In this document: piece by piece, positions 1 through 64,000 of the stretch
How positions within the stretch are numbered: the stretch's first letter is position 1
How the letters are laid out: every line of letters begins with the position of its first letter
From: Myxococcus stipitatus DSM 14675
GTDB lineage: Bacteria > Myxococcota > Myxococcia > Myxococcales > Myxococcaceae
Assembly (NCBI RefSeq): GCF_000331735.1
Contig: NC_020126.1
Span: 1,054,001 to 1,118,000 of the forward strand
Direction of reading: 5' to 3'
DNA length: 64,000 nt
Translations under genes and position numbers: made by a program
Notes under the pieces: generated by a model
The model's database searches: none
What the model was told of the DNA's origin: nothing
What the model saw: the letters and a program-made list of their open reading frames with translations, nothing else

Positions 1-946
1 ACTGGCACAGCGAGCCGAAGGGCTGGGTGGACAGGCCCATGCGCCCGTAGCAGACGGCGCTCTCGGACGTGATGAAGTCCCGCGCCAGCCCGCGAATCAC
101 CTCGACGGAGACGCCCGTGTGCCGCGCGGCGCGCTCCGGAGGGAAGTCGCGGACCAGCGCCTTCACCGCGTCGAGCCCCTCCATCCGCGCGCTCAAATGG
201 TTGGGCCGCGGTGAATGCTCCACCAGGGCCACGTGCACCAGGGCGAGGAGCAGCAGCGCGTCGGTGCCGGGGCGGATGAAGACGTGGGTGTCGGCGATGG
301 CGGCCGTCTCCGTGCGGCGCGGGTCCACGACGACGAGCTTGCCGCCGCGCTCCTGGAGGGCTCGCAGCCGCGCGCGGATGTCCGGCGCCGTCATCAAGCT
401 GCCGTTGGAGGCGAGCGGATTGGCGCCCAGCACCAGCAGATGCTTCGTGTGGTCCAGGTCCGGAATGGGGATGAGGAGCTGGTGGCCGAACATCGCGTAG
501 GACACGAGCTGGTGCGGCAGTTGGTCCACCGATGTCGCGGAGAAGCGGTTGCGCGAGCGCAGCGTCTTCACCAGCGCGGGCGCGAACACCATGTTGCCCA
601 GGTTGTGCACGTTGGGGTTGCCCAGGTACGTGGCCACCGCGTCCTTCCCGTGCGCCTCCTGCACCGCGTGCAGCTTGCGCGCGGCCTCGTCCACCGCTTC
701 GTTCCAGGACACCTGCTCCCAGCCCGTCGCCGTGCGCCGCAGCGGGTGGCGCAGCCGGTCCGGGTCCTCGTGCAAGTCCTCGAGCGCCAGCGCCTTGGGG
801 CAGACGTGACCGCGGCTGAACGGGTCCTCGTCGTCTCCCCGGATGGAGGTGATGCGCTCCCCCTTCAGCTCGATGCGAAGGCCACACATCGCCTCGCACA
901 GGTTGCACGTGCGGAAATGAACCCGGGATGCTTCCGTGGTGCTCAT
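1..946 (-). CDS. Molybdopterin oxidoreductase, N-terminal part (runs off window)
   Basis: This minus-strand frame is open from the ATG at 946-944 to the window edge, giving 315 codons of the N-terminal half of a molybdopterin-dependent oxidoreductase (DMSO reductase/formate dehydrogenase superfamily). The protein begins with a [4Fe-4S] ligand pattern: Cys14, Cys17 and Cys21, then Cys49 in GHVCPKA. Further on come segments typical of the molybdopterin-guanine-dinucleotide-binding fold, such as YLGNPNVHN, LGANPLASNGS and VVVDPRRTETA. The substrate cannot be deduced. No Tat signal is visible before the cluster motif, so the protein is probably cytoplasmic. It is read away from the neighbouring secreted-protein gene at 1054, so the two share a short divergent promoter region. 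Confidence 0.88.
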   Translation of the reverse strand, partial: MSTTEASRVHFRTCNLCEAMCGLRIELKGERITSIRGDDEDPFSRGHVCPKALALEDLHEDPDRLRHPLRRTATGWEQVSWNEAVDEAARKLHAVQEAHGKDAVATYLGNPNVHNLGNMVFAPALVKTLRSRNRFSATSVDQLPHQLVSYAMFGHQLLIPIPDLDHTKHLLVLGANPLASNGSLMTAPDIRARLRALQERGGKLVVVDPRRTETAAIADTHVFIRPGTDALLLLALVHVALVEHSPRPNHLSARMEGLDAVKALVRDFPPERAARHTGVSVEVIRGLARDFITSESAVCYGRMGLSTQPFGSLCQ

Positions 947-1053
947 GCGCGGGACTGTATCCCGCCCATGCGAGTCATTGCCTTGGAGGGCCTTCTTCTT
1001 TTCACTGACGGGCATATCCGCCGCATGAAAGGATTGGCGTGAGGGGAGAACAC

Positions 1054-1947
1054 ATGCGCTACATGGGGTCTTGGGTCGTCGTGATGGGATTGCTGGTATC
1101 GCCGGTCGCCCTGGGAGCCGAGGCGGAGGTCCGGACGCTGCGCTTCACCAAGAAGGCGCCCGTGGTGGGCGCGCGCGAGGAGAACCAGACGCGCATGGAG
1201 ATGGCCTTCGACTTCAAGGCCACCGCGCCGAGCATCCAGCCCATCCCCATCGTCGCGTCCACCACGGTGATTGAGACGCAGGTCTTCACCGTGCTCGCGG
1301 TGAAGGGGAACGCGGTGATGCGCGCGCAGGTCGCCTACGGTGAGATGGACGAGGTGAAGATGGCGGACGGCAAGGAGGTGCGTTCGCCCGCTCCCGTCAG
1401 CAAGAAGACCTACCTGGGTGAGTTCAAGAAGGGCGCTGTCGTGGTGACCAACGCCCAGGGCAAGCCCGTGCCGGGCAACGAGCAGACGAAGGTGCGCGGG
1501 GACCTGAAGGGCCTGGGCCGCGAGGACCCGCTCGTCGCGGCCTTCCCCACCGAGCCCCTCAAGGTCGGTGACAGCGTGCAGGCCGTGGCGGACGCCTTCG
1601 AGGAGGAGCTCCAGGTCACCGCCCCGGAGGGCATGAGCTACAACGACACGCGCGTCGAGTTGACGGAGATTCGCGACGACACGCGCGGGCAGATGGGCGT
1701 CTTCTCCGTGAGCACCACCATCGTCGCCGTCGAGAGCGAGGAGTCCCCCGTCTCCCTGGAGATTCACGCGAAGGGGTCCCTCCACGTCCTGGTCGACGGC
1801 ACCGTCGTCACCGAGATTTCCATGGGCGGGCCCGTGAAGCTCATCCCCCAGGAGGCGCTGCGCCAGCGCGGCATGGAGGTCCAGGGCACGGGCGAGATGC
1901 GCGTCCACCTCACCTCCAAGGTCCTGCCGCGCGCGCCCAGGAAGTGA
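1054..1947 (+). CDS. Secreted protein of unknown function
   Basis: The 297-residue product starts with a clear Sec signal peptide (hydrophobic WVVVMGLLV, then a probable cleavage after ALGA), so it should be periplasmic or outer-membrane associated. The ATG at 1054 is preferred over an in-frame GTG at 1039 because a GGGGAG ribosome-binding site lies just ahead of it and the signal peptide begins there. The mature part is mostly beta-rich, lacks cysteines, and has no motif I recognise. It could be one of the lipid- or ligand-binding periplasmic families, but there is no catalytic signature. It stands alone between a divergent oxidoreductase and a downstream FabH-like gene 144 bases away. Confidence 0.8.
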   Translation: MRYMGSWVVVMGLLVSPVALGAEAEVRTLRFTKKAPVVGAREENQTRMEMAFDFKATAPSIQPIPIVASTTVIETQVFTVLAVKGNAVMRAQVAYGEMDEVKMADGKEVRSPAPVSKKTYLGEFKKGAVVVTNAQGKPVPGNEQTKVRGDLKGLGREDPLVAAFPTEPLKVGDSVQAVADAFEEELQVTAPEGMSYNDTRVELTEIRDDTRGQMGVFSVSTTIVAVESEESPVSLEIHAKGSLHVLVDGTVVTEISMGGPVKLIPQEALRQRGMEVQGTGEMRVHLTSKVLPRAPRK

Positions 1948-2091
1948 GCTGACGACACGTCGCGTCAGAGAAGGGGGATGAGGGTGGGTTGGTCCGGAGC
2001 GCCGCACGCAGCACGGGCGGCCTTGCGGAGCGGCGCGGGCGTGACAGGCCGCTGACAGAGAATGGGCAGGGTACGGGGTTGGAGGATTGAC

Positions 2092-3102
2092 ATGTACTTG
2101 CACGCGCTCGGTCACTTTCATCCCCCCAACCTCCTGACGAATCGCTTTCTCGAGGAGCTGGGGCTCGAGACGTCGGAGGCCTGGATCCTGGAGCGAGTGG
2201 GCATCCGTTCCCGCCACACGGTGCTGCCGCTGGAATACCTGCGGGAGACTCGCAACCGGGACGTGCGCGCCGCGCAGGAGGCGGCCCTCTTCAGCAACGC
2301 GGAGACAGGAGCCCGGGCGGCGCGCATGGCCCTGGAGCGCGCGGGGCTGAAGCCTTCGGACATCGGCCTGGTGGTGGGCGGTGGGTGCAGTCCGGACGAG
2401 TGCATCCCCGCGGAGTCCAACCGCGTGGCGGAGAAGCTGGGCATCGACGCGCCGGCGGTGGACCTCCAGAGCGCCTGCTCGTCGTTCTGCACGCAGCTGC
2501 ACTTCCTCACCGGCATGCGCCCGGAGCGGCTGCCCGAGTACGTGCTGGTGGTCAACGTGGACAACTCCACGCGCGTGGTGGACTACTCGGACCGCTCCTC
2601 GGCGGTGCTGTGGGGAGATGGCTCCTCGGCGGCCGTGCTGTCGCCGCGAGTGCCCGGCCGCTGGCGCGTCACCGAGACCCGGCTCGCGGGAGACCCGTCC
2701 GGCGCGGAGAAGGTGCGGGTGCCTCGCGTGGGGCACTTCACCCAGCACGGCGCGGAGGTGCAGAAGTTCGCCATCCGCCGCTCGGGGGAGACCCTGCTGG
2801 ACTTGCGAGGCCACTACCTCGCCCGGCATCCAGGCAAGGGCCCGGAGGACATCACCTTCATCGGCCACCAGGCCAACCTGCGCATGCTGGAGTCCGTCCA
2901 GCGCCGCTGCGAGGTGCCCGAGGCCCGCCACCTCTACAACGTCCACGTCCGAGGCAACACGGGCGCGGCCGGGGCCCCCGGGGTGCTGAGCGAGCACTGG
3001 GACGACGCCTCGCTGGGGGACGCGGTGGTGCTCAGCGTGGTCGGCAGCGGCCTCACCTGGTCCGGCGCGCTGCTGGAGCGTGTCCTGCCCGGCACGCCGT
3101 AG
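2092..3102 (+). CDS. 3-oxoacyl-ACP synthase III-like (FabH/thiolase fold) enzyme
   Basis: The 336-residue protein has the thiolase-fold Cys-His-Asn triad of FabH-type condensing enzymes: Cys129 in QSACSSF, His259 in GHQAN and Asn289 in GNTGAAG. These residues load an acyl group and condense it with malonyl-ACP in fatty-acid initiation or in specialised ketosynthase III reactions. The ATG at 2092 is chosen because GGAGG lies six bases before it; a longer frame starts at 2062 without support. No acyl-carrier or other fatty-acid gene is adjacent, so a role outside bulk fatty-acid synthesis (specialised lipid or signal) is possible but unproven. Length agrees with the family (about 330). Confidence 0.9.
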   Translation: MYLHALGHFHPPNLLTNRFLEELGLETSEAWILERVGIRSRHTVLPLEYLRETRNRDVRAAQEAALFSNAETGARAARMALERAGLKPSDIGLVVGGGCSPDECIPAESNRVAEKLGIDAPAVDLQSACSSFCTQLHFLTGMRPERLPEYVLVVNVDNSTRVVDYSDRSSAVLWGDGSSAAVLSPRVPGRWRVTETRLAGDPSGAEKVRVPRVGHFTQHGAEVQKFAIRRSGETLLDLRGHYLARHPGKGPEDITFIGHQANLRMLESVQRRCEVPEARHLYNVHVRGNTGAAGAPGVLSEHWDDASLGDAVVLSVVGSGLTWSGALLERVLPGTP

Positions 3103-3398
3103 TCCGGCGGGCCTCAGGGACTCTTGTCCAAAGGTCCCTGGCGCACACGTCAGAGAGCACTGGTATGTTCTCCAACGAGCGTCATGGTTCCACGTCCCCG
3201 CGAGTTCCCTCCTTCGTCCCTGCTCCTGGCTCCGAGAGCGGGTCTGCCCGGCGTCTTGACGCTCGGCATGGGGCGGGCCTCACCTCGTGTCTTCCCCGTC
3301 CACTGTGCGACAGGGCGGCGGGGGCTTTGGCTGGCGGAATGCCGGGGACGTGCGCACCTCAGGGGGAACCGGACTCGGGCAGGGCGGGGGTCGGACGC
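3103..3398. other. Intergenic stretch with no recognisable gene
   Basis: About 300 bases between the FabH-like gene and the chalcone-isomerase-like gene. Short frames are open here, but their codon composition and amino-acid content (Arg/Pro/Gly-rich) do not resemble a protein. I see no RNA gene, repeat or convincing promoter. Confidence 0.5.
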
Positions 3399-3953
3399 AT
3401 GAAGGAGCAGGCGTTGCGCAGTTTCGCGCGGGGGCTCGTGCTGTCGCTGACCCTGGTTTCCGGGGTGGCGTTCGCCGGGCAGAAGCAGGTGGGCGGCGTC
3501 CGCATGCCGGACTCGCTGACGCTGCAGGGCCGCACCGTGGCGCTGGCCCACATGGAGCTGCACAAGCGCTTCATCTTCAAGGTCTACGTGTGGAGCCTCT
3601 ACCTGGAGGACCACCCGCGCAGCGCGTCGGAGGCCATCGCCTCCAACAGCGTCAAGCGCCTCCACTTCCGCTTCCTGCGTGACATCAGCCGCTCCCAACT
3701 GGTGGAGAGCCTGCGCAACGGCCTGCACCGCAACCCGGACCTGCGCGAGGGCCCGCTGGCTCAGCAGGTCGGGGTGATGCTGGGCTCGCTGCGCGACGTG
3801 GAGAAGGGCGGAGACCTCATCATCACGTACACGCCCGGGGGTGGGTTGGAGATCGCAGGGGAAGCCAGTGGGGGGGTCTTCATCCCCGGGAAATCCTTTG
3901 CGGATGCGCTCTTTTCGGCGTGGCTGGACGTGCACCCCATCTTCCCGCGCTGA
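3399..3953 (+). CDS. Secreted chalcone-isomerase-like protein
   Basis: This 184-residue protein has an N-terminal signal peptide ending near GVAFA and then a domain resembling the bacterial chalcone-isomerase-like family. Typical elements are an early strand introducing the product (VGGVRMPDSLTLQG), a KVYVWSLYLE segment, and the C-terminal VFIPGKSFADALFSAWLD. Bacterial members are generally periplasmic, and no flavonoid role is expected; some are thought to bind fatty acids. The start is the ATG at 3399, which places the signal peptide at the N-terminus. Open frame continues far upstream in the same phase but is non-coding in composition. A strong hairpin follows the stop, so the gene is probably monocistronic. 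Confidence 0.82.
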   Translation: MKEQALRSFARGLVLSLTLVSGVAFAGQKQVGGVRMPDSLTLQGRTVALAHMELHKRFIFKVYVWSLYLEDHPRSASEAIASNSVKRLHFRFLRDISRSQLVESLRNGLHRNPDLREGPLAQQVGVMLGSLRDVEKGGDLIITYTPGGGLEIAGEASGGVFIPGKSFADALFSAWLDVHPIFPR

Positions 3954-3956
3954 ACC

Positions 3957-3987
3957 GTCCCGAGGGGCCGCCTGGCGGCCCGGGGAC
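3957..3987 (+). terminator. Hairpin terminator after chalcone-isomerase-like gene
   Basis: The stem pairs GTCCC (3957-3961) with GGGAC (3983-3987), and inside it GGGCCG pairs with CGGCCC around a CCTGG loop. It begins three bases after the stop codon. No long T-tract follows, as is common in GC-rich genomes. Confidence 0.55.
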
Positions 3988-4076
3988 AGCAGAAGTTCTG
4001 TGGGTTCTTCCTGACCTGGCGCTCCATGAGCGGTACGCTGGAGCACAAACCATTGTTGTCGGGAGAAATCATACAC

Positions 4077-4880
4077 ATGCGGACACGGCTGATTCTGGCA
4101 TCGCTGGTGGCGCTCTCCACGGGTTGCGTCACGCAAGGCACGTTCGACGCGAAGGCCCTGGAGGCGGACCAACTCTCCAAGGGGCTCAACGACGAGAAGG
4201 GTGCTCGCGCGGCCGCCGAGGCCAAGGTGAAGGAGCTGTCGGAGCAGATCACCACGCAGGCGCAGGAGAAGCAGGCGCTGGAGACGCGGCTGACCACCTC
4301 CGAGTCACGGCTCACGGCGGGCGCCGCCGAGCGTCGCGCGCTGCAGGACGAGAACGCGAAGCTCTCCGCGCTCAACGACGAGCTGGCGCGCAACTCCAAG
4401 AAGCTGGCGCAGGCGAAGGAGGAGCTGGAGAAGAAGAGCTCCGAGTACGAGAACCTGGCGCAGAGCCTCAAGCAGGAGATTTCGGAAGGGAAGATCGAGC
4501 TGTCCGAGCTGAAGGGCCGGATGACGGTGCAGCTCAAGGACAAGATTCTCTTCGCCTCCGGCTCGTCGCGGGTGGGCAAGGAAGGCACGGCGGCGCTGGT
4601 GAAGATCGCCGAGGCGCTCAAGACGGTGCAGGGGAAGATCATCCGCGTGGAAGGCCACACGGACGACGTGCCCACGGGCGGCGGCCAGTTCCAGACGAAC
4701 TGGGAGCTGAGCCTGGCGCGCGCCATGGCGGTGGTGCGGACGCTCCAGGACTCGGGCGTGGACCCGACCCGGCTGTCGGCGGCGGGCTACGGCCAGTACC
4801 AGCCCATCGCCGCGAACGATTCGGCGGAGAACCGCAGCATGAACCGCCGCATCGAAATCGTGCTCGCGCCCAAGTTGTGA
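4077..4880 (+). CDS. OmpA-family peptidoglycan-binding lipoprotein with coiled coil
   Basis: The 267-residue product is a predicted lipoprotein (lipobox LSTGC, Cys17). Residues of about 30-150 form a long charged coiled coil rich in Glu, Lys, Ala and Leu. A C-terminal OmpA-like domain follows, with the conserved EGHTDD, a LSLARA stretch, AGYGQ and the NRRIEI motif that contacts diaminopimelic acid in peptidoglycan. It should anchor the outer membrane to the cell wall, with the coil spanning the periplasm. The start at 4077 is preceded by GGGAGAA and gives a proper lipoprotein signal; an in-frame ATG at 4026 would spoil it. The TonB-receptor gene follows 40 bases downstream. Confidence 0.92.
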   Translation: MRTRLILASLVALSTGCVTQGTFDAKALEADQLSKGLNDEKGARAAAEAKVKELSEQITTQAQEKQALETRLTTSESRLTAGAAERRALQDENAKLSALNDELARNSKKLAQAKEELEKKSSEYENLAQSLKQEISEGKIELSELKGRMTVQLKDKILFASGSSRVGKEGTAALVKIAEALKTVQGKIIRVEGHTDDVPTGGGQFQTNWELSLARAMAVVRTLQDSGVDPTRLSAAGYGQYQPIAANDSAENRSMNRRIEIVLAPKL

Positions 4881-4920
4881 GAGCTTCGGGGAAGGGCGTG
4901 ATTCACGCGCTCTTCCCCTC

Positions 4921-7542
4921 ATGAAAACGCTCTTCGCCGTCCTCTGTTTCTTCGTCGCCACCGGGGCGCTGGCCCAGGCCCCGGATGGTGGCGTCGCCGA
5001 CCCCGACGCGGGCGTCCCCACGGGTGTGCTGACCAAGCCCCCGGAGCTGCTGCGTCAGGTGGAAGCACCGTATCCCCCCGAGGCCGCCGCCCAGCAGCTG
5101 GAGGGGACGGTGGTGATGCTCATCGACATCTCGGAGACGGGCGCCGTCACGAATGTCGAGGTGACGGAAGCCGCCGGACACGGCTTCGACGAGGCCGCGG
5201 TGGAGGCGGTGAAGCAGTTCCAGTTCGAGCCCGCGCAGGTGGACCATGTCCCCGCGCCGGTGCGCATCCAGTACGCGTACCAGTTCGTCTTCCGGCCCGT
5301 GCCGCCCGAGCCGTCCGAGGACGGCGGCGTCGCCACGCCCGAAGCGCCGGTGAACTTCAGCGGCCGGGCGCTGGAGCGAGGCTCTCGCAAGCCGCTGGCG
5401 GGCGCGGAGGTCGTGATTCCCGACCTGGGCCTGTCCACCGTCGCGGACGAGGACGGGCGCTTCTCCTTCCGAGGCGTCCCGCTGGGCACGCACGAGGTGC
5501 TGGTGGTGCTGGGCGGGTATGACCGCTTCCGCACGAAGGAGACGCTGTCGGAGGGGCTGGAGACGCGCGCCACGTACTACGTGCAGAAGCGCATCTTCAG
5601 CGCGTTCGAGACGGTGGTGCGCAGCGAGCGCGAGCGCAAGGAGGTGACGAGCACCACGCTGCAAGTGGCGGAGGTGCAGCGCGTGCCCGGCACGCAGGGC
5701 GACACGCTCAAGGTGGTGCAGAACCTGCCCGGCGTCGCGCGCCCCGCGTTCAATGGAGGCCAGCTGGTCATCCGAGGCACCAGTCCGCAGGAGTCCGGCG
5801 TCTTCCTGGACGGCCAGCGCATCCCGCTGCTGTTCCACTTCGGCGGCCTGACGAGTGTCTACAACTCCGAGCTGCTGGACGCGCTCGACTACCTGCCCGG
5901 CAACTTCTCCTCGTACTACGGCGACATCACGGGCGGCGTCATCAACGTGCGCAGCCGCGAGCCGAAGATGGACCGCCTCCACGCCACGGCGGGCGTGAGC
6001 CTCATCGAGTCCAACGCGGTCATCGAGGGGCCGATCACGGACACGTTGGGGTTCGCCATCGGTGGACGGCGCTCGTACGTGGACCTGGTGCTGGGGCTGG
6101 TGCCGGAGGGAGATGGGCCGAGCCTCCAGGTGGCGCCGCGCTACTACGACGCGCAGCTGAAGCTGGTGTGGAAGCCGAAGGCGCTGCCTCGGCACACGTT
6201 CTCGCTCCAGGGGCTCACGTCGCGAGACAGGCTGGGGTTGGTGTTCGACCGGCCGTCGGACAATGACCCCACCGTCACGGGCGGACTGGACGTCACCACG
6301 GGCTTCAACCAGTTGCGGCTGAGGCACCAGTACCGCGCGGACGCGCTCACGTTGGACACGCAGGCGCTGGTGGGCAACACGCTGGTGGAGTTCGCGGTGG
6401 GGGCGCGCAATCTGCGCATCGCGTCCACGGACCTGAGCCTGCGCTCCACGGCGGAGTACGTGCTGCGCGAGTCGCTGACGCTGGCGGGCGGCGTGGACGT
6501 GACGAGCAACTTCGCGCAGGTGAAGGCGCTCATCCAGCGTCCGCCGCGCGAGGGGGAGCCGCCTCGGCCGCTCATCAACGAGGCGCTTGTCACGGCGGAT
6601 GGGGACTTCGTGCAGTTCTTCCCCTCGCTGTGGGTGGAGGGCCGCTTGAGTCCGGTGAAGGGGCTGCTGGTGGTGCCGGGCGTGCGCGCGGAGGGGTATG
6701 TGTTCACGGACCAGAAGGAGGCCCGGTACACGCTCAACCCGCGGCTGGCGGTGCGCTACGCGCTCACGGACGCGGTGACGTTGAAGGGCGGCGCGGGCGT
6801 GTACCACGGGCCTCCCATCCAGGATGAGGCCAGCGTGGACTTCGGCAATCCGGACCTGAAGGCCAAGCGCTCGCTGCAGTACAGCGTGGGGGCGGAGTGG
6901 CAGCCACGGCAGGAGTGGTTCGTCAGCAGCGAGGTCTTCTACAACGACCTGGATGACCTCATCGTGCGCTCGGATGCGCTGGTGGAGCGCGGCGGTGAGC
7001 GGGTCCCGGAGCGGCTGAAGAATGGCGGGGTGGGGCGCATCTACGGGCTGGAGGTGCTCATCCGCCGCTCGTTGACGGAGCGCCTGTTCGGCTGGATTTC
7101 GTACACGCTGAGCCGCAGCGAGCGGCGGGACGCGCCGGGTGCGGCGTGGCGCAAGTTCGACAATGACCAGACGCACGTGCTGACGGCGATTGCGTCCTAC
7201 AAGCTGCCGAGAGGCTGGGAGGTGGGAGCGCGCTTCCGCTTCGCGTCGGGGAATCCGACGACGCCGGTGGTGGGCTCGGTGCGCGATGACACCAACGACG
7301 TGTTCCTGCCGTTGTTCGCGGCGGTGAACTCGCGGCGGCTGCCGTCGTTCAACCAGCTGGATATCCGCGTGGACAAGGTCCTGGTCTTCGACACGTGGAC
7401 GCTGGACCTCTACCTGGACTTGACGAACGCGTACCACAACCCGGCGGTGGAGGGCATCGCCTACAACTACAACTACAGCCAGAGCGCCTACTTCGAGGGA
7501 CTGCCCATCCTTCCCGTCCTCGGCGCGAAGGGGAGCTTCTGA
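4921..7542 (+). CDS. TonB-dependent outer-membrane receptor with N-terminal TonB C-terminal-like domain
   Basis: The 873-residue protein has a signal peptide (1-19) and four successive parts. Residues about 48-125 look like the C-terminal domain of TonB energy transducers (YPPEAAAQQLEGTV, then FDEAAVEAVKQFQFEPA). Residues about 145-222 are a carboxypeptidase-regulatory-like beta domain. A TonB plug covers about 240-348 (NLPGVARPAF, VIRGTSPQESGVFLDG, GGVINVRS), and the rest is a beta-barrel that ends in aromatic Phe. Receptors normally import siderophores or other ligands across the outer membrane using a separate TonB, so the built-in TonB-like domain is unusual. The stop is two bases before the next lipoprotein gene, suggesting the two products work together. 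The ligand is unknown. Confidence 0.9.
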   Translation: MKTLFAVLCFFVATGALAQAPDGGVADPDAGVPTGVLTKPPELLRQVEAPYPPEAAAQQLEGTVVMLIDISETGAVTNVEVTEAAGHGFDEAAVEAVKQFQFEPAQVDHVPAPVRIQYAYQFVFRPVPPEPSEDGGVATPEAPVNFSGRALERGSRKPLAGAEVVIPDLGLSTVADEDGRFSFRGVPLGTHEVLVVLGGYDRFRTKETLSEGLETRATYYVQKRIFSAFETVVRSERERKEVTSTTLQVAEVQRVPGTQGDTLKVVQNLPGVARPAFNGGQLVIRGTSPQESGVFLDGQRIPLLFHFGGLTSVYNSELLDALDYLPGNFSSYYGDITGGVINVRSREPKMDRLHATAGVSLIESNAVIEGPITDTLGFAIGGRRSYVDLVLGLVPEGDGPSLQVAPRYYDAQLKLVWKPKALPRHTFSLQGLTSRDRLGLVFDRPSDNDPTVTGGLDVTTGFNQLRLRHQYRADALTLDTQALVGNTLVEFAVGARNLRIASTDLSLRSTAEYVLRESLTLAGGVDVTSNFAQVKALIQRPPREGEPPRPLINEALVTADGDFVQFFPSLWVEGRLSPVKGLLVVPGVRAEGYVFTDQKEARYTLNPRLAVRYALTDAVTLKGGAGVYHGPPIQDEASVDFGNPDLKAKRSLQYSVGAEWQPRQEWFVSSEVFYNDLDDLIVRSDALVERGGERVPERLKNGGVGRIYGLEVLIRRSLTERLFGWISYTLSRSERRDAPGAAWRKFDNDQTHVLTAIASYKLPRGWEVGARFRFASGNPTTPVVGSVRDDTNDVFLPLFAAVNSRRLPSFNQLDIRVDKVLVFDTWTLDLYLDLTNAYHNPAVEGIAYNYNYSQSAYFEGLPILPVLGAKGSF

Positions 7543-7544
7543 GC

Positions 7545-8423
7545 ATGCGCGCGCGAGTCTTCATCACCCTGGCCGCGGTGCTGGGAGCAAGCCTGGGCTG
7601 TGGTCCCGACTTCGAGCTGCAGAGCGAAATCCGGCGCGTGCGCGTGCTGGGCATCCGCGCGGAGCCTCCGGAGCTGGTGCTGAATCCAGACACGGGAGAG
7701 CTGCCGGGGCCGGTGTCGTTCAGTGCCTTGGCGGTGACGCCGGACGCGCGTCCCGTGACGGTGACGTATGCGCTGTGCAGGTTGGATGGGAATCCCTACG
7801 ACGGCCGGTGCCCTGGGGAGGCGGGGGTGGCGTTGCAGGGGGGCGTGTTGTCGTTGCAGGACCCGCAGGTGCAGGCGGTGCTGGCGCAGGCGCTGACGGC
7901 GGCGAATCCGAATGGAGGGCCGACGCCGGACCCGAATGACCCTCGGACGCGTGAGGCGTTGGAGAAGGGCATTCCGCTCTTCGTGGGGTACGAGGCGTCG
8001 GACGGCTCGGGCACGCCGGAGGGGGTGGAGCGCGGAATCCGGCAGGTGTTGGTTCGGTCGACGACGGCGCCGAATCACAACCCCGCGGTGGCGGACATCT
8101 TGTGGAACGACGCGCCGCTGGTGGGGCCGCTGCCGGTGGACGCGGAGGTGGTGTTCCGGCCGGTGCTCACGCAGGGCAGCGCGGAGGTGTACGCGGCGGA
8201 GGACGGGCCTCGCACCGAGCAGGTGTTCTACAGCTGGTTCGCGTCGGGGGATGGAGAGGTGAAGGAGTTCCGCTCGCAGGAGCCGGTGGATGGACGGCCC
8301 GGAGACCCCACGTCGAAGTACGAGACGCCGGACAAGGCGCAGCGAATCTCGGTCTGGGTGGTGGTGCGGGACGGGCGCGGGGGCGTGGGTTGGCTCCAGC
8401 GCGACGTGGACGTGGGGCCGTAG
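7545..8423 (+). CDS. Lipoprotein partner of the TonB-dependent receptor
   Basis: The 292-residue protein starts with a lipoprotein signal (GASLGC, Cys19). The mature part is beta-rich, with phrases such as VRVLGIRAEPPELVLNPDTGELPGP near the N-terminus and VWVVVRDGRGGVGWLQRDV at the end, suggestive of Ig-like strands. I do not recognise a named family. The ATG lies two bases after the receptor stop, so the genes are almost surely co-transcribed and probably translationally coupled. A surface-exposed or periplasmic accessory lipoprotein for the receptor is the natural inference, by analogy with lipoproteins that cap other receptors. The gene converges with the immunity-like gene that ends three bases downstream. 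Confidence 0.82.
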   Translation: MRARVFITLAAVLGASLGCGPDFELQSEIRRVRVLGIRAEPPELVLNPDTGELPGPVSFSALAVTPDARPVTVTYALCRLDGNPYDGRCPGEAGVALQGGVLSLQDPQVQAVLAQALTAANPNGGPTPDPNDPRTREALEKGIPLFVGYEASDGSGTPEGVERGIRQVLVRSTTAPNHNPAVADILWNDAPLVGPLPVDAEVVFRPVLTQGSAEVYAAEDGPRTEQVFYSWFASGDGEVKEFRSQEPVDGRPGDPTSKYETPDKAQRISVWVVVRDGRGGVGWLQRDVDVGP

Positions 8424-8426
8424 GGC

Positions 8427-8897
8427 TCAGGCTTCTTCGTCCGGGAGGAGCATGCGGAGCAGCTCGTCGTCGGGGCCGAGGGGGAGCCAGCCCGCGGGTG
8501 GAGGATTGGCACGGAGCACATCCTTGGCCCGCACGGCCTGCTCCCGATGTGTATCAGGGAGGACTTCCGACCACATTGCCAGTGCCTTGGCGACGTTGAA
8601 CCGGTTGTCGTCGTCCATGACCGCGGGCCAGCCATCGGGGAGGCAGTCCCACAGCTCGCGCACGAGCTGCCCACGTGCCAGCCGAGTGACCTGGTGGCTC
8701 CGCACGGCTTCTTCTACGAGCCCGTCGTAGATCTGGACGCCGGCGACATCGTCCGGGCCGAGCTCCTCCGCCAAGGCCACCAATGTTGCGGTGGGTCGTG
8801 CTTCCGCGAATGCGGTGACGGAGTCATAGCCTCGCTCGCGGACGCGCTCCGCCACACGCGCCTTCCAATTCCCTCGCCACGAACGCCCGTCGGTCAT
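8427..8897 (-). CDS. Putative immunity protein for the adjacent DUF2380-like toxin
   Basis: The 156-residue acidic, soluble protein has no signal peptide and no cysteines. Its start overlaps the stop of the toxin gene by ATGA (8894-8897), and GGAGGAG precedes it, so it is translationally coupled to the toxin. It has a helical look (WRGNWKARVAERVRERGYDSVTAF, then LAEELGPDDVAGVQ) and an acidic tail ending LLPDEEA. A small acidic cytoplasmic partner directly after a nuclease-type toxin is the standard arrangement for polymorphic toxin immunity genes. The immunity role is inferred from position and properties; I do not recognise the family with certainty. Confidence 0.7.
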   Translation of the reverse strand: MTDGRSWRGNWKARVAERVRERGYDSVTAFAEARPTATLVALAEELGPDDVAGVQIYDGLVEEAVRSHQVTRLARGQLVRELWDCLPDGWPAVMDDDNRFNVAKALAMWSEVLPDTHREQAVRAKDVLRANPPPAGWLPLGPDDELLRMLLPDEEA

Positions 8898-10180
8898 CGA
8901 CTCCTCCCTTTGGTGAATGTGAGTGGGATGTCGTTGAGTTTCATCCGCTGGCCGACGATGTCCAGCACCTGATTGCGCGTCAACCTCTGGCCAAGTTCGA
9001 CCTCGGCCTCGCGCAGGATCCTCATGATGGTCTGGTTCCATTCACCGGGCCACAGGCGCCCCAGCTTCCAGTTCCCGCCACCGTGAATGGCTTCATGGTG
9101 CGACTTTTCCAGTTTCACGCAGAACTGGTCGATGTCCATGGCACCCGTGAAGCCGCGCTGCTCGAACCACTCGCGATGCTCCTTGGGCAGGACGTGGTGC
9201 TTGGGAGCCTCGGCCATGCCCGCTCCCGCCTTGCCTGTCACGTGCATGCCCCGCACCTCGGGACTGTCTCCGAGGGCATCGCGCACCCCCTTGGGCAGGT
9301 CCTGATGGGCCTGGGCCATCAGCACCTGTCCTCCCTGGATGCGGATGGCCGCGCTGACGACGGGAACGGAGAGGACGCCCGCCTGCACGAGCCTGCGCAT
9401 CATCTCCACCCACTCGGCGGAGACCACGAGCCGCGAGCCCGTCATGACTCCACCCGAGCTCATCACGAACCCGACCCCCACTGTCGCGGGGGCGGCGGGA
9501 GGCAGCCTCGGCAAGGACATCTTCAACGTGGAGACCATGGCGACCAGCTCCAGTAACTGCGCCGCCGCGACGACCTTCGCCCCGACCTGCATGGCGGAGC
9601 GAGCCTCTGCGCTGATGGTGGCGAACTCACGGGTCAACGTCCCCATCAGCTCGGGCATCGCGGTCGCGGCGGCCTCGACTCGCTCCGGGTCCAGCGACGC
9701 GAGCTCCGCCAGCGCGGGCTTCATCAGCCCTTGGACGCGATGCAGGTCCGCGAACAGCTTCTCGGAGCCGCACGTGGGGCACTGGCGAAGCACTGCATCG
9801 CCGAGCTGAAGGAAGTCGGCCCAGGTGGTGAGCAACAGGCTCCCGAACAGGGCCGCCTGGAGTCTGGGGCCCGTCATGCGAAGCAGTCCCTGCTCCATGT
9901 CGGCGTCATCCACCGCCGAGGCCACGTCCGTCAGCGTGGTCGCGCCGCTCAAAGCACCACGAAGCCATCTCGACTGGTCCACTCCATGGTCGAGGTAGCG
10001 CGTGAACACACCCGTGAGTCCTCGTCCTCCAAACGCTGACGGCTGAGCCGCCAACCTGGAGAGCACGTCCCCCGAGTCATTCATCGAGGCGGTGACTTCC
10101 TCGATGGCCGCGAGGACCGCCAGTCGGGTCCCCGTGACTTCATCCCTGGAGCCAGACGCGCCAGGGCCCACATGCGTCAT
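8894..10180 (-). CDS. DUF2380-like polymorphic toxin with C-terminal HNH/AHH-type nuclease region
   Basis: The 428-residue protein has a helical N-terminal and middle part and a distinctive C-terminal domain. That domain contains KHHVLPKEHREWFEQRGF, then a Cys/His segment (FCVKLEKSHHEAIHGGGNW) and a PGEWN motif. The pattern matches what I remember of the myxobacterial DUF2380 family, thought to be HNH/endonuclease VII-like toxins. Likely catalytic residues are the paired histidines and the later HxxxH. The stop overlaps the start of the putative immunity gene. Frame continues upstream to a GTG at 10285, but that extension is richer in rare Arg codons and lacks a signal peptide. No lipobox is visible, unlike the SitA-like protein at 45963, so its route out of the cell is unclear. 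Confidence 0.75.
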   Translation of the reverse strand: MTHVGPGASGSRDEVTGTRLAVLAAIEEVTASMNDSGDVLSRLAAQPSAFGGRGLTGVFTRYLDHGVDQSRWLRGALSGATTLTDVASAVDDADMEQGLLRMTGPRLQAALFGSLLLTTWADFLQLGDAVLRQCPTCGSEKLFADLHRVQGLMKPALAELASLDPERVEAAATAMPELMGTLTREFATISAEARSAMQVGAKVVAAAQLLELVAMVSTLKMSLPRLPPAAPATVGVGFVMSSGGVMTGSRLVVSAEWVEMMRRLVQAGVLSVPVVSAAIRIQGGQVLMAQAHQDLPKGVRDALGDSPEVRGMHVTGKAGAGMAEAPKHHVLPKEHREWFEQRGFTGAMDIDQFCVKLEKSHHEAIHGGGNWKLGRLWPGEWNQTIMRILREAEVELGQRLTRNQVLDIVGQRMKLNDIPLTFTKGRSR

Positions 10181-10332
10181 CTCGTAACGCCCACTCTGTT
10201 GCAGCCCGACACGGAGGCCCGACCTCTCGGCAGCCCGGCACCCCCTCCCCAGGAACCACTGACTCCCGACAAGCGCCCTTCGCACCTTCCCCTCGGCGAC
10301 ACCATCACTCGAGGGGCTTGGGGAGCGCGCGC

Positions 10333-12012
10333 ATGGCGACCAACGGCAAATCCAAGGGCAACGGCAACGGCCACAGCGGCAACGGCCACGGCGACAAGCA
10401 GCCAGGACGGAAGCCGAACATCCTCGTCATCTGGGGCGATGACATCGGGCTGTGGAACATCAGCGCGTACAACCAGGGGATGATGGGCTATCGCACGCCC
10501 AACATCGACCGCATCGCCAAGCAAGGCGCGCTGATGACGGACTGCTACGGCCAACAGAGCTGCACCGCCGGCCGAGCGGCCTTCATCACCGGCATGAACC
10601 CCCTGCGCACCGGCTTGACGACCATCGGCATGCCCGGCGCCGACTACGGCCTCCAGGACTCCGACCCCACCATCGCCGAGATGCTCAAGCCCCTGGGCTA
10701 CACGTGCGGACAGTTCGGAAAGAACCACCTGGGCGACTCGAACCGCTACCTGCCCACCGTGCACGGCTTCGACGAGTTCCACGGCAACCTCTACCACCTC
10801 AATGCCGAGAACGAACCCGAGTGCCCTGACTACCCCAAGGACCCCGCGTTCAAGGACCACTTCGGCCCGCGCGGCGTGCTCCACTCCTGGGCCACCGACC
10901 GCGACGACCCGACCGAGGAACACCGCTGGGGCCGCGTGGGCAAGCAGAAGGTCGTCGACACCGGCCCGCTCACCAAGAAGCGCATGGAGACCGTGGACGA
11001 GGAGTTCCTCGCCTCGTCGCTGGCCTTCATGGAGCAGGCGGTGAAGTCGGACAAGCCCTTCTTCATCTGGCACAACACCACGCGCACCCACGTCTGGACC
11101 TTCTTGCAGGAGAAGTATCGCAACAAGACGGGCAAGGGGCTCTACGCGGACGCGATGACGGAGCTGGACGACATCGTGGGCACGCTGCTCGCGAAGCTCG
11201 ACGAGCTGGGCATCGCGGACAACACCATCGTCGTGTTCTCCACCGACAACGGCGTGGAGAAGATGAGCTGGCCGGACGGCGGCAACGCACCCTTCCGAGG
11301 CGAGAAGGGCTCCACCTGGGAAGGCGGCGTGCGAGTGCCCTGCGTCGTGCGCTGGCCCGGCGTCATCGAGCCGGGCACGGTCATCAACGACCTCTTCGCG
11401 CATGAAGACTGGATGCCCACGCTCGTCGCCGCGGCGGGCGGGCCCACGGACCTGGTGGAGAAGTGCAAGCAGGGCTACAGCGCGAGCGGGAAGAAGTTCC
11501 GCGTCCACCTGGACGGGTATGACCAGCGCGGACTGCTGTCCGGCAAGGAGCCCGGTCAGCGGCACGAGTTCGTCTACGTGCTCGACAGCGGCAACATCGC
11601 GGCGGTCCGCTACGACGACTGGAAGGTCATCTTCGCCTACCAGGATGGCCACGGGCCGGACATGTGGTTCAGCGGCAAGCGCTTCGACCCCGCGTGGCCC
11701 TACCTCATCAACCTCCGCTCGGACCCGTTCGAGGAGTCGCTCTACTCCGGCCTCTACACACGCTGGTACGGCGAGCGGATGTTCCTCTTCGTCCCCGCTC
11801 AGATGCTGGTGAAGAAGTTCGCCCAGAGTCTCCTCGACTTCGTCCCGAGCCAGGCGCCCGGCAGTCTCAGCATCGGCCCCATCAAGGACCAGGTGCGGCA
11901 GAAGATGCAGGAGGCCCAGAAGCAAGGGAAGTCGGAGGTCGGTGACCAGGTGATGGCCTTCGCCAAGGAGGTGGAGAAGGCCATCCACCGCCTCCAGCAG
12001 AGCCATGCCTGA
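10333..12012 (+). CDS. Sulfatase (arylsulfatase family)
   Basis: The 559-residue protein is a type I sulfatase that hydrolyses sulfate esters through a formylglycine made from Cys77 in the signature C-T-A-G-R (residues 77-81). Metal-binding aspartates appear at GDD (36-37) and in the later STDNG motif, followed by the typical GGNAPFRGEKGSTWEGG loop that surrounds the active site. A Gly/Asn/His/Lys-rich run occupies residues 5-22 before the fold. There is no signal peptide, so it may stay in the cytosol or use a non-classical route. The ATG at 10333 follows GGGGAG; an in-frame TTG at 10318 is less likely. Activity needs a formylglycine-generating enzyme, not present in this window. Confidence 0.9.
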   Translation: MATNGKSKGNGNGHSGNGHGDKQPGRKPNILVIWGDDIGLWNISAYNQGMMGYRTPNIDRIAKQGALMTDCYGQQSCTAGRAAFITGMNPLRTGLTTIGMPGADYGLQDSDPTIAEMLKPLGYTCGQFGKNHLGDSNRYLPTVHGFDEFHGNLYHLNAENEPECPDYPKDPAFKDHFGPRGVLHSWATDRDDPTEEHRWGRVGKQKVVDTGPLTKKRMETVDEEFLASSLAFMEQAVKSDKPFFIWHNTTRTHVWTFLQEKYRNKTGKGLYADAMTELDDIVGTLLAKLDELGIADNTIVVFSTDNGVEKMSWPDGGNAPFRGEKGSTWEGGVRVPCVVRWPGVIEPGTVINDLFAHEDWMPTLVAAAGGPTDLVEKCKQGYSASGKKFRVHLDGYDQRGLLSGKEPGQRHEFVYVLDSGNIAAVRYDDWKVIFAYQDGHGPDMWFSGKRFDPAWPYLINLRSDPFEESLYSGLYTRWYGERMFLFVPAQMLVKKFAQSLLDFVPSQAPGSLSIGPIKDQVRQKMQEAQKQGKSEVGDQVMAFAKEVEKAIHRLQQSHA

Positions 12013-12028
12013 CCTCGTGTGACGGCGG

Positions 12029-12057
12029 CGCGGAGGGTGGAGTCGGCGCCCTCCGCG
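12029..12057. terminator. Bidirectional hairpin between sulfatase and MgtC-like genes
   Basis: CGCGGAGGG (12029-12037) pairs perfectly with CCCTCCGCG (12049-12057) around an 11-base loop. It fills most of the 45-base gap between two convergent genes, and its right arm touches the stop codon of the minus-strand gene. Confidence 0.6.
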
Positions 12058-12549
12058 TCAGCGCTTCGGGTCTTCTTTCTTCTCCTCGCCGAGCAGCTCT
12101 CGAAGCTCTTGTGACGTCCGCATGATGCGCTTGCGGTGGAACACCCGATGCTCCAGCAGGCCCACCAGCCAGCTCGTCAGGGAGATGACGGGCGCGACAC
12201 ACGCGGCGAGCAGCGGATTGCCGAGCGCCGCCTCGCAGCCCACCGCCGCCGCAATCCAGATGGACGCGGCGGTGGTGATGCCGAAGATGGCGCTGCCCTT
12301 CTTGAGCACACTCGCCGCGCCGACGAAGCCGATGCCGGACGCCACGCCCTGGATGATGCGCAGCGTCTCCGAGGGAACGTTCGTCAGGTTCGCCCCGGAG
12401 GTGCAGAAGAGCGCCGCGCCCAGCGTCACCAGGTAGTGCGTCCGCACGCCGCCCGGCCGCTTGCGATAGGGCAGCCCCAGGATGAGTCCCGCGCCCCCCG
12501 CCACCAGGAGCCGGACGAGCACCTCTCCACTTCCGAACTCCGCGGCCAT
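12058..12549 (-). CDS. MgtC/SapB family membrane protein
   Basis: The 163-residue polytopic membrane protein matches the MgtC/SapB family. After a first membrane helix (LLVAGGAGLILGL) it has basic residues and GVRTHYLVTLGAALF, then the conserved SGIGFVGAASVLKKG and ITTAASIWIAAAVG. These correspond to the family's RTH, GIGFLGAG and GLTTAA motifs. Members influence magnesium homeostasis, membrane potential or F-ATPase activity in pathogens; the role here is unknown. The start at 12549 is preceded by GAGGGAG in the coding direction. It lies 67 bases downstream of the DUF2254-like gene on the same strand, so the two may be co-transcribed. Confidence 0.88.
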   Translation of the reverse strand: MAAEFGSGEVLVRLLVAGGAGLILGLPYRKRPGGVRTHYLVTLGAALFCTSGANLTNVPSETLRIIQGVASGIGFVGAASVLKKGSAIFGITTAASIWIAAAVGCEAALGNPLLAACVAPVISLTSWLVGLLEHRVFHRKRIMRTSQELRELLGEEKKEDPKR

Positions 12550-12616
12550 CCTGTGCTCCCTCGGCCAAGGTGGTCGCGCCCTGGGAGGCTCGCAACGTGG
12601 CGGCGCCCCACGTGGC

Positions 12617-13978
12617 TCAGAAGCCGATAGCGGGGAGGGGCGGCCACGGTCCGCCATCGAGCGCTTGCTCGAGGGCCTCCGCGTGACGGCGCAGGAGCGA
12701 CTGCCCCGAGGCACCTGACGGTGTCTTCTCCGAGACAGCGAGGATGGCGTGAAGCCGCTCGCGAGCGGCTCGCCGGTCCTCCGCCTCGTGCAGGCGTTGG
12801 CCCACGGCGGCCGTCAGTCGCAGGAGCCGGAGCACCACGGCGGGCTCCTCGACGCCGTAGCGAAGAATCTGGTCGGTGGCCAGGACGAGCAGGTCTCGGA
12901 GCGAGGGGCCGTGCAGGAACACGCGAGGCGTTCCGGAGGCATCCGCCAGCACGCGAGGCCCCAGCTTCATCCGGCTCAGCTCGCACAGCAGGAACGTGAG
13001 TTGGTCCACGGCCTCCACGGCGGTGTAGGGGTCGTTGATTCCCGGGGACAGCGCCTTGATGGCCACGTCCACCAACTGACGCACGCCCAGGGCGAGGTCC
13101 CGGTCATCGTCCCGCCAGCGGTCCAGTTGGATGGCGCGGAGCACGAGGGCCTCGTCGGCGATCTCGGGCGGCGGAGAGGAGGCGACGGCCTCTGCCTCGA
13201 ACCAGCCCACGTCTTCATCCCGAGTCACGGGCTCGCCGATGGCTCGCTCCACATGGACGACGAGCTTGCGCGCCGTGGCCACGTCGAGAATCGCCGGGGC
13301 ATCGATGGCCGTGATGAAGCCCGGGTGTCGGACGCGCAGCACCCTTGCCGCCGCGGAGCGAGGTCGCGCGGGAGGTGGCTCGGGCAGGTCGTTGGCGCGG
13401 AAGCGTTCGAGCGTCCGTGCGGTGCCCAGCGTGTCCTCGCGCACCCTTCGGACCAGGTTCTCCACGCGCATGAGCTGGAACGTCTGGAACACCGAGTAGA
13501 TGAGCGAGCCTTCGCAGAGGACGAGCAGCACCATGGCCAGCGCGAGGGCGGGGCGCGGGGCGCGCTCGACTTCGGAGATGAAGCCGAACTCGTGCGCCGC
13601 CACGAGACAGAAGACGCTCGTGCCGACGAACACCGGGATGACCACGCGCACGCCCGCGCTGTGCAGATACATCCGCAGCAGGCGAGGTGAGTACTGCCCC
13701 GCGGCGTTCTGCACCACGAGCATGGACAGCGACAGGATGATGCTGAGCGAGGTGAGCGCGATGCCCAGCACCGCGGAGAGGGTGCTGCGTGCCTCGGTGG
13801 CGGTGGCCTGCCAGGCGGCCCCGGTCAGCAGCCGGCCGAGGAAGAAGGTCGGCTGCACGAGGAGGACTCCCAGGACGCCGCCGACCACGACGCCGACGAT
13901 GGGCGGAAGCCAGAGTTGGTGACGGACCCACCCGCGCCAGGTCTGCCCTTCATGGGGCCGCTGGGTATGTCCCTCCAA
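12617..13978 (-). CDS. DUF2254-like integral membrane protein
   Basis: The 453-residue protein has an N-terminal membrane block with about four hydrophobic helices. The block includes the characteristic stretch SLSIILSLSMLVVQNAAGQYSPRLLR and a later VIPVFVGTSVFCLVA helix. After this comes a long soluble part (about residues 190-453) containing DVAIKALSPGINDPYTA, a segment I associate with the predicted membrane family DUF2254. No biochemical function is established for that family. The open frame starts at the ATG at 13978. Upstream, on the other strand, lies the frameshifted gene near 14080. Confidence 0.82.
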   Translation of the reverse strand: MEGHTQRPHEGQTWRGWVRHQLWLPPIVGVVVGGVLGVLLVQPTFFLGRLLTGAAWQATATEARSTLSAVLGIALTSLSIILSLSMLVVQNAAGQYSPRLLRMYLHSAGVRVVIPVFVGTSVFCLVAAHEFGFISEVERAPRPALALAMVLLVLCEGSLIYSVFQTFQLMRVENLVRRVREDTLGTARTLERFRANDLPEPPPARPRSAAARVLRVRHPGFITAIDAPAILDVATARKLVVHVERAIGEPVTRDEDVGWFEAEAVASSPPPEIADEALVLRAIQLDRWRDDDRDLALGVRQLVDVAIKALSPGINDPYTAVEAVDQLTFLLCELSRMKLGPRVLADASGTPRVFLHGPSLRDLLVLATDQILRYGVEEPAVVLRLLRLTAAVGQRLHEAEDRRAARERLHAILAVSEKTPSGASGQSLLRRHAEALEQALDGGPWPPLPAIGF

Positions 13979-14079
13979 TGTCCCGCCTCCTGAGTCCCTC
14001 TGTCGACTCGCGAACAGCTCTCCTGGCGGAAGCTGGAGACGGCGAGGGGGCGCGACAACAGAAGGGCGGCCCGAGAGGC

Positions 14080-14564
14080 ATGCGTTCGCATCGCCCGCGC
14101 GTGGAGGACCTCCTGGCGAACCAGGTCGTGGGGCTCGACTACGACTTCATGAGGGAGCAGGGGGGGGCTGTATGAGCACTGCCTCGATGGCTCTGAGTGG
14201 CTCTGTGAGAACACGGGACAGTCCCTGACGACGCCGAGCTTCCAGTCGCTGGACGCACTCGTCCCGGATGGGGAGGTACGAGGGCTCCTCGGTGGATTGG
14301 TGCAAACCGGAGGAGAACGAATCGCGCATCATCGTCCTCACTCCGACGCGCACGGCCGACTCACCCGGTATGGAGCAGACCCAACCTCTCGAGGGGCAGG
14401 GCTCCTGGGGCTGCCATGCGCGATTCTCGACCTTCCAGTACGTCAACGACTTCGCGAAGCTCGACGAGGCCATCCTCCGGGTGGGACGTGCCCTCCGGGA
14501 AGGAGAGGTCCTCGGCGAAGTGCTGCTGATCGTCGAGGCTCCCTTCATGATTCGGGCGCTCTGA
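14080..14564 (+). pseudogene. Hypothetical gene broken by two G-tract frameshifts
   Basis: Three consecutive segments in three frames read as one protein-like sequence. Frame one ends VVGLDYDFMREQGG at a seven-G run (14161-14167). Frame two continues LYEHCLDGSEWLCENTGQ to SLDALVPDG at a four-G run (14270-14273). Frame three continues RYEGSSVDWCKPEEN and ends VEAPFMIRAL at 14564. Removing one G from each run joins all three into about 160 residues. The final segment alone would be a 98-residue frame from an ATG at 14268, but that ATG has no ribosome-binding site. The start at 14080 is a guess; the same frame is open back to an ATG at 13978. No family is recognised. It is either a real pseudogene or two sequencing/assembly errors. 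Confidence 0.6.
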
Positions 14565-14582
14565 CGCGCGCGTGGGCGCGCC

Positions 14583-15836
14583 TCAGCCCAAGGCGGCGGA
14601 GGCGCGACCGAGGCCCTCGGCGACGGAGGTGAAGGCGTCCGCGGTGCGCACGCGGTCCTCGCCGAAGCGCCGCACGTAGAGCTGTCGCACGGCGGGAATC
14701 TGCGAGGAGCCACCGGTGAGGAACACCGCGTCGATGTTCTGGGCCTCCGGGTGGCGCGAGAGCAGCCCTTCCGTGCACTGCTCCAGCTCGTCGAGCAGCG
14801 GCTTGCTGAACGCCTCGAACTCCTGGCGGGTGATGGGCTCGTGGAGGTTGATGCGCGCCTCCTCGAAGTCCACGGTGGCCACGTCCTCGCGGGACAGGCG
14901 GACCTTGGCCGCCTCGATGGCTCGGAAGAGGCGGTAGCCCAGGTTGTCCATCACCAGGTCGTGCAGGGCCTGGATTTCGGCCTGCTTGTCGCTGGTCTCC
15001 AGCATGGTCGCGAGCAGGTCCTGCGTGGACTTCTCGCGGATGAAGGACATCTCGTGCCAGGAGAGCAGCTTGGCCACGACGTGCTGGGGGATGGGCAGGC
15101 GCTTGTCGCTGAGACCTCGGACCCGGTAGGTGGAGCCGGCGCCGAAGCGGGGCAGCAGCTTGTGGCGCATGATTTCGGCGTCGAAGCGGTCACCGCCGAT
15201 GCGCACACCGGTGGAGCCCACGACGTCGGGGCGGCGGTCCTTGGCGCCTCGGTGCGAGGGGCCCAGGCGCATCAGCGTGAGGTCCGTGGTGCCGGCGCCG
15301 AAGTCGGCGACGAGGACGAGCTCATCGCGCTGGAGCTGGGCCTCGTAGGCGAGCGCGGCGGCGATGGGCTCGATGAGGAACTCGATGTGCTGGAAGCCGG
15401 CGAGCTCGGCGGCGCGGTGGAGGCGCTTCTGGGCGAGCGCGTCCGCTTCCGGGTCCGGGGTGAAGACGGCGGGGCGGCCCAGGATGACGGCTTCCGGGGG
15501 CGTGCCCAGGTGGACACCGGCGGCTTCGCGGACGCGGCGCAGGAGGATGGCGACCAGTTCCTCGATGGTGAAGGTGCGGCCTTTCACCTGGGTGGCGCGG
15601 AAGGAGGAGGAGTGGAGGAAGGACTTCACGGACTGGATGAAGCGTCCGGTGTTGTCCTCCATGTAGCGGTTGATGGCGTCGGCGCCTGTGTAGATTTCGC
15701 GCTCGTCGTCCGGGAAGAACATGACGGAGCGGTAGAGGCGCGGCTCCGCGGTGTGGGGTTGCAGGGACAGCACCGTGCCGTCGGGCAGGGCCGCCGCGGT
15801 GTTGCTGGTTCCGAAGTCGAGTCCGCAGGCGTGCAT
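14583..15836 (-). CDS. Hsp70-like ATPase (YegD-type)
   Basis: The 417-residue protein has the actin/Hsp70 nucleotide-binding fold: phosphate-1 motif LDFGTSNT at the N-terminus, phosphate-2 motif VADFGAGTTDL, and the adenosine motif FLTGGSSQIP. It lacks the substrate-binding and lid domains of DnaK, matching the shorter YegD-type group. It may therefore bind and hydrolyse ATP without classical chaperone activity. The start at 15836 puts the phosphate motif at residue 6; an in-frame ATG 45 bases upstream (15881) is possible. The frame stays open much farther into the neighbouring gene, but that extension is Cys/Ala-rich antisense of a repetitive gene. It is divergent from the Gln/Ala-rich lipoprotein gene. 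Confidence 0.9.
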   Translation of the reverse strand: MHACGLDFGTSNTAAALPDGTVLSLQPHTAEPRLYRSVMFFPDDEREIYTGADAINRYMEDNTGRFIQSVKSFLHSSSFRATQVKGRTFTIEELVAILLRRVREAAGVHLGTPPEAVILGRPAVFTPDPEADALAQKRLHRAAELAGFQHIEFLIEPIAAALAYEAQLQRDELVLVADFGAGTTDLTLMRLGPSHRGAKDRRPDVVGSTGVRIGGDRFDAEIMRHKLLPRFGAGSTYRVRGLSDKRLPIPQHVVAKLLSWHEMSFIREKSTQDLLATMLETSDKQAEIQALHDLVMDNLGYRLFRAIEAAKVRLSREDVATVDFEEARINLHEPITRQEFEAFSKPLLDELEQCTEGLLSRHPEAQNIDAVFLTGGSSQIPAVRQLYVRRFGEDRVRTADAFTSVAEGLGRASAALG

Positions 15837-16002
15837 GGGGGTGCGCCCCTTATCCCCAAAGCTCGGGAAAGGGTAGGGCATCGTGAGCGGGCCCGCCTGG
15901 TGGAGGACGGGCGGGGGCACGAACGCTCGGAGAGTGAATGAGGTGGTGGGGTCGGGTGGCGTCCCTTGTTCTCGTTCGGAAGGGCTACCCACAGGGGGCT
16001 TC

Positions 16003-17994
16003 ATGACATTTCGGACGAGAGCATGGGTGGTGGCGGGGGCCACCGCCGCGCTGCTCATCTCGGGTTGCCGCGAGCGAGGCCAGGACGCGAAGGCGCCGGC
16101 CGCGGCCCCGGACGAGCAACAGCAGCAAGTGGACAGTTCAAGGGATGCGGCGCGGCGGGAGCAGGAGGCACAGGCCCGCGAGCAGCAGGAGCCCGGCCAG
16201 GACCCGGCCGCACGGCAGGTTGCCCAGGCGCAGCAACAGCTCGTCCAGGCCCAGCAGCAGCAAGCGAGTGCGCGACAGCAAGCGACCGAAGCGGCGAAGC
16301 AGCCGGCCGTAGCGGGACAGCAAGCGACCGAAGCGGCGAAGCAGCCGGCGGTAGCGGGGCAGCAAGCGACCGAAGCGGCGAAGCAGCCGGCCGTAGCGGG
16401 ACAGCAAGCGACCGAAGCGGCGGAGCAGCCAGCAGCGGCAAGGCAGCAGGTCGCCGATGCGACGAAGCAGCCAGCGGAGGTGAAGCAGCAGGCCACCGAG
16501 GCGACGAAGCAGCCCGCAGGGGCGAAGCAGAAGGCCACCGAGGCGACAGGACAGTCAGGTGAAGCGCACCGGCCGTCGACTGGGGCGACGAAGCAGCCAG
16601 CGGAGGCGAAGCAGCAGGTCGCCGATGCAGCAGCACAGTCTGGCGCAGCGCAACCGCAGGCCTCCGATGGAGCGGCGCAGTCCGGGACCGCACGGCAGCA
16701 GTCCACTGGGGCGGGAGCGCAACCAGGGACAGCGCCGCAGCCATCGGCCGAAGCTTCAGCCCAGGCGGGTGCACCGCAGTCTCCCGAGTCCTCGCAGGAG
16801 GTGGGGAGTGCTTCGCCGCAAGGCGCACAGGCCAATCAGCCGCCCAAGAGCGCGAGCCAGCAGGCCGCTGAGGCCGCGCAACAGTCCGCGCGGGCAAGCC
16901 AGGGTGACGAGACTCCCCCGACATCCGAAATGGCACAGCAGAGTGCGCAGCCATCCCCGGAGTCGGGCCCGTCAGCCGAGACGGCACAGCAGCAGGACAC
17001 CGCCCAGGCCGCACAGGCGCCCGAGACAGCTCCGCGACAGCCCGGGCAGGAAACCCCGCCAGGGACAGAGGACGCGTCGCAACAAGTCACCCAGTCGCAA
17101 TCGAGCGCCTCCGCGGACGACGAGGAGCGCGACGCGGACACACAAGCCGAGCTTCGCGCTGAACGCGAGGCCGCGCTGCGAGCGGAGCAACGGGCTCGTC
17201 AGCAAGCCTCGCAGTCCGACTCGTCCCCCACCGGAGCGGAATCGCAACAGCCCGTGGCCTCCTCGCCAACGGACATGCAGTCGCAACAACAGGTGGCCTC
17301 CGCGCCAACCGTGACGGAGCCACCGTCGTGGCCGGGCTCCTCGTCACCCTCGACTTCCAGCACGGGGCAGCCCACGGAAGACGCCCCACAGGCGCTCTCT
17401 CCGCTGGAGCAGCTCGACTCCTGGCAACAGGGTGGGCAGGAGCAGCCATACACCGCCTCCTCACCCACGGACTCGACGGGAGCCACCACGCCTCGAGGGA
17501 CACAGGTCCCTCCGCAACAGCCCTTTGCCACCACCCCCTCGACGTCCGAGCAGCTGCCCACCCAGTGGGGAACAGGAACCTCCGGGACCTTCACCCAGCC
17601 AGGGTTCCAGTCACCGCTGGCCCTGCTCCCGTACCTCTCCTCGGACTCACAACAGGGGAGCGGCAGCACGACCTCCGAGACGCAGACCCAGACGCCTCAG
17701 CAGAACACGGTGCGGGAGTTCGTCGGCGAGCTGGTGAAGGCGAGCGAGAACGAAGTGCTGCTCGGCCAGAGTGGCGAAGCGCAGCTCCAATTGTCCGTGG
17801 ACCCGCAGACTCACGTCACGCTGAACGGCTTCAGCTCCGTCGCCGAGGACATCCGGGAAGGCACCCAGGTCCGTGCCGCCTACACCACGGACGCCACCAC
17901 GGGTCAGGGGCGCGCCGTCCGCCTCGAGGCGACGACGCAGGAGGACACCACCGGGACCAACGCGTCCCCCCAAGAAACGCAGCCCTCCCAGTAG
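16003..17994 (+). CDS. Gln/Ala/Ser-rich repetitive lipoprotein with C-terminal small beta-domain
   Basis: The 663-residue product starts with a lipoprotein signal (LLISGC, Cys22). Residues about 25-560 are low complexity: Gln, Ala, Pro, Ser, Thr and Glu dominate. They include a 14-residue unit of the type QQATEAAKQPAVAG repeated four times near residues 92-147, then decaying copies. A globular region of about 75 residues sits near the C-terminus (REFVGELVKASENEVLLG onward to GRAVRLEA) and looks like a small beta-barrel of the DUF5666 kind, though that is a tentative match. The long tail probably acts as a flexible spacer holding the beta-domain away from the membrane. The ATG at 16003 follows AGGGGG and places the signal peptide first. 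Confidence 0.82.
   Translation: MTFRTRAWVVAGATAALLISGCRERGQDAKAPAAAPDEQQQQVDSSRDAARREQEAQAREQQEPGQDPAARQVAQAQQQLVQAQQQQASARQQATEAAKQPAVAGQQATEAAKQPAVAGQQATEAAKQPAVAGQQATEAAEQPAAARQQVADATKQPAEVKQQATEATKQPAGAKQKATEATGQSGEAHRPSTGATKQPAEAKQQVADAAAQSGAAQPQASDGAAQSGTARQQSTGAGAQPGTAPQPSAEASAQAGAPQSPESSQEVGSASPQGAQANQPPKSASQQAAEAAQQSARASQGDETPPTSEMAQQSAQPSPESGPSAETAQQQDTAQAAQAPETAPRQPGQETPPGTEDASQQVTQSQSSASADDEERDADTQAELRAEREAALRAEQRARQQASQSDSSPTGAESQQPVASSPTDMQSQQQVASAPTVTEPPSWPGSSSPSTSSTGQPTEDAPQALSPLEQLDSWQQGGQEQPYTASSPTDSTGATTPRGTQVPPQQPFATTPSTSEQLPTQWGTGTSGTFTQPGFQSPLALLPYLSSDSQQGSGSTTSETQTQTPQQNTVREFVGELVKASENEVLLGQSGEAQLQLSVDPQTHVTLNGFSSVAEDIREGTQVRAAYTTDATTGQGRAVRLEATTQEDTTGTNASPQETQPSQ
16276..16443 (+). 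repeat. Four tandem 42-bp repeats inside the lipoprotein gene
   Basis: Units begin at 16276, 16318, 16360 and 16402 and each encodes 14 residues, so the array stays in frame. Units one to three are nearly identical; the fourth diverges in its second half, and degenerate related units follow to about 16640. The array is likely to vary in copy number between strains. Confidence 0.85.
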
Positions 17995-18071
17995 TCGCCA
18001 CCCAGTAACAACAGTTCCGAGCCCCAGGCGCGCGCACATGATACGTCCCGCCTCCACACGAGGAGGCGCAC

Positions 18072-18584
18072 ATGTATCGGCGATGGGTGGTCATCCTGGG
18101 ATGTCTGGGGCTCGGCGGTGTGCTCATGGGGTGCGGTCCCACTCAGGAGGCTCAGGAGGAAGTCTCTTCTCGCGGCGCCCTCTCCGAAGAAGGCCCGCCA
18201 TGGCGAGCGTGCGGAGAGGACGGCCGCTGCGACGAAGGAGAGACGCACGCGACCTGCCCGCTCGACTGCGACGGTCCCGACCCGCTCTGCGGAGACGGCA
18301 CCTGCGACATCAGCGAATCACCTCAGTCCTGCCCCCAGGACTGTGACGCTCCGCTCCCGTTCTGCGGAGATGGCCTCTGTACAGTCGCGGAATCGCATCA
18401 AGTCTGTCCGGTGGACTGTGACGCGTCGACGCCGGACGTCTGTGGAAACGATGGGGTCTGCGACGAAGGAGAGACGCACGCGACCTGCCCGCTCGACTGT
18501 GACGGCCCCGCCGTGTCCTGCGGAGATGGCCTCTGCGACAGCTTCGAGTCGCACCAGAGCTGTCCCCTGGACTGCGATGGGTGA
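18072..18584 (+). CDS. Cysteine-rich repeat lipoprotein
   Basis: The 170-residue protein is a predicted lipoprotein (VLMGC, Cys21). It then consists of five repeats of about 26 residues of the form C-G-D-G-x-C-D-x-x-E-x-x-x-x-C-P-x-D-C-D. Each repeat has four cysteines and several acidic residues, suggesting a disulfide-stabilised, possibly calcium-binding surface module. Similar CGDGxCxxxE modules occur at the ends of many myxobacterial secreted proteins, but here they make up the whole mature protein. Repeats one and four share 41 identical bases. The gene converges with the CHAD gene, whose stop lies three bases away. Confidence 0.85.
   Translation: MYRRWVVILGCLGLGGVLMGCGPTQEAQEEVSSRGALSEEGPPWRACGEDGRCDEGETHATCPLDCDGPDPLCGDGTCDISESPQSCPQDCDAPLPFCGDGLCTVAESHQVCPVDCDASTPDVCGNDGVCDEGETHATCPLDCDGPAVSCGDGLCDSFESHQSCPLDCDG
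18228..18268 (+). repeat. 41-bp exact direct repeat, copy 1 (copy 2 at 18459-18499)
   Basis: The same 41 bases occur at 18228-18268 and 18459-18499, in the same reading frame, in repeats one and four of the Cys-rich lipoprotein. The identity includes synonymous positions, so it reflects a recent duplication or conversion rather than protein-level selection. Confidence 0.85.
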
Positions 18585-18587
18585 CCG

Positions 18588-19490
18588 CTACGCGAGCACC
18601 TGACGCAGCCGCCGGGGAATCGCCTCGGCGTGCCAGCGCTGGAGCTCCCGGGCCACCTCCGCGGAGCTCTTGGCTCGGCCCTCTCGGATGAGCGGCAGCA
18701 ACGCGCGGGCCGCCTTGCGCTCCCGAGGTTTGCCTCGGGCCGCGAGCCGCTCGAACATCTCGAGCCGCACATCCGCGTCATGCAGCTCGCCGAGCCCCTC
18801 CTGGAGCGGCGCGAACAACTTCACCAGCGCCCCCAAGGTGCGACGCAGCGCCGGCTGGAAGATCTCCAGCTCATAGCGCAGCTTCTTCAAGTCCTTGCGG
18901 AGCGCATGGGCCGACGCCGCATCGGGCGAGTCCGCGTACACCTCCATGCGCTTGCGCACCCGCCGCACCCGCCAGTCCAGGGGCTCCTTCACGCGGCGCC
19001 CGACGAAGCGGTGGTCGTCCTCCAGCGCGTCGACCTTGCGCAGCAAGCGAGGGAGCGTCCGAGACCGCCAGCGCTCCAGCTCCTCCCGCAGCCGCGTCTC
19101 GTTGTCCGCCAGTCCCGCGAGCCACGTCTTGCCCAGCGCGGTGATGTCGGCCCGTGTCCCCGGTGTCTCCTTCCGAGTCTTCGCCGCGACTGTCCGAAGC
19201 CACGCCGACTGCACGTGGAGGTCCCTCACTCCACCCAGCGCGTCCTGGAGCCGCTTCACCTCCGGCTCCATTCGGGCAACCCATCCACCGAGCGGCTCGA
19301 ACACCTGGAACGCCGCACGCAGCCGCCGCGTGGCCACGCGCATGTCATGCACGGCCTCGTCGTCGAACGCGTCGGAGAGCTTCGCCTCGGGCTTGCGGAT
19401 GTCCGCCAACCTCGCGACGAGGATGCGCCGCGCGGCCAGGCCGAGCTGGCTGTCCGCGCTCAGGCCGCGAACGGGCGTGGGTTGCGCCAT
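18588..19490 (-). CDS. CHAD domain protein
   Basis: The 300-residue protein is a CHAD domain almost from end to end. Two helical halves carry the family's basic motifs: VHDMRVATRRLRAAFQVF in the first and SAHALRKDLKKLRYELEIF in the second. Arg, Lys and His residues on these helices form the pocket that binds inorganic polyphosphate. The protein is unusually basic, as expected for a polyanion binder. The start at 19490 is preceded by GGGAGG that overlaps the end of the pyrophosphatase gene. The two genes are four bases apart and surely co-transcribed, which supports a role in polyphosphate/pyrophosphate metabolism. No CYTH or kinase domain is attached. Confidence 0.9.
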   Translation of the reverse strand: MAQPTPVRGLSADSQLGLAARRILVARLADIRKPEAKLSDAFDDEAVHDMRVATRRLRAAFQVFEPLGGWVARMEPEVKRLQDALGGVRDLHVQSAWLRTVAAKTRKETPGTRADITALGKTWLAGLADNETRLREELERWRSRTLPRLLRKVDALEDDHRFVGRRVKEPLDWRVRRVRKRMEVYADSPDAASAHALRKDLKKLRYELEIFQPALRRTLGALVKLFAPLQEGLGELHDADVRLEMFERLAARGKPRERKAARALLPLIREGRAKSSAEVARELQRWHAEAIPRRLRQVLA

Positions 19491-19494
19491 GTCG

Positions 19495-20025
19495 CTAACC
19501 TCCCTCTTGGGAGGACAACATCGCCTCGACGGCCTCGGGGCCCTCCCAGCCGAGGATGCGTGCGTCCTTGTCCTCGAAGTGCACGGCGGCGAGGAAGAAG
19601 TACGCCAGCTCCTCGCGCTCGAGCTGCGAGACATCCTCGTAGGTGCGCAGGAACTCGTACCGAGGCGCCACCATGGGCACGGCGAGGATGCGGTCATTCC
19701 GCTCCCGCTCGTCGGGCTTCCCGCCCGTGCGATTCTGGTCCACCTGGAGCACCCCCAGCGCGCGGCAGGGCAGCACGACTCCAGGCCAGGTGGCCTCATC
19801 CCACAGCACCATGGCGTCGAGTGGATCCCCATCCGGCCCCTTCGTCATGGGAACGAAGCCCCAGTCGAAGGGATAGCGCATGCCGCGAGGAAGCGGCCGG
19901 GACAGGGAGAAGGCGCCGAGCGAGGACTCGTACTTGAGCTTCACCGTCGAGCCCCGCGGCGACTCGACGACGACATGGAATGCGCCCCTGCGTCCGCGCA
20001 GGGGCAAGCGGGAGAAGTCCGTCAT
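19495..20025 (-). CDS. Inorganic pyrophosphatase family protein
   Basis: The 176-residue protein matches soluble family I inorganic pyrophosphatases, which hydrolyse PPi to two phosphates with Mg2+. It has the signature D65-G-D67-P-L-D70-A and the preceding YPFDWGFVP segment. Further conserved features are the CRALGVLQV strand and the DDRILAVP-like stretch, here NDRILAVP. Length agrees with bacterial enzymes. It sits between a polytopic membrane protein gene (upstream) and the CHAD gene (downstream, four bases away). Because this arrangement is not the usual housekeeping context, it may be a specialised paralogue linked to polyphosphate; that is inference. Confidence 0.88.
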   Translation of the reverse strand: MTDFSRLPLRGRRGAFHVVVESPRGSTVKLKYESSLGAFSLSRPLPRGMRYPFDWGFVPMTKGPDGDPLDAMVLWDEATWPGVVLPCRALGVLQVDQNRTGGKPDERERNDRILAVPMVAPRYEFLRTYEDVSQLEREELAYFFLAAVHFEDKDARILGWEGPEAVEAMLSSQEGG

Positions 20026-20085
20026 GGACCTGAAAGGTCGGGACGTCTCCTCCGCGAGGCAACCTCCCGCTGGGCGAGCGAGCGG

Positions 20086-21516
20086 CTACCCGTTCGGGCT
20101 CACGGCTTCACTCCTCCCTCGGGGGGAGACAGGCCCGGCCAGCCACAGCGCGCTCGCGGCGAACGCCGAGATGGCCGTCCAGTAGTAGAAGCGGAACTCG
20201 GCGCTCACGCAGACCGGGAGATACGCCAGCGCGTAGCTCGCTCCCGAGGCCGCCACGCAGAACATCAGCCCACCATCCCGAGCGCGCCGCCGCCAGCCCA
20301 CGGCCGTCAGCCCCAGCGCCACCACCAGCCATGGCGCCCCTCGGGCCACGACGTCGGGCCAGGCCTCGCGCAGCGCGGCCAGCCGTCGATGGAGCGCGGT
20401 GTGCTTCCGCAGCGTCAGGCCCAGGTCATTCGTGTCGATCTCGCGGTGATACGTCCCGATGTCCCGATAGTAGCCGTCGGTGGATGACGCGAGGCCGAGG
20501 TTCGCGAGGTACGCCGCCCAGCGATGACGCAGGTACGCCCCAGGATGGGCGCGCACGACGCGGAGCCACTCGCGAGTCAGGACCTCCTTCGACTCGAGGA
20601 CCTGCGCCGGGGAGATGGCGCCTCGCGCCGTGTCTCCCCACAGAATCGGCGAGACGGACCGGGGCTCGTACATCGCGCGGACGCGCGCGGCATCCCACCG
20701 CCAGCGCTCCACCAGCGGCGAGCCCTCCATCGCCGAGGGCTCGTGCGCGTAGACCCCCACCACGTCGAACACCAGCAGCGCGCCGCCGACCCACATCTTC
20801 GTCGCGCCGGAGGCCCGCTCGACGAGCCCGGGCGCGGAGGCGAGAACCCCGAGGAGCATCCCCGTGGCGAGGACCGAGCGGCCCCGGCTCCTCATCAACG
20901 CGGGCACGCGGGCCACCACCATGGGCACCAGCAGCGCGCTCGCGGAGATGGCGTTGTGCCGCGTCAGCGTCGCGGCGAGCAGGCAGACGAAGGCCCATCC
21001 AGGGCGCCCGCGGGTGAGCAGCACCACCGCGCCCAGCAAGGCCACGGCGTTGAGCACATCCTTCCAGAGCGCCACGCCCACCGCCCAGACGCTGGGGAGG
21101 AGGCAGTACACGACGAGCAGCCCGAGCGCGCTCCACCCTCGTCGTCCGGAGACCCGCCCGAGAAGCAGGACCGGGCCCAGCGCCAACCCCAGGAGCTGGA
21201 GGGCCAGCACGGGCCACGTCGAGCCCGTCAGCACGAAGGCCTTCCCCAGCAGGAAGGAGGAGAAGGGGGAGTGCCAGTCCGTGTAGTTCCCGGTCCGCCC
21301 CTGCCACAGCATGTAGAGCGAGTCGCTGGAGAGCAGCCCCGGCTGGAAGGCCACGAAGAGCACCACGGCCCAGAGGGACATCAGCCCCAGTCGCGCCGGC
21401 CACGTACTCAGGCGCCAGGGCCGGAACGAGGGCGCCTCCTCACGCGGAAGGGTTGGCTCCGCGAGCGCGGGCTTCCCCGGCTCCGACTCCCGCCTCACCT
21501 GGACCTCGCTTTCCAT
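20086..21516 (-). CDS. Polytopic membrane protein, possibly GT-C-like glycosyltransferase
   Basis: The 476-residue protein has a cytosolic N-terminus of about 40 residues and roughly ten hydrophobic segments (for example LGLMSLWAVVLFVAF and WPVLALQLLGLALGPVLLL). A soluble loop lies between about 260 and 370. The DWHSPFSSFLLGKAF stretch after the first helix is reminiscent of the extracytoplasmic acidic loop of polyprenyl-phosphate-sugar-dependent GT-C enzymes. I cannot name a family. It could equally be an unassigned transporter-like protein. The stop is 60 bases upstream of the pyrophosphatase start on the same strand, so co-transcription is possible. Confidence 0.75.
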   Translation of the reverse strand: MESEVQVRRESEPGKPALAEPTLPREEAPSFRPWRLSTWPARLGLMSLWAVVLFVAFQPGLLSSDSLYMLWQGRTGNYTDWHSPFSSFLLGKAFVLTGSTWPVLALQLLGLALGPVLLLGRVSGRRGWSALGLLVVYCLLPSVWAVGVALWKDVLNAVALLGAVVLLTRGRPGWAFVCLLAATLTRHNAISASALLVPMVVARVPALMRSRGRSVLATGMLLGVLASAPGLVERASGATKMWVGGALLVFDVVGVYAHEPSAMEGSPLVERWRWDAARVRAMYEPRSVSPILWGDTARGAISPAQVLESKEVLTREWLRVVRAHPGAYLRHRWAAYLANLGLASSTDGYYRDIGTYHREIDTNDLGLTLRKHTALHRRLAALREAWPDVVARGAPWLVVALGLTAVGWRRRARDGGLMFCVAASGASYALAYLPVCVSAEFRFYYWTAISAFAASALWLAGPVSPRGRSEAVSPNG

Positions 21517-21547
21517 GGCGCACCCCCTCCCTCGCTGGACGCTGGAG

Positions 21548-22192
21548 CTACTTCGCCATCACCCATCCGAGGAACAGGTCCGTGGAGCGCTCCAGCAGCG
21601 GCTCGATGGAGTCACTCCGGGACTTCTTGCGCAGCGGCCCCTCGTTCCACAGCGCGGCCAGGCCGTGCACCCAGGCCCAGATGGTGAAGGCCAGCGTGTC
21701 CATGTCCACCTTGTCGCCCGTGGCCTGCTTCGCCTCCTGCGCCAGCACCTGGAGCCGCCCGTAGGCGCGCATGCCCTCCGTGTGCAGGCCCGCGTACTTC
21801 TCTTCGTCACTCCACTCGCGCCGGAACATGACGCGGTAGTGCGCGGGGTGCTCCACGGCGAAGCGCACGTAGCACTGGGCCAGTGCGCGCAGTTGGAGGT
21901 CCGTGCGCGGGGGGCGGGTGCTCGCCAGCGCCTCGTCCATGCGCTGGTTGAGGTCCCGGTAGCCTTCTTCCGCCACGGCGGCCAGGAGCGCGTCCTTGTC
22001 CCGGAAGTGGTGGTAGGGCGCCGCCGCCGTGACTCCCGCCCGCCGAGCGACTTCGCGCAGCGACACCGCGCCCACGTCCTCCACCTCGATGAGCTTCAGG
22101 GTGGCGTCCACCAGGGCCTGACGCAGGTCGCCGTGGTGGTAGGCCCGCCGTCGCGGCGCCGCCGCCTTCTTCTTCACGCCCCGGGTCGTCAT
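21548..22192 (-). CDS. TetR/AcrR family transcriptional regulator
   Basis: The 214-residue protein has an N-terminal helix-turn-helix typical of TetR regulators: LIEVEDVGAVSLREVARRAGVTAAAPYHHFRDKDALLAAVAEEGYRDL. Its C-terminal ligand-binding half (about 90-214) is helical, with FAVEHPAHYRVMF, a motif common in one branch of these repressors. A basic, Arg/Lys/Ala-rich tail precedes the HTH. It is divergently transcribed from the NAD-dependent reductase gene at 22285, across a 92-base gap that holds a promoter and a palindrome. The obvious inference is that it represses that gene, and possibly itself, until an unknown ligand binds. Confidence 0.92.
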   Translation of the reverse strand: MTTRGVKKKAAAPRRRAYHHGDLRQALVDATLKLIEVEDVGAVSLREVARRAGVTAAAPYHHFRDKDALLAAVAEEGYRDLNQRMDEALASTRPPRTDLQLRALAQCYVRFAVEHPAHYRVMFRREWSDEEKYAGLHTEGMRAYGRLQVLAQEAKQATGDKVDMDTLAFTIWAWVHGLAALWNEGPLRKKSRSDSIEPLLERSTDLFLGWVMAK

Positions 22193-22225
22193 CGCCCCTG
22201 CTCCCTTCCGGGCACACCGATAATC

Positions 22226-22254
22226 TTGACACTGTTAAGACGGACTCTTATCTG
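22226..22254 (+). promoter_or_regulatory. Promoter with TetR-type operator for the reductase gene
   Basis: A consensus -35 box TTGACA (22226-22231) and a -10-like TATCTG (22249-22254) are separated by 17 bases. Between and overlapping them lies a perfect inverted repeat TAAGA-N5-TCTTA (22236-22250), placed where a repressor would block RNA polymerase. An outer pair ACACTG (22229-22234) and CAGTGT (22257-22262) adds further dyad symmetry. Confidence 0.6.
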
Positions 22255-22284
22255 AGCAGTGTTCATATTGATGGGAGACACGGG

Positions 22285-23331
22285 ATGCGCGCATTCGTGA
22301 CGGGAAGCACGGGGCTGTTGGGAAGCAACGTGGTGCGGGCGCTGGTGGCCGGGGGGCACACGGTGCGGGCGCTGGCCCGCTCGGCGTCGAAGGCGCGCCA
22401 GGTGCTGGGGGGCCTGGAGGGAGTGGAGGTGGTGGAAGGGGACATGCTGGAGGTGAAGGGCTTCGCGGCCGCGTTGGACGGCTGCGACGTGGTCATCCAC
22501 ACGGCGGCCTACTTCCGCGAATACTACGCGCCCGGCGACCACTGGCCGAAGCTGTATGCCATCAACGTGAAGGCCACGGTGGAGCTGGCCGAGGAGGCCC
22601 ACCGGCGCGGGGTGAAGCGCTTCGTGGACATCAGCTCCTCGGGGACGGTGGGGACGAAGCCGGACGGCTCGCCCGGAGATGAGCACACGCCGCCCGCGCC
22701 CGTCGCCTCCGCCAACCTGTACTTCAAGAGCAAGGTGGAGTCGGAGCGGGAGCTGAACGAATTCAGCGCGCGCACGGGGCTGGGGGTCGTCTACATCCTG
22801 CCGGGGTGGATGTTCGGCCCCTGGGACGCGGGCCCCACGGCCGCGGGCCAGTTCGTGCTGGATTTCCTCGCGGGGAAGATGCCGGCGCTGCTGGATGGCG
22901 GCTCGGCGCTGGTGGATGCGCGCGACGTGGCCCGGGCCACGGTGGTCGCGGCGGAGCAGGGGCGTGCGGGCGAGCGGTATGTGGTGGGCGGCGAGTTCGT
23001 GGACCTGGCGACGCTCTCGCAGACGCTCGAGCAGGTGTCGGGCGTGAAGGGGCCGCGCCGGACGCTGCCGCATGGGCTGGCGCTGGCCCTGGCGGTGGTG
23101 GGACAGACGTGGGCGCGACTGACCGGAAGCGCGACGTCGCTGACGGTGGAGGGGGTCCAGGTCATGCACGCGAAGCTGAGCGTGGACTCGACGAAGGCCC
23201 GTCGAGAGCTGGGCGCGTCGTTCCGTCCGCTGGAGGAGACGCTGCGCGACACAGTGGCGTGGCTGCGGGAGCACAAGCTCCAGGCCGCGCCCGCCGTGGG
23301 GAAGAAGCCCCAGGTGGCCACGGCTCCCTGA
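22285..23331 (+). CDS. NAD(P)-dependent epimerase/reductase (extended SDR)
   Basis: The 348-residue protein is an extended short-chain dehydrogenase of the dihydroflavonol-reductase-like group. It has an N-terminal nucleotide-binding motif (TGSTGLLGSN), the DVVIHTAAY strand, a catalytic serine region (DISSSGTVG) and the Tyr-x-x-x-Lys pair in LYFKSK. The C-terminal half carries the substrate region (ILPGWMFGPWD), and there is no signal peptide. The substrate cannot be assigned; sugars, sterols or aldehydes/ketones are all possible. It is driven by the promoter and palindrome at 22226-22262 and is probably repressed by the divergent TetR protein, so its substrate may be related to that repressor's ligand. 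Confidence 0.9.
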   Translation: MRAFVTGSTGLLGSNVVRALVAGGHTVRALARSASKARQVLGGLEGVEVVEGDMLEVKGFAAALDGCDVVIHTAAYFREYYAPGDHWPKLYAINVKATVELAEEAHRRGVKRFVDISSSGTVGTKPDGSPGDEHTPPAPVASANLYFKSKVESERELNEFSARTGLGVVYILPGWMFGPWDAGPTAAGQFVLDFLAGKMPALLDGGSALVDARDVARATVVAAEQGRAGERYVVGGEFVDLATLSQTLEQVSGVKGPRRTLPHGLALALAVVGQTWARLTGSATSLTVEGVQVMHAKLSVDSTKARRELGASFRPLEETLRDTVAWLREHKLQAAPAVGKKPQVATAP

Positions 23332-23347
23332 AGCCCTGGTCCTCCGC

Positions 23348-24790
23348 TCAGGAGCTGCAGCTCACCACGAGGTGCCGTCCCCACGAGGGAGGCTCCCGCA
23401 TGAGCTCGGCATGTTCGGAGCGCTCGGTGAACGGGTCCTCGAGCGCCGCGAGCAGCCGCTCCACCTGCGAGAAGTCCCCGCGCTGCGCCTGCGTGATGGC
23501 GTCTTGCGCCATCCAGTTGCGCAACACGTAGCGCGGATTGACGCGCTCCATGCGTGCCTGCCGCTCCAGGTCCACGCTGCCCTCGGCGGTCAGCCGCGCG
23601 CGGTAGCGCTCCGCCCACGCCTGGAACCGCGCGCGGTCCGGGAACATCTCCGCCACCGCGTCCACCCGAGACAGCGCGCGGAAGAACCGCGTGTAGTCCA
23701 CCCGGGCCTCGGCCATGAGCGCGAACAGGTCACACACGAGCGCGCGGTCCTCCTCCTTCGACTCGGCCAGCCCCAGCTTCGCGCGCATCCGCGTCAGGAA
23801 GTGCGCGCTGAAGCTCGGCTCGAAGGTCGCGAGCGCCGCGCGGGCGTCGTCCTCCGAGATGAGCGTGAGCAGCGCCTCACCCAGGCACGCCAGGTTCCAC
23901 AGCGCGATGCGCGGCTGCTGGTCGAACGCGTAGCGGCCTCGGTGGTCGGAGTGGTTGCAGATGAAGCCCGGCTCGAACTCGTCCAGGAAGCCGAAGGGCC
24001 CGTAGTCCAGCGTGAGCCCGAGGATGGACATGTTGTCCGTGTTCATCACCCCGTGCGCGAAGCCCACCGCCTGCCACTGCGCCACCAGCCGCGCGGTGCG
24101 CTCCACCACCTCCGCGTAGAAGCGCACGTGCCGCTCCGGCGCACCGGACAGGTGCGGGAAGTGCGCGTCGATGACGTGGTCCGCCAGGCGCGCGACGTGC
24201 ACGTGCTGCTCGGTGTAGTGGAAGAACTCGAAGGTGCCGAAGCGCACGTGCGACGGCGCCATCCGGACAATCATCGCGCCCGTCTCCACCTCTTCCCGGT
24301 ACACCGGCGCGTCGCTGCCCAAGAGGCACAGGGCCCGCGTGGTGGGGATGCCCAGCCCGTGCATGGCCTCGCCGCACAGGTACTCGCGGATGGAGGAGCG
24401 CAGCACCGCTCTGCCGTCTCCGCCGCGCGAGAAGGGCGTGGGCCCACCGCCCTTGAGGTGCAGGTCCCACTTCTCTCCAGAGGGGGCCCGCACCTCGCCC
24501 AGCAACATCGCCCGTCCATCCCCGAGCCGGGGCACGTACACGCCGAACTGGTGCCCCGCGTACACCATCGCGAAGGGCTCCATGCCCGGCAGCGGGCGTC
24601 CTCCGCCCATCGCCTCCAGGAACTCCGGCCTCCGGGCCTCTTCCGGCGTGAGACCCAGCAGGCGCAGCGCCGAGGGGTTGGCGCTCACCAGTCGGGTGTT
24701 CGAGAGGGCGCGAGGTTCCACGCGCGCCCCGAAACCAGGGGGCAGGCGGGCGTAGGTGTTGTCGAAGCGGAGTTGTTCGAGCGTGGACAT
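23348..24790 (-). CDS. selO: Protein adenylyltransferase SelO (YdiU family)
   Basis: The 480-residue protein belongs to the SelO/YdiU pseudokinase family, which transfers AMP from ATP to Ser, Thr or Tyr of target proteins, often in redox stress. Family hallmarks include YAGHQFGVYVPRLGDGRA, LHLKGGGPTPFSRGGDGRAVLRS, HGLGIPTTRALCL, GVMNTDNMSI and DYGPFGF. The last residues are CSS; in animal homologues a selenocysteine sits close to this end, so the bacterial Cys occupies the equivalent redox position. The start at 24790 gives MSTLEQLRFDNTY, the usual N-terminus; a longer frame to 24877 is unlikely. Neighbours on the same strand are a GST and an SDR, consistent with a redox theme. Confidence 0.95.
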   Translation of the reverse strand: MSTLEQLRFDNTYARLPPGFGARVEPRALSNTRLVSANPSALRLLGLTPEEARRPEFLEAMGGGRPLPGMEPFAMVYAGHQFGVYVPRLGDGRAMLLGEVRAPSGEKWDLHLKGGGPTPFSRGGDGRAVLRSSIREYLCGEAMHGLGIPTTRALCLLGSDAPVYREEVETGAMIVRMAPSHVRFGTFEFFHYTEQHVHVARLADHVIDAHFPHLSGAPERHVRFYAEVVERTARLVAQWQAVGFAHGVMNTDNMSILGLTLDYGPFGFLDEFEPGFICNHSDHRGRYAFDQQPRIALWNLACLGEALLTLISEDDARAALATFEPSFSAHFLTRMRAKLGLAESKEEDRALVCDLFALMAEARVDYTRFFRALSRVDAVAEMFPDRARFQAWAERYRARLTAEGSVDLERQARMERVNPRYVLRNWMAQDAITQAQRGDFSQVERLLAALEDPFTERSEHAELMREPPSWGRHLVVSCSS

Positions 24791-24819
24791 GGAGAGCGCA
24801 ACACACGGGACGGCGGGAC

Positions 24820-25437
24820 TCAGGGCACCTTCATGCCACGCTGCACGGCGGGACGGCTGCCCACTCGCTCCAGCCACTGTGGCACGCCGCGCGTCCCGTG
24901 GAAGAGGTCCGGGGCGTAGTCGCGCACGCCGCGGACCCAGGGGTACAGGGCGATGTCCGCGATGGAGTACGCGCCCGCGACGTAGTCACCCTTCGCGAGC
25001 TGTCCGTCCAGCACGCCGATGAGCCGCTTCGACTCCTGCGTGTAGCGGTCCACCGCGTAGGGAATCTTCGTCGAGAGGAAGCGGTGGAAGTGGTTGAACT
25101 GGCCGAACATGGGCCCCACGCCGCCCATCTGGAACATCAGCCACTGCGTCACCTCCGTCTTGCCGCGCAGGCTGGAGGGCATCAGCTTGCCCGTCTTCTC
25201 CGCGAGGTACAGCAGGATGGCGCCCGACTCGAAGACGGTGAGGGGGCGGCCGTCCGGGCCCTCCGAGTCGACGATGGCCGGAATCTTGTTGTTGGGGTTG
25301 ATGGCCAGGAACTCGGGCTTGAACTGGTCGCCCTTCGTGATGTCCACCGACTTCGCGGTGTAGGGCAGCCCCAGTTCCTCCAGGGCGATGGAGACCTTGC
25401 GCCCGTTGGGCGTGGCGAACGTGTACAGGTCAATCAT
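24820..25437 (-). CDS. Glutathione S-transferase, Nu-class YfcG-like
   Basis: The 205-residue protein has a thioredoxin-fold N-terminal domain (MIDLYTFATPNGRKVSIALEELGLPY) and the cis-Pro plus glutathione-binding segment NNKIPAIVD followed by VFESGAILLYLAEKTG. The helical C-terminal domain includes QMGGVGPMFGQFNHF and YSIADIALYPWV. The TPNGRKV pattern is typical of Nu-class enzymes such as YfcG and YghU, which act as glutathione-dependent disulfide-bond oxidoreductases. The Thr next to the Pro is the likely thiol-contacting residue. The ATG overlaps the stop of the upstream SDR gene in an ATGA, so the two are translationally coupled. Confidence 0.92.
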   Translation of the reverse strand: MIDLYTFATPNGRKVSIALEELGLPYTAKSVDITKGDQFKPEFLAINPNNKIPAIVDSEGPDGRPLTVFESGAILLYLAEKTGKLMPSSLRGKTEVTQWLMFQMGGVGPMFGQFNHFHRFLSTKIPYAVDRYTQESKRLIGVLDGQLAKGDYVAGAYSIADIALYPWVRGVRDYAPDLFHGTRGVPQWLERVGSRPAVQRGMKVP

Positions 25438-26294
25438 GGTGTGACTCCCGTGAGCCGCGCGCTTTCAAGCCAGAGCCGCTCGGCGGAGGCGTCGTCCCGC
25501 GCGGCGGCGGACGGCTTCCTCTGTCGGCGACGAATGAAGTACTTCCCGGAGACGCCCTCCACCTCGGGTGAGGAGGAGAGATAGATGGAGGTCTTCGCGC
25601 CGCCCTCGGCGGAGAGCATGAACGGCGCGCCCAGCTTCACGACCCAGCGGAAGAAGCCCTCGGTGTTGTGGCCGAACCCCGTGCGCACCACGCCGGGGTG
25701 CACCGCGTTCGTCGTCACGGCCGAGTCCGTCAGCCGCCTCGCGAGCGCGCGGGTGAACAGGATGTTGGCCAGCTTCGACGTGGCGTAGACGCGGAAGCCG
25801 TCGTAGCTCCGCTCGCTCTGCAGGTCGTCGAAGTCCACCTTGCCGACGCGGTGCGCGTCCGAGGACACGTTGACGACGCGCGCGGGCCCGCTGGCCCTGA
25901 GCGTGTCCATCAACAGGCTCGTGAGGAGGAAGGGCGCCAGGTGGTTGGTGGCGAGCGTGGCCTCGAAGCCGTCCACCGTCGTCTTGCGGCGGTCGATGAT
26001 GAGGCCCGCGTTGTTGAGCAGCACGTCCAGGCGCGAGTAGCGCGAGCGGAAGTCCGCGGCCAGCGCCCGCACGGACTGCATGGAGCTCAGGTCCGCGCGC
26101 AGCGTGTCCACCTGGGCGCCCGCGACGGCCTGCTTCACGGCATCCACGGCGGCCTGGGTGCGGGCCTCGTCCCGGCCCACGAGCACCAGGGTGGCGCCCA
26201 TGCGACCCAGGGCCTTGGCCGTCTCCAGACCAATGCCTCCGGTGGCCCCGGTGATGAGGCAGACCTTCCCGTCCAGCCGAGTCTCCGCGCGCAT
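25434..26294 (-). CDS. Short-chain dehydrogenase/reductase (retinol-dehydrogenase-like)
   Basis: The 286-residue protein is a classical-type SDR with coenzyme motif TGATGGIG, the LLNNAG motif, catalytic Ser in VNVSSDAHRVG and the Tyr-x-x-x-Lys pair in YATSK. The pattern TLATNHLAPFLLTSLL and the HPGVVRTGFG loop resemble the retinol dehydrogenase/WW-domain oxidoreductase branch, which reduces bulky aldehydes or ketones with NADPH. No signal peptide is present. Its stop overlaps the start of the GST gene, so the pair may act on the same reactive carbonyl or electrophile; that is inference. A 107-base gap separates it from the upstream Dps gene on the same strand. Confidence 0.92.
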   Translation of the reverse strand: MRAETRLDGKVCLITGATGGIGLETAKALGRMGATLVLVGRDEARTQAAVDAVKQAVAGAQVDTLRADLSSMQSVRALAADFRSRYSRLDVLLNNAGLIIDRRKTTVDGFEATLATNHLAPFLLTSLLMDTLRASGPARVVNVSSDAHRVGKVDFDDLQSERSYDGFRVYATSKLANILFTRALARRLTDSAVTTNAVHPGVVRTGFGHNTEGFFRWVVKLGAPFMLSAEGGAKTSIYLSSSPEVEGVSGKYFIRRRQRKPSAAARDDASAERLWLESARLTGVTP

Positions 26295-26401
26295 GTGGTG
26301 TCCCCTCGCTCTCGAGGACGCCTTCTATACGCCGGCGCGAGCCTGGGCGCTCGTGGAAGCGCCAGGCTCGCGCGGGAGGGAGTGTCCCGGGGAAGACGCG
26401 C

Positions 26402-26947
26402 TCAGGCGTCGGAGGAGCGCGTGCTCTCCTCGCGTCCGCTCTTGCCTCGGGTGCCGCCGGGGCGCATGCCGCCGTTGAGGTGGCTCTCCAGGAACCACAG
26501 GTCCAGCTCCACGTCGCCCAGGACCTGGGTGAGCAGGTCCACGGTGATGGGCTCGTCCAGCTCGTCGCAGCGCTGGATGCCGCTGCGCAGGGAGGCCGCG
26601 TAGCGCGTGACGCGGTCCACCAGGGCCTTCAGGTGGTCCTCGCTCTCGACGGCCTTGAGGTCGTACTCGGGCAGCTCGCTGTTCTTGGCGGCCAGGCGGA
26701 TGGTGCCCTCGGCGTAGCCGCCCAGGGTGCCGGCGCGCTCGGCGAACTCGTCGGCCTGCTTGCGCGCGTGCTTGGCCAGGTCGTCGAAGAGCAGGTGGCG
26801 GCTGTAGAAGTGGGTGCCCCGGATGTTCCAGTGCGCTTGCTTGATTTGCCAGTGCAGGTCGATGGCGTCGGCCAGCAAGGTGTTGAGCAGCTCGATGATT
26901 TCCTCGCGCGTCTGACTGGGGACATTCACATGGCTGGGAAAGTTCAT
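26402..26947 (-). CDS. dps: Dps-family ferritin-like DNA protection protein
   Basis: The 181-residue protein is a Dps four-helix ferritin. The first helices carry the ferroxidase ligands in LHWQIKQAHWNIRGTHFYSRHLLFDDLAKHARKQADEFAERAGTLGG, with the conserved His, His, Asp and Glu of the inter-subunit iron site. Dps dodecamers oxidise and store iron with hydrogen peroxide and often bind DNA during starvation. The N-terminus is short and not basic; the Lys/Arg-containing C-terminal tail (GGMRPGGTRGKSGR) could help DNA contact. The start at 26947 follows GGAGGGAG in the coding direction; frame remains open upstream without support. It continues the oxidative-stress flavour of the SelO, GST and SDR genes. 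Confidence 0.92.
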   Translation of the reverse strand: MNFPSHVNVPSQTREEIIELLNTLLADAIDLHWQIKQAHWNIRGTHFYSRHLLFDDLAKHARKQADEFAERAGTLGGYAEGTIRLAAKNSELPEYDLKAVESEDHLKALVDRVTRYAASLRSGIQRCDELDEPITVDLLTQVLGDVELDLWFLESHLNGGMRPGGTRGKSGREESTRSSDA

Positions 26948-27192
26948 GGTTCCGCGCTCCCTCCGAGAAGGCTTTCCGGAGGGTGGGGATGGATTCCCCC
27001 GGGCGCCATGCGCCGGCATCACGCCCGAGGGGCGGCCTGACGGGCAGGCGGCTCCCCCCGCGTCGCGTGGCACCCCGCCGAGGCGTGGAAGCGGGCAAAC
27101 CCGGGGATTCACACAAGAAGGTGGAAGGGGCGTCATCTCGCTCGGACGACAGGGTGCTTCTCCCCGAGGGTGTCTGGGGGCAGACTCCTGGG

Positions 27193-28284
27193 GTGTCCCG
27201 GCGCTCTTCGTGGATGGTCGCGGTCCTGGTCTCCGTGCTCTTGCACGGGGCGCTGTTCTTCGCGCTGTCCCGGATGCACGTGGAGGCGCCCGCGCGGCCG
27301 ACCTCCTCCATCACCGAGCTGGAGCTGGTCTACCTGCGGCCCCCGCCTCAGGCGGTGAAGCCTCCCGCGCCGGAGCCCGATGATGCGCGCCCGTCCGCGC
27401 CCAGCCGGACGGCTCCCACGCGAAAGCCGGAGCGCCCGCCCTCCGAGGTGGCTCAGGCGCCGGAGACCCCCGCGCCCGCGAAGCCCTCGGAGCTGGCGCA
27501 AGGCCCGGCGGGAGATGGAGCGGCGCCCGAGGGGCGGGCTTCACCGGATGCGCCGCGCGCGACGGAGGCGCCGAAGCTCTCGCTGATGCCCAAGGGGCTG
27601 TGGGGCAGCGGTGAGCCCACGGGCAAGCCCTTCCAGTCGGGGCGCACGCTGCGAAACGACGGGACGGCGCCGGATGCTCGCGAGGTGGCCAGGCAGCAGG
27701 CGGCGGAGGCGAAGGAGAAGGTGGACGGGTGGGCGTCGGACGCGCTGGCCACGGCGCGCGCGGAGAGCGGCGCGGTGCATCCGTACTTCTCGTCGCTCCG
27801 GGACCGCTTCGCCAAGAAGCTGGTGAACCCGCCGTCGCCGGACTTGAACGTGCTGGGCTCCCGCGTGAAGCGCGAGCAGGTGGACGCCATCAAGCGCTTT
27901 GGTGAGACGGGCACTCCCTTCATCGCGGAGAAGCGAGACCGTCGGCTGGAGCAGCGCAACCGCATGCAGGCCGCGGTGGAGGCGGGGCGCGCGGCGAACA
28001 TGTTCATGATGGACGTCACCGCGCCGGTGCTCGCGCTCGCCACGGTGCTGGAGGTGCGTCAGGCGCGCGACGGCACGCTCCTGGACCTCAAGGTGCTGGA
28101 GGGCTCGGGAGACCCGAAGTTCGACGAGTGGGCCGTGACACACCTGCGCGACGCGCTGGCGAGCGCCGACCCGCCGCCGGAGTCGGGCCGGGGCTTGCGC
28201 GACGACGGCCTGCGCAGCCGGTGGCGCCTGGAGGAGTACCTGGGCAACCCGCGCGTGAAGGTCGTCCTCATCGGCGTGTACTGA
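27193..28284 (+). CDS. TonB-like energy-transducer family protein
   Basis: The product (about 363 residues from a GTG at 27193) has a short basic N-terminus, one membrane helix (WMVAVLVSVLLHGALFFAL) and a long Pro/Ala/Glu-rich spacer of about 150 residues. The C-terminal domain contains VTAPVLALATVLEVRQARDGTLLDLKVLEGSGDPKFDEWAVTHLRDAL. This resembles TonB/TolA-type C-terminal domains, which span the periplasm and contact outer-membrane receptors. No exbB/exbD is adjacent. The exact start is uncertain: the same frame is open back to 26983, and an ATG at 27214 is also possible. The 3' end forms an inverted repeat with the end of the convergent rhodanese gene. Confidence 0.78.
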   Translation: MSRRSSWMVAVLVSVLLHGALFFALSRMHVEAPARPTSSITELELVYLRPPPQAVKPPAPEPDDARPSAPSRTAPTRKPERPPSEVAQAPETPAPAKPSELAQGPAGDGAAPEGRASPDAPRATEAPKLSLMPKGLWGSGEPTGKPFQSGRTLRNDGTAPDAREVARQQAAEAKEKVDGWASDALATARAESGAVHPYFSSLRDRFAKKLVNPPSPDLNVLGSRVKREQVDAIKRFGETGTPFIAEKRDRRLEQRNRMQAAVEAGRAANMFMMDVTAPVLALATVLEVRQARDGTLLDLKVLEGSGDPKFDEWAVTHLRDALASADPPPESGRGLRDDGLRSRWRLEEYLGNPRVKVVLIGVY

Positions 28285-28300
28285 GCGCGGCCGGGCTCAG
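28281..28300. terminator. Short inverted repeat containing both convergent stop codons
   Basis: CTGAGC (28281-28286) pairs with GCTCAG (28295-28300) around an eight-base GC-rich loop. The TGA of the TonB-like gene lies in one arm and the complement of the rhodanese gene stop lies in the other. It is short, so terminator function is tentative. Confidence 0.35.
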
Positions 28301-28752
28301 CGCGTCGGACGTTCGGGGTACACGGCCTGGCCTTGGGGCGCCGTGCCCTGGGTGGGGTGGCCCTCCTTCACCCAGTACTCGATTCCGCCGATGAGCTCCT
28401 TCACGCGGAAGCCCAGCGCGGCCAGCCGCGCGGCGGCCTTGGTGGAGCCGTTGCAGCCGGGGCTCCAGCAGTAGGTGATGAGGACGTCCTGCTTGTCCAG
28501 GTGCGCCGTCGAGCTCTCGGAAATGGTCCGCGCGGGCAGGCTCAGGGCGCCGGGGATGTGGCGCTCCGCGTAGGCCTCCGGCGAGCGGACATCCACGACG
28601 ACGATGCCGGGCTTGCCGCGTTCGAGGTCCAGGTGGAGGTCCGCGGAGTCCGTCTCCACGGAGAGCTTCGCCAGGAAGTGGCGGCGGGCCTCCTCGGGCG
28701 GCGCAGCGGGAGTCTCGAGGACGAAGGAGAAGGGCGTGCTGGCGGGGGGCAT
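28297..28752 (-). CDS. Rhodanese-like sulfurtransferase
   Basis: The 151-residue single-domain rhodanese has the usual VVVDVRSPEAYAERHIPGALSLP start of the fold and an active-site loop at C100-N-G-S-T-K. Cys100 would carry the persulfide, and Cys95 lies five residues before it. Similar small rhodaneses move sulfane sulfur between carriers. About 45 residues precede the fold and contain ARRHFLAKLSVETDSADLH, a stretch seen ahead of some stand-alone bacterial rhodaneses. It is divergent from the MocR regulator gene across 143 bases, so it may be a target of that regulator. Confidence 0.9.
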   Translation of the reverse strand: MPPASTPFSFVLETPAAPPEEARRHFLAKLSVETDSADLHLDLERGKPGIVVVDVRSPEAYAERHIPGALSLPARTISESSTAHLDKQDVLITYCWSPGCNGSTKAAARLAALGFRVKELIGGIEYWVKEGHPTQGTAPQGQAVYPERPTR

Positions 28753-28799
28753 GGCGTGACTCCGTGAGGGCTGACGTGGCCAGGACAGTGCGCCAGGAA

Positions 28800-28842
28800 T
28801 GGTCCAGGTGACAGCACCATTTTGGAGCAGGAGACTGGACCA
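28800..28842. promoter_or_regulatory. Candidate MocR binding region in the divergent promoter
   Basis: TGGTCCA (28800-28806) and its reverse complement TGGACCA (28836-28842) lie 36 bases apart, centre to centre, between the rhodanese and MocR genes. On the minus strand the second copy extends to AAAGTGGTCCA, which resembles sites I recall for PdxR-type MocR regulators. The assignment is by sequence and position only. Confidence 0.45.
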
Positions 28843-28895
28843 CTTTCACCGGGGCCTGGGTTGTCGTGGGGCGGTGCCACGGCTACAGGGTGTGC

Positions 28896-30416
28896 ATGCC
28901 GAAGCGCTCCGCGGGCGTGTCCTTGCCCTTCCTGTCGTTGGACCCCGAGGCGGGAGAGGGGCCGCTCCACCGGCGGCTGTACGAGCGGCTCCGCGAGGCC
29001 ATCCTCTCGGGGACGCTCGCGCCGCGCAGTCGCCTGCCGTCCACTCGAAGGCTCTGCGCGGAGCTGGGGGTGTCCCGAGGCACGGTGGAGCTCGCCTTCT
29101 CGCAATTGGATGCGGAGGGCTTCCTGGAGCGGCGGGTGGGGGCGGGCAGCGTGGTGGCCTTGCCAGAGCATGCGCGGCGGCCTCGCACCGCGGCGGTCCG
29201 CGGTGGAGGTGCTTCGTCGCGAGCCGGGCTGTCCAAGCGGGGGAGGCAGCTGTCGCGTGAGGTGCTCCCGCCCGAGCCCAGCGACGTGCGGCCCTTCACG
29301 CCCTGCCTGCCCGCGCTGGAGCTCTTCCCCGTGAAGCCGTGGGCGCGTGCGATGGCCCGACAGGCGCGCTTGTTGGAGCCCGCGCGGATGACCGCGGGGG
29401 ACTCCGGGGGCCTGCGGGTCCTGCGGGAGGCCATCGCCGCGCACCTGGGCCCCTCGCGTGGGGTGCGCTGCGACTGGCGTCGCGTCCTCATCTTCTCCAG
29501 CACGCAGCAGGCGCTGGACCTCACCGCGCGGCTGCTCCTGGATGAAGGGGACGGGGTGTGGCTGGAGGAGCCCGGGTATCTCGGCGCCCGCGTGGCCTTC
29601 TCCTCGGCCGGCGCGCGGCTGCATCCCGTGCCGGTGGATGAGGACGGGCTGCGCGTGGACGTGGGGCTGGCGCGTGCGCCGGGGGCTCGGCTCGCCTATG
29701 TCACGCCCTCGCATCAGTACCCGCTGGGCGTGACGATGAGCCTGACGCGGAGGTTGGCCTTGCTGGAGCATGCGCGGGCCTCCGGCATGTGGCTGTTCGA
29801 GGACGACTACGACAGCGAGTTCCGCTACGTGACGCGGCCGCTCGCGGCGATGCAGGGCATGGACCTGGCGGGCCGGGTGCTCTACGCGGGGACCTTCAAC
29901 AAGGTGATGTTCCCCGCGCTGCGGCTGGCCTTCCTCGTCGTCCCGGAGCCGCTCGTGGACGCCTTCACCTCGGCGAGGGCCGCCACGGAGGGCCATGTCC
30001 CCCCGCTGCCCCAGGCCGCGCTGGCGGACTTCATGGAGGCGGGGCACTACGCGGCGCACCTGCGGCAGATGCGGCTGGTGTACGCGGAGCGGCGGGACGC
30101 GCTGCTGGATGCGCTCCATCGCGAGGGCGTCGACGCGCTTCAGCCAGGCCCCTCGGAGGCGGGCATGCACCTCACCGCGTTGCTGGCCCCGGGCGTCTCC
30201 GAGGAGGCCCTCATCGCCCGCGCGGACGAGCGGCGCCTGGGGGCTCGGCGCTTGTCTCCGCTCTACCTGGGGCGCAAGGCGGAGCAGGGCCTGTTGCTGG
30301 GGTTCTCGGGTGCGAGCCCCGCGGGACTGCGCGCGGCCGTGAAGACGCTGCGCGGACTGCTCCCGTCCCCACGGCGCCCGGCCTCGAGACTCAGCGCTTC
30401 TCGTCCTCGAGCATGA
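28896..30416 (+). CDS. MocR-family regulator (GntR HTH fused to aminotransferase-like domain)
   Basis: The 506-residue protein has a GntR winged helix (about residues 22-90: LYERLREAILSGTL, then STRRLCAELGVSRGTVELAFSQL). A linker follows, then a fold-type I PLP domain. The PLP-binding Lys336 sits in AGTFNKVMFP, preceded by the FEDDYDSEFRY stretch typical of MocR proteins. These regulators sense PLP or amino-acid/amine substrates. The start at 28896 removes ten upstream codons of the open frame and fits the HTH position. No pdxS/pdxT, GABA or taurine gene is nearby, so the effector is unknown. Its 3' end overlaps the convergent lipase gene by 26 bases. Confidence 0.9.
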   Translation: MPKRSAGVSLPFLSLDPEAGEGPLHRRLYERLREAILSGTLAPRSRLPSTRRLCAELGVSRGTVELAFSQLDAEGFLERRVGAGSVVALPEHARRPRTAAVRGGGASSRAGLSKRGRQLSREVLPPEPSDVRPFTPCLPALELFPVKPWARAMARQARLLEPARMTAGDSGGLRVLREAIAAHLGPSRGVRCDWRRVLIFSSTQQALDLTARLLLDEGDGVWLEEPGYLGARVAFSSAGARLHPVPVDEDGLRVDVGLARAPGARLAYVTPSHQYPLGVTMSLTRRLALLEHARASGMWLFEDDYDSEFRYVTRPLAAMQGMDLAGRVLYAGTFNKVMFPALRLAFLVVPEPLVDAFTSARAATEGHVPPLPQAALADFMEAGHYAAHLRQMRLVYAERRDALLDALHREGVDALQPGPSEAGMHLTALLAPGVSEEALIARADERRLGARRLSPLYLGRKAEQGLLLGFSGASPAGLRAAVKTLRGLLPSPRRPASRLSASRPRA

Positions 30417-31533
30417 AGTCCGTGATGCTCTTCCACATGGCCTCGAACTGGGGCCGACGGAAGCCGGAGCCGGAGATGAGCCAGTCCACGTGCGGAGGCT
30501 GGTGCGCGGGCTGGTCGAAGTGGCCGATGGCGTCCAGGTGGTCCGCGCGCACCGCCGCGAGCACGCGTCCGTAGACCTGGGAGCGCGTGGGCACGATGCC
30601 GTCACACGCGGTGGGGCCGGGCATCGCGCCATACGCTTGAATCAGCGCGGCCGACTGCGCGGGCGTGTGCGGCGGGAGCGCGGTCAGCGGCATCCGCTGC
30701 GTCTGTCCGTACACGAAGGCGTAGATGGTGTGCGTGAGCTGCGCGTAGGGGTCCAGTCCCGCCGACAGGCGCGTGCGCAGCGACGGCGGGCGGGCCTGCG
30801 TCACCACCGAGCCGTAGCGCACGCCGGGCCGGTCCACCGTGCTCGCGTTGAACAGGTCGATGCCCTCCGGCGTGAGCTGTGGAATCAGCGACGTGTCGTT
30901 GCCCACGTCGCTCAGGAACTTCGCCACCGCGTCGCGCCGCTCGGAGGAGAAGTCTCCCAGCAGCTGGTCATAGAGCTGGTCCAGCAGGGTCTGCTTCCAG
31001 CCGAGCTGGTCATCCACGCGAGCCATCAGGTGCCCGAAGCGGAACACCACGCGCAGCGGCAGCCGTCCGAAGCGCAGCACGTACACGGTGAACAGCGAGA
31101 GCAGCTTCAGGAGCCGCTGACCGAACAGCCCCAGGAAGAACGAGGCCAGCGGCGTGCCCGCATGCGGCGTGGACACCGTCACCACCGAGCGCACCCGCCG
31201 CGCGAAGGGCTCCAGCTCCAGTCCCTCCGCGAGCTGCGCCCCCGGGCTGACGAACAGCCGTGCGTCCAGTCCACCCGTCGAGTGCCCCACCAGATGGATG
31301 GGGCCGTCATCTCCGCCCGCCGTCTCCTGGACCGCCTTGAGCAGGTCCGCCGCCCGCGTCCGGATGGACGCCGTCGGATGCGACAGGACGATGACGACCT
31401 CCGACTCCCCCATTCCCCGTCGGGCCAGCTCCGCCTTCAGGTAGTCGAGCGCGTGTCCGAAGTAGACAAGCTCGCCCAGGTTGATGAACCCGAAAAACCC
31501 AGGGACGAGATAGATGTGGTGCTTCGCGGCCAT
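30391..31533 (-). CDS. Lipase-like alpha/beta-hydrolase
   Basis: The 380-residue protein resembles triacylglycerol-lipase-like alpha/beta-hydrolases. It opens with an oxyanion-type strand (IYLVPGFFGF), has the nucleophile elbow GHSTGG with Ser85, the VSTPHAGTPLASFF segment common to lipases, and a late His in AIGHFDQP. The middle has a long hydrophobic lid-like region (LGLFGQRLLKLLSLFTVYVLRFG). There is no signal peptide, so it may be intracellular or membrane associated. The ATG at 31533 follows GGAG and is preferred to one at 31545. It is transcribed away from the S46 peptidase gene. Confidence 0.85.
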   Translation of the reverse strand: MAAKHHIYLVPGFFGFINLGELVYFGHALDYLKAELARRGMGESEVVIVLSHPTASIRTRAADLLKAVQETAGGDDGPIHLVGHSTGGLDARLFVSPGAQLAEGLELEPFARRVRSVVTVSTPHAGTPLASFFLGLFGQRLLKLLSLFTVYVLRFGRLPLRVVFRFGHLMARVDDQLGWKQTLLDQLYDQLLGDFSSERRDAVAKFLSDVGNDTSLIPQLTPEGIDLFNASTVDRPGVRYGSVVTQARPPSLRTRLSAGLDPYAQLTHTIYAFVYGQTQRMPLTALPPHTPAQSAALIQAYGAMPGPTACDGIVPTRSQVYGRVLAAVRADHLDAIGHFDQPAHQPPHVDWLISGSGFRRPQFEAMWKSITDFMLEDEKR

Positions 31534-31640
31534 TGTCTCCACCATACCTGACGCGCCGCGTGAGTCCCCTCGGGAATGCTCTCGCCGAGTACACGTTGAC
31601 CGGCGCTGTTCTCAACCGCCTTCCAGAAGGACGAACATTC

Positions 31641-33719
31641 GTGGACCGTGCATTGCTCGCACTCGGCTTGCTCATGGCCCTCCCCGCGGTCGCGGACGAG
31701 GGCATGTGGACCTATGACGCTTTCCCCGTGGAGGCGGTGAGCAAGGCGCATGGCTTCACGCCCACGCAGGCGTGGTTGGACAAGGTCCGGCTGGGCTCGG
31801 TGCGGCTCGCGGGGGGCTGCTCGGCCAGCTTCGTGTCGCCCGAGGGACTGGTGATGACGAATCACCACTGCATCCGCGGATGTATCGAGGACCTGTCCTC
31901 GCCCAAGGAGGACCTGCTGGCGAAGGGCTTCCTCGCCCGGACCCCCGCGCAGGAGCGCCGCTGTCCCAAGGTGGAGGCCAACCAGCTGGTGAAGATGACG
32001 GACGTCACCGCGCGGATGAACACGGCGACGAAGGGGCTCACCGGCGCGGCCTTCAACACCGCGCTCAAGCGGGAGATGTCCGCGGTGGAGTCCGAGTGCA
32101 CCACCTCCACCGACGTGCGCTGTGACGTGGTGACGCTGTTCAACGGCGGCAAGTATCACCTCTACGAGTACCGCCGCTTCCAGGACGTGCGCCTGGTGTT
32201 CGCGCCGGAGTTCTCCATGGCCGCGTTCGGCGGGGACCCGGACAACTTCAACTTCCCGCGCTTCGGCTACGACGTGGCCTTCATGCGCGTGTGGAAGGAC
32301 GACGCGCCCGCGAAGAGCCCGGACTACCTGCCGTGGGCGAAGCAGGGCGCGAAGGAAGGCGACCTCGTGTTCGTCTCGGGCCACCCGGGCGGGACGGACC
32401 GCAAGGTGACGGTCGCGGAGCTGGAGTCCCATCGCGACGTGTACCTGCCGTACATGACGATGATGCTCTCCGAGACACGCGGCATGCTGAGGTCCTTCGC
32501 GGCCAGCTCCCCGGAGCGCTACCGCGTCACCCGCGCGAGGCTGCGCGCGGTGGAGAACGGGCTGAAGGCGCTGCGAGGCCGTCACCAGGCGCTGGCGGAC
32601 CCCGCGCTGTTCACGCGCAAGCGGCAGGAGGAGGCGGAGCTGCGCCAGCGCGTGGACGCCAACGCCGACCTGAGGGCGGCGACGGCGGGCGCGTGGGACG
32701 AGACGGCGAAGGCGCTGGATGAGTACCGCCGCCTGATGCCCGAGTACCGCATGAAGGAGGCCGGGGATGCGTTCTCCGGGGAGCTCTACGCCCTCGCGCG
32801 GCACCTGGTGCGCGCCGCCGAGGAGCTGCCCAAGCCCAACGCGGCGCGCCTGCGCGAGTACACCGATGCGCAGGTGCCGTCGCTGCGTCAGCAGCTGCTG
32901 CGCCCGGCGCCCATCGCCAAGGAGCTGGATGAGGCGCTGCTGGCGTTCGGCCTGGGCCGGCTGCGCGAGACGCTGGGCGCGGATGACCCGTTCGTGCGCG
33001 AGGTGCTGGGCACCGAGTCTCCCGAGGGCCTGGCCCGCGCGCTGGTGCGCGGCACGAAGCTGGGCGACGTGAAGGCGCGGCAGGTGCTGCTCGAGGGCGG
33101 CAAGGCGGCGGTGGAGGCGTCCAAGGACCCGATGGTGCTGTTCGCGCGCAAGGTGGACGCGCAGGCGCGCGCGGTGCGCAACCGCTACGAGGACACGGTG
33201 GAGGCGGTGCTCAAGCGCAACGGCGAGCGGCTCGCGAAGGCGCGCCTGGCGGTGTACGGCACCTCCGGCTATCCGGACGCGACCTTCACGCTGCGCCTCA
33301 ACGCGGGACAGGTGAAGGGCTGGGACGAGAATGGCCGTCCGGTGGCGGCGCTCACCACCTTCGGCGGCGCGTATGCGCGGCACACGGGCAAGGACCCCTT
33401 CAAGCTGCCGGACTCGTGGCTGAAGGCGCGGGGCAAGGTGCCGGACGCGACGCCGCTGGACGTGGCCACCACCAACGACATCATCGGCGGCAACTCCGGC
33501 TCGCCCCTGGTGGACCGGGACGGGCGCGTGGTGGGGCTCATCTTCGACGGCAACCTGCACTCGCTGGGCAGCCGCTATGCGTATGTCCCGGAGACCCACC
33601 GCGCCGTGGCCGTGCACGGGGATGGCCTCATCGCCGCCCTGGAGCATGTGTACGGTGCCGGACACGTCGTCCGCGAGCTGCGCGCCGCCAGCGAGGCCGC
33701 CGCCTCACCCGCGAAGTAG
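31641..33719 (+). CDS. S46 family dipeptidyl-peptidase
   Basis: The 692-residue secreted peptidase has a signal peptide (residues 1-18) and the S46 catalytic elements. These are His in TNHHC (residues 74-77), Asp near GGDPDNFNFPRFGYD, and the nucleophile Ser in NSGSPLVD. The nearby FDGN motif holds Gly at the position that, in DPP7/DPP11 enzymes, discriminates hydrophobic from acidic P1 residues; Gly suggests DPP7-like specificity. Such exopeptidases release dipeptides from extracellular protein, fitting a predatory or proteolytic bacterium. The GTG at 31641 follows AAGGACG and begins the signal peptide; upstream open frame to 31533 is divergent-promoter DNA. A hairpin follows the stop. Confidence 0.92.
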   Translation: MDRALLALGLLMALPAVADEGMWTYDAFPVEAVSKAHGFTPTQAWLDKVRLGSVRLAGGCSASFVSPEGLVMTNHHCIRGCIEDLSSPKEDLLAKGFLARTPAQERRCPKVEANQLVKMTDVTARMNTATKGLTGAAFNTALKREMSAVESECTTSTDVRCDVVTLFNGGKYHLYEYRRFQDVRLVFAPEFSMAAFGGDPDNFNFPRFGYDVAFMRVWKDDAPAKSPDYLPWAKQGAKEGDLVFVSGHPGGTDRKVTVAELESHRDVYLPYMTMMLSETRGMLRSFAASSPERYRVTRARLRAVENGLKALRGRHQALADPALFTRKRQEEAELRQRVDANADLRAATAGAWDETAKALDEYRRLMPEYRMKEAGDAFSGELYALARHLVRAAEELPKPNAARLREYTDAQVPSLRQQLLRPAPIAKELDEALLAFGLGRLRETLGADDPFVREVLGTESPEGLARALVRGTKLGDVKARQVLLEGGKAAVEASKDPMVLFARKVDAQARAVRNRYEDTVEAVLKRNGERLAKARLAVYGTSGYPDATFTLRLNAGQVKGWDENGRPVAALTTFGGAYARHTGKDPFKLPDSWLKARGKVPDATPLDVATTNDIIGGNSGSPLVDRDGRVVGLIFDGNLHSLGSRYAYVPETHRAVAVHGDGLIAALEHVYGAGHVVRELRAASEAAASPAK

Positions 33720-33731
33720 GGCCTCCGCAGC

Positions 33732-33765
33732 GGGGCCACCCAGGATGGACTCCGACGGTGGCCCC
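33732..33765 (+). terminator. Hairpin terminator after the S46 peptidase gene
   Basis: GGGGCCACC (33732-33740) pairs perfectly with GGTGGCCCC (33757-33765) around a 16-base loop, starting 13 bases after the stop. No T-tract follows. Confidence 0.5.
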
Positions 33766-33941
33766 GGCTTCCTCACCCTGTGAGAAGTCGATAGTGAGCG
33801 CGTGTGGGGGAGGTGCTGGTAGGTTGTGACCCTGCGGATTCCCGTGGGGACCGAGGACGAGGCAACGCGTCAGGTGACTGGCCAAGGCGTGTCAGGGGCT
33901 CCAGGATAGAATGCGGTTTCTGGAGTGAAGGCCGTCCTTTC

Positions 33942-35621
33942 ATGAGTTCCTCGACAACGAAAGACATCCCCCTCGGAACGGTGCTGAGGGACACGTACGA
34001 GATTTCGGGCGTGCTCGGCCGCGGCGGCATGGGCACGGTGTTCCTGGCGCGCCATCTGCGGCTTCCGGGTCGGCAGGTGGCCATCAAGGTCCTGAGACAC
34101 GACGCGTCGTTGGGGAAGGAAGTCTATCTGCGCTTCCGGCGGGAGGCGGAGATTGCGTCGCGGCTGGGGCATCCCAACATCGTGGAGGTCATTGACTTCG
34201 ACGCGCTGGAGGACGGCTCTCCGTTCCTGGTGATGGAGCACCTGCGCGGCGTCCCGCTGTCGCGGCGGCTGCGCAAGGGCGCGCCGCTGACGTTGCCGGA
34301 GGTGTATTCGATTGCGAGGCAGATGGGCTCCGCGCTCCAGGCGGCGCACGGGGCGGGTGTGGTGCACCGGGACTTGAAGCCCGGCAACGTGTTCCTGGTG
34401 CCCATGGAAGTGGCGGGGATGCCGGTGGAGCACGTGAAGCTGCTCGACTTCGGCATCTCGAAAATCATCGACTCGAAGACGGTGCAGACGCAGGACGCCA
34501 TCCTGCTGGGCACGCCGCAGTACATGGCCCCGGAGCAGGCGACGGGGAAGAACAAGGAGGTGGACCCGAGGACGGACATCTTCTCGTTCGGGTGCATGGT
34601 CTACGAGATGCTGGCGCGCAGGCTGCCCTTCAAGGACGAGGGCATCCTCGCGGAGCTCATCTACCGCATCGTCTATGATCCACCGGAGCCGCTGGCGGCG
34701 CTGGCCCCGGAGGCGCCCGCGCAGGTGGTGCGGGCCGTCGAGAAGGCGCTGGCGAAGCGGCCCGAGGACCGGTTCGCGGATGTCAGCGCGTTCATCGCGG
34801 CGCTGACGGGGACACCGCTGCGGACGCTGACGCCGCCGCCGGATGCGCCCAGGCTCGCGCCCGTCCAGGCCGTGCCGCAGGGCCCCACGGCGACGGTGCA
34901 GCCCCGTCCCATCGCGTCTCCCCCGTCGCGGCCTCCCACCGTTCCCGCCGCTCCCCGTCGGCCTCCTCCTGACCGCGGTGCGGCGCATGCGCTGGCGGAG
35001 CCCGTCCAGCGGGCCACGCGCGATGAGTCGGGCCACGCGGCGGACGGGCAGCAACGCCTGGAGCGCGATGCCGCGCCGCTCTCCAACGGACAGCACCGTC
35101 TGGAGCGAGCCGCCGCCGTGCACGCGGTGGAGGCGCCGCAGGGACCTGTCTCGCGCTCGCCCGAGTCCGCCCCCGTGGGGCTCTTCGGGAAGTCGGTCCG
35201 CGTCTCTCCGCCCAAGGTCCCGCCCATCGTGCTCGCGCCGCCCGTGCCGGACGACGCGCTCCCGCGCCCGCTCTCGCTGGGGCCTCCCGTGTCCGCCCTG
35301 GCGGCGAAGCCGCTCCCCACACGGCCGAACGTGAGCGAGTCCCCCGCCGCGACACCTCCCGTCTCGGAGGAGCCCGACGCGTTCCCCGAGCCGGAGACGA
35401 TTCGCTCTCCCTCGCACGGCGTCGTTTCGCTCAGCCCGCGTCAGCGCTGGGTCCGGGTCGCGGTGGTGATGGGCGTGCTCGCGGCCTTGGGTGCGGGGCT
35501 CTGGATGCTGCGCGCCTCCCGCGCATCCTCACGGACCCCCCCCGTCGTGCCTTCGACGGGCGCCACGTCGAGAGTCGTTCCTGACCACGGCATGTCTCGA
35601 GGCACGAGCTTCGACGCCTGA
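33942..35621 (+). CDS. Hanks-type Ser/Thr protein kinase with single C-terminal membrane helix
   Basis: The 559-residue protein begins with a complete kinase domain (about residues 19-290): glycine loop LGRGGMG, catalytic Lys49 in VAIKV, HRDLKPGN with Asp144, DFG (169-171), and GTPQYMAPEQ. About 200 residues rich in Pro, Ala and Arg follow, then one membrane helix near 503-523 (VRVAVVMGVLAALGAGLWML) and a short outer tail. Such membrane kinases relay surface signals by phosphorylation in myxobacteria. The start at 33942 begins just before the kinase fold; the frame is open to 33804 without coding character. The gene is likely monocistronic, with a long non-coding region after it. Confidence 0.92.
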   Translation: MSSSTTKDIPLGTVLRDTYEISGVLGRGGMGTVFLARHLRLPGRQVAIKVLRHDASLGKEVYLRFRREAEIASRLGHPNIVEVIDFDALEDGSPFLVMEHLRGVPLSRRLRKGAPLTLPEVYSIARQMGSALQAAHGAGVVHRDLKPGNVFLVPMEVAGMPVEHVKLLDFGISKIIDSKTVQTQDAILLGTPQYMAPEQATGKNKEVDPRTDIFSFGCMVYEMLARRLPFKDEGILAELIYRIVYDPPEPLAALAPEAPAQVVRAVEKALAKRPEDRFADVSAFIAALTGTPLRTLTPPPDAPRLAPVQAVPQGPTATVQPRPIASPPSRPPTVPAAPRRPPPDRGAAHALAEPVQRATRDESGHAADGQQRLERDAAPLSNGQHRLERAAAVHAVEAPQGPVSRSPESAPVGLFGKSVRVSPPKVPPIVLAPPVPDDALPRPLSLGPPVSALAAKPLPTRPNVSESPAATPPVSEEPDAFPEPETIRSPSHGVVSLSPRQRWVRVAVVMGVLAALGAGLWMLRASRASSRTPPVVPSTGATSRVVPDHGMSRGTSFDA

Positions 35622-36091
35622 GCCCACCCTGTGCTTCGCGGTGAGACATCCGAGCCACCGTGAAACATGCTGGTCGCTCCGGACTCGGTGTCGTGTGTTT
35701 CGGTGAGACACCGGGGATGTGTCGTTGAGCGTCAATTTGCGGAAACCCACCTGACTCATCGCGTTGTGCGTCAAACACGACGCCATCCATCCTCGTAGGT
35801 GGTTTTTGCGCGAATTACTCGGTGAACCTATCCTGATAGGGCTGAACAGGGCCTTTTCACGGGTTGCCGACCACCACACAGTTGCCCGCCCGTTGGGACG
35901 AGGCGCTCGTGGCGGCCCTTGGGGGGGAGGGGGAGGGACTCACACACACACGTGGCATGGCCGCGCCCTCCCAGGGCGAGGGGTCATCCGATTCCAGTCC
36001 GCGCCATGGCGGGGGGCGGGGCTGGCATCGGAGACCTCGTCCTGGAGTATTGTTCTCAACATTCGGCATCGGGGGGAGGGGAGACGAACGA
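35622..36091. other. 470-bp intergenic region with a perfect 14-bp dyad
   Basis: No convincing gene lies here. It contains CCTATC-CT-GATAGG, a perfect inverted repeat at 35827-35840, and two copies of CGGTGAGACA (35639-35648 and 35701-35710), with a related ACCGTGAAACA near 35656. Local composition around 35740-35850 is lower in GC than the genes. It probably holds the promoter of the cyclase-like gene, whose ribosome-binding site GGGGAG lies near 36077-36083. Confidence 0.45.
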
Positions 36092-36691
36092 ATGGTGGTG
36101 GAGGCACCCGAGCTGGGAAAACTGGCGGCCATCCTGTTCACGGGCATCGAGGCCGTGGTCCGTCAGTCCTGGCGTGATGAAGCGCTCCAACAGGTGGTGC
36201 GCGAGGAGCACGCGTTACTCGTCCGTGAGTTGCTACCGCGTCACGGCGGCCGTGAGGTGAAGCGGCTCGATGATGGCTTCCTGCTCGAGTTCGAGGGCGG
36301 GCCGTCCGCGGTGGACTTCGGGCTGGAGCTCCAGCGCGCGCTCGAGGCGCGCAACGGCGTGGTGGCCGCCGACCGCCGCGTCGTCATGCGCGTGGGGGTG
36401 CACGTCGGCTTGGTGGTGCACCGCGACGGCGACGTCTTCGGTGAGGGTGTCAACCTGGCGGCGCGCATCGAAGCGCTCGCGAGGCCCGGCACGCTCTATG
36501 TCAGCGAATCCGTGGCAAGGCAGGTCGAAGGACATCTCACCTCTCCGCCCGTGCGCCTGGGCCGAGGCGAGATGAAGAACATCCGTCTCCCCGTCGCCGT
36601 CTACCGCATCGACCCGCCCGACAGCAGCCACCGCAAGCCCTGGCTGTCGCGCATGCGCTCGCTGTTGAGTCGCGGCACCACGGCGCACTGA
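36092..36691 (+). CDS. Class III nucleotide-cyclase-like domain protein, degenerate
   Basis: The 199-residue protein is one adenylate/guanylate cyclase catalytic domain. The start AAILFTGIEAV corresponds to the family's LFTDIVGS motif, but Gly18 replaces the first metal-binding Asp. The second acidic site is kept (LDDGF, Asp60/Asp61), as are the transition-state Asn121 and Arg125 in VNLAARIE. With one metal ligand missing, catalysis is doubtful; the protein may bind nucleotide or be a regulatory pseudo-cyclase. The start at 36092 follows a GGGGAG run; upstream open frame is rejected. No sensory domain is attached. It follows the kinase gene after 470 bases. Confidence 0.85.
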   Translation: MVVEAPELGKLAAILFTGIEAVVRQSWRDEALQQVVREEHALLVRELLPRHGGREVKRLDDGFLLEFEGGPSAVDFGLELQRALEARNGVVAADRRVVMRVGVHVGLVVHRDGDVFGEGVNLAARIEALARPGTLYVSESVARQVEGHLTSPPVRLGRGEMKNIRLPVAVYRIDPPDSSHRKPWLSRMRSLLSRGTTAH

Positions 36692-36732
36692 TTCACGGGT
36701 GTCCGGTCATGCGTGGCGCTACGGTGCGACGC

Positions 36733-37380
36733 ATGACCCAGCTCACCCTCGTTGTTGGTTCGAAGAACCACTCCTCGTGGTCGCTCCGTCCGTACATGGC
36801 GCTCGCCCAGACGGGGCAGCCCTTCCAGGAGGAGGTCATCTACCTGGACCGGCCGGACACCGCGGAGCGCATCGCCCGCGTCTCGCCCAGCGGGCACGTG
36901 CCGCTGCTCAGGCACGGTGACCTCGTCATCTGGGACTCGCTGGCCATCTGCGAGTACCTGGCGGAGACCTTCCCGGAGGCCCGCTTGTGGCCCGAGTCGC
37001 GCGAGGCTCGCGCGGTGGCGCGCGCCGTGACGGCGGAGATGCACTCGGGCTTCGAGGCGCTGCGCCAGCACATGGGCATGAACCTGCGCGCGCGCAAGCC
37101 GGGCCAGGGCCGGACCCCCGAAGCCATGGCGGCCGTCCGCCGCGTCCAGCACATCTGGAATGACTGCCGCGCCCGCTTCGGCAAGGGGGGGCCGTACCTC
37201 TTCGGCCACTTCACCATCGCGGACGCCTTCTACACGCCCGTGGCCACGCGCTTCATCACCTACGACGTGTCGCTGGACCCCGTGTGCGACGCGTACCGGG
37301 ACGCGCTGGTCTCCCACCCCAGCTTCCTCAAGTGGGCGGAGGCCGCCCGGAGCGAGCCCCCCGTTCCGAAGTACGAGTAG
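36733..37380 (+). CDS. Glutathione S-transferase family protein
   Basis: The 215-residue protein begins TLVVGSKNHSSWSLRPYMAL, a typical start of a bacterial GST branch with a Ser-Ser-Trp-Ser active-site loop. It continues with the cis-Pro/glutathione-binding motif SGHVPLLRHGDLVIWDSLAICEYLAE and a helical C-terminal domain with GHFTIADAFYTPVATRF. It probably conjugates glutathione or reduces disulfides of unknown substrates. The ATG at 36733 is chosen because the fold begins there; an in-frame ATG at 36709 is possible. It converges with the glycosyltransferase gene, whose stop is seven bases away, and is unrelated in sequence to the Nu-class GST at 24820. Confidence 0.92.
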   Translation: MTQLTLVVGSKNHSSWSLRPYMALAQTGQPFQEEVIYLDRPDTAERIARVSPSGHVPLLRHGDLVIWDSLAICEYLAETFPEARLWPESREARAVARAVTAEMHSGFEALRQHMGMNLRARKPGQGRTPEAMAAVRRVQHIWNDCRARFGKGGPYLFGHFTIADAFYTPVATRFITYDVSLDPVCDAYRDALVSHPSFLKWAEAARSEPPVPKYE

Positions 37381-37387
37381 CGCGCCG

Positions 37388-38212
37388 TCAGTCGAGCCGT
37401 CCCTCGCGCACGCGGGTGAAGAGCTCGTCGTAGCGTCCCTCCGCGTAGGTGCGCGCCAGCTCCGGATAACGGCCCTGGCGCAGCTCGCGGAGGTACGCGT
37501 ACTTCGCGGAGTGGTAGCCCGCCACGGCCCACGCCAGCCGCGAGGCGTTGGAGCCTCCGCGGAACAGCGCGCCGCTCAGCACGCAGTCGCGCACCCACGA
37601 GGCCACGCGCTGCACGGCCACGGGCTTGAGCCTGCGCGACTCGGAGAACGCGCGCAGGGCCCACAAGAGCGCGTAGCGCTCCTCCTTCGCGCTCCTGCGC
37701 GCCACCGACGTGGCGAAGCGGTGGTCGATGGGCGCCTGCACGCGGCCCCCCCGCATCTTGGGCAGCGCCTCATGCACGATGTGCCGCGCGTGCCACACCG
37801 CCTTCTCCCGCCGCACCAGCCGCGCGCGCCACTGGGTGCGGAAGAGGAAGCGGTGTCCGTCCACCTCCGCCCAGTCGCGCCGGGGCAGCCGGTACACGGC
37901 GGCGGTGGGCGCGGACTCCTTCCACGCGCGCAGGGCCTGGAGGGCCTCGGGCTCCAGCGACTCGTCCGAGTCCAGGAAGAAGACGTAGTCACACGGCGAC
38001 AGCGCCTCCACCGCGGCCACGCGCGCCGCGCCATAGCCGCGCCACGCATGCGGCACCGAGCGCGCCCCCATCGAGCGCGCCAGCTCCGCGGAGCCATCCG
38101 TGGCGCCCGTGTCCAGCGCCACCACCTCGTCGCACAGCGACAGCAGCGAGCGCAGGCACGGCTCCAGCGTGTCCCGGTTGTCGCGGTGAAGGACGTAGCC
38201 CCCCAACTTCAT
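37388..38212 (-). CDS. Family 2 glycosyltransferase (WaaE/KdtX-like)
   Basis: The 274-residue protein is a GT-A-fold family 2 glycosyltransferase. It has the nucleotide-binding pattern CDEVVALDTGATDGSAELAR and a D-x-D motif in FFLDSDESLEP, followed by an acceptor-side domain with Arg/His-rich segments (WRARLVRREKAVWHARHIVHE). The layout resembles the WaaE/KdtX group, which adds a glucose or heptose to lipopolysaccharide core, but the sugar is not determined by sequence. No signal peptide or membrane helix is present. Its start overlaps the stop of the HAD gene by ATGA (38209-38212), so the two are coupled. Confidence 0.88.
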   Translation of the reverse strand: MKLGGYVLHRDNRDTLEPCLRSLLSLCDEVVALDTGATDGSAELARSMGARSVPHAWRGYGAARVAAVEALSPCDYVFFLDSDESLEPEALQALRAWKESAPTAAVYRLPRRDWAEVDGHRFLFRTQWRARLVRREKAVWHARHIVHEALPKMRGGRVQAPIDHRFATSVARRSAKEERYALLWALRAFSESRRLKPVAVQRVASWVRDCVLSGALFRGGSNASRLAWAVAGYHSAKYAYLRELRQGRYPELARTYAEGRYDELFTRVREGRLD

Positions 38213-38808
38213 AGTCCCAGGGCTCCCAGCTGCGCGTCGAACGCGGCCGCGGTGGTGAAGAGGTGGCCGCGCATCCCCATCGCGTTGGCCGCCTCCACGA
38301 ACTCCGGCAGGTCGTCGAAGAAGGCCGCCTCGCCCGGCTCACACCCGGCGCGCTCCAGCGCGATGCGGTAGATGTCCGGCTCCGGCTTGACGCTCCCCAC
38401 CTCGCAGCTCATCACCAGCGAGGTGAAGTGCTTGAGCAACGGCAGCCGGGGGCGCAGGTAGGCGGCGTGAAGCGCGTTGGTGTTGGACACCAGCACCAGC
38501 TTCACCTTCCCGACCAGGGACTCGATTCGAGGGAGCACCGCTTCGTGCGGCGTGAAGTGGCTGCTCCACAGCGGCGCGAACTCCGCCATGGGCAGCTTCA
38601 TGTTCAGCGCCCCGCACACGCTCTGCCGGATGCCCTCCGCGTCCAGCAGGCCCCGGTTCGCCGCCGTCCACCCGGCGCCCATCAGCCGCTGGGACACCTC
38701 ATGGGGTTGCATCCCCGCGCACGCGCCCAGCCGGGAGAACAGCAGGACGTTGTCGTGGAAGACGAGGACATTGCCCAGGTCCAGCAGGACCGCCTTCACC
38801 TCCGCCAT
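38209..38808 (-). CDS. HAD-superfamily hydrolase
   Basis: The 199-residue protein is a HAD phosphatase-like enzyme. Motif I is LLDLGNVL, with the nucleophile Asp10; the second Asp of the usual DxD is absent, as in YihX-type enzymes. Motif II is VLVSNTN, motif III the Lys in GSVKPEPDIY, and motif IV FFDDLPEFVEAA. A small helical cap lies between motifs I and II. The substrate is probably a phosphorylated sugar or other small metabolite, perhaps linked to the coupled glycosyltransferase gene. The start at 38808 follows GGGAGGTG; frame upstream to 38862 is not supported. Confidence 0.9.
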   Translation of the reverse strand: MAEVKAVLLDLGNVLVFHDNVLLFSRLGACAGMQPHEVSQRLMGAGWTAANRGLLDAEGIRQSVCGALNMKLPMAEFAPLWSSHFTPHEAVLPRIESLVGKVKLVLVSNTNALHAAYLRPRLPLLKHFTSLVMSCEVGSVKPEPDIYRIALERAGCEPGEAAFFDDLPEFVEAANAMGMRGHLFTTAAAFDAQLGALGL

Positions 38809-38910
38809 CGATGCACCTCCCGCCTCGCGCCGGAAAAACCGGAAACCGACGCGGAGCATCATCGCCGACGGAGCGTGCCTCCGTCCCGGAAATCCAGGAC
38901 GGGTGGGGGC

Positions 38911-39351
38911 CTACAGGAGGGGGACCCGCTCCGGCAGGTCCCGGGCCGGCACCGTGGAGTAGTCCGAGCCCACATCCAGCAACACCCGCTGTCGCACCCG
39001 CGTGCTCAGGGCCTTGCGCAGCCGGCCGAGGAACTCCGGCGGCGCGGCGATGACGAGCTTGTCGAAGGCGTGCCGGTCATGCCCCCGGTCCAGGACGCCG
39101 GACAGCTCCCGGGCGAAGCGCTCATGCTCCAGCTCTCGGCGGCCCTGGGGCTCGTTCTCCCCCGGGGGGCCGTGCAGGGTGCCGGCGTTCGGGTTGTCTG
39201 GCTGGTCGCGCAGGAACTCGCTCTTGGCCCGGCTCTCGTCATGGTGGAACTCCTCGACCAGACTCCAGTCCGCCTCCGCCTTCGCGTCCGTCGCGAAGAG
39301 CCTTGCCCGGCTTGCGTTCCCCACGAGAATCCAGAGCTTTGCGTCCGCCAT
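38911..39351 (-). CDS. Host-attachment-protein-like family protein
   Basis: The 146-residue soluble protein resembles the family named for a protein required for attachment to host cells (related to the eRF1-like baeRF proteins). It starts WILVGNASRARLFATDA and has a middle segment rich in Glu/Arg (GRRELEHERFARELSGVLDRG). Near the end is KLVIAAPPEFLGRLRKALSTRVR, typical of the family. Despite the name, no host role is implied here; members occur in many free-living bacteria with unknown function. No signal peptide. It is transcribed away from the secreted protein gene at 39542 across 190 bases. Confidence 0.82.
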   Translation of the reverse strand: MADAKLWILVGNASRARLFATDAKAEADWSLVEEFHHDESRAKSEFLRDQPDNPNAGTLHGPPGENEPQGRRELEHERFARELSGVLDRGHDRHAFDKLVIAAPPEFLGRLRKALSTRVRQRVLLDVGSDYSTVPARDLPERVPLL

Positions 39352-39472
39352 GTGTCACGCCTCCTTAGGGTGGGAGATGAGGACCCCGGAGACGCCCGGC
39401 AAGCTTCCAGCCCCGGGCGCTCCCCCGTCGTGCGCAGGGCAGGCGGGCGTGTCGCACCAGGTTGACACCCTG

Positions 39473-39496
39473 GGTTCCACCTCGCTGTTGGGAACC
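39473..39496. promoter_or_regulatory. Inverted repeat in the divergent gap 39352-39541
   Basis: GGTTCC (39473-39478) pairs with GGAACC (39491-39496) across 12 bases, just downstream of a TTGACA (39462-39467). It could be an operator for the plus-strand gene at 39542, but no -10 box is clear. Confidence 0.3.
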
Positions 39497-39541
39497 TGAC
39501 CAATCATTCCGTTGGGGTTGGCAAAGGAGTAGAACAGCGGC

Positions 39542-40750
39542 ATGCGCATTCCCGCCGTTCTGCCTGTCGCCATGCTGGCGCTCGTGCTGCTGGCCCGTCC
39601 CTCGTGGGCCCAGGAGCAGGGGGGCCTGGGGCTGGACCTCAGCTCCGACACGTCCTCGCAAACGTCCTCGCCGCAGGAGTCGGTGGGGTTGGACCTGCGC
39701 GAGGGGGACGGGAACACCGTCTCGCTGACGCCGCGCTACATCCTGCTGGGCTTGGAGACGCCGGAGCGGGCGGGCGCGCAGCAGGCCACGGTGTGGCTGC
39801 GGGAGCTGGCGCGCGGCGCGGTGTCCTCCGGCATGGTGGCGTTCGGCGGCAACCTGCGCGAGGTGCGCGAGCGGCTGGAGTCCGGCTACGACGCGGCGCT
39901 GCGCTGCACGCAGGCGGCCTGCATGTCGGGCCCGGCGGAGGCGCTGGACGCGGACCTGATGACGGCGGCGCGGCTGTCCTTGGAAGACGCGGGCTGGACG
40001 CTGCGCACGTGGACGTATGACCGGGACAAGAACGTGGTGCACGAGGACGCCGTCACGGGGCGCAACCCGAAGGACGCGGCCTTCCAGAAGGAAGCGGCGA
40101 CGAAGCTGGGCAACCGGCTGATGGGGCTGGCCCGCCCGCGCGCGCTGCTGAAGGTGACCGTCAACGTCCCCACGGCGGTGGTGAAGGTGGGCGAGCGCAT
40201 CCTGGGCGTGGGCAGCGTGGAGGCGCGCGTGGCGCCGGGCACCGTGCAGGTGGAGGTGTCCGCGGAGGAGTACGCGACCTTCACCAAGACGGTGGCGCTC
40301 AAGCCCGGTGGCCGTGAAGAGGTCGTGGTGCGCATGGAGATTTCGGGTCCGGCGCCGGAAGGGCCGGAGGAGGCGGTGGCGCGCGCGATGTCGGCGCGGG
40401 AGGGCGGCACGCCCATCTACAAGCGGCCGGCGCTCTACACCGCGCTGGTGGGCCTGGCGGCGGTGGGCGTGGGCCTGGTGATGGGCAAGGGCGCCAAGGA
40501 CGTGGAGAAGCGGGCGACGGACGCGGATGGCGACGGGATGATGGACATCACGCGCAAGGAGCGGCTGGACGCGCAGTCGAAGGCCAACCTCGCCACCGCG
40601 CTCTTGATTGGCGGCGGTGTGGCGACGGCGGGCAGTGTGACGTGGCTGTTGGTGGTGCCGGCGCGCTCGGAGGCTCCGGCGTCCGCGAACCCGGCCTCGA
40701 GCGGTGCCTCGTCCACGGCGCTCCACGTCGTCGTCGGTGGGAGTTTCTGA
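39542..40750 (+). CDS. Secreted PEGA-like protein with C-terminal membrane helices
   Basis: The 402-residue protein has a signal peptide (cleavage near PSWAQ) and a Ser/Asp/Gln-rich stretch (about 25-50). A soluble middle part follows, then a PEGA-like beta segment (about 200-265: VTVNVPTAVVKVGERILGVGSVEARVAPGTVQVEVSAEEYATF), and two hydrophobic helices near 300-315 and 350-370. PEGA modules are short beta-domains common in surface proteins. Between the helices is an Asp-rich piece (ATDADGDGMMDITRKE) that looks like a calcium-binding loop. Function unknown. It is followed after five bases by the MopE-like lipoprotein, with which it is probably co-transcribed. Confidence 0.8.
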   Translation: MRIPAVLPVAMLALVLLARPSWAQEQGGLGLDLSSDTSSQTSSPQESVGLDLREGDGNTVSLTPRYILLGLETPERAGAQQATVWLRELARGAVSSGMVAFGGNLREVRERLESGYDAALRCTQAACMSGPAEALDADLMTAARLSLEDAGWTLRTWTYDRDKNVVHEDAVTGRNPKDAAFQKEAATKLGNRLMGLARPRALLKVTVNVPTAVVKVGERILGVGSVEARVAPGTVQVEVSAEEYATFTKTVALKPGGREEVVVRMEISGPAPEGPEEAVARAMSAREGGTPIYKRPALYTALVGLAAVGVGLVMGKGAKDVEKRATDADGDGMMDITRKERLDAQSKANLATALLIGGGVATAGSVTWLLVVPARSEAPASANPASSGASSTALHVVVGGSF

Positions 40751-40755
40751 AGCCT

Positions 40756-41415
40756 ATGAAGACCTTCAATGCTTGGTTGTGCGCGCTGTGCTCCCTGGTG
40801 CTGGTGTCCGGGAGCGTGGGCTGCTCGGTGGAGTTCCCCAATGACGCGCCCTACACCTGCGACCTGGACGGGGACTGCGGCGGGGACGGCTATGTCTGTA
40901 CGTCGCTGCCCAACAACGGGCCGAAGTACTGCTGCCTCCCGGAGCCCGTGGAGAAGTGCAACAACGTGGATGACGACTGCGACGGTCTCATCGACGAGAT
41001 GGAGGGCACGTGCTTCACCGGGCCCGCGGAGGCGCGCGGCAAGGGCGTGTGCCGCGACGGCCAGCCGGTCTGCCGCCAGGGTGGGGAGGCCTGCATCAAC
41101 GAGGTGACGCCCTCGACCGAGACCTGCAACCGGCTGGATGACGACTGCGACGGTCAGGTCGACGAGGACTTCAACCTGATGACGGACCGGCTCAACTGCG
41201 GCACGTGCGGCACGCGCTGCAACACGCAGCAGGACTGCGTGGAGGGCGTCTGCCAGCGCCGTCCGGAGAGCAACTGCGCTGACGGTCTGGATGACGACGG
41301 CGACTTCCTCGTGGACTGTGAGGACCGCATCGACTGCCCCGATACGACGGCCTGCACGCGTCGCGTCGGCGGCAACCGAGTGCCTGGCACCTGCCAGGCC
41401 GGTGTTTGCAGCTGA
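40756..41415 (+). CDS. MopE-like metal-binding-repeat lipoprotein
   Basis: The 219-residue protein is a predicted lipoprotein (GSVGC, Cys23) that is rich in Cys and Asp. It contains repeats of the form CNNVDDDCDGLIDE and CNRLDDDCDGQVDED, with a degenerate third (CADGLDDDGDFLVDCED). These match the MopE-type putative metal-binding motif common in myxobacterial extracellular proteins; calcium binding is likely. Cys-rich linkers (CGTCGTRCNTQQDC) suggest disulfide cross-linking. It lies five bases after the PEGA-like gene. No enzyme domain is present, so a structural or adhesive surface role is the best guess. Confidence 0.85.
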   Translation: MKTFNAWLCALCSLVLVSGSVGCSVEFPNDAPYTCDLDGDCGGDGYVCTSLPNNGPKYCCLPEPVEKCNNVDDDCDGLIDEMEGTCFTGPAEARGKGVCRDGQPVCRQGGEACINEVTPSTETCNRLDDDCDGQVDEDFNLMTDRLNCGTCGTRCNTQQDCVEGVCQRRPESNCADGLDDDGDFLVDCEDRIDCPDTTACTRRVGGNRVPGTCQAGVCS

Positions 41416-41644
41416 TCGTGATGACCCGGCTCCCACCTCGATCTTCGTCGAACGAGGCTGTCCAGCGGTGGACGGTGGTGGGGGCCCGCGTGTCTTCTTG
41501 CGGGGCGCCTGGCGGCGTGGCTGACGTCGCATGGAAGACAGAGGGCGCCAGGTGGGTTGCCACGGCGCCAGACCATGGAAAGGTCTCCCCCCCATGGGAC
41601 ACGATGACCACTTCTCGCGGAACCCGTTGTCACAGGGAGGCTCC

Positions 41645-43126
41645 GTGAGCGGAGAGCTCCAGGTGGGGGGGGAGTTGCGGGAAGGCGCCCTGCTGGGGAG
41701 CTACCAGTTGGAGACGCTGCTGGGCGAAGGCTCCATGGGCCGCGTCTTCCAGGCGCGACATGCGCGGCTGGGCCGCCAGGTGGCGCTGAAGGTGCTCAAG
41801 CCGGAGCACGCGCGGGACAGCGGCTTCGTGCAGCGCTTCTTCCAGGAAGCCCGCACGGTGAATCAAATCAACCACGAGCACATCGTGGAGATCTTCGACT
41901 TCGTGGACGAGGGCGAGGGCGGCCACGTCTACTGTGTCATGGAGCTCCTGCGGGGACGGGGCCTGGGCGAGCTGCTCAAGCAGGAGCCGCTGTCGCTCGC
42001 GCGCGTGCAGCGCATCGCCGCGCAGGTGTGCGCGGCGCTGGGCGCGGCCCACCTGGTGGGCGTGGTGCACCGGGACATCAAGCCGGACAACCTCTTCCTC
42101 ACGCAGCGCTCGGGGCAGTCGGACTTCGTGAAGGTGCTGGACTTCGGCGTCGCCAAGCACATGGCCGCCGAGGGCGCTCACACCGGCACGCTGGACGGCA
42201 CCATCGTCGGCACGCCGGCGTACATGTCCCCGGAGCAGGCGGCGGGGCTGCCGGTGGATGCGCGCTCGGACATCTACGCGGTGGGCAACATCCTGTACGA
42301 GATGCTCACCGGGCATCCGCCCTTCCGGGTGGAGGCCTTCGGGCAGCTGGTGGTGCACATCATCACCCAGCCGCCTCCGCCGCTGCCCTCGCACCTGCCG
42401 TCGGGTGAGCCCTTGCCGGCCGCGCTCGCGGAGCTGGTGATGCGGTGCCTGGCCAAGGACCCGGAGGGCCGTCCGCAGTCGCTCGCGGAGGTGATGACGG
42501 GGCTGTTGCTCGTCCCCGTGCAGTCGCCCGCGGCGCTGGAGGCGTCGGAGCGGCCCACGAAGAAGCTCCCCTCGGTGGCGGGGGTGATGGGGCGCCGTCG
42601 CCTGGCGATGGTGTCCGCGGGGGGCGTGGCGACGCTGCTCCTGGCGGCGATGGTGTGGGCGGCGGCGCGCTCGTCGACCGCGCCCTTGGCGGAGCCGGAG
42701 GCCCTCTCCGTCGTGGCGCCGGGCCAGCTGGCGGAGGCCGTGGCGCAGGTGGTGCCGCTGGAGGCGCAGAAGCCCACGGCGCCTCCCGTCACGCTCACGG
42801 TGCGCTCCTTCCCGGAGGGCGCGAAGGTGGTGCGCGCGGACACGGGTGAGGAGCTGGGACTCACCCCGCTGGTGCGGGAGCTGCCGCGCCGCGAGGTGCC
42901 GTTGGATTTGCGCGTGGAGCTGTCGGGGTATGTGCCGTTGAAGCGTTCGGTGAACCTGAACGCGCACACGGAGCTGGACCTGCCGCTGGTCAAGTCGCTC
43001 ACGGCGCCCAAGCCGAAGGCGAAGGCCACCGAGAAGAAGGCCACCCGGAGCGAGGCCCCGTCGCGCAAGGCCGCACCGCGCAAGGCGGCGGTCCGCTCGG
43101 CGAGCGCGGAGCCCGCGACGCGCTGA
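41645..43126 (+). CDS. Hanks-type Ser/Thr protein kinase with extracytoplasmic PEGA domain
   Basis: From a GTG at 41645 the product is 493 residues. The kinase domain occupies about 20-285: glycine loop LGEGSMG, Lys49 in VALKV, HRDIKPDN with Asp144, DFG (166-168) and GTPAYMSPEQ. A membrane helix near 308-328 (LAMVSAGGVATLLLAAMVWAA) separates it from a C-terminal part with a PEGA-type beta-segment (VRSFPEGAKVVRADTGEELGLTPLVRELPR) and a Lys/Ala-rich tail. The GTG is preceded by AGGGAGG, a better site than that before the in-frame ATG at 41594, but both are possible. It probably senses an envelope cue through PEGA. Its stop sits in an inverted repeat with the FHA gene. Confidence 0.9.
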   Translation: MSGELQVGGELREGALLGSYQLETLLGEGSMGRVFQARHARLGRQVALKVLKPEHARDSGFVQRFFQEARTVNQINHEHIVEIFDFVDEGEGGHVYCVMELLRGRGLGELLKQEPLSLARVQRIAAQVCAALGAAHLVGVVHRDIKPDNLFLTQRSGQSDFVKVLDFGVAKHMAAEGAHTGTLDGTIVGTPAYMSPEQAAGLPVDARSDIYAVGNILYEMLTGHPPFRVEAFGQLVVHIITQPPPPLPSHLPSGEPLPAALAELVMRCLAKDPEGRPQSLAEVMTGLLLVPVQSPAALEASERPTKKLPSVAGVMGRRRLAMVSAGGVATLLLAAMVWAAARSSTAPLAEPEALSVVAPGQLAEAVAQVVPLEAQKPTAPPVTLTVRSFPEGAKVVRADTGEELGLTPLVRELPRREVPLDLRVELSGYVPLKRSVNLNAHTELDLPLVKSLTAPKPKAKATEKKATRSEAPSRKAAPRKAAVRSASAEPATR

Positions 43127-43148
43127 GCGGAGGACGCGGGTCAGCGCG
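43119..43148. terminator. Inverted repeat spanning the convergent kinase and FHA stops
   Basis: CGCGCTGA (43119-43126) pairs with TCAGCGCG (43141-43148) around a 14-base loop. Each arm contains the stop codon of one of the two convergent genes. Confidence 0.4.
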
Positions 43149-43671
43149 AGATGGCTTGCGCGAGGACCTGTGCGGCGATGCGGGAGATGCGCTCGTCGAA
43201 GCCGTCCGCGTCGTGGAAGGTGAGGCGCACGTCGCCCACCTCCAGCTTGGCGCCGGGGTGCAGGAGGGCTCCGTCCGCGGCGAGCTCCTGTCCGTTCATG
43301 CTCACGGGCCTCGAGTCCGCCACTCGCGCCACATGCCAGCCGTGGTGGGGGCGGGGCGTGAGGATGAGCTGCTCGCGCGACACCGTGGCGTCGTTGACGA
43401 CCAGGGCGTTGTGCGAGGCGCGGCCCAGGCGCATGGGTCCTCGCTCGGCCAGGGCCACCAGTTCGAAGCACATGGCGTCTCCGGCGGGCAGACAGTCCCG
43501 CAGGTCCGAGAGGGGCAGGCGGGTGGCGCCCACGTTCCCCTCCGTCGTCTCGGGGACGTTCCACGCGCCTGCCTCCCACACCAGCCAGGGGTGTGGGTAC
43601 TTGGCGCGAAACTTCTCCTTCAGTGCCATGTGCTGCCTCACCAGCAGCGAGAGCAGCAGTGCGCGAGCCAT
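43141..43671 (-). CDS. FHA domain protein
   Basis: The 176-residue protein carries a C-terminal forkhead-associated domain (about 80-160): MRLGRASHNALVVNDATVSREQLILTPRPHHGWHVARVADSRPVSMNGQEL. Conserved GR, SR and NG residues that surround the phosphothreonine pocket are all present. FHA domains read phosphothreonine marks made by Ser/Thr kinases, and the convergent neighbour is such a kinase, so a functional link is attractive but unproven. The start is uncertain; I chose the ATG at 43671, and an in-frame ATG a little downstream also fits. Gene order is convergent with the kinase and divergent from the frameshifted lipoprotein gene. Confidence 0.82.
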   Translation of the reverse strand: MARALLLSLLVRQHMALKEKFRAKYPHPWLVWEAGAWNVPETTEGNVGATRLPLSDLRDCLPAGDAMCFELVALAERGPMRLGRASHNALVVNDATVSREQLILTPRPHHGWHVARVADSRPVSMNGQELAADGALLHPGAKLEVGDVRLTFHDADGFDERISRIAAQVLAQAISR

Positions 43672-43818
43672 GCGAGACTCATAACCTCTTCGGCGGCGGA
43701 TGGGCGCGAGAAGGTGGGTATCGGTGTCCACGAATGGTCGGAAACCAGCCGGGGAGGCCCACTCGCACCCATGCGGGAGCCTGTAGTACACCCCTGCCCA
43801 CATATGTTGGGAGGTTTC

Positions 43819-44360
43819 ATGCGTCGTCTATTGCTCGCTCCGCTCCTGCTTCTGGTTCCCGCGTGTAAGGGAGAGACCGCGAAGGATGTCACGGCCACGG
43901 TGGTGGGAAAGACCGTGGAAGTGGCGAAGGGCGCGGGGAGCGGGGTGGTGGAGGGGTTCAAGGAGGGCCGCAAGGGCGCGGTGAGCGCGGATGGCTCGCA
44001 GACGCTGTCGACGGGGGAGGAGGTCTACGCCAACACGGAGGTGTCCGTGCTGGAGGCGAAGCCTTCCGAGGCGGGGGGGTGGAGGTGGTGCTGGCGGTGA
44101 CGAACAAGACGCAGCATCCGCTGCACCTGCTGGGGTTGCAGGAGAGTGGTGGGGCACAGTTGCTGGACAAGGATGGTTTCGCCACGCCGCTGCAGGCGCG
44201 TTCGCCGGGGCAGTCGGCGGACTCCATCAAGGTGCCGCCGTCGGTGAAGGTGAAGGCGAGCATCTACTTCGAGGGTGAGGCGGCGAAGGCGCAGAAGGTG
44301 CGGCTGTGGGGACGTGAGTTCCCGGTGGCCACCGTCACCGCCGCGACGCCCAAGCCGTAG
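43819..44360 (+). pseudogene. Lipoprotein gene broken by a G-tract frameshift
   Basis: From the ATG at 43819 (GGGAGG site before it) a lipoprotein signal is read (LLLVPAC, Cys16), followed by KGETAKDVTATVVGKTVEVAKGAGSG and a stretch ending EVSVLEAKPSEAGG. Here a run of seven Gs (44073-44079) shifts to a short dead end. One base later in phase, VEVVLAVTNKTQHPLHLLGLQE continues to ATPKP at 44360. One added G would join both parts into a 180-residue lipoprotein with a C-terminal beta-domain. Either the gene is inactivated or the homopolymer length is a sequence error. Family not recognised. Confidence 0.65.
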
Positions 44361-44396
44361 GCAAAAGGCGGGTTCACTCCAGCCCCTGGAGCCGTG

Positions 44397-45815
44397 ATGC
44401 GCCGTCTGTCCGCCGTCCTGCTGTGGGCCAGTCTGCTGTCCGGCTGTGAGGGGAATGAGGGGCCGCGCTACATGCGGCCTCCTCCATTCACGCAGACGTT
44501 TCCGGATGCGGGCGTGGTTCCGGATGCGGGGCCGGTGAGCTGGGCATGTCAGCGCGCGGCCGTGGTCCATGGCGCGCCCATCTCGTTGCTGGCGGACTTG
44601 CAGCTCGCGATGAGCCGCGCCACGTCATCCGAGGCGCGCACGCAGGCCATCGACCGCTTCGTGGCGGAGGTGGAGGCGAAGGGTGGCTCGCCGCTGGTGA
44701 GTGACGCGAGCGCGGGCCAGCAGCGGGTGGCCTTCTTCGTTCGAGGTGCCGCGGGTCGCGACACGTTCGTGGCGGGGGAGTTCAACGCGTGGTCCCCGAG
44801 CGCGACGCCGCTGACGCAGGTGCGCGACACGGACTTGTTCCTCGCGGAGGTGGTGATTCCGCGCACGGGGCCGCAGCCGTACAAGTGGGTGAAGGGGGGC
44901 TCGTACGTCGAGGACCCCGGGGCGCGGCATGTGGAGTGGGACCGGCTCAACCGCAACAGCGTGGGACAGTTCAACTCGCTGGTGTACCCGGGGGCGCAGG
45001 ACGCGACGAAGGGGCGGCTCACGGCCTGGTACGACGTGCGTGCGACGGTGCTGGGGGATGCGCGGGATGTGTTTGTCTACACGCCGGCGCGTTACGACGG
45101 TCCGGAGTGCCCGGTGTTGCCGGTGCTGTATGTGCAGGATGGCAACGAGAGCCTCACGCGTGAGTCCTTCGTGGACGCGGCGGATGCGTACTACGCGGCG
45201 CGGCCGGAGGACGCGGCGGTGTTGGTCTTCGTGGCGTTGCCGAGTCAGGACGTGCGGCTGGCGCAGTACACGTTTCCTCCGGCGCGAGCACCGGGGTGGC
45301 CCACGCCGCGAGGGGACGAGTACCTGGCGTTCGTGAAGGACGACTTGATGCCGAAGGTGGAGGCGGGCTTCCGGGTGAAGACGGGGGCGGGGGACACGGG
45401 CATCAGTGGTGCGTCACTGGGGGGGCTCATCTCCGTGTACGCGGGGTTCCGATATCCGGAGGAGTTCGGCTTCGTGGGGACGCAGTCCGGGACGATGTTC
45501 TGGCCGCATGACGGCGAAGTGGACCGGGACGACGGCAACGCGATGGTGGTGCGCGCGGGGCAGGAGCCAGTGGTGCCGGTGCGCTTCTACGTGGACCACG
45601 GCTCGCCCGAGTCCGGGTGTACGCGGGACGGAGAGGAAGGCGCTGACGACTGTCAGTCCAACCTCCAGTTCGTGGCCGCGCTGCGCGCGCGGGGTTACTC
45701 GGTGGCCCACGTGAATGAAGTGCGTGGGGGACACGACTGGGCTTTCTGGAAGAAGCGATTGCCGAAGATGCTCTGCGCGTTCCGGAACACGGACCCGCGA
45801 GTGTGTGGGCTCTGA
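44397..45815 (+). CDS. Esterase D/Fes-like lipoprotein with N-terminal E-set domain
   Basis: The 472-residue protein is a predicted lipoprotein (LLSGC, Cys17). A Pro/Asp linker is followed by an early-set/CBM48-like beta-domain (about 100-165: FVAGEFNAWSPSATPLTQV and PYKWVKGGSYVEDP). An alpha/beta-hydrolase of the iron-enterobactin-esterase/esterase D group comes next: PVLYVQDGNE, nucleophile motif GASLGG, and a late His in GGHDWAFW. It likely cleaves ester bonds in a surface substrate; a siderophore ester is only one possibility. The ATG at 44397 directly follows an in-frame GTG and begins the signal peptide. A paralogue without a signal peptide lies at 61962. Confidence 0.88.
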   Translation: MRRLSAVLLWASLLSGCEGNEGPRYMRPPPFTQTFPDAGVVPDAGPVSWACQRAAVVHGAPISLLADLQLAMSRATSSEARTQAIDRFVAEVEAKGGSPLVSDASAGQQRVAFFVRGAAGRDTFVAGEFNAWSPSATPLTQVRDTDLFLAEVVIPRTGPQPYKWVKGGSYVEDPGARHVEWDRLNRNSVGQFNSLVYPGAQDATKGRLTAWYDVRATVLGDARDVFVYTPARYDGPECPVLPVLYVQDGNESLTRESFVDAADAYYAARPEDAAVLVFVALPSQDVRLAQYTFPPARAPGWPTPRGDEYLAFVKDDLMPKVEAGFRVKTGAGDTGISGASLGGLISVYAGFRYPEEFGFVGTQSGTMFWPHDGEVDRDDGNAMVVRAGQEPVVPVRFYVDHGSPESGCTRDGEEGADDCQSNLQFVAALRARGYSVAHVNEVRGGHDWAFWKKRLPKMLCAFRNTDPRVCGL

Positions 45816-45962
45816 GGTTCCCGCTGGCTGCGGAGGGTGCTGCGTAAGGTAGGTCGGCTGCGCCCCTCTGTACGGTGCGGGCAAGTCGGGCCGAATGTCG
45901 GAGTGTCCCTGTAAGGCTGGGATGTGCTCGCGGTGTGGCGGCCACTGGCTGGGGGGCATTCC

Positions 45963-47297
45963 ATGTTGCTTCGTTGGGCAGCAATGCTGCTCTTCCTTGC
46001 GGTGTCCACCGGCTGCGCGACGAGTCGAGTCGTGCGACTGGAGACGGGACGTGAGTCCTTCGTCGTCACGCCCCGGGAAGAGCCGGGTGCGGAGGTGTCG
46101 GCGGCGGAACTCGATGACGATGAGTTCGCCGAGGCCCTCGCGGAGTTGGGCCGGGACGTGCGGCCGCTTCACAATCCCATGCAGTGGGCGCGCGAGCTCT
46201 TCGGCGTGCCTTCTCGCAGCGGGGTGTTCGGCTATGAGGGCCATCCGGGTCGGCTCATCCCTCAGCGCGCGGACATGGATGGACTTCATCTCCTGGAGTC
46301 CTACTCGGACGACGGCCTGACGAAGGCCTATGGCCAGTGGTGCGAGCGGAAGGACCAACCTGGGGACTGTTTGCGCCTGCTGGGGGAAGGGCCGCTGCTT
46401 GCCAGTGATGGCAAGTACACGTGGGCCTTCGCCATCGCGATGGACTCCGTGTGGGACGAGACGGCCGAGGCGCTGGAGGACATGACGGACCCGGGCGCGG
46501 TCATGGCGACCGTCACCTCGGCCGCGACGATGTACCTCCTGCTGTGGGCACTGCCGGAGCCCTTCTCGAAGGGAGTGGCGGCGACCCTGACGGCGCTGGC
46601 CATCGCCTACCTGGGCGTGGACACGGTGTGGCGCCTGTTGGACGGGTGGCTGACGTTGGTGCGCGAGGTGGAGCGGGCCACGACGTATGCACAGCTCAGC
46701 GCGGCGGGCGAGGCATATGGCGAAGTGCTCGGGGAGAACGCGGCGCGTGTCTTCGTGATGCTGGCCACGGCGGCCGTTGGAAGCACCGTGGGGTTGGCCG
46801 CGAAGGCCTCGAGGCTACCGGGCTCCGCGCAGGCGGCGCTGGCCGTGGAGTCCCAGGCGGGCTTCCAGTTCTCGGCGGCGGGCAGTGTGCGCTCCGTCGC
46901 GGTGGTGGCAGATGGATTCACCATCACGCTCGCGCCCAACGCCCTGGCGATGGCGAGTCAGGGCATGAAGGGTGGGCATCGCCACCATATCGCCACGAAC
47001 AAGAACGACATCTCGTCGCTGCGTGGAGGCCCTTGGACACCGAGGTTTCGGCAGCTCTTCGCGAGGGCGGGAATGACGCTCAAGGACCCTGAGAACATCG
47101 TTGAGGTCGTTGGTCACAAGGGCCCGCATCCTCAGCAATACCACCGACGTGTTCTTGACCGATTGGAGGAAGCCCTGGGGGCGTGTCGGAAGGTGGTAGA
47201 TTGCCGAGAAGCCCTTGCACGAGAGCTACGCAGCCTCGCCAAGGAAGCCCAGACCCCAGGCTCGAAACTCCACAAGCTGCTGACTCAGGGCAAGTGA
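45963..47297 (+). CDS. SitA-like polymorphic toxin lipoprotein with C-terminal AHH-type nuclease
   Basis: The 444-residue protein starts with a lipoprotein signal (VSTGC, Cys18). A conserved N-terminal and middle region contains LLASDGKYTWAFAIAMDSVWDETAEAL, hydrophobic segments near 175-220 and the LLDGWLTLVREVERATTYAQL stretch. I recall this architecture from the SitA toxins that myxobacteria pass between kin by outer-membrane exchange. The last about 105 residues form a nuclease-like domain with HRHH at 339-342 and GHKGPHPQQYH (His385, His389, His394), matching AHH/HNH-type toxins. The gene is followed after 19 bases by an Imm11-family gene. That it kills cells lacking this immunity protein is inference. 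Confidence 0.85.
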   Translation: MLLRWAAMLLFLAVSTGCATSRVVRLETGRESFVVTPREEPGAEVSAAELDDDEFAEALAELGRDVRPLHNPMQWARELFGVPSRSGVFGYEGHPGRLIPQRADMDGLHLLESYSDDGLTKAYGQWCERKDQPGDCLRLLGEGPLLASDGKYTWAFAIAMDSVWDETAEALEDMTDPGAVMATVTSAATMYLLLWALPEPFSKGVAATLTALAIAYLGVDTVWRLLDGWLTLVREVERATTYAQLSAAGEAYGEVLGENAARVFVMLATAAVGSTVGLAAKASRLPGSAQAALAVESQAGFQFSAAGSVRSVAVVADGFTITLAPNALAMASQGMKGGHRHHIATNKNDISSLRGGPWTPRFRQLFARAGMTLKDPENIVEVVGHKGPHPQQYHRRVLDRLEEALGACRKVVDCREALARELRSLAKEAQTPGSKLHKLLTQGK

Positions 47298-47316
47298 GGT
47301 CGCAGAGAAGTCCACC

Positions 47317-47886
47317 ATGCCCACTCGATACTTCAGGCTTGAGGAAGAGGTGCTGGCCGAGAACTGGTACCTGGGGACTCCCTTGGAGCCTCAGGGCCAG
47401 GAGTTGGAGGACATGAGGGAGTTTTCGTCGGGCGAACCCGTGCATGCGCGGAGACGCATGACGATTCCCATCGGTGAGCCCGGACGTCGGCGCGATTTCA
47501 ACATGGCGGGCGCCGGTAGGACCCCCGTCGTCAACATCAAGGTCGCCACCCTCTTCGCGGAGCTGGCGCCTGAGGATGTGCAACTCTTCCCGGTCGACAT
47601 CAAAGGCTGCCCGGATGAGTACCAGATTCTCGTGGCCACCCGACTCATCCGCTGCATCGATGACCAGGCCTCGGAAGAGATACTCCGCTGGAAGCCCGAG
47701 GACGAACGGCCGGACAAGCTCGGCATGTACCGCAGCGTCTACGGCATGCGCATCGACCGGACGAAAGTGGGCGACGCCAAGGTGTTCCGCACCTGGGGTT
47801 GGACCGTCGCCCTCATCGTCTCCGAGGACATCAAAGTCGCCATGGAGCGCGCCCGGGTGACGGGCGCGGAGTTCGAAGAAGTCTGA
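47317..47886 (+). CDS. Imm11/DUF1629-family immunity protein
   Basis: The 189-residue soluble protein has the C-terminal pattern FRTWGWTVALIVSEDIKVAMERARVTGAEFEEV, which is typical of the Imm11 (DUF1629) family of polymorphic-toxin immunity proteins. The middle part (VDIKGCPDEYQILVATRLIRCIDDQAS) also fits. It has no signal peptide, so it would act in the cytoplasm by binding and blocking the toxin nuclease. It lies 19 bases downstream of the SitA-like toxin gene on the same strand, the standard order. The gene converges with the ATP-grasp gene, whose stop is six bases away. Whether its binding is specific to the neighbouring toxin is inferred from position only. Confidence 0.85.
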   Translation: MPTRYFRLEEEVLAENWYLGTPLEPQGQELEDMREFSSGEPVHARRRMTIPIGEPGRRRDFNMAGAGRTPVVNIKVATLFAELAPEDVQLFPVDIKGCPDEYQILVATRLIRCIDDQASEEILRWKPEDERPDKLGMYRSVYGMRIDRTKVGDAKVFRTWGWTVALIVSEDIKVAMERARVTGAEFEEV

Positions 47887-47892
47887 CCGTCC

Positions 47893-48744
47893 TCACAGCT
47901 TCGCGACGATGGCGCGGGCGAGGCGGCGCGGTGCTTCCGGGTCCAGTGACAGGAACAGCGACGGCTCGGTGACCTCCACCTCCTGCAGCCGCGTGACGCC
48001 CGTGTTGTCCGTCGCCACGTCCACTCGCGCGTACAGCAGCGGCCGGTCGATGGCCTCCAGCACGCGCTCGGTGAGCTTCAGCTCCTCGCTGTTGTCCGGC
48101 GTGAAGACCGTGGGCTTCGCGAAACCTCGGGGCGCCGACTGGAGCGTCGGAGGCCGGCGCACCGCGTGGCTGAACGCCCCGTCGATGAAGATGTAGCTGC
48201 GCTCACCCTCCGTCTCGAACGCCTTGAGGTACGGCTGCACCATCAGCTCGCAGCTCGCCGCCAGGTCCGTCACGAGCGACGTGGCCGCGGCCGCCTCCGC
48301 TCGCGGAATGATGTACGTCTTCAGCGCGCCCGCCGACACCGCTGGCTTGAGCACCAGCGACTCCCAACCGAACGACTGCATCAGCGCTTCCAGGTCCAAC
48401 CCGCCGCCCTTCTCCACCCAGACCGTCGGCGTCACCGGAACACCCTTCGCCTCCAGCTCACGCAGGTACAACTTGTGCGTGTTCCACCGCAGCACCTCCG
48501 CGGAGTTGAAGAGCTTCGTGAGCCGGCCCACCTTCTCCGCCCACGCGACGAACGTGTCCCGACGCAGATGACTGTCCCAGACCGTGCGCACCACCGCGGC
48601 CCTCACCTCGCGGAAGTCCACCTCCGGGTCATCCCAGATGACCGGCCGCGCATCGACCCCCAGCTCCGCGAGAGCAGGCAGCAGCGGCGCGTCATACGCG
48701 TCGAGCTGAGGCAGACCGGAGTAGGTGAGAATCGCGACGTCCAT
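47893..48744 (-). CDS. ATP-grasp ligase-like protein
   Basis: The 283-residue protein belongs to the ATP-grasp group related to glutathione synthetase and RimK. Central parts include FGWESLVLKPAVSAGALKTYIIP, with the ATP-binding Lys, then SCELMVQPYLKAFETEGERSYIFIDGAFSHAVRR. The C-terminal metal/ATP-binding strand is VDVATDNTGVTRLQEVEVTEPSLFL, with acidic residues on both sides. Such enzymes form an amide or thioester bond using ATP and a carboxylate. The substrate is unknown. A start at 48744 gives MDVAILTYSGLPQLD, a clean N-terminal domain. The upstream gene on the same strand is a membrane kinase 160 bases away. Confidence 0.85.
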   Translation of the reverse strand: MDVAILTYSGLPQLDAYDAPLLPALAELGVDARPVIWDDPEVDFREVRAAVVRTVWDSHLRRDTFVAWAEKVGRLTKLFNSAEVLRWNTHKLYLRELEAKGVPVTPTVWVEKGGGLDLEALMQSFGWESLVLKPAVSAGALKTYIIPRAEAAAATSLVTDLAASCELMVQPYLKAFETEGERSYIFIDGAFSHAVRRPPTLQSAPRGFAKPTVFTPDNSEELKLTERVLEAIDRPLLYARVDVATDNTGVTRLQEVEVTEPSLFLSLDPEAPRRLARAIVAKL

Positions 48745-48904
48745 GGTGTGGCTCCTGATGAGGCGTGCGCGCCCTAACTAGCGCGAAGCCTCCACCCGCG
48801 CAGGAGTTTCGAGCGCCCAGGACGCCCTCCTCCCCACACGAGACGCCGCAAGCCAGCCCGGTTGTCCGAGAAGCCGACGCCCCCTCACACCAACAGTGCT
48901 GGCC

Positions 48905-50515
48905 TCAGGCGGAGCGCCTCGCGGACGCCTCGGGAGCGACCGGCTGCTCCTTCGATTCCTGTGCCTGTCCCTGCTGCGCCCGCTCCTGCGCCTCGCGCAA
49001 GACACCCGCGAGCAACGCCTGTCCCCGAGGATACGGCGTCGCCTCGCCCTCCAGCGCGAGGAGCTGCTGCCGCAACACCGCGCCATTCGGAGTGCGCTGC
49101 TCCGGCTCCTTCGCGAGCAGCTTCATCACCACCGCGTCCAACGCCGCGGGGACCTCGGGGTTGTAGCGCGAGGGCGGCTCCAGCTCCTTGTCCAACGTCG
49201 CCCGCAGGATGTCCTCCTGTGTGGAGCCCTGGAGCGCGCGGCGCCCCGTGAGCGCCTCATGCAGCGTGAGCCCCAGCGCGAAGAGGTCCGCGCGCCCATC
49301 GAAGGGCCGGCCCGCCGCCTGCTCCGGCGCCATGTAGCCCAGCTTCCCCCGCACGTTCCCCACCGCGGTGAGCTGCGAGCGCGCCGCATCCCGCGCGATG
49401 CCGAAGTCCGACAGCTTCACGTCCCCGAAGCGCGACACCAGGATGTTGGGCGGATTCAAGTCGCGGTGCACCAGCCGCAGCGGCTGCCCATCCGCGCCCA
49501 TGCGCCGATGCAGGTAGTCCAGCGCCGACGCCAGCTCCGCCCCCAGGAACGCCACCGCCGCCACCGGCAACGGCCTGCGCCCCACGCCGCGCATCAGCGC
49601 GCTCAGCGCCATCCCCTCCACGAACTCCATCGCCAGGAAGTACGTCCCCCCATGCCGCCCCAGGTCGAACACCTGGATGATGTTGGGGTGGTTGAGCGAC
49701 GAGCACAGCTCCGCCTCCCGGCGGAACATCGTCACGAACTCGTCGTCATCCGCGACGGACGGGAGGATGCGCTTGAGCGCCACCTGCTTCTGGAAGCCGC
49801 CCTCCGGGCAGTACGTGGCCCGGTACACCTCCGCCATGCCGCCCGCACCCACGCGCTCGTGCAGCACGTACTTCCCCATCACCTCCTGCTCCCGCAGCGC
49901 GGACAGCGCGCCCTTCGTGAGCTTCATGAAGTGCCGCGCCATCGTGGCCGTGAAGATTCCCGCCGCCACGAAGAAGAACGAGCGGATGGCGATGAAGCGC
50001 GGCGTCAGCGTGAGGAGCGCCGACTCCGGCAACAGCGGCAGCACGGAGAAGTAGTAGATGGCCAGGTACTCCGCCGCGACCAGGATGCCCGCCGCCAGCG
50101 CCAGCCGGGGGTTGCTCCGGAGCGCCGCCAGCGTGATCAGCGTGGGCCAGATGACCAGCGTGGGCGCCGTCAGCGCGTAGATGGGCCCCTGGAAGCGCAG
50201 GTCCACCGCGAGCACCACCGCGGGGATGCTGACCTCGATGGCCACGTTGAACCAGGGGATGACCGGGTGGAACACCCCCGCGCTCAGCACCCGCCACAGC
50301 GCGAAGTAGTAGAGCGCCAGCGCCGCGGCCAACCCCATGAGCGCCTGCGTCAAACCCCACCCGAGCGATGAGCCCAGCGACGCCGCCACCAGGAGCGACG
50401 CTCCGCACAGGCCCGCCATGTACCGCGCCACGGACCGCTCCCGGGCCTGGGCGTCGCGTCGTAAGTGTCCATCCAGGAAGCGGGAAACAGGGCTCGTCAG
50501 GGTGTGGGCCGTCAT
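48905..50515 (-). CDS. Membrane Ser/Thr protein kinase with N-terminal multi-helix domain
   Basis: The 536-residue protein has about six membrane helices in residues 35-195 (for example GLCGASLLVAASLGSSL and LALAAGILVAAEYLAIYYF) and then a kinase domain (215-480). The domain has glycine loop VGAGGMAEV, Lys248 in VALKR, HRD at 350-352 and DFG at 370-372. The catalytic loop reads HRDLNPPN: Asn354 replaces the usual Lys, a change I associate with some myxobacterial kinases. Having the membrane domain before the kinase domain is opposite to the usual order and suggests an integral-membrane sensor. The start at 50515 puts MTAHTLTS first; longer frames are antisense. It is divergent from the giant amidohydrolase gene. 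Confidence 0.88.
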   Translation of the reverse strand: MTAHTLTSPVSRFLDGHLRRDAQARERSVARYMAGLCGASLLVAASLGSSLGWGLTQALMGLAAALALYYFALWRVLSAGVFHPVIPWFNVAIEVSIPAVVLAVDLRFQGPIYALTAPTLVIWPTLITLAALRSNPRLALAAGILVAAEYLAIYYFSVLPLLPESALLTLTPRFIAIRSFFFVAAGIFTATMARHFMKLTKGALSALREQEVMGKYVLHERVGAGGMAEVYRATYCPEGGFQKQVALKRILPSVADDDEFVTMFRREAELCSSLNHPNIIQVFDLGRHGGTYFLAMEFVEGMALSALMRGVGRRPLPVAAVAFLGAELASALDYLHRRMGADGQPLRLVHRDLNPPNILVSRFGDVKLSDFGIARDAARSQLTAVGNVRGKLGYMAPEQAAGRPFDGRADLFALGLTLHEALTGRRALQGSTQEDILRATLDKELEPPSRYNPEVPAALDAVVMKLLAKEPEQRTPNGAVLRQQLLALEGEATPYPRGQALLAGVLREAQERAQQGQAQESKEQPVAPEASARRSA

Positions 50516-50729
50516 CGAAGGCCTCACTCTACAGAAAGGTGGGAGCCGGACGCTTGGCGCACCCCGCCGAGCCTGCGGGTGCGCCCATGGGGTCTCCGCG
50601 ACTGCCCCCGGATTCGTCCCCAGCCCCCCGGGGGTCGCCTGTCGCTGAAATGTTTCACGGGATACTCTCCGCGCGTGTCGTAGGACGTGCCGCTTCACCC
50701 CTGGCCGGAGTCTCCGGGAGACCCACGAG

Positions 50730-53700
50730 ATGCGAAAGTCCCCTCGCTTATGGTTGGCCGCGCTTGGCGCGGTGCTGTTGGTGCAATTTGGTTGCTCGGA
50801 CGACGACGGCAGGTGCGTCGGTGAGAAGTGCGGCCCCCCCGTCACCGCGGCGTGTGGAAACAACACGCAGGAGGAAGGGGAGCAGTGTGACGACGGCAAC
50901 CTGGTGGGGGGTGACGGGTGCGAGGCGGACTGCTCGACGACGCCCGTGCCGGAGAAGGCCGTCTGTGGCAACAACAAGGTCGAGGACGTCGAGGTCTGTG
51001 ACGACGGCAACACCGTGGACGGCGACGGCTGTCAGGCGGACTGCTCGCTGACGGTGACTCGCTGCGCGGCCGCGGAGGCGCCTGCCCTCCCGGATGGCGC
51101 GACGTGCGCGGTGACGAAGCCCGGCAATGGCGCGCGGCTGGTCACGGGCCTGGTGCTGATGGAGAAGCAGACGCTCGCGGGCGGGCAGGTGCTCGTGAAC
51201 GCGCAGGGTGTCATCACCTGTTCCGCATGTGATTGCTCCGCGGCCGAGGGCGCCGCCGAGGCCACCCACGTGTCGTGCCCGACGGGTGTCATCTCCCCGG
51301 GCCTCATCAACGCGCATGACCACGTCAACTACCGGTCGCCGCCGCTCGCCTCGTCGGATGAGCGCTACGAGCAGCGCCTGGACTGGCACCATGGCCTGCG
51401 CAACCACACGGAGCTCAACAACAGCAGCGCGGCGGGCGTGGATGCGGTGAGCTTCGCGGAGCTGCGCCACCTGATGGCGGGCACCACGTCCATCGCGGGC
51501 GCGGGGTCGGGCGGCTCCGCGGGCCTCCTGCGCAACCTGGACATCGTGCTGGTGAGCCGGCAGGAGGGCCCGGACCTGTGGCCGGTCGTCTCCAGCCTCT
51601 ACCCGCTGGGCGACCTGGAGACGGACACCTACGCGGAGGGCTGCGGCTACTCCTTCCTGCCGCGGACGTCGAGCCTGCCTCGCTACGCCGCGTACCTGCC
51701 GCACATCGCCGAGGGCATCAACAAGGAGGCCTTCAACGAGTTCCGCTGTGTGTCGGCGGGCGGCAACGACGTGCTGATGCCGCGCACGGCGGTGGTGCAG
51801 GGCATCGCGCTGACGGCGCGGGAGATCTCACAGATGGCGGACCGGGGCACGGGCCTCGTGTGGACGCCGCGCTCCAACGTCGCGCTGTATGGCGACACGG
51901 CCATGCTGCCCGTCTTCAAGCGGATGGGCGTGAGCGTGGCGCTGAGCACGGAGTGGCTCCAGTCCGGCTCCATGAACATGCTGCGCGAGCTGAAGTGCGC
52001 GGACGCGCTCAACTCGACGTACTTCTTCCGGGCCTACAGCGACCAGGAGCTCTGGCGCATGACGACGGCCAACGCGGCGGAGGCGCTGAACGCGCAGAGC
52101 CGCCTGGGCCGCATCGCCCCGGGGATGCTGGGGGACCTGGCGGTCTTCTCGCTGCGCACGTTCGCGAAGTCCCCGCACCGCGCGGTCATCACCGCCGAGC
52201 CCGGCGACGTCGTGCTGTCGATGCGCGGCGGCAAGGCGCTCTACGGTGACCGGACGCTGGTGGAGGCCCTCAAGGGCACCACGGAGGCCTGCGACACCGT
52301 GGACGTGTGCGGCAAGCCCAAGTCGGCCTGCCTCCAGTCGGAGCTGGGCAAGGCGCTGGCGGCGCTGCAGACCGCCAATGCCACCGCCTATCCGCTGTTC
52401 GCCTGCGGCGTCCCGGAAGGGGAGCCCGTGTGCCAGCCCCGGCGCATCGCGAACGAGCCGAAGTGGCCCGCGTCCGTGACGGGCTCCAACGTCTACTCGG
52501 GCGAGACCCGCGCGGACGACCGGGATGGCGACGGGCTCAAGGGCCGCGCCGACAACTGCCCGTTCGTCTTCAACCCCATCCGTCCCATGGACGGTGGCAA
52601 GCAGGCCGACTCGGATGGCGACGGCGTGGGCGACGCGTGCGACGTGTGCCCGCTGGCGGCGAACTCCACCTCGTGCGCGCCGAAGGCCGTGGGGGATGAC
52701 GACTTCGATGGCATCCCGACGTGGCAGGACAACTGCCCGTTCGTGGCCAACGCCGACCAGGCGGACCGGGACGGCGACGGCAAGGGCGATGTGTGCGACG
52801 CGTGCGACGTGGCGAACCCCGGCAACCTGGGCTGCCCCTCCACCATCCACGCGCTGAAGACGCCCGATGGCGACCGCCTGCCCCTGGAGGGCAAGGAGGT
52901 GGCGCTCACCGACGCCATCGTCACGGGCGTGGTGAAGGGCACGTCGACGAACGAGGGCTACTGGCTCCAGGTGCACCCGCTGCCGTCGGGGACGAGCGTG
53001 GAGCACTCGGGCATCTACGTGTACTCGCCCAAGGCGGACCTGGCGGTGGGCGACCGGGTGGACATCACCACGGGCGTGCTGACCGTCTACAACGGCCTGC
53101 CGGAGCTGGTGGACGTGAAGTACTCCAAGCGCAGCAGCAAGAACGCGCTGCCCGCGCCGGTGGTGGTCACCTCGGCGGATGTCCGCACGGGGGGACCCAG
53201 GGCCGCGGCGCTGGAGGGTGTGCTGGTCGAGGTGCGCGACGTGGTCGTCAACACCGCCGCGGACCGGTTCATCCAGTTCCTGGTCAACGAGAGCGGTGAC
53301 CCGGGGCAGCCGTCGCTGATGGTGGACGACTTCTCCTACTCGTACGACCCGCCGGTGGTGGGCACGCGCTACGGCTCGCTGCGCGGCGTGCTGACCTACA
53401 ACTTCAGCGACTCCAAGGTCGTGCCCCGCAGCATCGCGGACCTGGCGCCGCCGCTGCCGTCGCTGACGGGCTTCGGCCCTGGCGGCTTCGTCCGCATGGG
53501 CGGCGCGGGCCCCGTCAGCACCTTCCCGCAGGCCCTGACGCTGACGTTGTCGGGCCCGTACACGGAAGCGCTGGACGTCTTCATCACCTCGAGCAACAGC
53601 AGCGCGCTGCGCGTGCCCAACGGCGTGGTGACGGTGCCCAAGGGCCAGAGCTCCGTGGAGGTGAAGGTGGAGCCCCTGGCGTCCGCGGCGAGCGTGACGC

Positions 53701-55262
53701 TCACCGCGACGCTGCGAGCCACCTCGCTCCAGTCCTCGTTCCGCGTGCTGGGCGCGGCGGAGGAGCCGGCGGTGGTCGGCGTGACGCCTTCCGACGTGAC
53801 GGTGGTGCCGGGCGGCACCGTGTCCTTCACGGTGGAGCTGGACCGCCCCGCTCCCGCGAATGCCACGGTGGCGCTGAGCGTGAATCCGGCGGCGGGCTTC
53901 GGCACGCTGACGCCCGCCAACGGCGTGCTGCCGGTGGCGCTGAACGCGACGCAGGCGTCGTTCTCGCTCACGGTCGACGAAGCGGCCGTGGGGCCCACGG
54001 GCACGGTGAGCGCTGGCATCGGCTCGAGCGGCGCCACCGCCACGGTGACGCTGGACCTGACGGCGCCGAGGCTCGCGACGCTGACTCCGGACGCGCCGGT
54101 GACGGTGGGCTACGGGCAGACGCAGGAGTTCCGCGTGACGCTGTCCTCGGCGCCCACGGAGGATGTCTCCGTGACGCTGGCCGCCACGCCGGCCACGGGC
54201 GTCACCCACTTCGGCACGGTGCCGGCGACGGTGACGGTGCCCGCGGGGGCGACGGAGGCCACGTTCCACTTCACCGCGGATGCGCAGGGGGATGGCGCGG
54301 GCACGGTGTCCGCGTCGCTGCTCGGGGTGCGTCGGAGCACGAACGTCACGGTGACGCCGCCGCCGCCGAAGCTCGCGTCCATCTCTCCCGAGCGTCGCAC
54401 GGTGTACTTCGGGACCCTCCAGGCCTTCACGATGACGCTGGACCGCAGGGCTCCCGCGGGCGGCGTGGTCATCGCGCTGGAGCTGGCTCCCGCCACGGGA
54501 CTGGGGACGCTGCCCTCCGCCACGGTGACGGTGCCGGAAGGCGCGACGCAGGTGCAGGTCAGCTTCACGGCGGGGACCACGGCGAGCACGGGCACGCTGT
54601 CCGCGACGTATGCCGGCGTGACGAAGGTGGCGGAAATCACCACCGAGGAGCGCCCGGCCACCGGCCACCTGGTCGTCAACGAGTTCGACTACGACCCGGT
54701 GGGCACGGACTCGACCGTGCTCAAGGAGTTCGTGGAGATCTACAACTCGACCGCCAACCCCGTCTCCCTGTCGGGGGTGTTCATCGTCCTCATCAACGGC
54801 AATGGCGCCCAGCCGACGAGCTACGACAGGTACGACCTGACCGACCTCCAGGTCCTGGAGCCGGGTGAGTACCTGGTGCTGGGCCACCCGAACGTGGTGG
54901 ACCCGCTCCGAGGCCAGACGGGCGTCAAGGTGATGGAGCTGCCCGTCGGCAAGGCCATCCAGAACGGCGGCACTCCGGTGGGAGATGCCATCGCCATCTA
55001 CGACAGCACCCAGAACGTCCTGCTGGACTCGGTCTCCTACACGGGGTCCGTCTCGAGCGCGACCATCCAGTGGGATGCCGGGACGCCGGTGCGCGGGCCG
55101 TTCAACTTCGTGGAAGGCCCTCGGAGCCCGACGGGGCTGGCGGACGCGAACCTGCAGGGCTCGCTGGGCCGCAAGCCGGACAGCTCGGACACGAACGACA
55201 ACGTGGATGACTTCCAGTTCTCCCCCACGCTCACGCCGGGTCGGCAGAACGTCCTGCCCTAG
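50730..55262 (+). CDS. Giant surface lipoprotein: Cys-rich repeats, amidohydrolase, TSP3, OB, Ig-like and lamin-tail domains
   Basis: The 1510-residue protein is a predicted lipoprotein (Cys22 in VQFGC). Two DUF4215-like Cys-rich repeats follow (about 42-110: [32 protein letters not shown]). An amidohydrolase-like domain (about 125-515) has metal motif His196-x-His198 in NAHDHVN, but Gln in VVQGIAL and Glu in STEWLQSGS stand where many relatives have His and Asp. Thrombospondin type 3-like Asp repeats cover about 595-695, an OB-like DNA-binding-type fold about 708-905, several Ig-like/beta-sandwich units about 907-1310, and a lamin-tail domain about 1311-1510. It is surely extracellular. The substrate is unknown, and the altered metal residues leave activity open. 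Confidence 0.85.
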
Positions 55263-55308
55263 TGAGACCCACGGGGCCCCGCGCTCCGTGACAGCGGAGG
55301 TTCAGGCT

Positions 55309-55340
55309 CGGGCGGCTCTCTCGATGAAGAGGGCCGCCCG
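55309..55340. terminator. Bidirectional hairpin between the amidohydrolase and metallophosphoesterase genes
   Basis: CGGGCGGC (55309-55316) pairs with GCCGCCCG (55333-55340), extended inward by about five more pairs including one G-T, around a six-base loop. It sits in the 104-base gap between convergent genes. Confidence 0.6.
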
Positions 55341-55366
55341 AAGTCTTTCGAGGCGTCGGCAACGCC

Positions 55367-56626
55367 TCACGCCAGCAGCGTCACCTTGACGATTTCCGGC
55401 CCGGTGCCGACGCGAAGAGGCGGGCCCCAGAAGCCCGTCCCCTGGCTGACGTAGATGTGCTGGCCGTTCTCCTCGTAGTGCCCCGCCTTGTGTTCCCACA
55501 TGGCGGACACCACGAGCGTGAAGGGGAAGAACTGTCCCGCGTGCGTATGTCCGGACAGCTGCAACCCCATGCCCGCTTGCGCCGCCACGCGCCAGTTGGC
55601 GGGCTGGTGCGCGAGCAGCACCGCGGCCCGGTCCCGCTGTCGCCCGAGGACGGCCGCCTCCAGGTCATAGCCCCGACCGGGGCCCATGCCCTTCGCCGCC
55701 CAGTCGTCCACGCCCACCAGGTCGAACGAGGCCGCCGAGTCACCCACGCGCACGTGCCGGTTGCGCAGCACCTGCACGCCCATGCCCTCCAGCGCCTCCG
55801 CCCACGTGTTCGCGTTCCAGTAGTACTCGTGGTTGCCCGTGACGAAGTACGTCCCGTCCCGGGTGCGCAGCTCCCGCAGCGCCGCCACCGAGGGGCCCAG
55901 CTCCGGCACGTTCCCGTCGACGAGGTCACCGGTGATGGCCACCAGGTCCGGGTGCAGCGCGTTGCACCGCGCCACCAGCTCGTCCATGAAGCGGCGCCGG
56001 ATGAGCGGGCCCACGTGGATGTCGCTCAGGTGGACGATGGTGTAGCCATCCAGCTCCCGAGGCAGCCCCGGAAGCCGCACCGCCACCTCGTTCACCACCG
56101 GCGGATGGAACGCGTTCCAGGCCCCGTAGCCCGACAGCCCTCCCGCCGCGAGCGCCGCACCACCCGCCGAGACGCGCGCCAGGAAGCGCCGCCGCTCCAC
56201 GTTCACCTCGGGCACCTCGGCAGGCGCCGCGAGCACGGCGGCGGCGGGCACCGTCCCCGCGCCACTCACGGCCATCACACCGGGCTCCGCGGAGACGACC
56301 GCGGCCTTCAGGCGTCGCAAGCGCCGCATCGCCAGGCGCCCCCCGCCGATGAGCCACAAGGCGAAGAGCAGGTAGAGCGAGATGCCCATCCACATCCACA
56401 CGACGGTGGCGACCTTGAACGTGAAGTCCATCGGCAGCACGCGCGTCAGGGTGAAGGACAACAGCAGCAGGGTGCACAGCACCGCCATCGCGCCCATTCC
56501 CACAAGGCGCCACATGCGGTTCTCCGAGGTGTCCGAGAACAGGCGCCGGTACAGGTAGATGTGGACTCCCACGATGGGTCCACTCGTGAGGACCACGAAG
56601 ACGACGAAACGCACCCATGAGTTCAT
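55367..56626 (-). CDS. Membrane-anchored metallophosphoesterase (YkuE/YaeI-like)
   Basis: The 419-residue protein has three N-terminal membrane helices (VRFVVFVVLTSGPIVG, LVGMGAMAVLCTLLLL, VVWMWMGISLYLLFALWLI). A linker follows with an Arg-rich hydrophobic segment (RRRFLARVSAGGAALAAGGLSG) that resembles a Tat-type or membrane anchor. The C-terminal calcineurin-like phosphoesterase domain has all metal motifs: DIHVGPLI, GDLVDG, GNHEYY and GHTHAGQ. Relatives hydrolyse phosphodiesters, in some cases lipid-linked. The start at 56626 precedes the first helix; frame is open far upstream but is antisense to the RCC1 gene. It is divergent from that gene across 210 bases. Confidence 0.9.
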   Translation of the reverse strand: MNSWVRFVVFVVLTSGPIVGVHIYLYRRLFSDTSENRMWRLVGMGAMAVLCTLLLLSFTLTRVLPMDFTFKVATVVWMWMGISLYLLFALWLIGGGRLAMRRLRRLKAAVVSAEPGVMAVSGAGTVPAAAVLAAPAEVPEVNVERRRFLARVSAGGAALAAGGLSGYGAWNAFHPPVVNEVAVRLPGLPRELDGYTIVHLSDIHVGPLIRRRFMDELVARCNALHPDLVAITGDLVDGNVPELGPSVAALRELRTRDGTYFVTGNHEYYWNANTWAEALEGMGVQVLRNRHVRVGDSAASFDLVGVDDWAAKGMGPGRGYDLEAAVLGRQRDRAAVLLAHQPANWRVAAQAGMGLQLSGHTHAGQFFPFTLVVSAMWEHKAGHYEENGQHIYVSQGTGFWGPPLRVGTGPEIVKVTLLA

Positions 56627-56836
56627 GTCCACCCCATCCTTGCCGACTGTCGCCGCGTCGCAATGCCTTCCGCGTGAAGAAACGTGAAACGCGCTCGCGG
56701 ATGGCGGTGGCTCGGGTTCTCGTGGCGGGGTCCTTCTCTCGCGGTGGCCACTCAGGGCGACGCCGCGTGCTCCCAGGCTTCTCATTCGCCAGGGAGACGA
56801 GTATGGACGGCCGCTTTCCCGTGCTGGAGGCAAGTG

Positions 56837-59800
56837 ATGCGGAAGGACAACGTGATGGCGAGGCCGGGCTTCGCACAGGTCTTGGTGCTGAGCGTCTGGC
56901 TCGTCATGGGGTGTGAAGGCACCTCGAGCCCCGCGGAACCGTCCCACCCTCCGGCTGCTCGCTCCCAGGCCCTCGCGTCCGCGACGTCGAAGGTCGCCGC
57001 GGGTGCGCAGCACTCGCTCTATGTCACGCAGGCCGGCACGGTGTGGGCATGGGGCGGCAATGGCTCCGGACAGCTGGGCACCGGAAGTGTGTCGTTCCAG
57101 CGCGTCGTCGCCCAGCAGGTGCCGGGGCTGACGGACGTCACGAGCATCGCCGCGGGGGATGCCCACTCGCTCGCGCTGCGCGCGGACCGGACGGTGTGGA
57201 CGTGGGGAGGCAACAACGCGGGCCAGGTGGGGGATGGCACCAACGTCGACCGCCCCACGCCGCAGAAGGTGCCGGGGCTCTCCGACGTCGTCGCCGTCGC
57301 GGCGGGGGAGTTCCATTCGCTGGCGCTGCGCGCCGATGGCACCGTGTGGGCCTGGGGCAGCAACTTCTATGGCCAGCTCGGACGTGGCCACTCGCAGCCG
57401 GGTCCTTCTCCCGCGCAGGTCGTGGGCCTGACGGGCGTGGTGGCGCTCGCGGCGGGCTTCGACTTCTCGCTCGCTGTGCGCTCGGACGGCACCGTGTGGG
57501 CGTGGGGCGCCAACGGCTCCGGACAGCTCGGCGATGGGACCTACATCCAGCGCCTGGCGCCCACGCAGGTGTCCCAGCTCCAGGGGGTCTCCGCCGTGAC
57601 GGCGGGCCTCTATCACGCGCTCGCGCTGCGCTCGGATGGAACGGTGTGGGCCTGGGGTTCCAATTCCTCCGGGCAGATGGGCGATGGGACGTGGACGGAC
57701 CGCCCCTCGCCGGTGCAGGTCACCTCCATCGCGCGAGCAAAGGCCGTGGCCGCGCAGGACGCGGGCTCGCTGGTGTTGCTCGATGACGGCGGCGTGTTCG
57801 CCTGGGGGCTCAACTCGCAGGGGCAGCTGGGGATTGGCACCACGGCGGACAGCCCGCTCCCCGTGCGCGTGCGGGGGCTGGGGGCGGTGACGTCGCTGGC
57901 GGCGGGGACGCAGCACGCGGTGGTGCTGCGCGCCGACGGCACGCTGTGGACGTGGGGCCACGGCGCGACGGGCCAGCTGGGACACGGCAGCTCCGAGCGG
58001 ATGCTCTCGCCGGAGGTCGTCACGCGCTTGTCGAACGTCGCCTCGGTCGCGTCGGGCAGCTTCCACTCGGTGGCCGCGCTGTCGGACGGCTCGGTGTGGA
58101 CGTGGGGGCGCAACACCAATGGCCAGCTGGGTGATGGCACCACCACCGAGCGCCACTTGCCCGTGCGCGTGCCGGGGCTCTCCGGCGTGGTCTCCGTGAG
58201 CGCGTCGGGACATCACTCGTTCGCGCTGCGCTCGGATGGGACGGTGTGGGGCTGGGGCCGCAACGCGCAGGGGCAGATGGGGGACGGCACGACGAAGGAC
58301 CGCGCCTCGCCCGCGCGCGTGGAGGGCTTGAGCAGCGTGAAGGCGCTGGCCTCGGGCGGCAGCCACATGGTGGCGCTGCGCACGGACGGCACCGTGTGGA
58401 CGTGGGGCTACAACGGCGCGGGGCAGCTCGGGGATGGCACCACGACCGACCGCCGCGCGCCCGTGCAGGTGACCGGCCTGTCGGGAGTGACGTCCGTGGC
58501 CGCGGGCGCCTACTTCTCGCTGGCGCTGCGCACCGACGGCACCGTGTGGGCCTGGGGTGATGGCTTCGAGGGACAGCTGGGAGATGGCGCGGGTGTGCAG
58601 CGCGCGTCGCCGGTCCAGGTGACGGGGCTGACGCGCGTGGTGAAGCTGGCCGCGGGCGCCGCGCATGGCCTGGCCGTGCGGGATGACGGCACCGTGTGGG
58701 CCTGGGGTGACAACACGGAAGGGCAGATGGGAGACGGCTCGTGGTCCGACCGGTTCCGCGCCGTGCAGGTCTACGGCCTGACGGGGGTGTCCTCCGTCGT
58801 CGGCGGGCTGTACCACTCCATGGCCCTGGCTCAGGACGGGACGCTGCGCGCCTGGGGCGGCAACGCGTATGGACAGTTCGGTGATGGAGGGGTCACGCCT
58901 CGGGTCGTGGCGGGCGCGGTGCCCGGCCTCTCCGGCATCAAGCTGTTGGGCGCCAGCTACCTGCACGTGCTCGCCGTGCGCGAGGACGGCATGCTGCTGA
59001 CGTGGGGTTACAACCGCTTCGGGCAGCTCGGCCTGGGCGCGGCGGGGTGGAGCTCGCTGCCGGTGCAGGTGCGAGGACTGGGGCAGGGGCGCAGGCTCTC
59101 CGCGGGGCGTGCGCACTCGCTGCTCGTGCGCGCGGACGGCACCGTGCTCGCGTGGGGACAGAACACCTCCGGTCAGCTCGGGGATGGCTCGACGACCCAT
59201 CGCGCCTCACCGGTCCTCGCGCGCAACCTGCCGTGCGCGCGCGCGGCGTCGGCGGGCCGACAGCACTCGCTGGTGCTCGCGTGTGATGGAACGGTGTGGT
59301 CGTGGGGTGGGAACAGCCAGGGCCAGCTGGGCGATGGCGGCGTCACGTCGCGCGCGTATCCCGCGAAGGTGGAGGGCCTGTGGGGCGTGGTGGCCGTGCT
59401 GGCGGGAGGAGACTCCTCGATGGTGCTGCGCGCGGACGGCACGGTGTGGACGTGGGGCGCGAACGGCAGCGGGCAGCTCGGTGACGGCACGCTGGGAGAC
59501 CGTGCCTCGCCCCTGGAGGTGAAGGGTTTGGCCGGCATCGCCACCGGGGTGATGGGCGAAGCGCATGCGCTCGTCGTGAGCCAGGACGGCACGGTGTGGG
59601 CCTGGGGCGCGAACGGCCGAGGACAGCTCGGGGATGGCACCACCACCTCCAGCGCGTCGCCCGTGCGTGTGGCGGGGTTGTCCGCCGCGATGAACGTGAG
59701 CGTCGGACAGGCGTACTCCCTCGCGGTGCTCCCCGATGGGACGGTGTGGAGCTGGGGCGCGAATGACAGCGGGCAGCTCGGTGATGGCACCAACGTGGCG

Positions 59801-61192
59801 CGCACCACGCCCAAGCCCGTGCAGGACCTGGCCGACGTCAAGGCGGTGACCGCGGGCGCGCACCACGTCGTGGCGGTGCGGCATGACGGGACGGTGTGGG
59901 GCTGGGGCGCCAACGCCTTCGGACAGGTGGGCGATGGGACCCACTTCTGGCGCTTCCGCCCCGTGCGCGTGGAGGGTCTCCTCAACGCGGTGGAGACGTC
60001 GGCGGGAGAGCAGCACTCGCTGGCGCTGCTGGGGGACGAGCGCGCGCTCTCCTGGGGCAGCCACGAGTACGGCCAGCTGGGTGACGCGGAGTCGGGACCG
60101 AGCCTGGAGCCCGTGGGCGTGAAGCTGCCGAGCTCGAAGGTGCTGGTGCCCGCCGTCTCCGTGAGCGCGTGGCATCAGCACGCGGCGGCGCTGCTCGCGG
60201 ACGGCACGGTGCAGACGTGGGGTGGCAACGCGGACGGGCAGCTCGGGGATGGCACCACGGAGAGCCGGGCCACGCCCATCACCGTGGCGGGCCTGGGGGC
60301 GATGGTGGCCGTGGCCCCGGCCGCGCGGCACACGCTGGCGCTGCGCTCCGACGGCACCGTGTGGGCGTGGGGCGACAACACCTTCGGGCAGCTGGGGGAC
60401 GGCTCCAACACGCGGCGCACGCTCCCGGTCCAGGTGGTGGGGCTGGAGAAGGTGACGGCCATCGCCGCGGGCAGCTACCACTCGCTGGCGGTGCGCGAGG
60501 ACGGCACGGTGTGGGCCTGGGGCTACAACGTCTTCGGCCAGCTCGGCGACGGGACGATGGACGCGCGCGCCGTGCCCACGCGCATGCTGGGGCTGGACGG
60601 CGCGGTGGCGGTGGCCGGCGGTGAGTACCACTCGCTGATGCTGCGCTTCGACGGGACGCTGTGGGCCACCGGCAACAACTCCCACGGCCAGCTGGGCGAG
60701 GGCACCTTCACCAATCGCTTGTCACCCTTCCAGGTGGTGGAGCTGGACCAGGTGCGGACGGTGCGCGCGGGGGGCTATCACTCCGTCGCGCTGCGCGAGG
60801 ACGGAACCGTCTGGACGTGGGGCCACAACGGCCAGGGCCAGCTGGGAGATGGCACGGTGACGACGCGGCGGGTGCCCGCGCCGGTGCCCGGACTGACGGC
60901 CATCGCGTCCGTGGGCGCCGGGACTTCGCACACCTTCGCGGTGGGCTCGGAGACCTGGGCGTGGGGACGCAACTCGCACGGGCAGCTGGGCACGGGGGAC
61001 AGCTCCGACCGGCTGGAGCCGACCCTGGTGAAGGGGCTGCACGGCGTGAAGAGCGTGCTGGCGGGCGGGGACTTCTCGGTGGCCCAGGGCGCGGATGGCA
61101 GCGCGATGAGCTGGGGCACCAACGTCCATGGCACCCTGGGCATCGGCCTCCCGGGCCAGCGCACCGTGCCGGGGGCCGTGACGCTGCCCTGA
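56837..61192 (+). CDS. RCC1-repeat lipoprotein with 28 repeats
   Basis: The 1451-residue protein is a predicted lipoprotein (LVMGC, Cys26). After a Ser/Ala/Pro linker the rest is made of RCC1-type repeats of about 50 residues, each with the motif G-T-V-W-x-W-G-x-N-x-x-G-Q-L-G-D-G-T. I count 28, from GTVWAWGGNGSGQLG to GSAMSWGTNVHGTLG. RCC1 repeats form seven-bladed beta-propellers, so the number suggests four propellers in a row. In bacteria these proteins are usually secreted or surface-bound and used in binding. No enzyme domain or metal site is visible. The ATG at 56837 follows GGAGG and starts the signal peptide; the upstream open frame is not supported. Confidence 0.92.
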   Translation: MRKDNVMARPGFAQVLVLSVWLVMGCEGTSSPAEPSHPPAARSQALASATSKVAAGAQHSLYVTQAGTVWAWGGNGSGQLGTGSVSFQRVVAQQVPGLTDVTSIAAGDAHSLALRADRTVWTWGGNNAGQVGDGTNVDRPTPQKVPGLSDVVAVAAGEFHSLALRADGTVWAWGSNFYGQLGRGHSQPGPSPAQVVGLTGVVALAAGFDFSLAVRSDGTVWAWGANGSGQLGDGTYIQRLAPTQVSQLQGVSAVTAGLYHALALRSDGTVWAWGSNSSGQMGDGTWTDRPSPVQVTSIARAKAVAAQDAGSLVLLDDGGVFAWGLNSQGQLGIGTTADSPLPVRVRGLGAVTSLAAGTQHAVVLRADGTLWTWGHGATGQLGHGSSERMLSPEVVTRLSNVASVASGSFHSVAALSDGSVWTWGRNTNGQLGDGTTTERHLPVRVPGLSGVVSVSASGHHSFALRSDGTVWGWGRNAQGQMGDGTTKDRASPARVEGLSSVKALASGGSHMVALRTDGTVWTWGYNGAGQLGDGTTTDRRAPVQVTGLSGVTSVAAGAYFSLALRTDGTVWAWGDGFEGQLGDGAGVQRASPVQVTGLTRVVKLAAGAAHGLAVRDDGTVWAWGDNTEGQMGDGSWSDRFRAVQVYGLTGVSSVVGGLYHSMALAQDGTLRAWGGNAYGQFGDGGVTPRVVAGAVPGLSGIKLLGASYLHVLAVREDGMLLTWGYNRFGQLGLGAAGWSSLPVQVRGLGQGRRLSAGRAHSLLVRADGTVLAWGQNTSGQLGDGSTTHRASPVLARNLPCARAASAGRQHSLVLACDGTVWSWGGNSQGQLGDGGVTSRAYPAKVEGLWGVVAVLAGGDSSMVLRADGTVWTWGANGSGQLGDGTLGDRASPLEVKGLAGIATGVMGEAHALVVSQDGTVWAWGANGRGQLGDGTTTSSASPVRVAGLSAAMNVSVGQAYSLAVLPDGTVWSWGANDSGQLGDGTNVARTTPKPVQDLADVKAVTAGAHHVVAVRHDGTVWGWGANAFGQVGDGTHFWRFRPVRVEGLLNAVETSAGEQHSLALLGDERALSWGSHEYGQLGDAESGPSLEPVGVKLPSSKVLVPAVSVSAWHQHAAALLADGTVQTWGGNADGQLGDGTTESRATPITVAGLGAMVAVAPAARHTLALRSDGTVWAWGDNTFGQLGDGSNTRRTLPVQVVGLEKVTAIAAGSYHSLAVREDGTVWAWGYNVFGQLGDGTMDARAVPTRMLGLDGAVAVAGGEYHSLMLRFDGTLWATGNNSHGQLGEGTFTNRLSPFQVVELDQVRTVRAGGYHSVALREDGTVWTWGHNGQGQLGDGTVTTRRVPAPVPGLTAIASVGAGTSHTFAVGSETWAWGRNSHGQLGTGDSSDRLEPTLVKGLHGVKSVLAGGDFSVAQGADGSAMSWGTNVHGTLGIGLPGQRTVPGAVTLP

Positions 61193-61198
61193 GGAAGA

Positions 61199-61223
61199 AG
61201 CCCGGGGCGCGGCGCTCCGGGCT
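61199..61223. terminator. Bidirectional hairpin after the RCC1 gene
   Basis: AGCCCGG (61199-61205) pairs with CCGGGCT (61217-61223), extended inward by three pairs including one G-T, around a five-base loop. It lies between convergent genes, seven bases after the RCC1 stop. Confidence 0.6.
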
Positions 61224-61234
61224 CTCCGCCGTGA

Positions 61235-61858
61235 CTACGGCTTGCGCGGGCTCACGGCCGGCGCGGAGAGCTCGGAGCCAATCTGCCGCCACTCCTGCGC
61301 GTAGGCGCCTCGGGTGAAGGCGCGCAGGTCCTCGCTCGTCACGGCGCCTCGCGCCAGCGCGGTGTCCAGTGCGCGGACGACGGCGGCGCGGTGCGGCTGC
61401 TCGACGTAGGGGTTGCCCTCGCGGAACACCTCGCCGAAGAGCGACTCCAGGCGGCCGTCCTGCTTCAGCCGCTCGACGATGCGCGTCTGCGACATGGGCT
61501 CGTCCGCGTGGGCGTGGAGCATGGCGGAGGCCATCCCCCCCTGCGCGTCGGCGTCGGGGAACTCGGAGAGCAGCTCCAGCTCCGCGTCCGCTCCGGCGAT
61601 GGCCCGGGCGTGTGCCTCCGCGGCGAGCGACGTCAGCGCACCGCTCAGGTCCGGCGTGCCGCGCGGAGGTGTCCGGCGGTCCGGCTCGAAGTCGCTGCGT
61701 CCCTGAAACGGGCTCACCGCACGAGCTGTCGGGAGGTCCTTCTTTCCCGGGACTTGCTGGGCGCTCTTGGAGGCGGAGTCCGGCCGCTCCGTGCTGGAGC
61801 GCTCCGTGGAGGAGCCCTTCGGCGGGGACGTGCGGTTTCCACCATCAATGCGCGACAT
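61235..61858 (-). CDS. Hypothetical protein with disordered N-terminus
   Basis: The 207-residue protein has no signal peptide. Its first about 75 residues are rich in Ser, Thr, Pro, Arg and Lys (MSRIDGGNRTSPPKGSSTER) and look disordered. The rest is helical, with ALTSLAAEAHARAIAGADAELELLSEF and RIVERLKQDGRLESLFGEVFREGN. I recognise no family. The ATG at 61858 follows GGAG; frame open to 62053 overlaps the end of the esterase gene and is unlikely. It converges with the RCC1 gene across a hairpin and is 103 bases downstream of the esterase gene on the same strand, so co-transcription is uncertain. Confidence 0.65.
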   Translation of the reverse strand: MSRIDGGNRTSPPKGSSTERSSTERPDSASKSAQQVPGKKDLPTARAVSPFQGRSDFEPDRRTPPRGTPDLSGALTSLAAEAHARAIAGADAELELLSEFPDADAQGGMASAMLHAHADEPMSQTRIVERLKQDGRLESLFGEVFREGNPYVEQPHRAAVVRALDTALARGAVTSEDLRAFTRGAYAQEWRQIGSELSAPAVSPRKP

Positions 61859-61961
61859 GCATGCGCTCCAGGAAGACGGGGAGCCCTTTGGGGGCATGGC
61901 TCCGGGACGTCTCCTGGAGGTTATCGGGCCCCCCCGGCTCCAGTTGCGTCCAAGTCGAAAA

Positions 61962-63026
61962 CTAGCGGCGCCTGGGCGACAGAACAGGGGGGAACAGGCA
62001 CTCCAGCCCACGCACCACGTCATCCCTCCAGGCTGGATAGTTGTGTCCCCCACTGAATTCCCGGTACTCGACGCGGTGCCCCGAGGCCGTCAGCAGGGGG
62101 GCGAGCCGCTGGTTCCCCTCCAAGAGGACCTCGAAGCGACCGCAGCTCATCCACACCCTCAGCGGGCGTCGTGGGACGTGGCGGGCCAGGTCGAAGACGA
62201 CGAACTCGTGATTCTCCACGACGAAGGCGCCTGACTGGGCCAGCACCCGGCCGAAGACCTCCGGCGCGCGCAGTCCGGTGAACAGGGCCATGAGGCCGCC
62301 CAGGGACGCCCCCAGCACGGCGTGCGCGCCGGGGTGGTGCCGCTCGTCCAGCAGGGGCAGGTTGGCGCGGGCCAGGGGCAGCACCTTCCACAGCAGCAGG
62401 GCCACGGTGTACTCGCTGCACGCGTACTCCACGCCTCGCGTCATGCCGCCGTTGGAGACGAGCGCCAGGGCCACCGGGCGCATGCGCTCATCGGCGACGA
62501 GCGTGTCCACCAGCTCCGGCAGGCGCACGCGGCGCAGGTAGTCCTCGCCGTCGAACACCACCAGCAGCGGCACGGGCTCTCGCGTGGGGGGGGCGTACAG
62601 GTGCACGGTGCGCTCGCCATCCAGCCCCACGTCGGACATGTCCACGCGGTGCTGGGTGACACGTCCTCGAGGCGCCCCCCTGGGTCTGCGCGCCGGCAGC
62701 GAAGGCCCGCCCTCCGGCATGTAGAACGCGTGGTTGACGTCGCCGAAGCCGTTGTCGGAGACGCGGGGGTTGAAGTCGTCGCGCAGCCGCTGTCCGCGCG
62801 CGTCGAACAGCGCGTACTCGACATAGGCATCGCGAGGCAGCGCCAGCGAGCGGACCCACAGCCCCGGCGCCACGCGCTCCAGGGCGAGGGGCTCTCCCCT
62901 CCAGTCCTGGAAGTCCCCCTGGAGGAACACGGGCCCTCGGCCGCGCCACACGAAGGTGGCGGTGTCTCCCGTGATGACGGGCGTCCCCTCGGCGCGCGCG
63001 CGTACTTCCAGCTCCCTGGCGTCCAT
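61962..63026 (-). CDS. Esterase D/Fes-like alpha/beta-hydrolase with N-terminal E-set domain
   Basis: The 354-residue protein starts with an early-set beta-domain (about 20-100: VFLQGDFQDWRGEPLALERV, VEYALFDARGQRLRDDFNP). The alpha/beta-hydrolase domain of the iron-enterobactin-esterase type follows: LLVVFDGEDYLRRV, nucleophile motif GASLGG and a late His in GGHNYPAW. It shares this layout with the lipoprotein at 44397 but has no signal peptide, so it probably acts in the cytoplasm. If it is a Fes-like enzyme it could release iron from imported siderophores, but no siderophore genes lie nearby. The start codon lies 12 bases downstream of the TIGR01777 epimerase gene's stop, on the same strand. 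Confidence 0.86.
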   Translation of the reverse strand: MDARELEVRARAEGTPVITGDTATFVWRGRGPVFLQGDFQDWRGEPLALERVAPGLWVRSLALPRDAYVEYALFDARGQRLRDDFNPRVSDNGFGDVNHAFYMPEGGPSLPARRPRGAPRGRVTQHRVDMSDVGLDGERTVHLYAPPTREPVPLLVVFDGEDYLRRVRLPELVDTLVADERMRPVALALVSNGGMTRGVEYACSEYTVALLLWKVLPLARANLPLLDERHHPGAHAVLGASLGGLMALFTGLRAPEVFGRVLAQSGAFVVENHEFVVFDLARHVPRRPLRVWMSCGRFEVLLEGNQRLAPLLTASGHRVEYREFSGGHNYPAWRDDVVRGLECLFPPVLSPRRR

Positions 63027-63037
63027 GGCTCGTCAAC

Positions 63038-63943
63038 CTATGACAGCAGGTTTCGCAGGGCTCCCTCCACCTCGGGGAAGCGGAAGGTGAAGCCCGCCTT
63101 CTGCGCGCGCGAAGGCAGCACGCGCTGACCCTCCACGACGACCTTCGCCATCTCCCCCATGGCCGCCTTCACCACGAACGCGGGGATGTGAATCACCGAC
63201 GGCCTTCCCAGCGCATGGCCCAGCGCATGTGCGAAGGCCGCGTTGGTGACGGGCTCCGGCGCCGTGGCGTTGAAGGGACCTTCGAGCGGCGTGTCCCCGA
63301 GCACGAAGCACAAGAGCGCCTGCGCGTCCTCGCGATGAATCCAGCTGACGTACTGCCGGCCGTTGCCCACGGGCCCTCCGGCGCCGATGCGGAAGGGCGG
63401 CAACATCTTGTGCAGTGCGCCGCCATCGGGGTGCAGCACCACGCCCATGCGCACCACCGCGGTGGAGATGTTCGCCTCCCGCGCTCGTGCCGCCTCCGCC
63501 TCCCACGCCATGCACACCCGCGCGAGGAAGTCGTCTCCGGGTGAGCTCTCCTCCGTCAGCGGCTCCGCCTCGCGAGCCCCTCCGTAGTAGCCGATGGCGG
63601 ACGCGGACACGAAGCGCTTCACCGTGCCCGCCGCCTTCGCCGCCTCCACCAACAGCCGCGTGCCCCGCACCCGACTGTCGTGGATGCGCTGCTTGGCCTC
63701 CGCGTTCCACCGCTGCGCCACGGGCTCCCCCGCCAGATGCAGCACCGCCTCCGCGCCGGCCAGGGCCTCCCCGGACACCGCCGTCCCCGTGTCATACGCG
63801 GCCCCCGTCACGCCCGGCGGTAACCGCTCCAGCGCCTTGGGCACGTCGCGCGCGAGCACGTGGACGTGGTGCCCCCGGCTCAACAAACCCTGGACAACAC
63901 CCACGCCCAGGAAGCCCGTGGCGCCCGTGACAGCCACCTTCAT
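63038..63943 (-). CDS. TIGR01777-type NAD(P)-dependent epimerase-like protein
   Basis: The 301-residue protein matches the TIGR01777/YfcH branch of extended SDR proteins. It has the nucleotide-binding motif TGATGFLG at the N-terminus, AEAVLHLAGEPVAQRWN, the catalytic-region SASAIGYYG, and the later VRMGVVLHPDGGALHKMLPPFRIG and QYVSWIHREDAQAL. Relatives lack a known substrate, though some affect cell division or lipid metabolism. The start ATG overlaps the stop of the partial upstream gene by ATGA. The esterase gene follows 11 bases after its stop, so the three genes likely form one transcript. Confidence 0.92.
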   Translation of the reverse strand: MKVAVTGATGFLGVGVVQGLLSRGHHVHVLARDVPKALERLPPGVTGAAYDTGTAVSGEALAGAEAVLHLAGEPVAQRWNAEAKQRIHDSRVRGTRLLVEAAKAAGTVKRFVSASAIGYYGGAREAEPLTEESSPGDDFLARVCMAWEAEAARAREANISTAVVRMGVVLHPDGGALHKMLPPFRIGAGGPVGNGRQYVSWIHREDAQALLCFVLGDTPLEGPFNATAPEPVTNAAFAHALGHALGRPSVIHIPAFVVKAAMGEMAKVVVEGQRVLPSRAQKAGFTFRFPEVEGALRNLLS

Positions 63944-64000
63944 GGGGACGCTCCCGGCGCCGCGGGTGTCGTCAGGTCCACGCCCACCAACTGGCTGAGC
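63940..64000 (-). CDS. C-terminal end of an unidentified gene (runs off window)
   Basis: The frame that ends in TGA at 63942-63940 has 19 codons in this window, ending LTTPAAPGASP. The stop overlaps the epimerase ATG in an ATGA, which supports a real coupled gene. Too little is visible to assign a function. Confidence 0.5.
   Translation of the reverse strand, partial: LSQLVGVDLTTPAAPGASP

Follow-up and report, generated by a model that had tools for sequence, protein, structure and literature searches.

A predicted four-ring RCC1 lipoprotein of Myxococcus stipitatus and the counting of RCC1 repeats in sevens among its bacterial relatives

RESULTS

A gene for a lipoprotein with 28 RCC1 repeats

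The window analyzed here, a stretch of 64,000 nucleotides from Myxococcus stipitatus DSM 14675, contains at 56837..61192 (forward strand) a gene whose 1451-aa product we best explain as a lipid-anchored envelope protein carrying four seven-bladed propellers in a row, most likely a docking scaffold or receptor, with a repeat count held by ring closure (probability of roughly 0.6). According to this explanation, the 28 RCC1 repeats would fold into four propellers (repeats 1-7, 8-14, 15-21, and 22-28) joined by short linkers, and repeat positions 11, 12, 28, 31, and 41 would form one face of each ring. The protein would then most likely sit on the outer membrane and on outer-membrane vesicles, where it would work as a docking scaffold or receptor with several sites, one dedicated partner being bound by each ring. 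We propose that multiples of seven are retained because a ring with missing blades cannot close, such that closure itself would be under selection.

The reading frame is open from the ATG at 56837 to the stop codon ending at 61192, and its product belongs to the RCC1 repeat family (Pfam PF00415, E = 1.4e-299, 967 bits against a curated cut-off of 21.7, with 26 stretches passing on their own). Motif spacing and Pfam together give exactly 28 repeats, the number that the first-pass annotation had counted. The spacing is 50 aa throughout, except for 51 aa between repeats 1 and 2, 55 aa between repeats 21 and 22 (repeat 21, in ring 3, is 5 aa longer), and 48 aa between repeats 26 and 27, and the array is in phase with both ends of the chain. 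The lipid anchor claimed in the same annotation also agrees with what we found: a signal peptide with the lipobox LVMGC lies at 56837..56914 on the forward strand (Cys codon at 56912-56914), as expected of a bacterial lipoprotein, and the equivalent Cys is readable in 26 of 27 orthologues (in one of them by eye), the remaining orthologue being cut by a contig end at its N-terminus. Our Pfam scan of the protein at E up to 0.01 returned no HECT domain and no other non-RCC1 family, so the protein is not of the HERC ubiquitin ligase type, in which HECT stands beside RCC1-like domains. A scan of 56500-61400 for sigma-70-type promoters and terminators found none.

Genus-wide conservation of the gene and of its blade-specific residues

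Every one of the 27 genomes in the genus has the gene, counting that of the window. Twenty-five copies carry 28 repeats and one is cut by a contig end; the last, with 27 repeats, comes from a draft assembly in about 1010 contigs and lacks exactly one ring 4 blade. The sole long interval (54-56 aa) follows repeat 21 in 27/27 orthologues. Within the repeat, positions 11, 12, 28, 31, and 41 vary between blades and between rings and are kept across the genus: their entropy among orthologues is 0.94 bits, compared to 1.60 bits at seven further positions of equal variability (p = 3e-13, a value that is descriptive because the set was chosen after seeing the data). The dN/dS ratio is 0.16-0.22 against the three closest orthologues compared and climbs to 0.35-0.43 for three orthologues at larger distances; therefore, we regard the constraint as moderate. 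Since the blade-specific residues are conserved genus-wide, their sequence pattern favors dedicated docking: a fixed partner would account for it more readily than a prey surface under rapid change.

The neighborhood of the gene is also shared. The window encodes a 1510-aa lipoprotein with Pfam matches to amidohydrolase, LTD, TSP_3, and DUF4215 (50730..55262, forward strand), and such an amidohydrolase lipoprotein adjoins the RCC1 gene in 16 of the 20 neighborhoods read, the window's included, some of which are truncated where the stretch read runs out. A divergent metallophosphoesterase (Pfam Metallophos; 55367..56626, reverse strand) is found in 18 of these 20, several as partial matches. 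In Myxococcus xanthus, the data given in PMC4158809 place the RCC1 repeat protein MXAN_0889 in vesicle samples and not in membrane samples, and list it as vesicle-specific; the amidohydrolase MXAN_0886 of the same data set stands three numbers before it. Because of this nearby amidohydrolase, which matches the neighborhoods read, MXAN_0889 is a likely orthologue by gene order.

These observations bear on two other accounts of function. An adhesin, or a prey- or kin-binding surface protein that changes quickly in an arms race, would be consistent with a lipoprotein whose likely orthologue in a predatory relative was detected in vesicles (PMC4158809) and with dN/dS values of up to 0.43 at larger distances. 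We consider this account unlikely, given that the gene is kept in 27/27 genomes of the genus and that change at the conserved variable positions is lower than at other variable positions. A structural or inert vesicle component with no specific ligand would be consistent with the Pfam scan of the RCC1 lipoprotein, which contained no enzymatic domain, and with the lack of a known partner. We consider it improbable, given that residues specific to individual blades are conserved across orthologues. For myxobacteria, the preferred reading, dedicated docking, would make the protein a conserved scaffold of the surface or of vesicles, with a putative partner.

Repeat divergence has a period of seven

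When the divergence of each repeat was tested for periods 2-12, only period 7 stood out (F = 9.5, p = 0.0002), the group with the lowest mean being repeats 7, 14, 21, and 28. The signal persists without the end repeats. It also persists with a profile built without the window protein, both for the window protein itself (p = 0.0016) and for the mean of 23 orthologues (p = 0.0003); these were the orthologues, out of 27, with exactly 28 hits at the threshold, two 28-repeat orthologues having given 29. Conservation per blade among orthologues did not have a significant period of seven (F = 1.8, p = 0.15).

Together with the repeat table, this periodicity places ring 1 at 56975..58027 (aa 47-397), ring 2 at 58028..59077 (aa 398-747), ring 3 at 59078..60142 (aa 748-1102), and ring 4 at 60143..61189 (aa 1103-1451), all on the forward strand.

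Raw identity behaves differently from divergence. The first-pass annotation had called several repeats close variants, which is true only loosely: the 378 repeat pairs are 28-65% identical (mean 46%), and Tandem Repeats Finder reported no array at 56837-61192. The annotation had also looked to a dot plot for a seven-repeat period. The sole raw period is 150 bp, which, on the annotation's own terms, would count against its claim of four propellers. Likewise, protein identity at lag 7 has no peak (46.5%, with 46.2% expected; permutation p = 0.42), and identity is not raised at lags 14 or 21. As such, an expansion through duplication of whole propellers, which the annotation had suggested, lacks support as a recent event.

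We considered recent propeller duplication within the protein as a candidate and rejected it, since lag identity, ring-to-ring register, and nearest-ring searches yield at most a weak profile signal. Specifically, the nearest relative of a ring lies in the same protein for 9 of 129 rings compared and in the same ordinal class for 107 of the 129, a count inflated by within-genus orthologues. The lag-seven signal in orthologue profiles has p = 0.003, and p = 0.095 without the edge blades.

Most relatives count their repeats in sevens

The survey covered 145 complete related frames that carry seven or more repeats. The number of repeats is divisible by seven in 127 of them, and in 78 of 95 after redundancy was removed at 60% identity. 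The same is true of 11/11 frames read in the window's own genome, of 46/46 genus paralogues (45/46 with gaps filled), and of 70/88 frames from named loci. By their titles, the surveyed RCC1 loci span several phyla, with counts of 7, 14, 21, and 28.

The edges of the rings are also visible in the sequences of these relatives. Across 61 other non-redundant multi-ring frames, the lowest-scoring blades are those of phases 7 and 1, the spacing that follows phase 7 is extended (mean +23 aa), and phase-7 intervals deviate by at least 3 in 33% of cases, compared to 12-14% elsewhere. In the pooled test on these frames, the F value of period 8 is likewise high beside that of period 7 (13.0 vs 15.5).

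The count is not a multiple of seven in 18 of the 145 frames. By eye, some of these exceptions resemble arrays in which a long gap hides an overlooked repeat, such as three 13-repeat L097 frames with a gap of 138-144 aa, and L110 looks like a split frame of 10 + 4 repeats; L063 (15 repeats), L072 (13), and L070 (11) are without explanation.

Predicted structures contain seven-bladed rings

The structure prediction that the first-pass annotation had called for was run with AlphaFold on constructs deliberately cut out of phase, covering repeats 1-23 (model A) and 6-28 (model B); both models had a pTM of 0.42. All matched rings in both models are seven-bladed, and UVR8, the plant UV-B receptor, is the best solved relative by predicted fold (Z = 46-56 per matched ring). 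The predicted models contain closed seven-bladed rings of the RCC1 type, in registers that differ between them. Model A groups repeats 3-9, in place of our ring 1, and leaves blades 1-2 and 18-23 outside most of the fold matches listed. Model B groups repeats 7-13, 15-21, and 22-28, leaving repeat 14 disordered; it agrees with our rings 3 and 4, whereas both models group the repeats of ring 2 otherwise. In model B, UVR8 aligns to model residues 450-787 (aa 747-1084; Z = 52.4, rmsd 1.6) for ring 3 and to 801-1154 (aa 1098-1451; Z = 54.2, rmsd 1.6) for ring 4. With the whole UVR8 propeller aligned, the rmsd is 1.3-2.0 for groups 3-9, 15-21, and 22-28 and about 2.6 for 7-13.

The blades per ring foreseen in the annotation are borne out by the prediction wherever the models matched solved propellers, and the blade grouping is not settled by it (3-9 vs 7-13). 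The homologues in the AlphaFold alignments are out of register, skipping blades 14 and 21, and the breaks in model A coincide with those of the misaligned homologues. Because the models disagree and the breaks of model A match misaligned homologues, we rejected AlphaFold as a judge of register and used the models solely for the number of blades per ring; the ring register consequently rests on sequence.

A reading in which seven-bladed rings sit in a shifted register (e.g., 3-9 and 7-13) with at least one blade unpaired would make the number 28 meaningless. The placement of rings at 3-9 and 7-13, and the low confidence of blade 14 in both models, speak for it. We judge it quite improbable: both models came from constructs with out-of-phase ends and from homologue alignments that were not in register and passed over blades 14 and 21. 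Moreover, the divergence of period seven runs in step with both ends of the chain, and counts in sevens leave no blade over. An oligomeric or larger assembly, with a single ring or with rings of another blade number, is very hard to maintain: other propeller lineages do vary, PMC9218822 reporting close relatives that have 3, 4, 6, or 9 blades as well as a protein that has 47, but the counts in sevens, the longer intervals after each seventh repeat, and the seven-bladed model matches all argue against it. Altogether, the four propellers that the first-pass annotation had proposed, placed here at repeats 1-7, 8-14, 15-21, and 22-28, are well supported by the period-seven divergence, the counts in sevens, the longer seventh linkers, and the seven-bladed AlphaFold matches, with a register that differs between models; most of these tests go beyond those listed in the annotation.

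DISCUSSION

The RCC1 propeller fold is already known; the point of interest is the counting in sevens. On balance, we think it probable that bacterial RCC1 genes gain and lose whole rings of seven, with closure as a selected counting rule, and that the protein described here represents a four-ring class that has had 28 blades since before the genus diversified and carries, on a single lipid anchor, four binding faces that are each conserved separately. The model predicts that the loss of one blade would be worse than the loss of seven.

Judging by titles and abstracts, we found no report of bacterial RCC1 repeat counts in sevens. The available text of PMC3797127 and PMC4750278 contains nothing on such counts, and that of PMC3035250 counts RCC1-type genes in Haliangium and does not count their repeats. 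The rule may already be in print (cf. Stevens and Paoli 2008). Pereira and Lupas (PMC9218822) describe, in the text available, blade amplification without a counting system, new propellers converging on a preferred number; our survey shows that convergence in tandem form, as 7, 14, 21, and 28. The marks that ring edges leave in the sequence can hint at boundaries that structure prediction failed to settle, and ring architecture thereby becomes readable from genomes.

Comparison with known RCC1-type proteins sets the arrangement apart. UVR8, a seven-bladed RCC1-like propeller, is the best solved relative by sequence as well (E = 2e-55). Repeat positions 11-12 align with the W and R of the UVR8 GWRHT motifs and fall on its site for chromophore and dimer contacts, but the Trp-Arg pair is absent from all 28 repeats of the window protein; moreover, UVR8 is a plant photoreceptor with one ring, in contrast to four rings and a lipid anchor here. 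RCC1 proper is the Ran guanine-nucleotide exchange factor, and, to our knowledge, no Ran is expected in bacteria. HERC2 and HERC1 likewise carry several RCC1 rings per protein; the fold matches include domains 1, 2, and 3 of HERC2 and domain 3 of HERC1. Their rings are set apart within very large ubiquitin ligases, whereas those of the window protein are contiguous, four in number, and without a HECT domain. BLIP-II, a beta-lactamase inhibitor, is a bacterial, secreted, RCC1-type propeller that binds a protein partner; its likeness is one of predicted fold only (Z of about 30), and it consists of one smaller ring of about 270 aa, compared to the four rings predicted here.

Repeat content of the RCC1 lipoprotein

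The open frame at 56837-61192 on the + strand encodes a 1451-aa lipoprotein, in which a signal peptide with the lipobox LVMGC is followed, from residue 47 to the C-terminal end, by RCC1 repeats only. We counted 28 motifs, which together with the lipobox bears out the first-pass annotation's claim of 28 RCC1 repeats on a lipid-anchored chain. Motif spacing is 50 aa at all but three intervals, namely 1/2 (51 aa), 21/22 (55 aa), and 26/27 (48 aa), and pairwise identity between repeats ranges from 28 to 65% (mean 46%, 378 pairs).

Repeat counts among relatives

The survey took in 79 named loci retrieved with the window protein, ten paralogue loci in the same genome, and 40 stretches of other genomes of the genus, hand-picked from the listed matches. 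Of 165 frames with at least four repeats, 18 running off their stretch were dropped; 145 of the remaining 147 have at least seven. In a two-round profile search, the repeat count was a multiple of seven in 127 of these 145 complete frames (34 with 7, 56 with 14, 34 with 21, and 3 with 28), and in 78 of 95 after removal of redundancy above 60% identity. Multiples of seven account for 11/11 frames read in the window genome (the window included), for 46/46 genus paralogues (45/46 with gaps filled), and for 70/88 frames from named loci (71/88 with gaps filled), the named loci having been chosen by similarity to the window protein and thus biased toward long, regular proteins. When the genus stretches were left aside and a single profile round was used, 73 of 97 frames had a multiple of seven (78 after gap filling), compared with 4, 3-4, 4, and 3 having a multiple of 5, 6, 8, and 9, respectively. 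The RCC1 fold itself is already known, and the noteworthy part is the counting in sevens.

A second 28-repeat protein, apart from the window-gene orthologue of its genome (G016), lies at 5114-9622 of stretch L180. In four further stretches (L044, L069, L075, and L088), the RCC1 repeats of a frame number 43 to 56; three of these four frames extend past the stretch end. The L044 frame has gaps of ~138 aa, placed after runs of roughly seven repeats.

Grouping by seven within the protein

The proposal that the repeats form four seven-bladed propellers is probably right. The dot-plot check suggested for it came out negative (lag identities below), but how far a repeat diverges from the others varies along the chain with a strong period of seven (F 9.5, p 0.0002). 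Among periods 2-12 tested on this per-repeat divergence, none besides seven was significant. Specifically, mean identity falls to 42, 40, 37, and 38% at repeats 7, 14, 21, and 28, respectively, whereas ring positions 2-5 average 48-50% by group, and the period persists without both end repeats. It also appears when the profile is derived from other proteins (2428 repeats), both in the window protein (p 0.0016) and in the mean of 23 of the 27 orthologues (p 0.0003).

Ring edges were also analyzed in 61 other non-redundant frames with at least 14 repeats, in multiples of seven. With chain ends left out, phases 7 (-7.9 bits) and 1 (-6.5) have the lowest profile scores, compared with +7.3 at phase 3 (phase being the position within a ring of seven), a pattern exceeding all 2000 random rotations. 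Phase 7 is followed by a longer interval (mean +23 aa), and 33% of intervals there deviate by at least 3, versus 12-14% at other phases. In the pooled test of these frames, F was 15.5 for period 7 and also high, at 13.0, for period 8.

Predicted structure

AlphaFold models were obtained for repeats 1-23 (model A, pLDDT 77.0) and repeats 6-28 (model B, mean pLDDT 81.3), both constructs being cut out of phase. In model B, repeats 7-13, 15-21, and 22-28 are well predicted, whereas pLDDT drops below 50 at repeats 6 and 14 and where repeats 21 and 22 join; UVR8, the plant UV-B receptor with a seven-bladed RCC1-like propeller, matches all three, at model residues 50-404 (Z 45.7), 450-787 (Z 52.4), and 801-1154 (Z 54.2), respectively. 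In model A, repeats 3-9 form a ring (UVR8 6xzl at model residues 101-451, Z 56.4). Residues 468-852 of this model match human RCC1 (Z 43.1, 341 residues aligned), and we read them as repeats 10-17 minus 14. Structure prediction, suggested earlier as a check, agrees on seven blades in every matched ring but not on register, since the two models differ as to which seven. The homologues in the AlphaFold alignments are out of register, skipping blades 14 and 21. Because of this and of the discordance between models, we used the models to set the number of blades and relied on the sequence tests for register.

Orthologues and evolution of the rings

Each of the 27 genus genomes searched, counting that of the window, carries the gene (60-100% identity). 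Exactly 28 repeats occur in 25 of the 27, a contig end cuts one (26 seen), and all 27 have an interval of 54-56 aa after repeat 21. The copy in stretch L146, from a draft genome of about 1010 contigs (G021), has 27 repeats, with exactly one ring-4 repeat missing, reflecting either assembly collapse or true loss. Among 69 genomes of the family outside the genus, individual matches (E <=1e-100) spanned at most ~640 of the 1451 residues; piecewise relatives are possible.

The suggestion that the protein expanded by duplication of whole propellers is unsupported. Identity at lags of 7, 14, and 21 repeats, the seven-repeat period sought in a dot-plot-type check, is not raised (46.5, 46.6, and 47.4%, versus ~46.2% in shuffles; combined p 0.23). 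In addition, for 129 rings of the genus, the closest ring lay within the same protein 9 times and shared the ordinal class of the query ring (first, middle, or last) in 107 cases, a figure inflated by orthologues. This suggests that the rings are old modules and were copied along with the whole gene.

Variable positions and putative function

Repeat positions 11, 12, 28, 31, and 41, a set selected after the data were seen, are as variable from blade to blade as any in the repeat and are conserved across 25 orthologues, with a mean orthologue entropy of 0.94 bits versus 1.60 for seven other equally variable positions. In an alignment of ring 2 with UVR8, positions 11-12 coincide with W and R in the UVR8 GWRHT motifs, which carry its chromophore tryptophans and the arginines key to the UVR8 dimer (PMC4501546). 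We infer that the five positions lie on one common face. Of the orthologues compared, the three closest give a dN/dS of 0.16-0.22, and three more distant ones give 0.35-0.43. Judged from sequence, a putative docking function would fit, with four dedicated faces that are moderately constrained.

Gene neighborhood and location

In 20 neighborhoods, the window's own counted, the RCC1 gene is adjoined by a metallophosphoesterase in 18 and by a 1510-aa amidohydrolase lipoprotein in 16; downstream genes are retained in fewer. The amidohydrolase lipoprotein (50730-55262, + strand in the window) also has LTD, TSP_3, and DUF4215 matches. In stretch L207, from one genome of the genus, the order is amidohydrolase, regulator-like frame (recognized by eye), metallophosphoesterase, and RCC1 gene. 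Since this order fits the MXAN_0886-0889 numbering in an M. xanthus study, MXAN_0889 would be the orthologue of the window gene. That study reports the RCC1 repeat protein MXAN_0889 as detected in vesicle samples and undetected in membrane samples, and the metal-dependent amidohydrolase MXAN_0886 with a vesicle excess over 65-fold (PMC4158809).

Elsewhere in the window, an Ala/Gln/Lys-rich putative lipoprotein (15883-17994, + strand) contains a 42-bp tandem repeat at 16270-16618, and the surrounding 16-18 kb stretch has an AT skew of 0.435. An Hsp70-like protein was recognized, by eye only, at 14583-16835 on the - strand.
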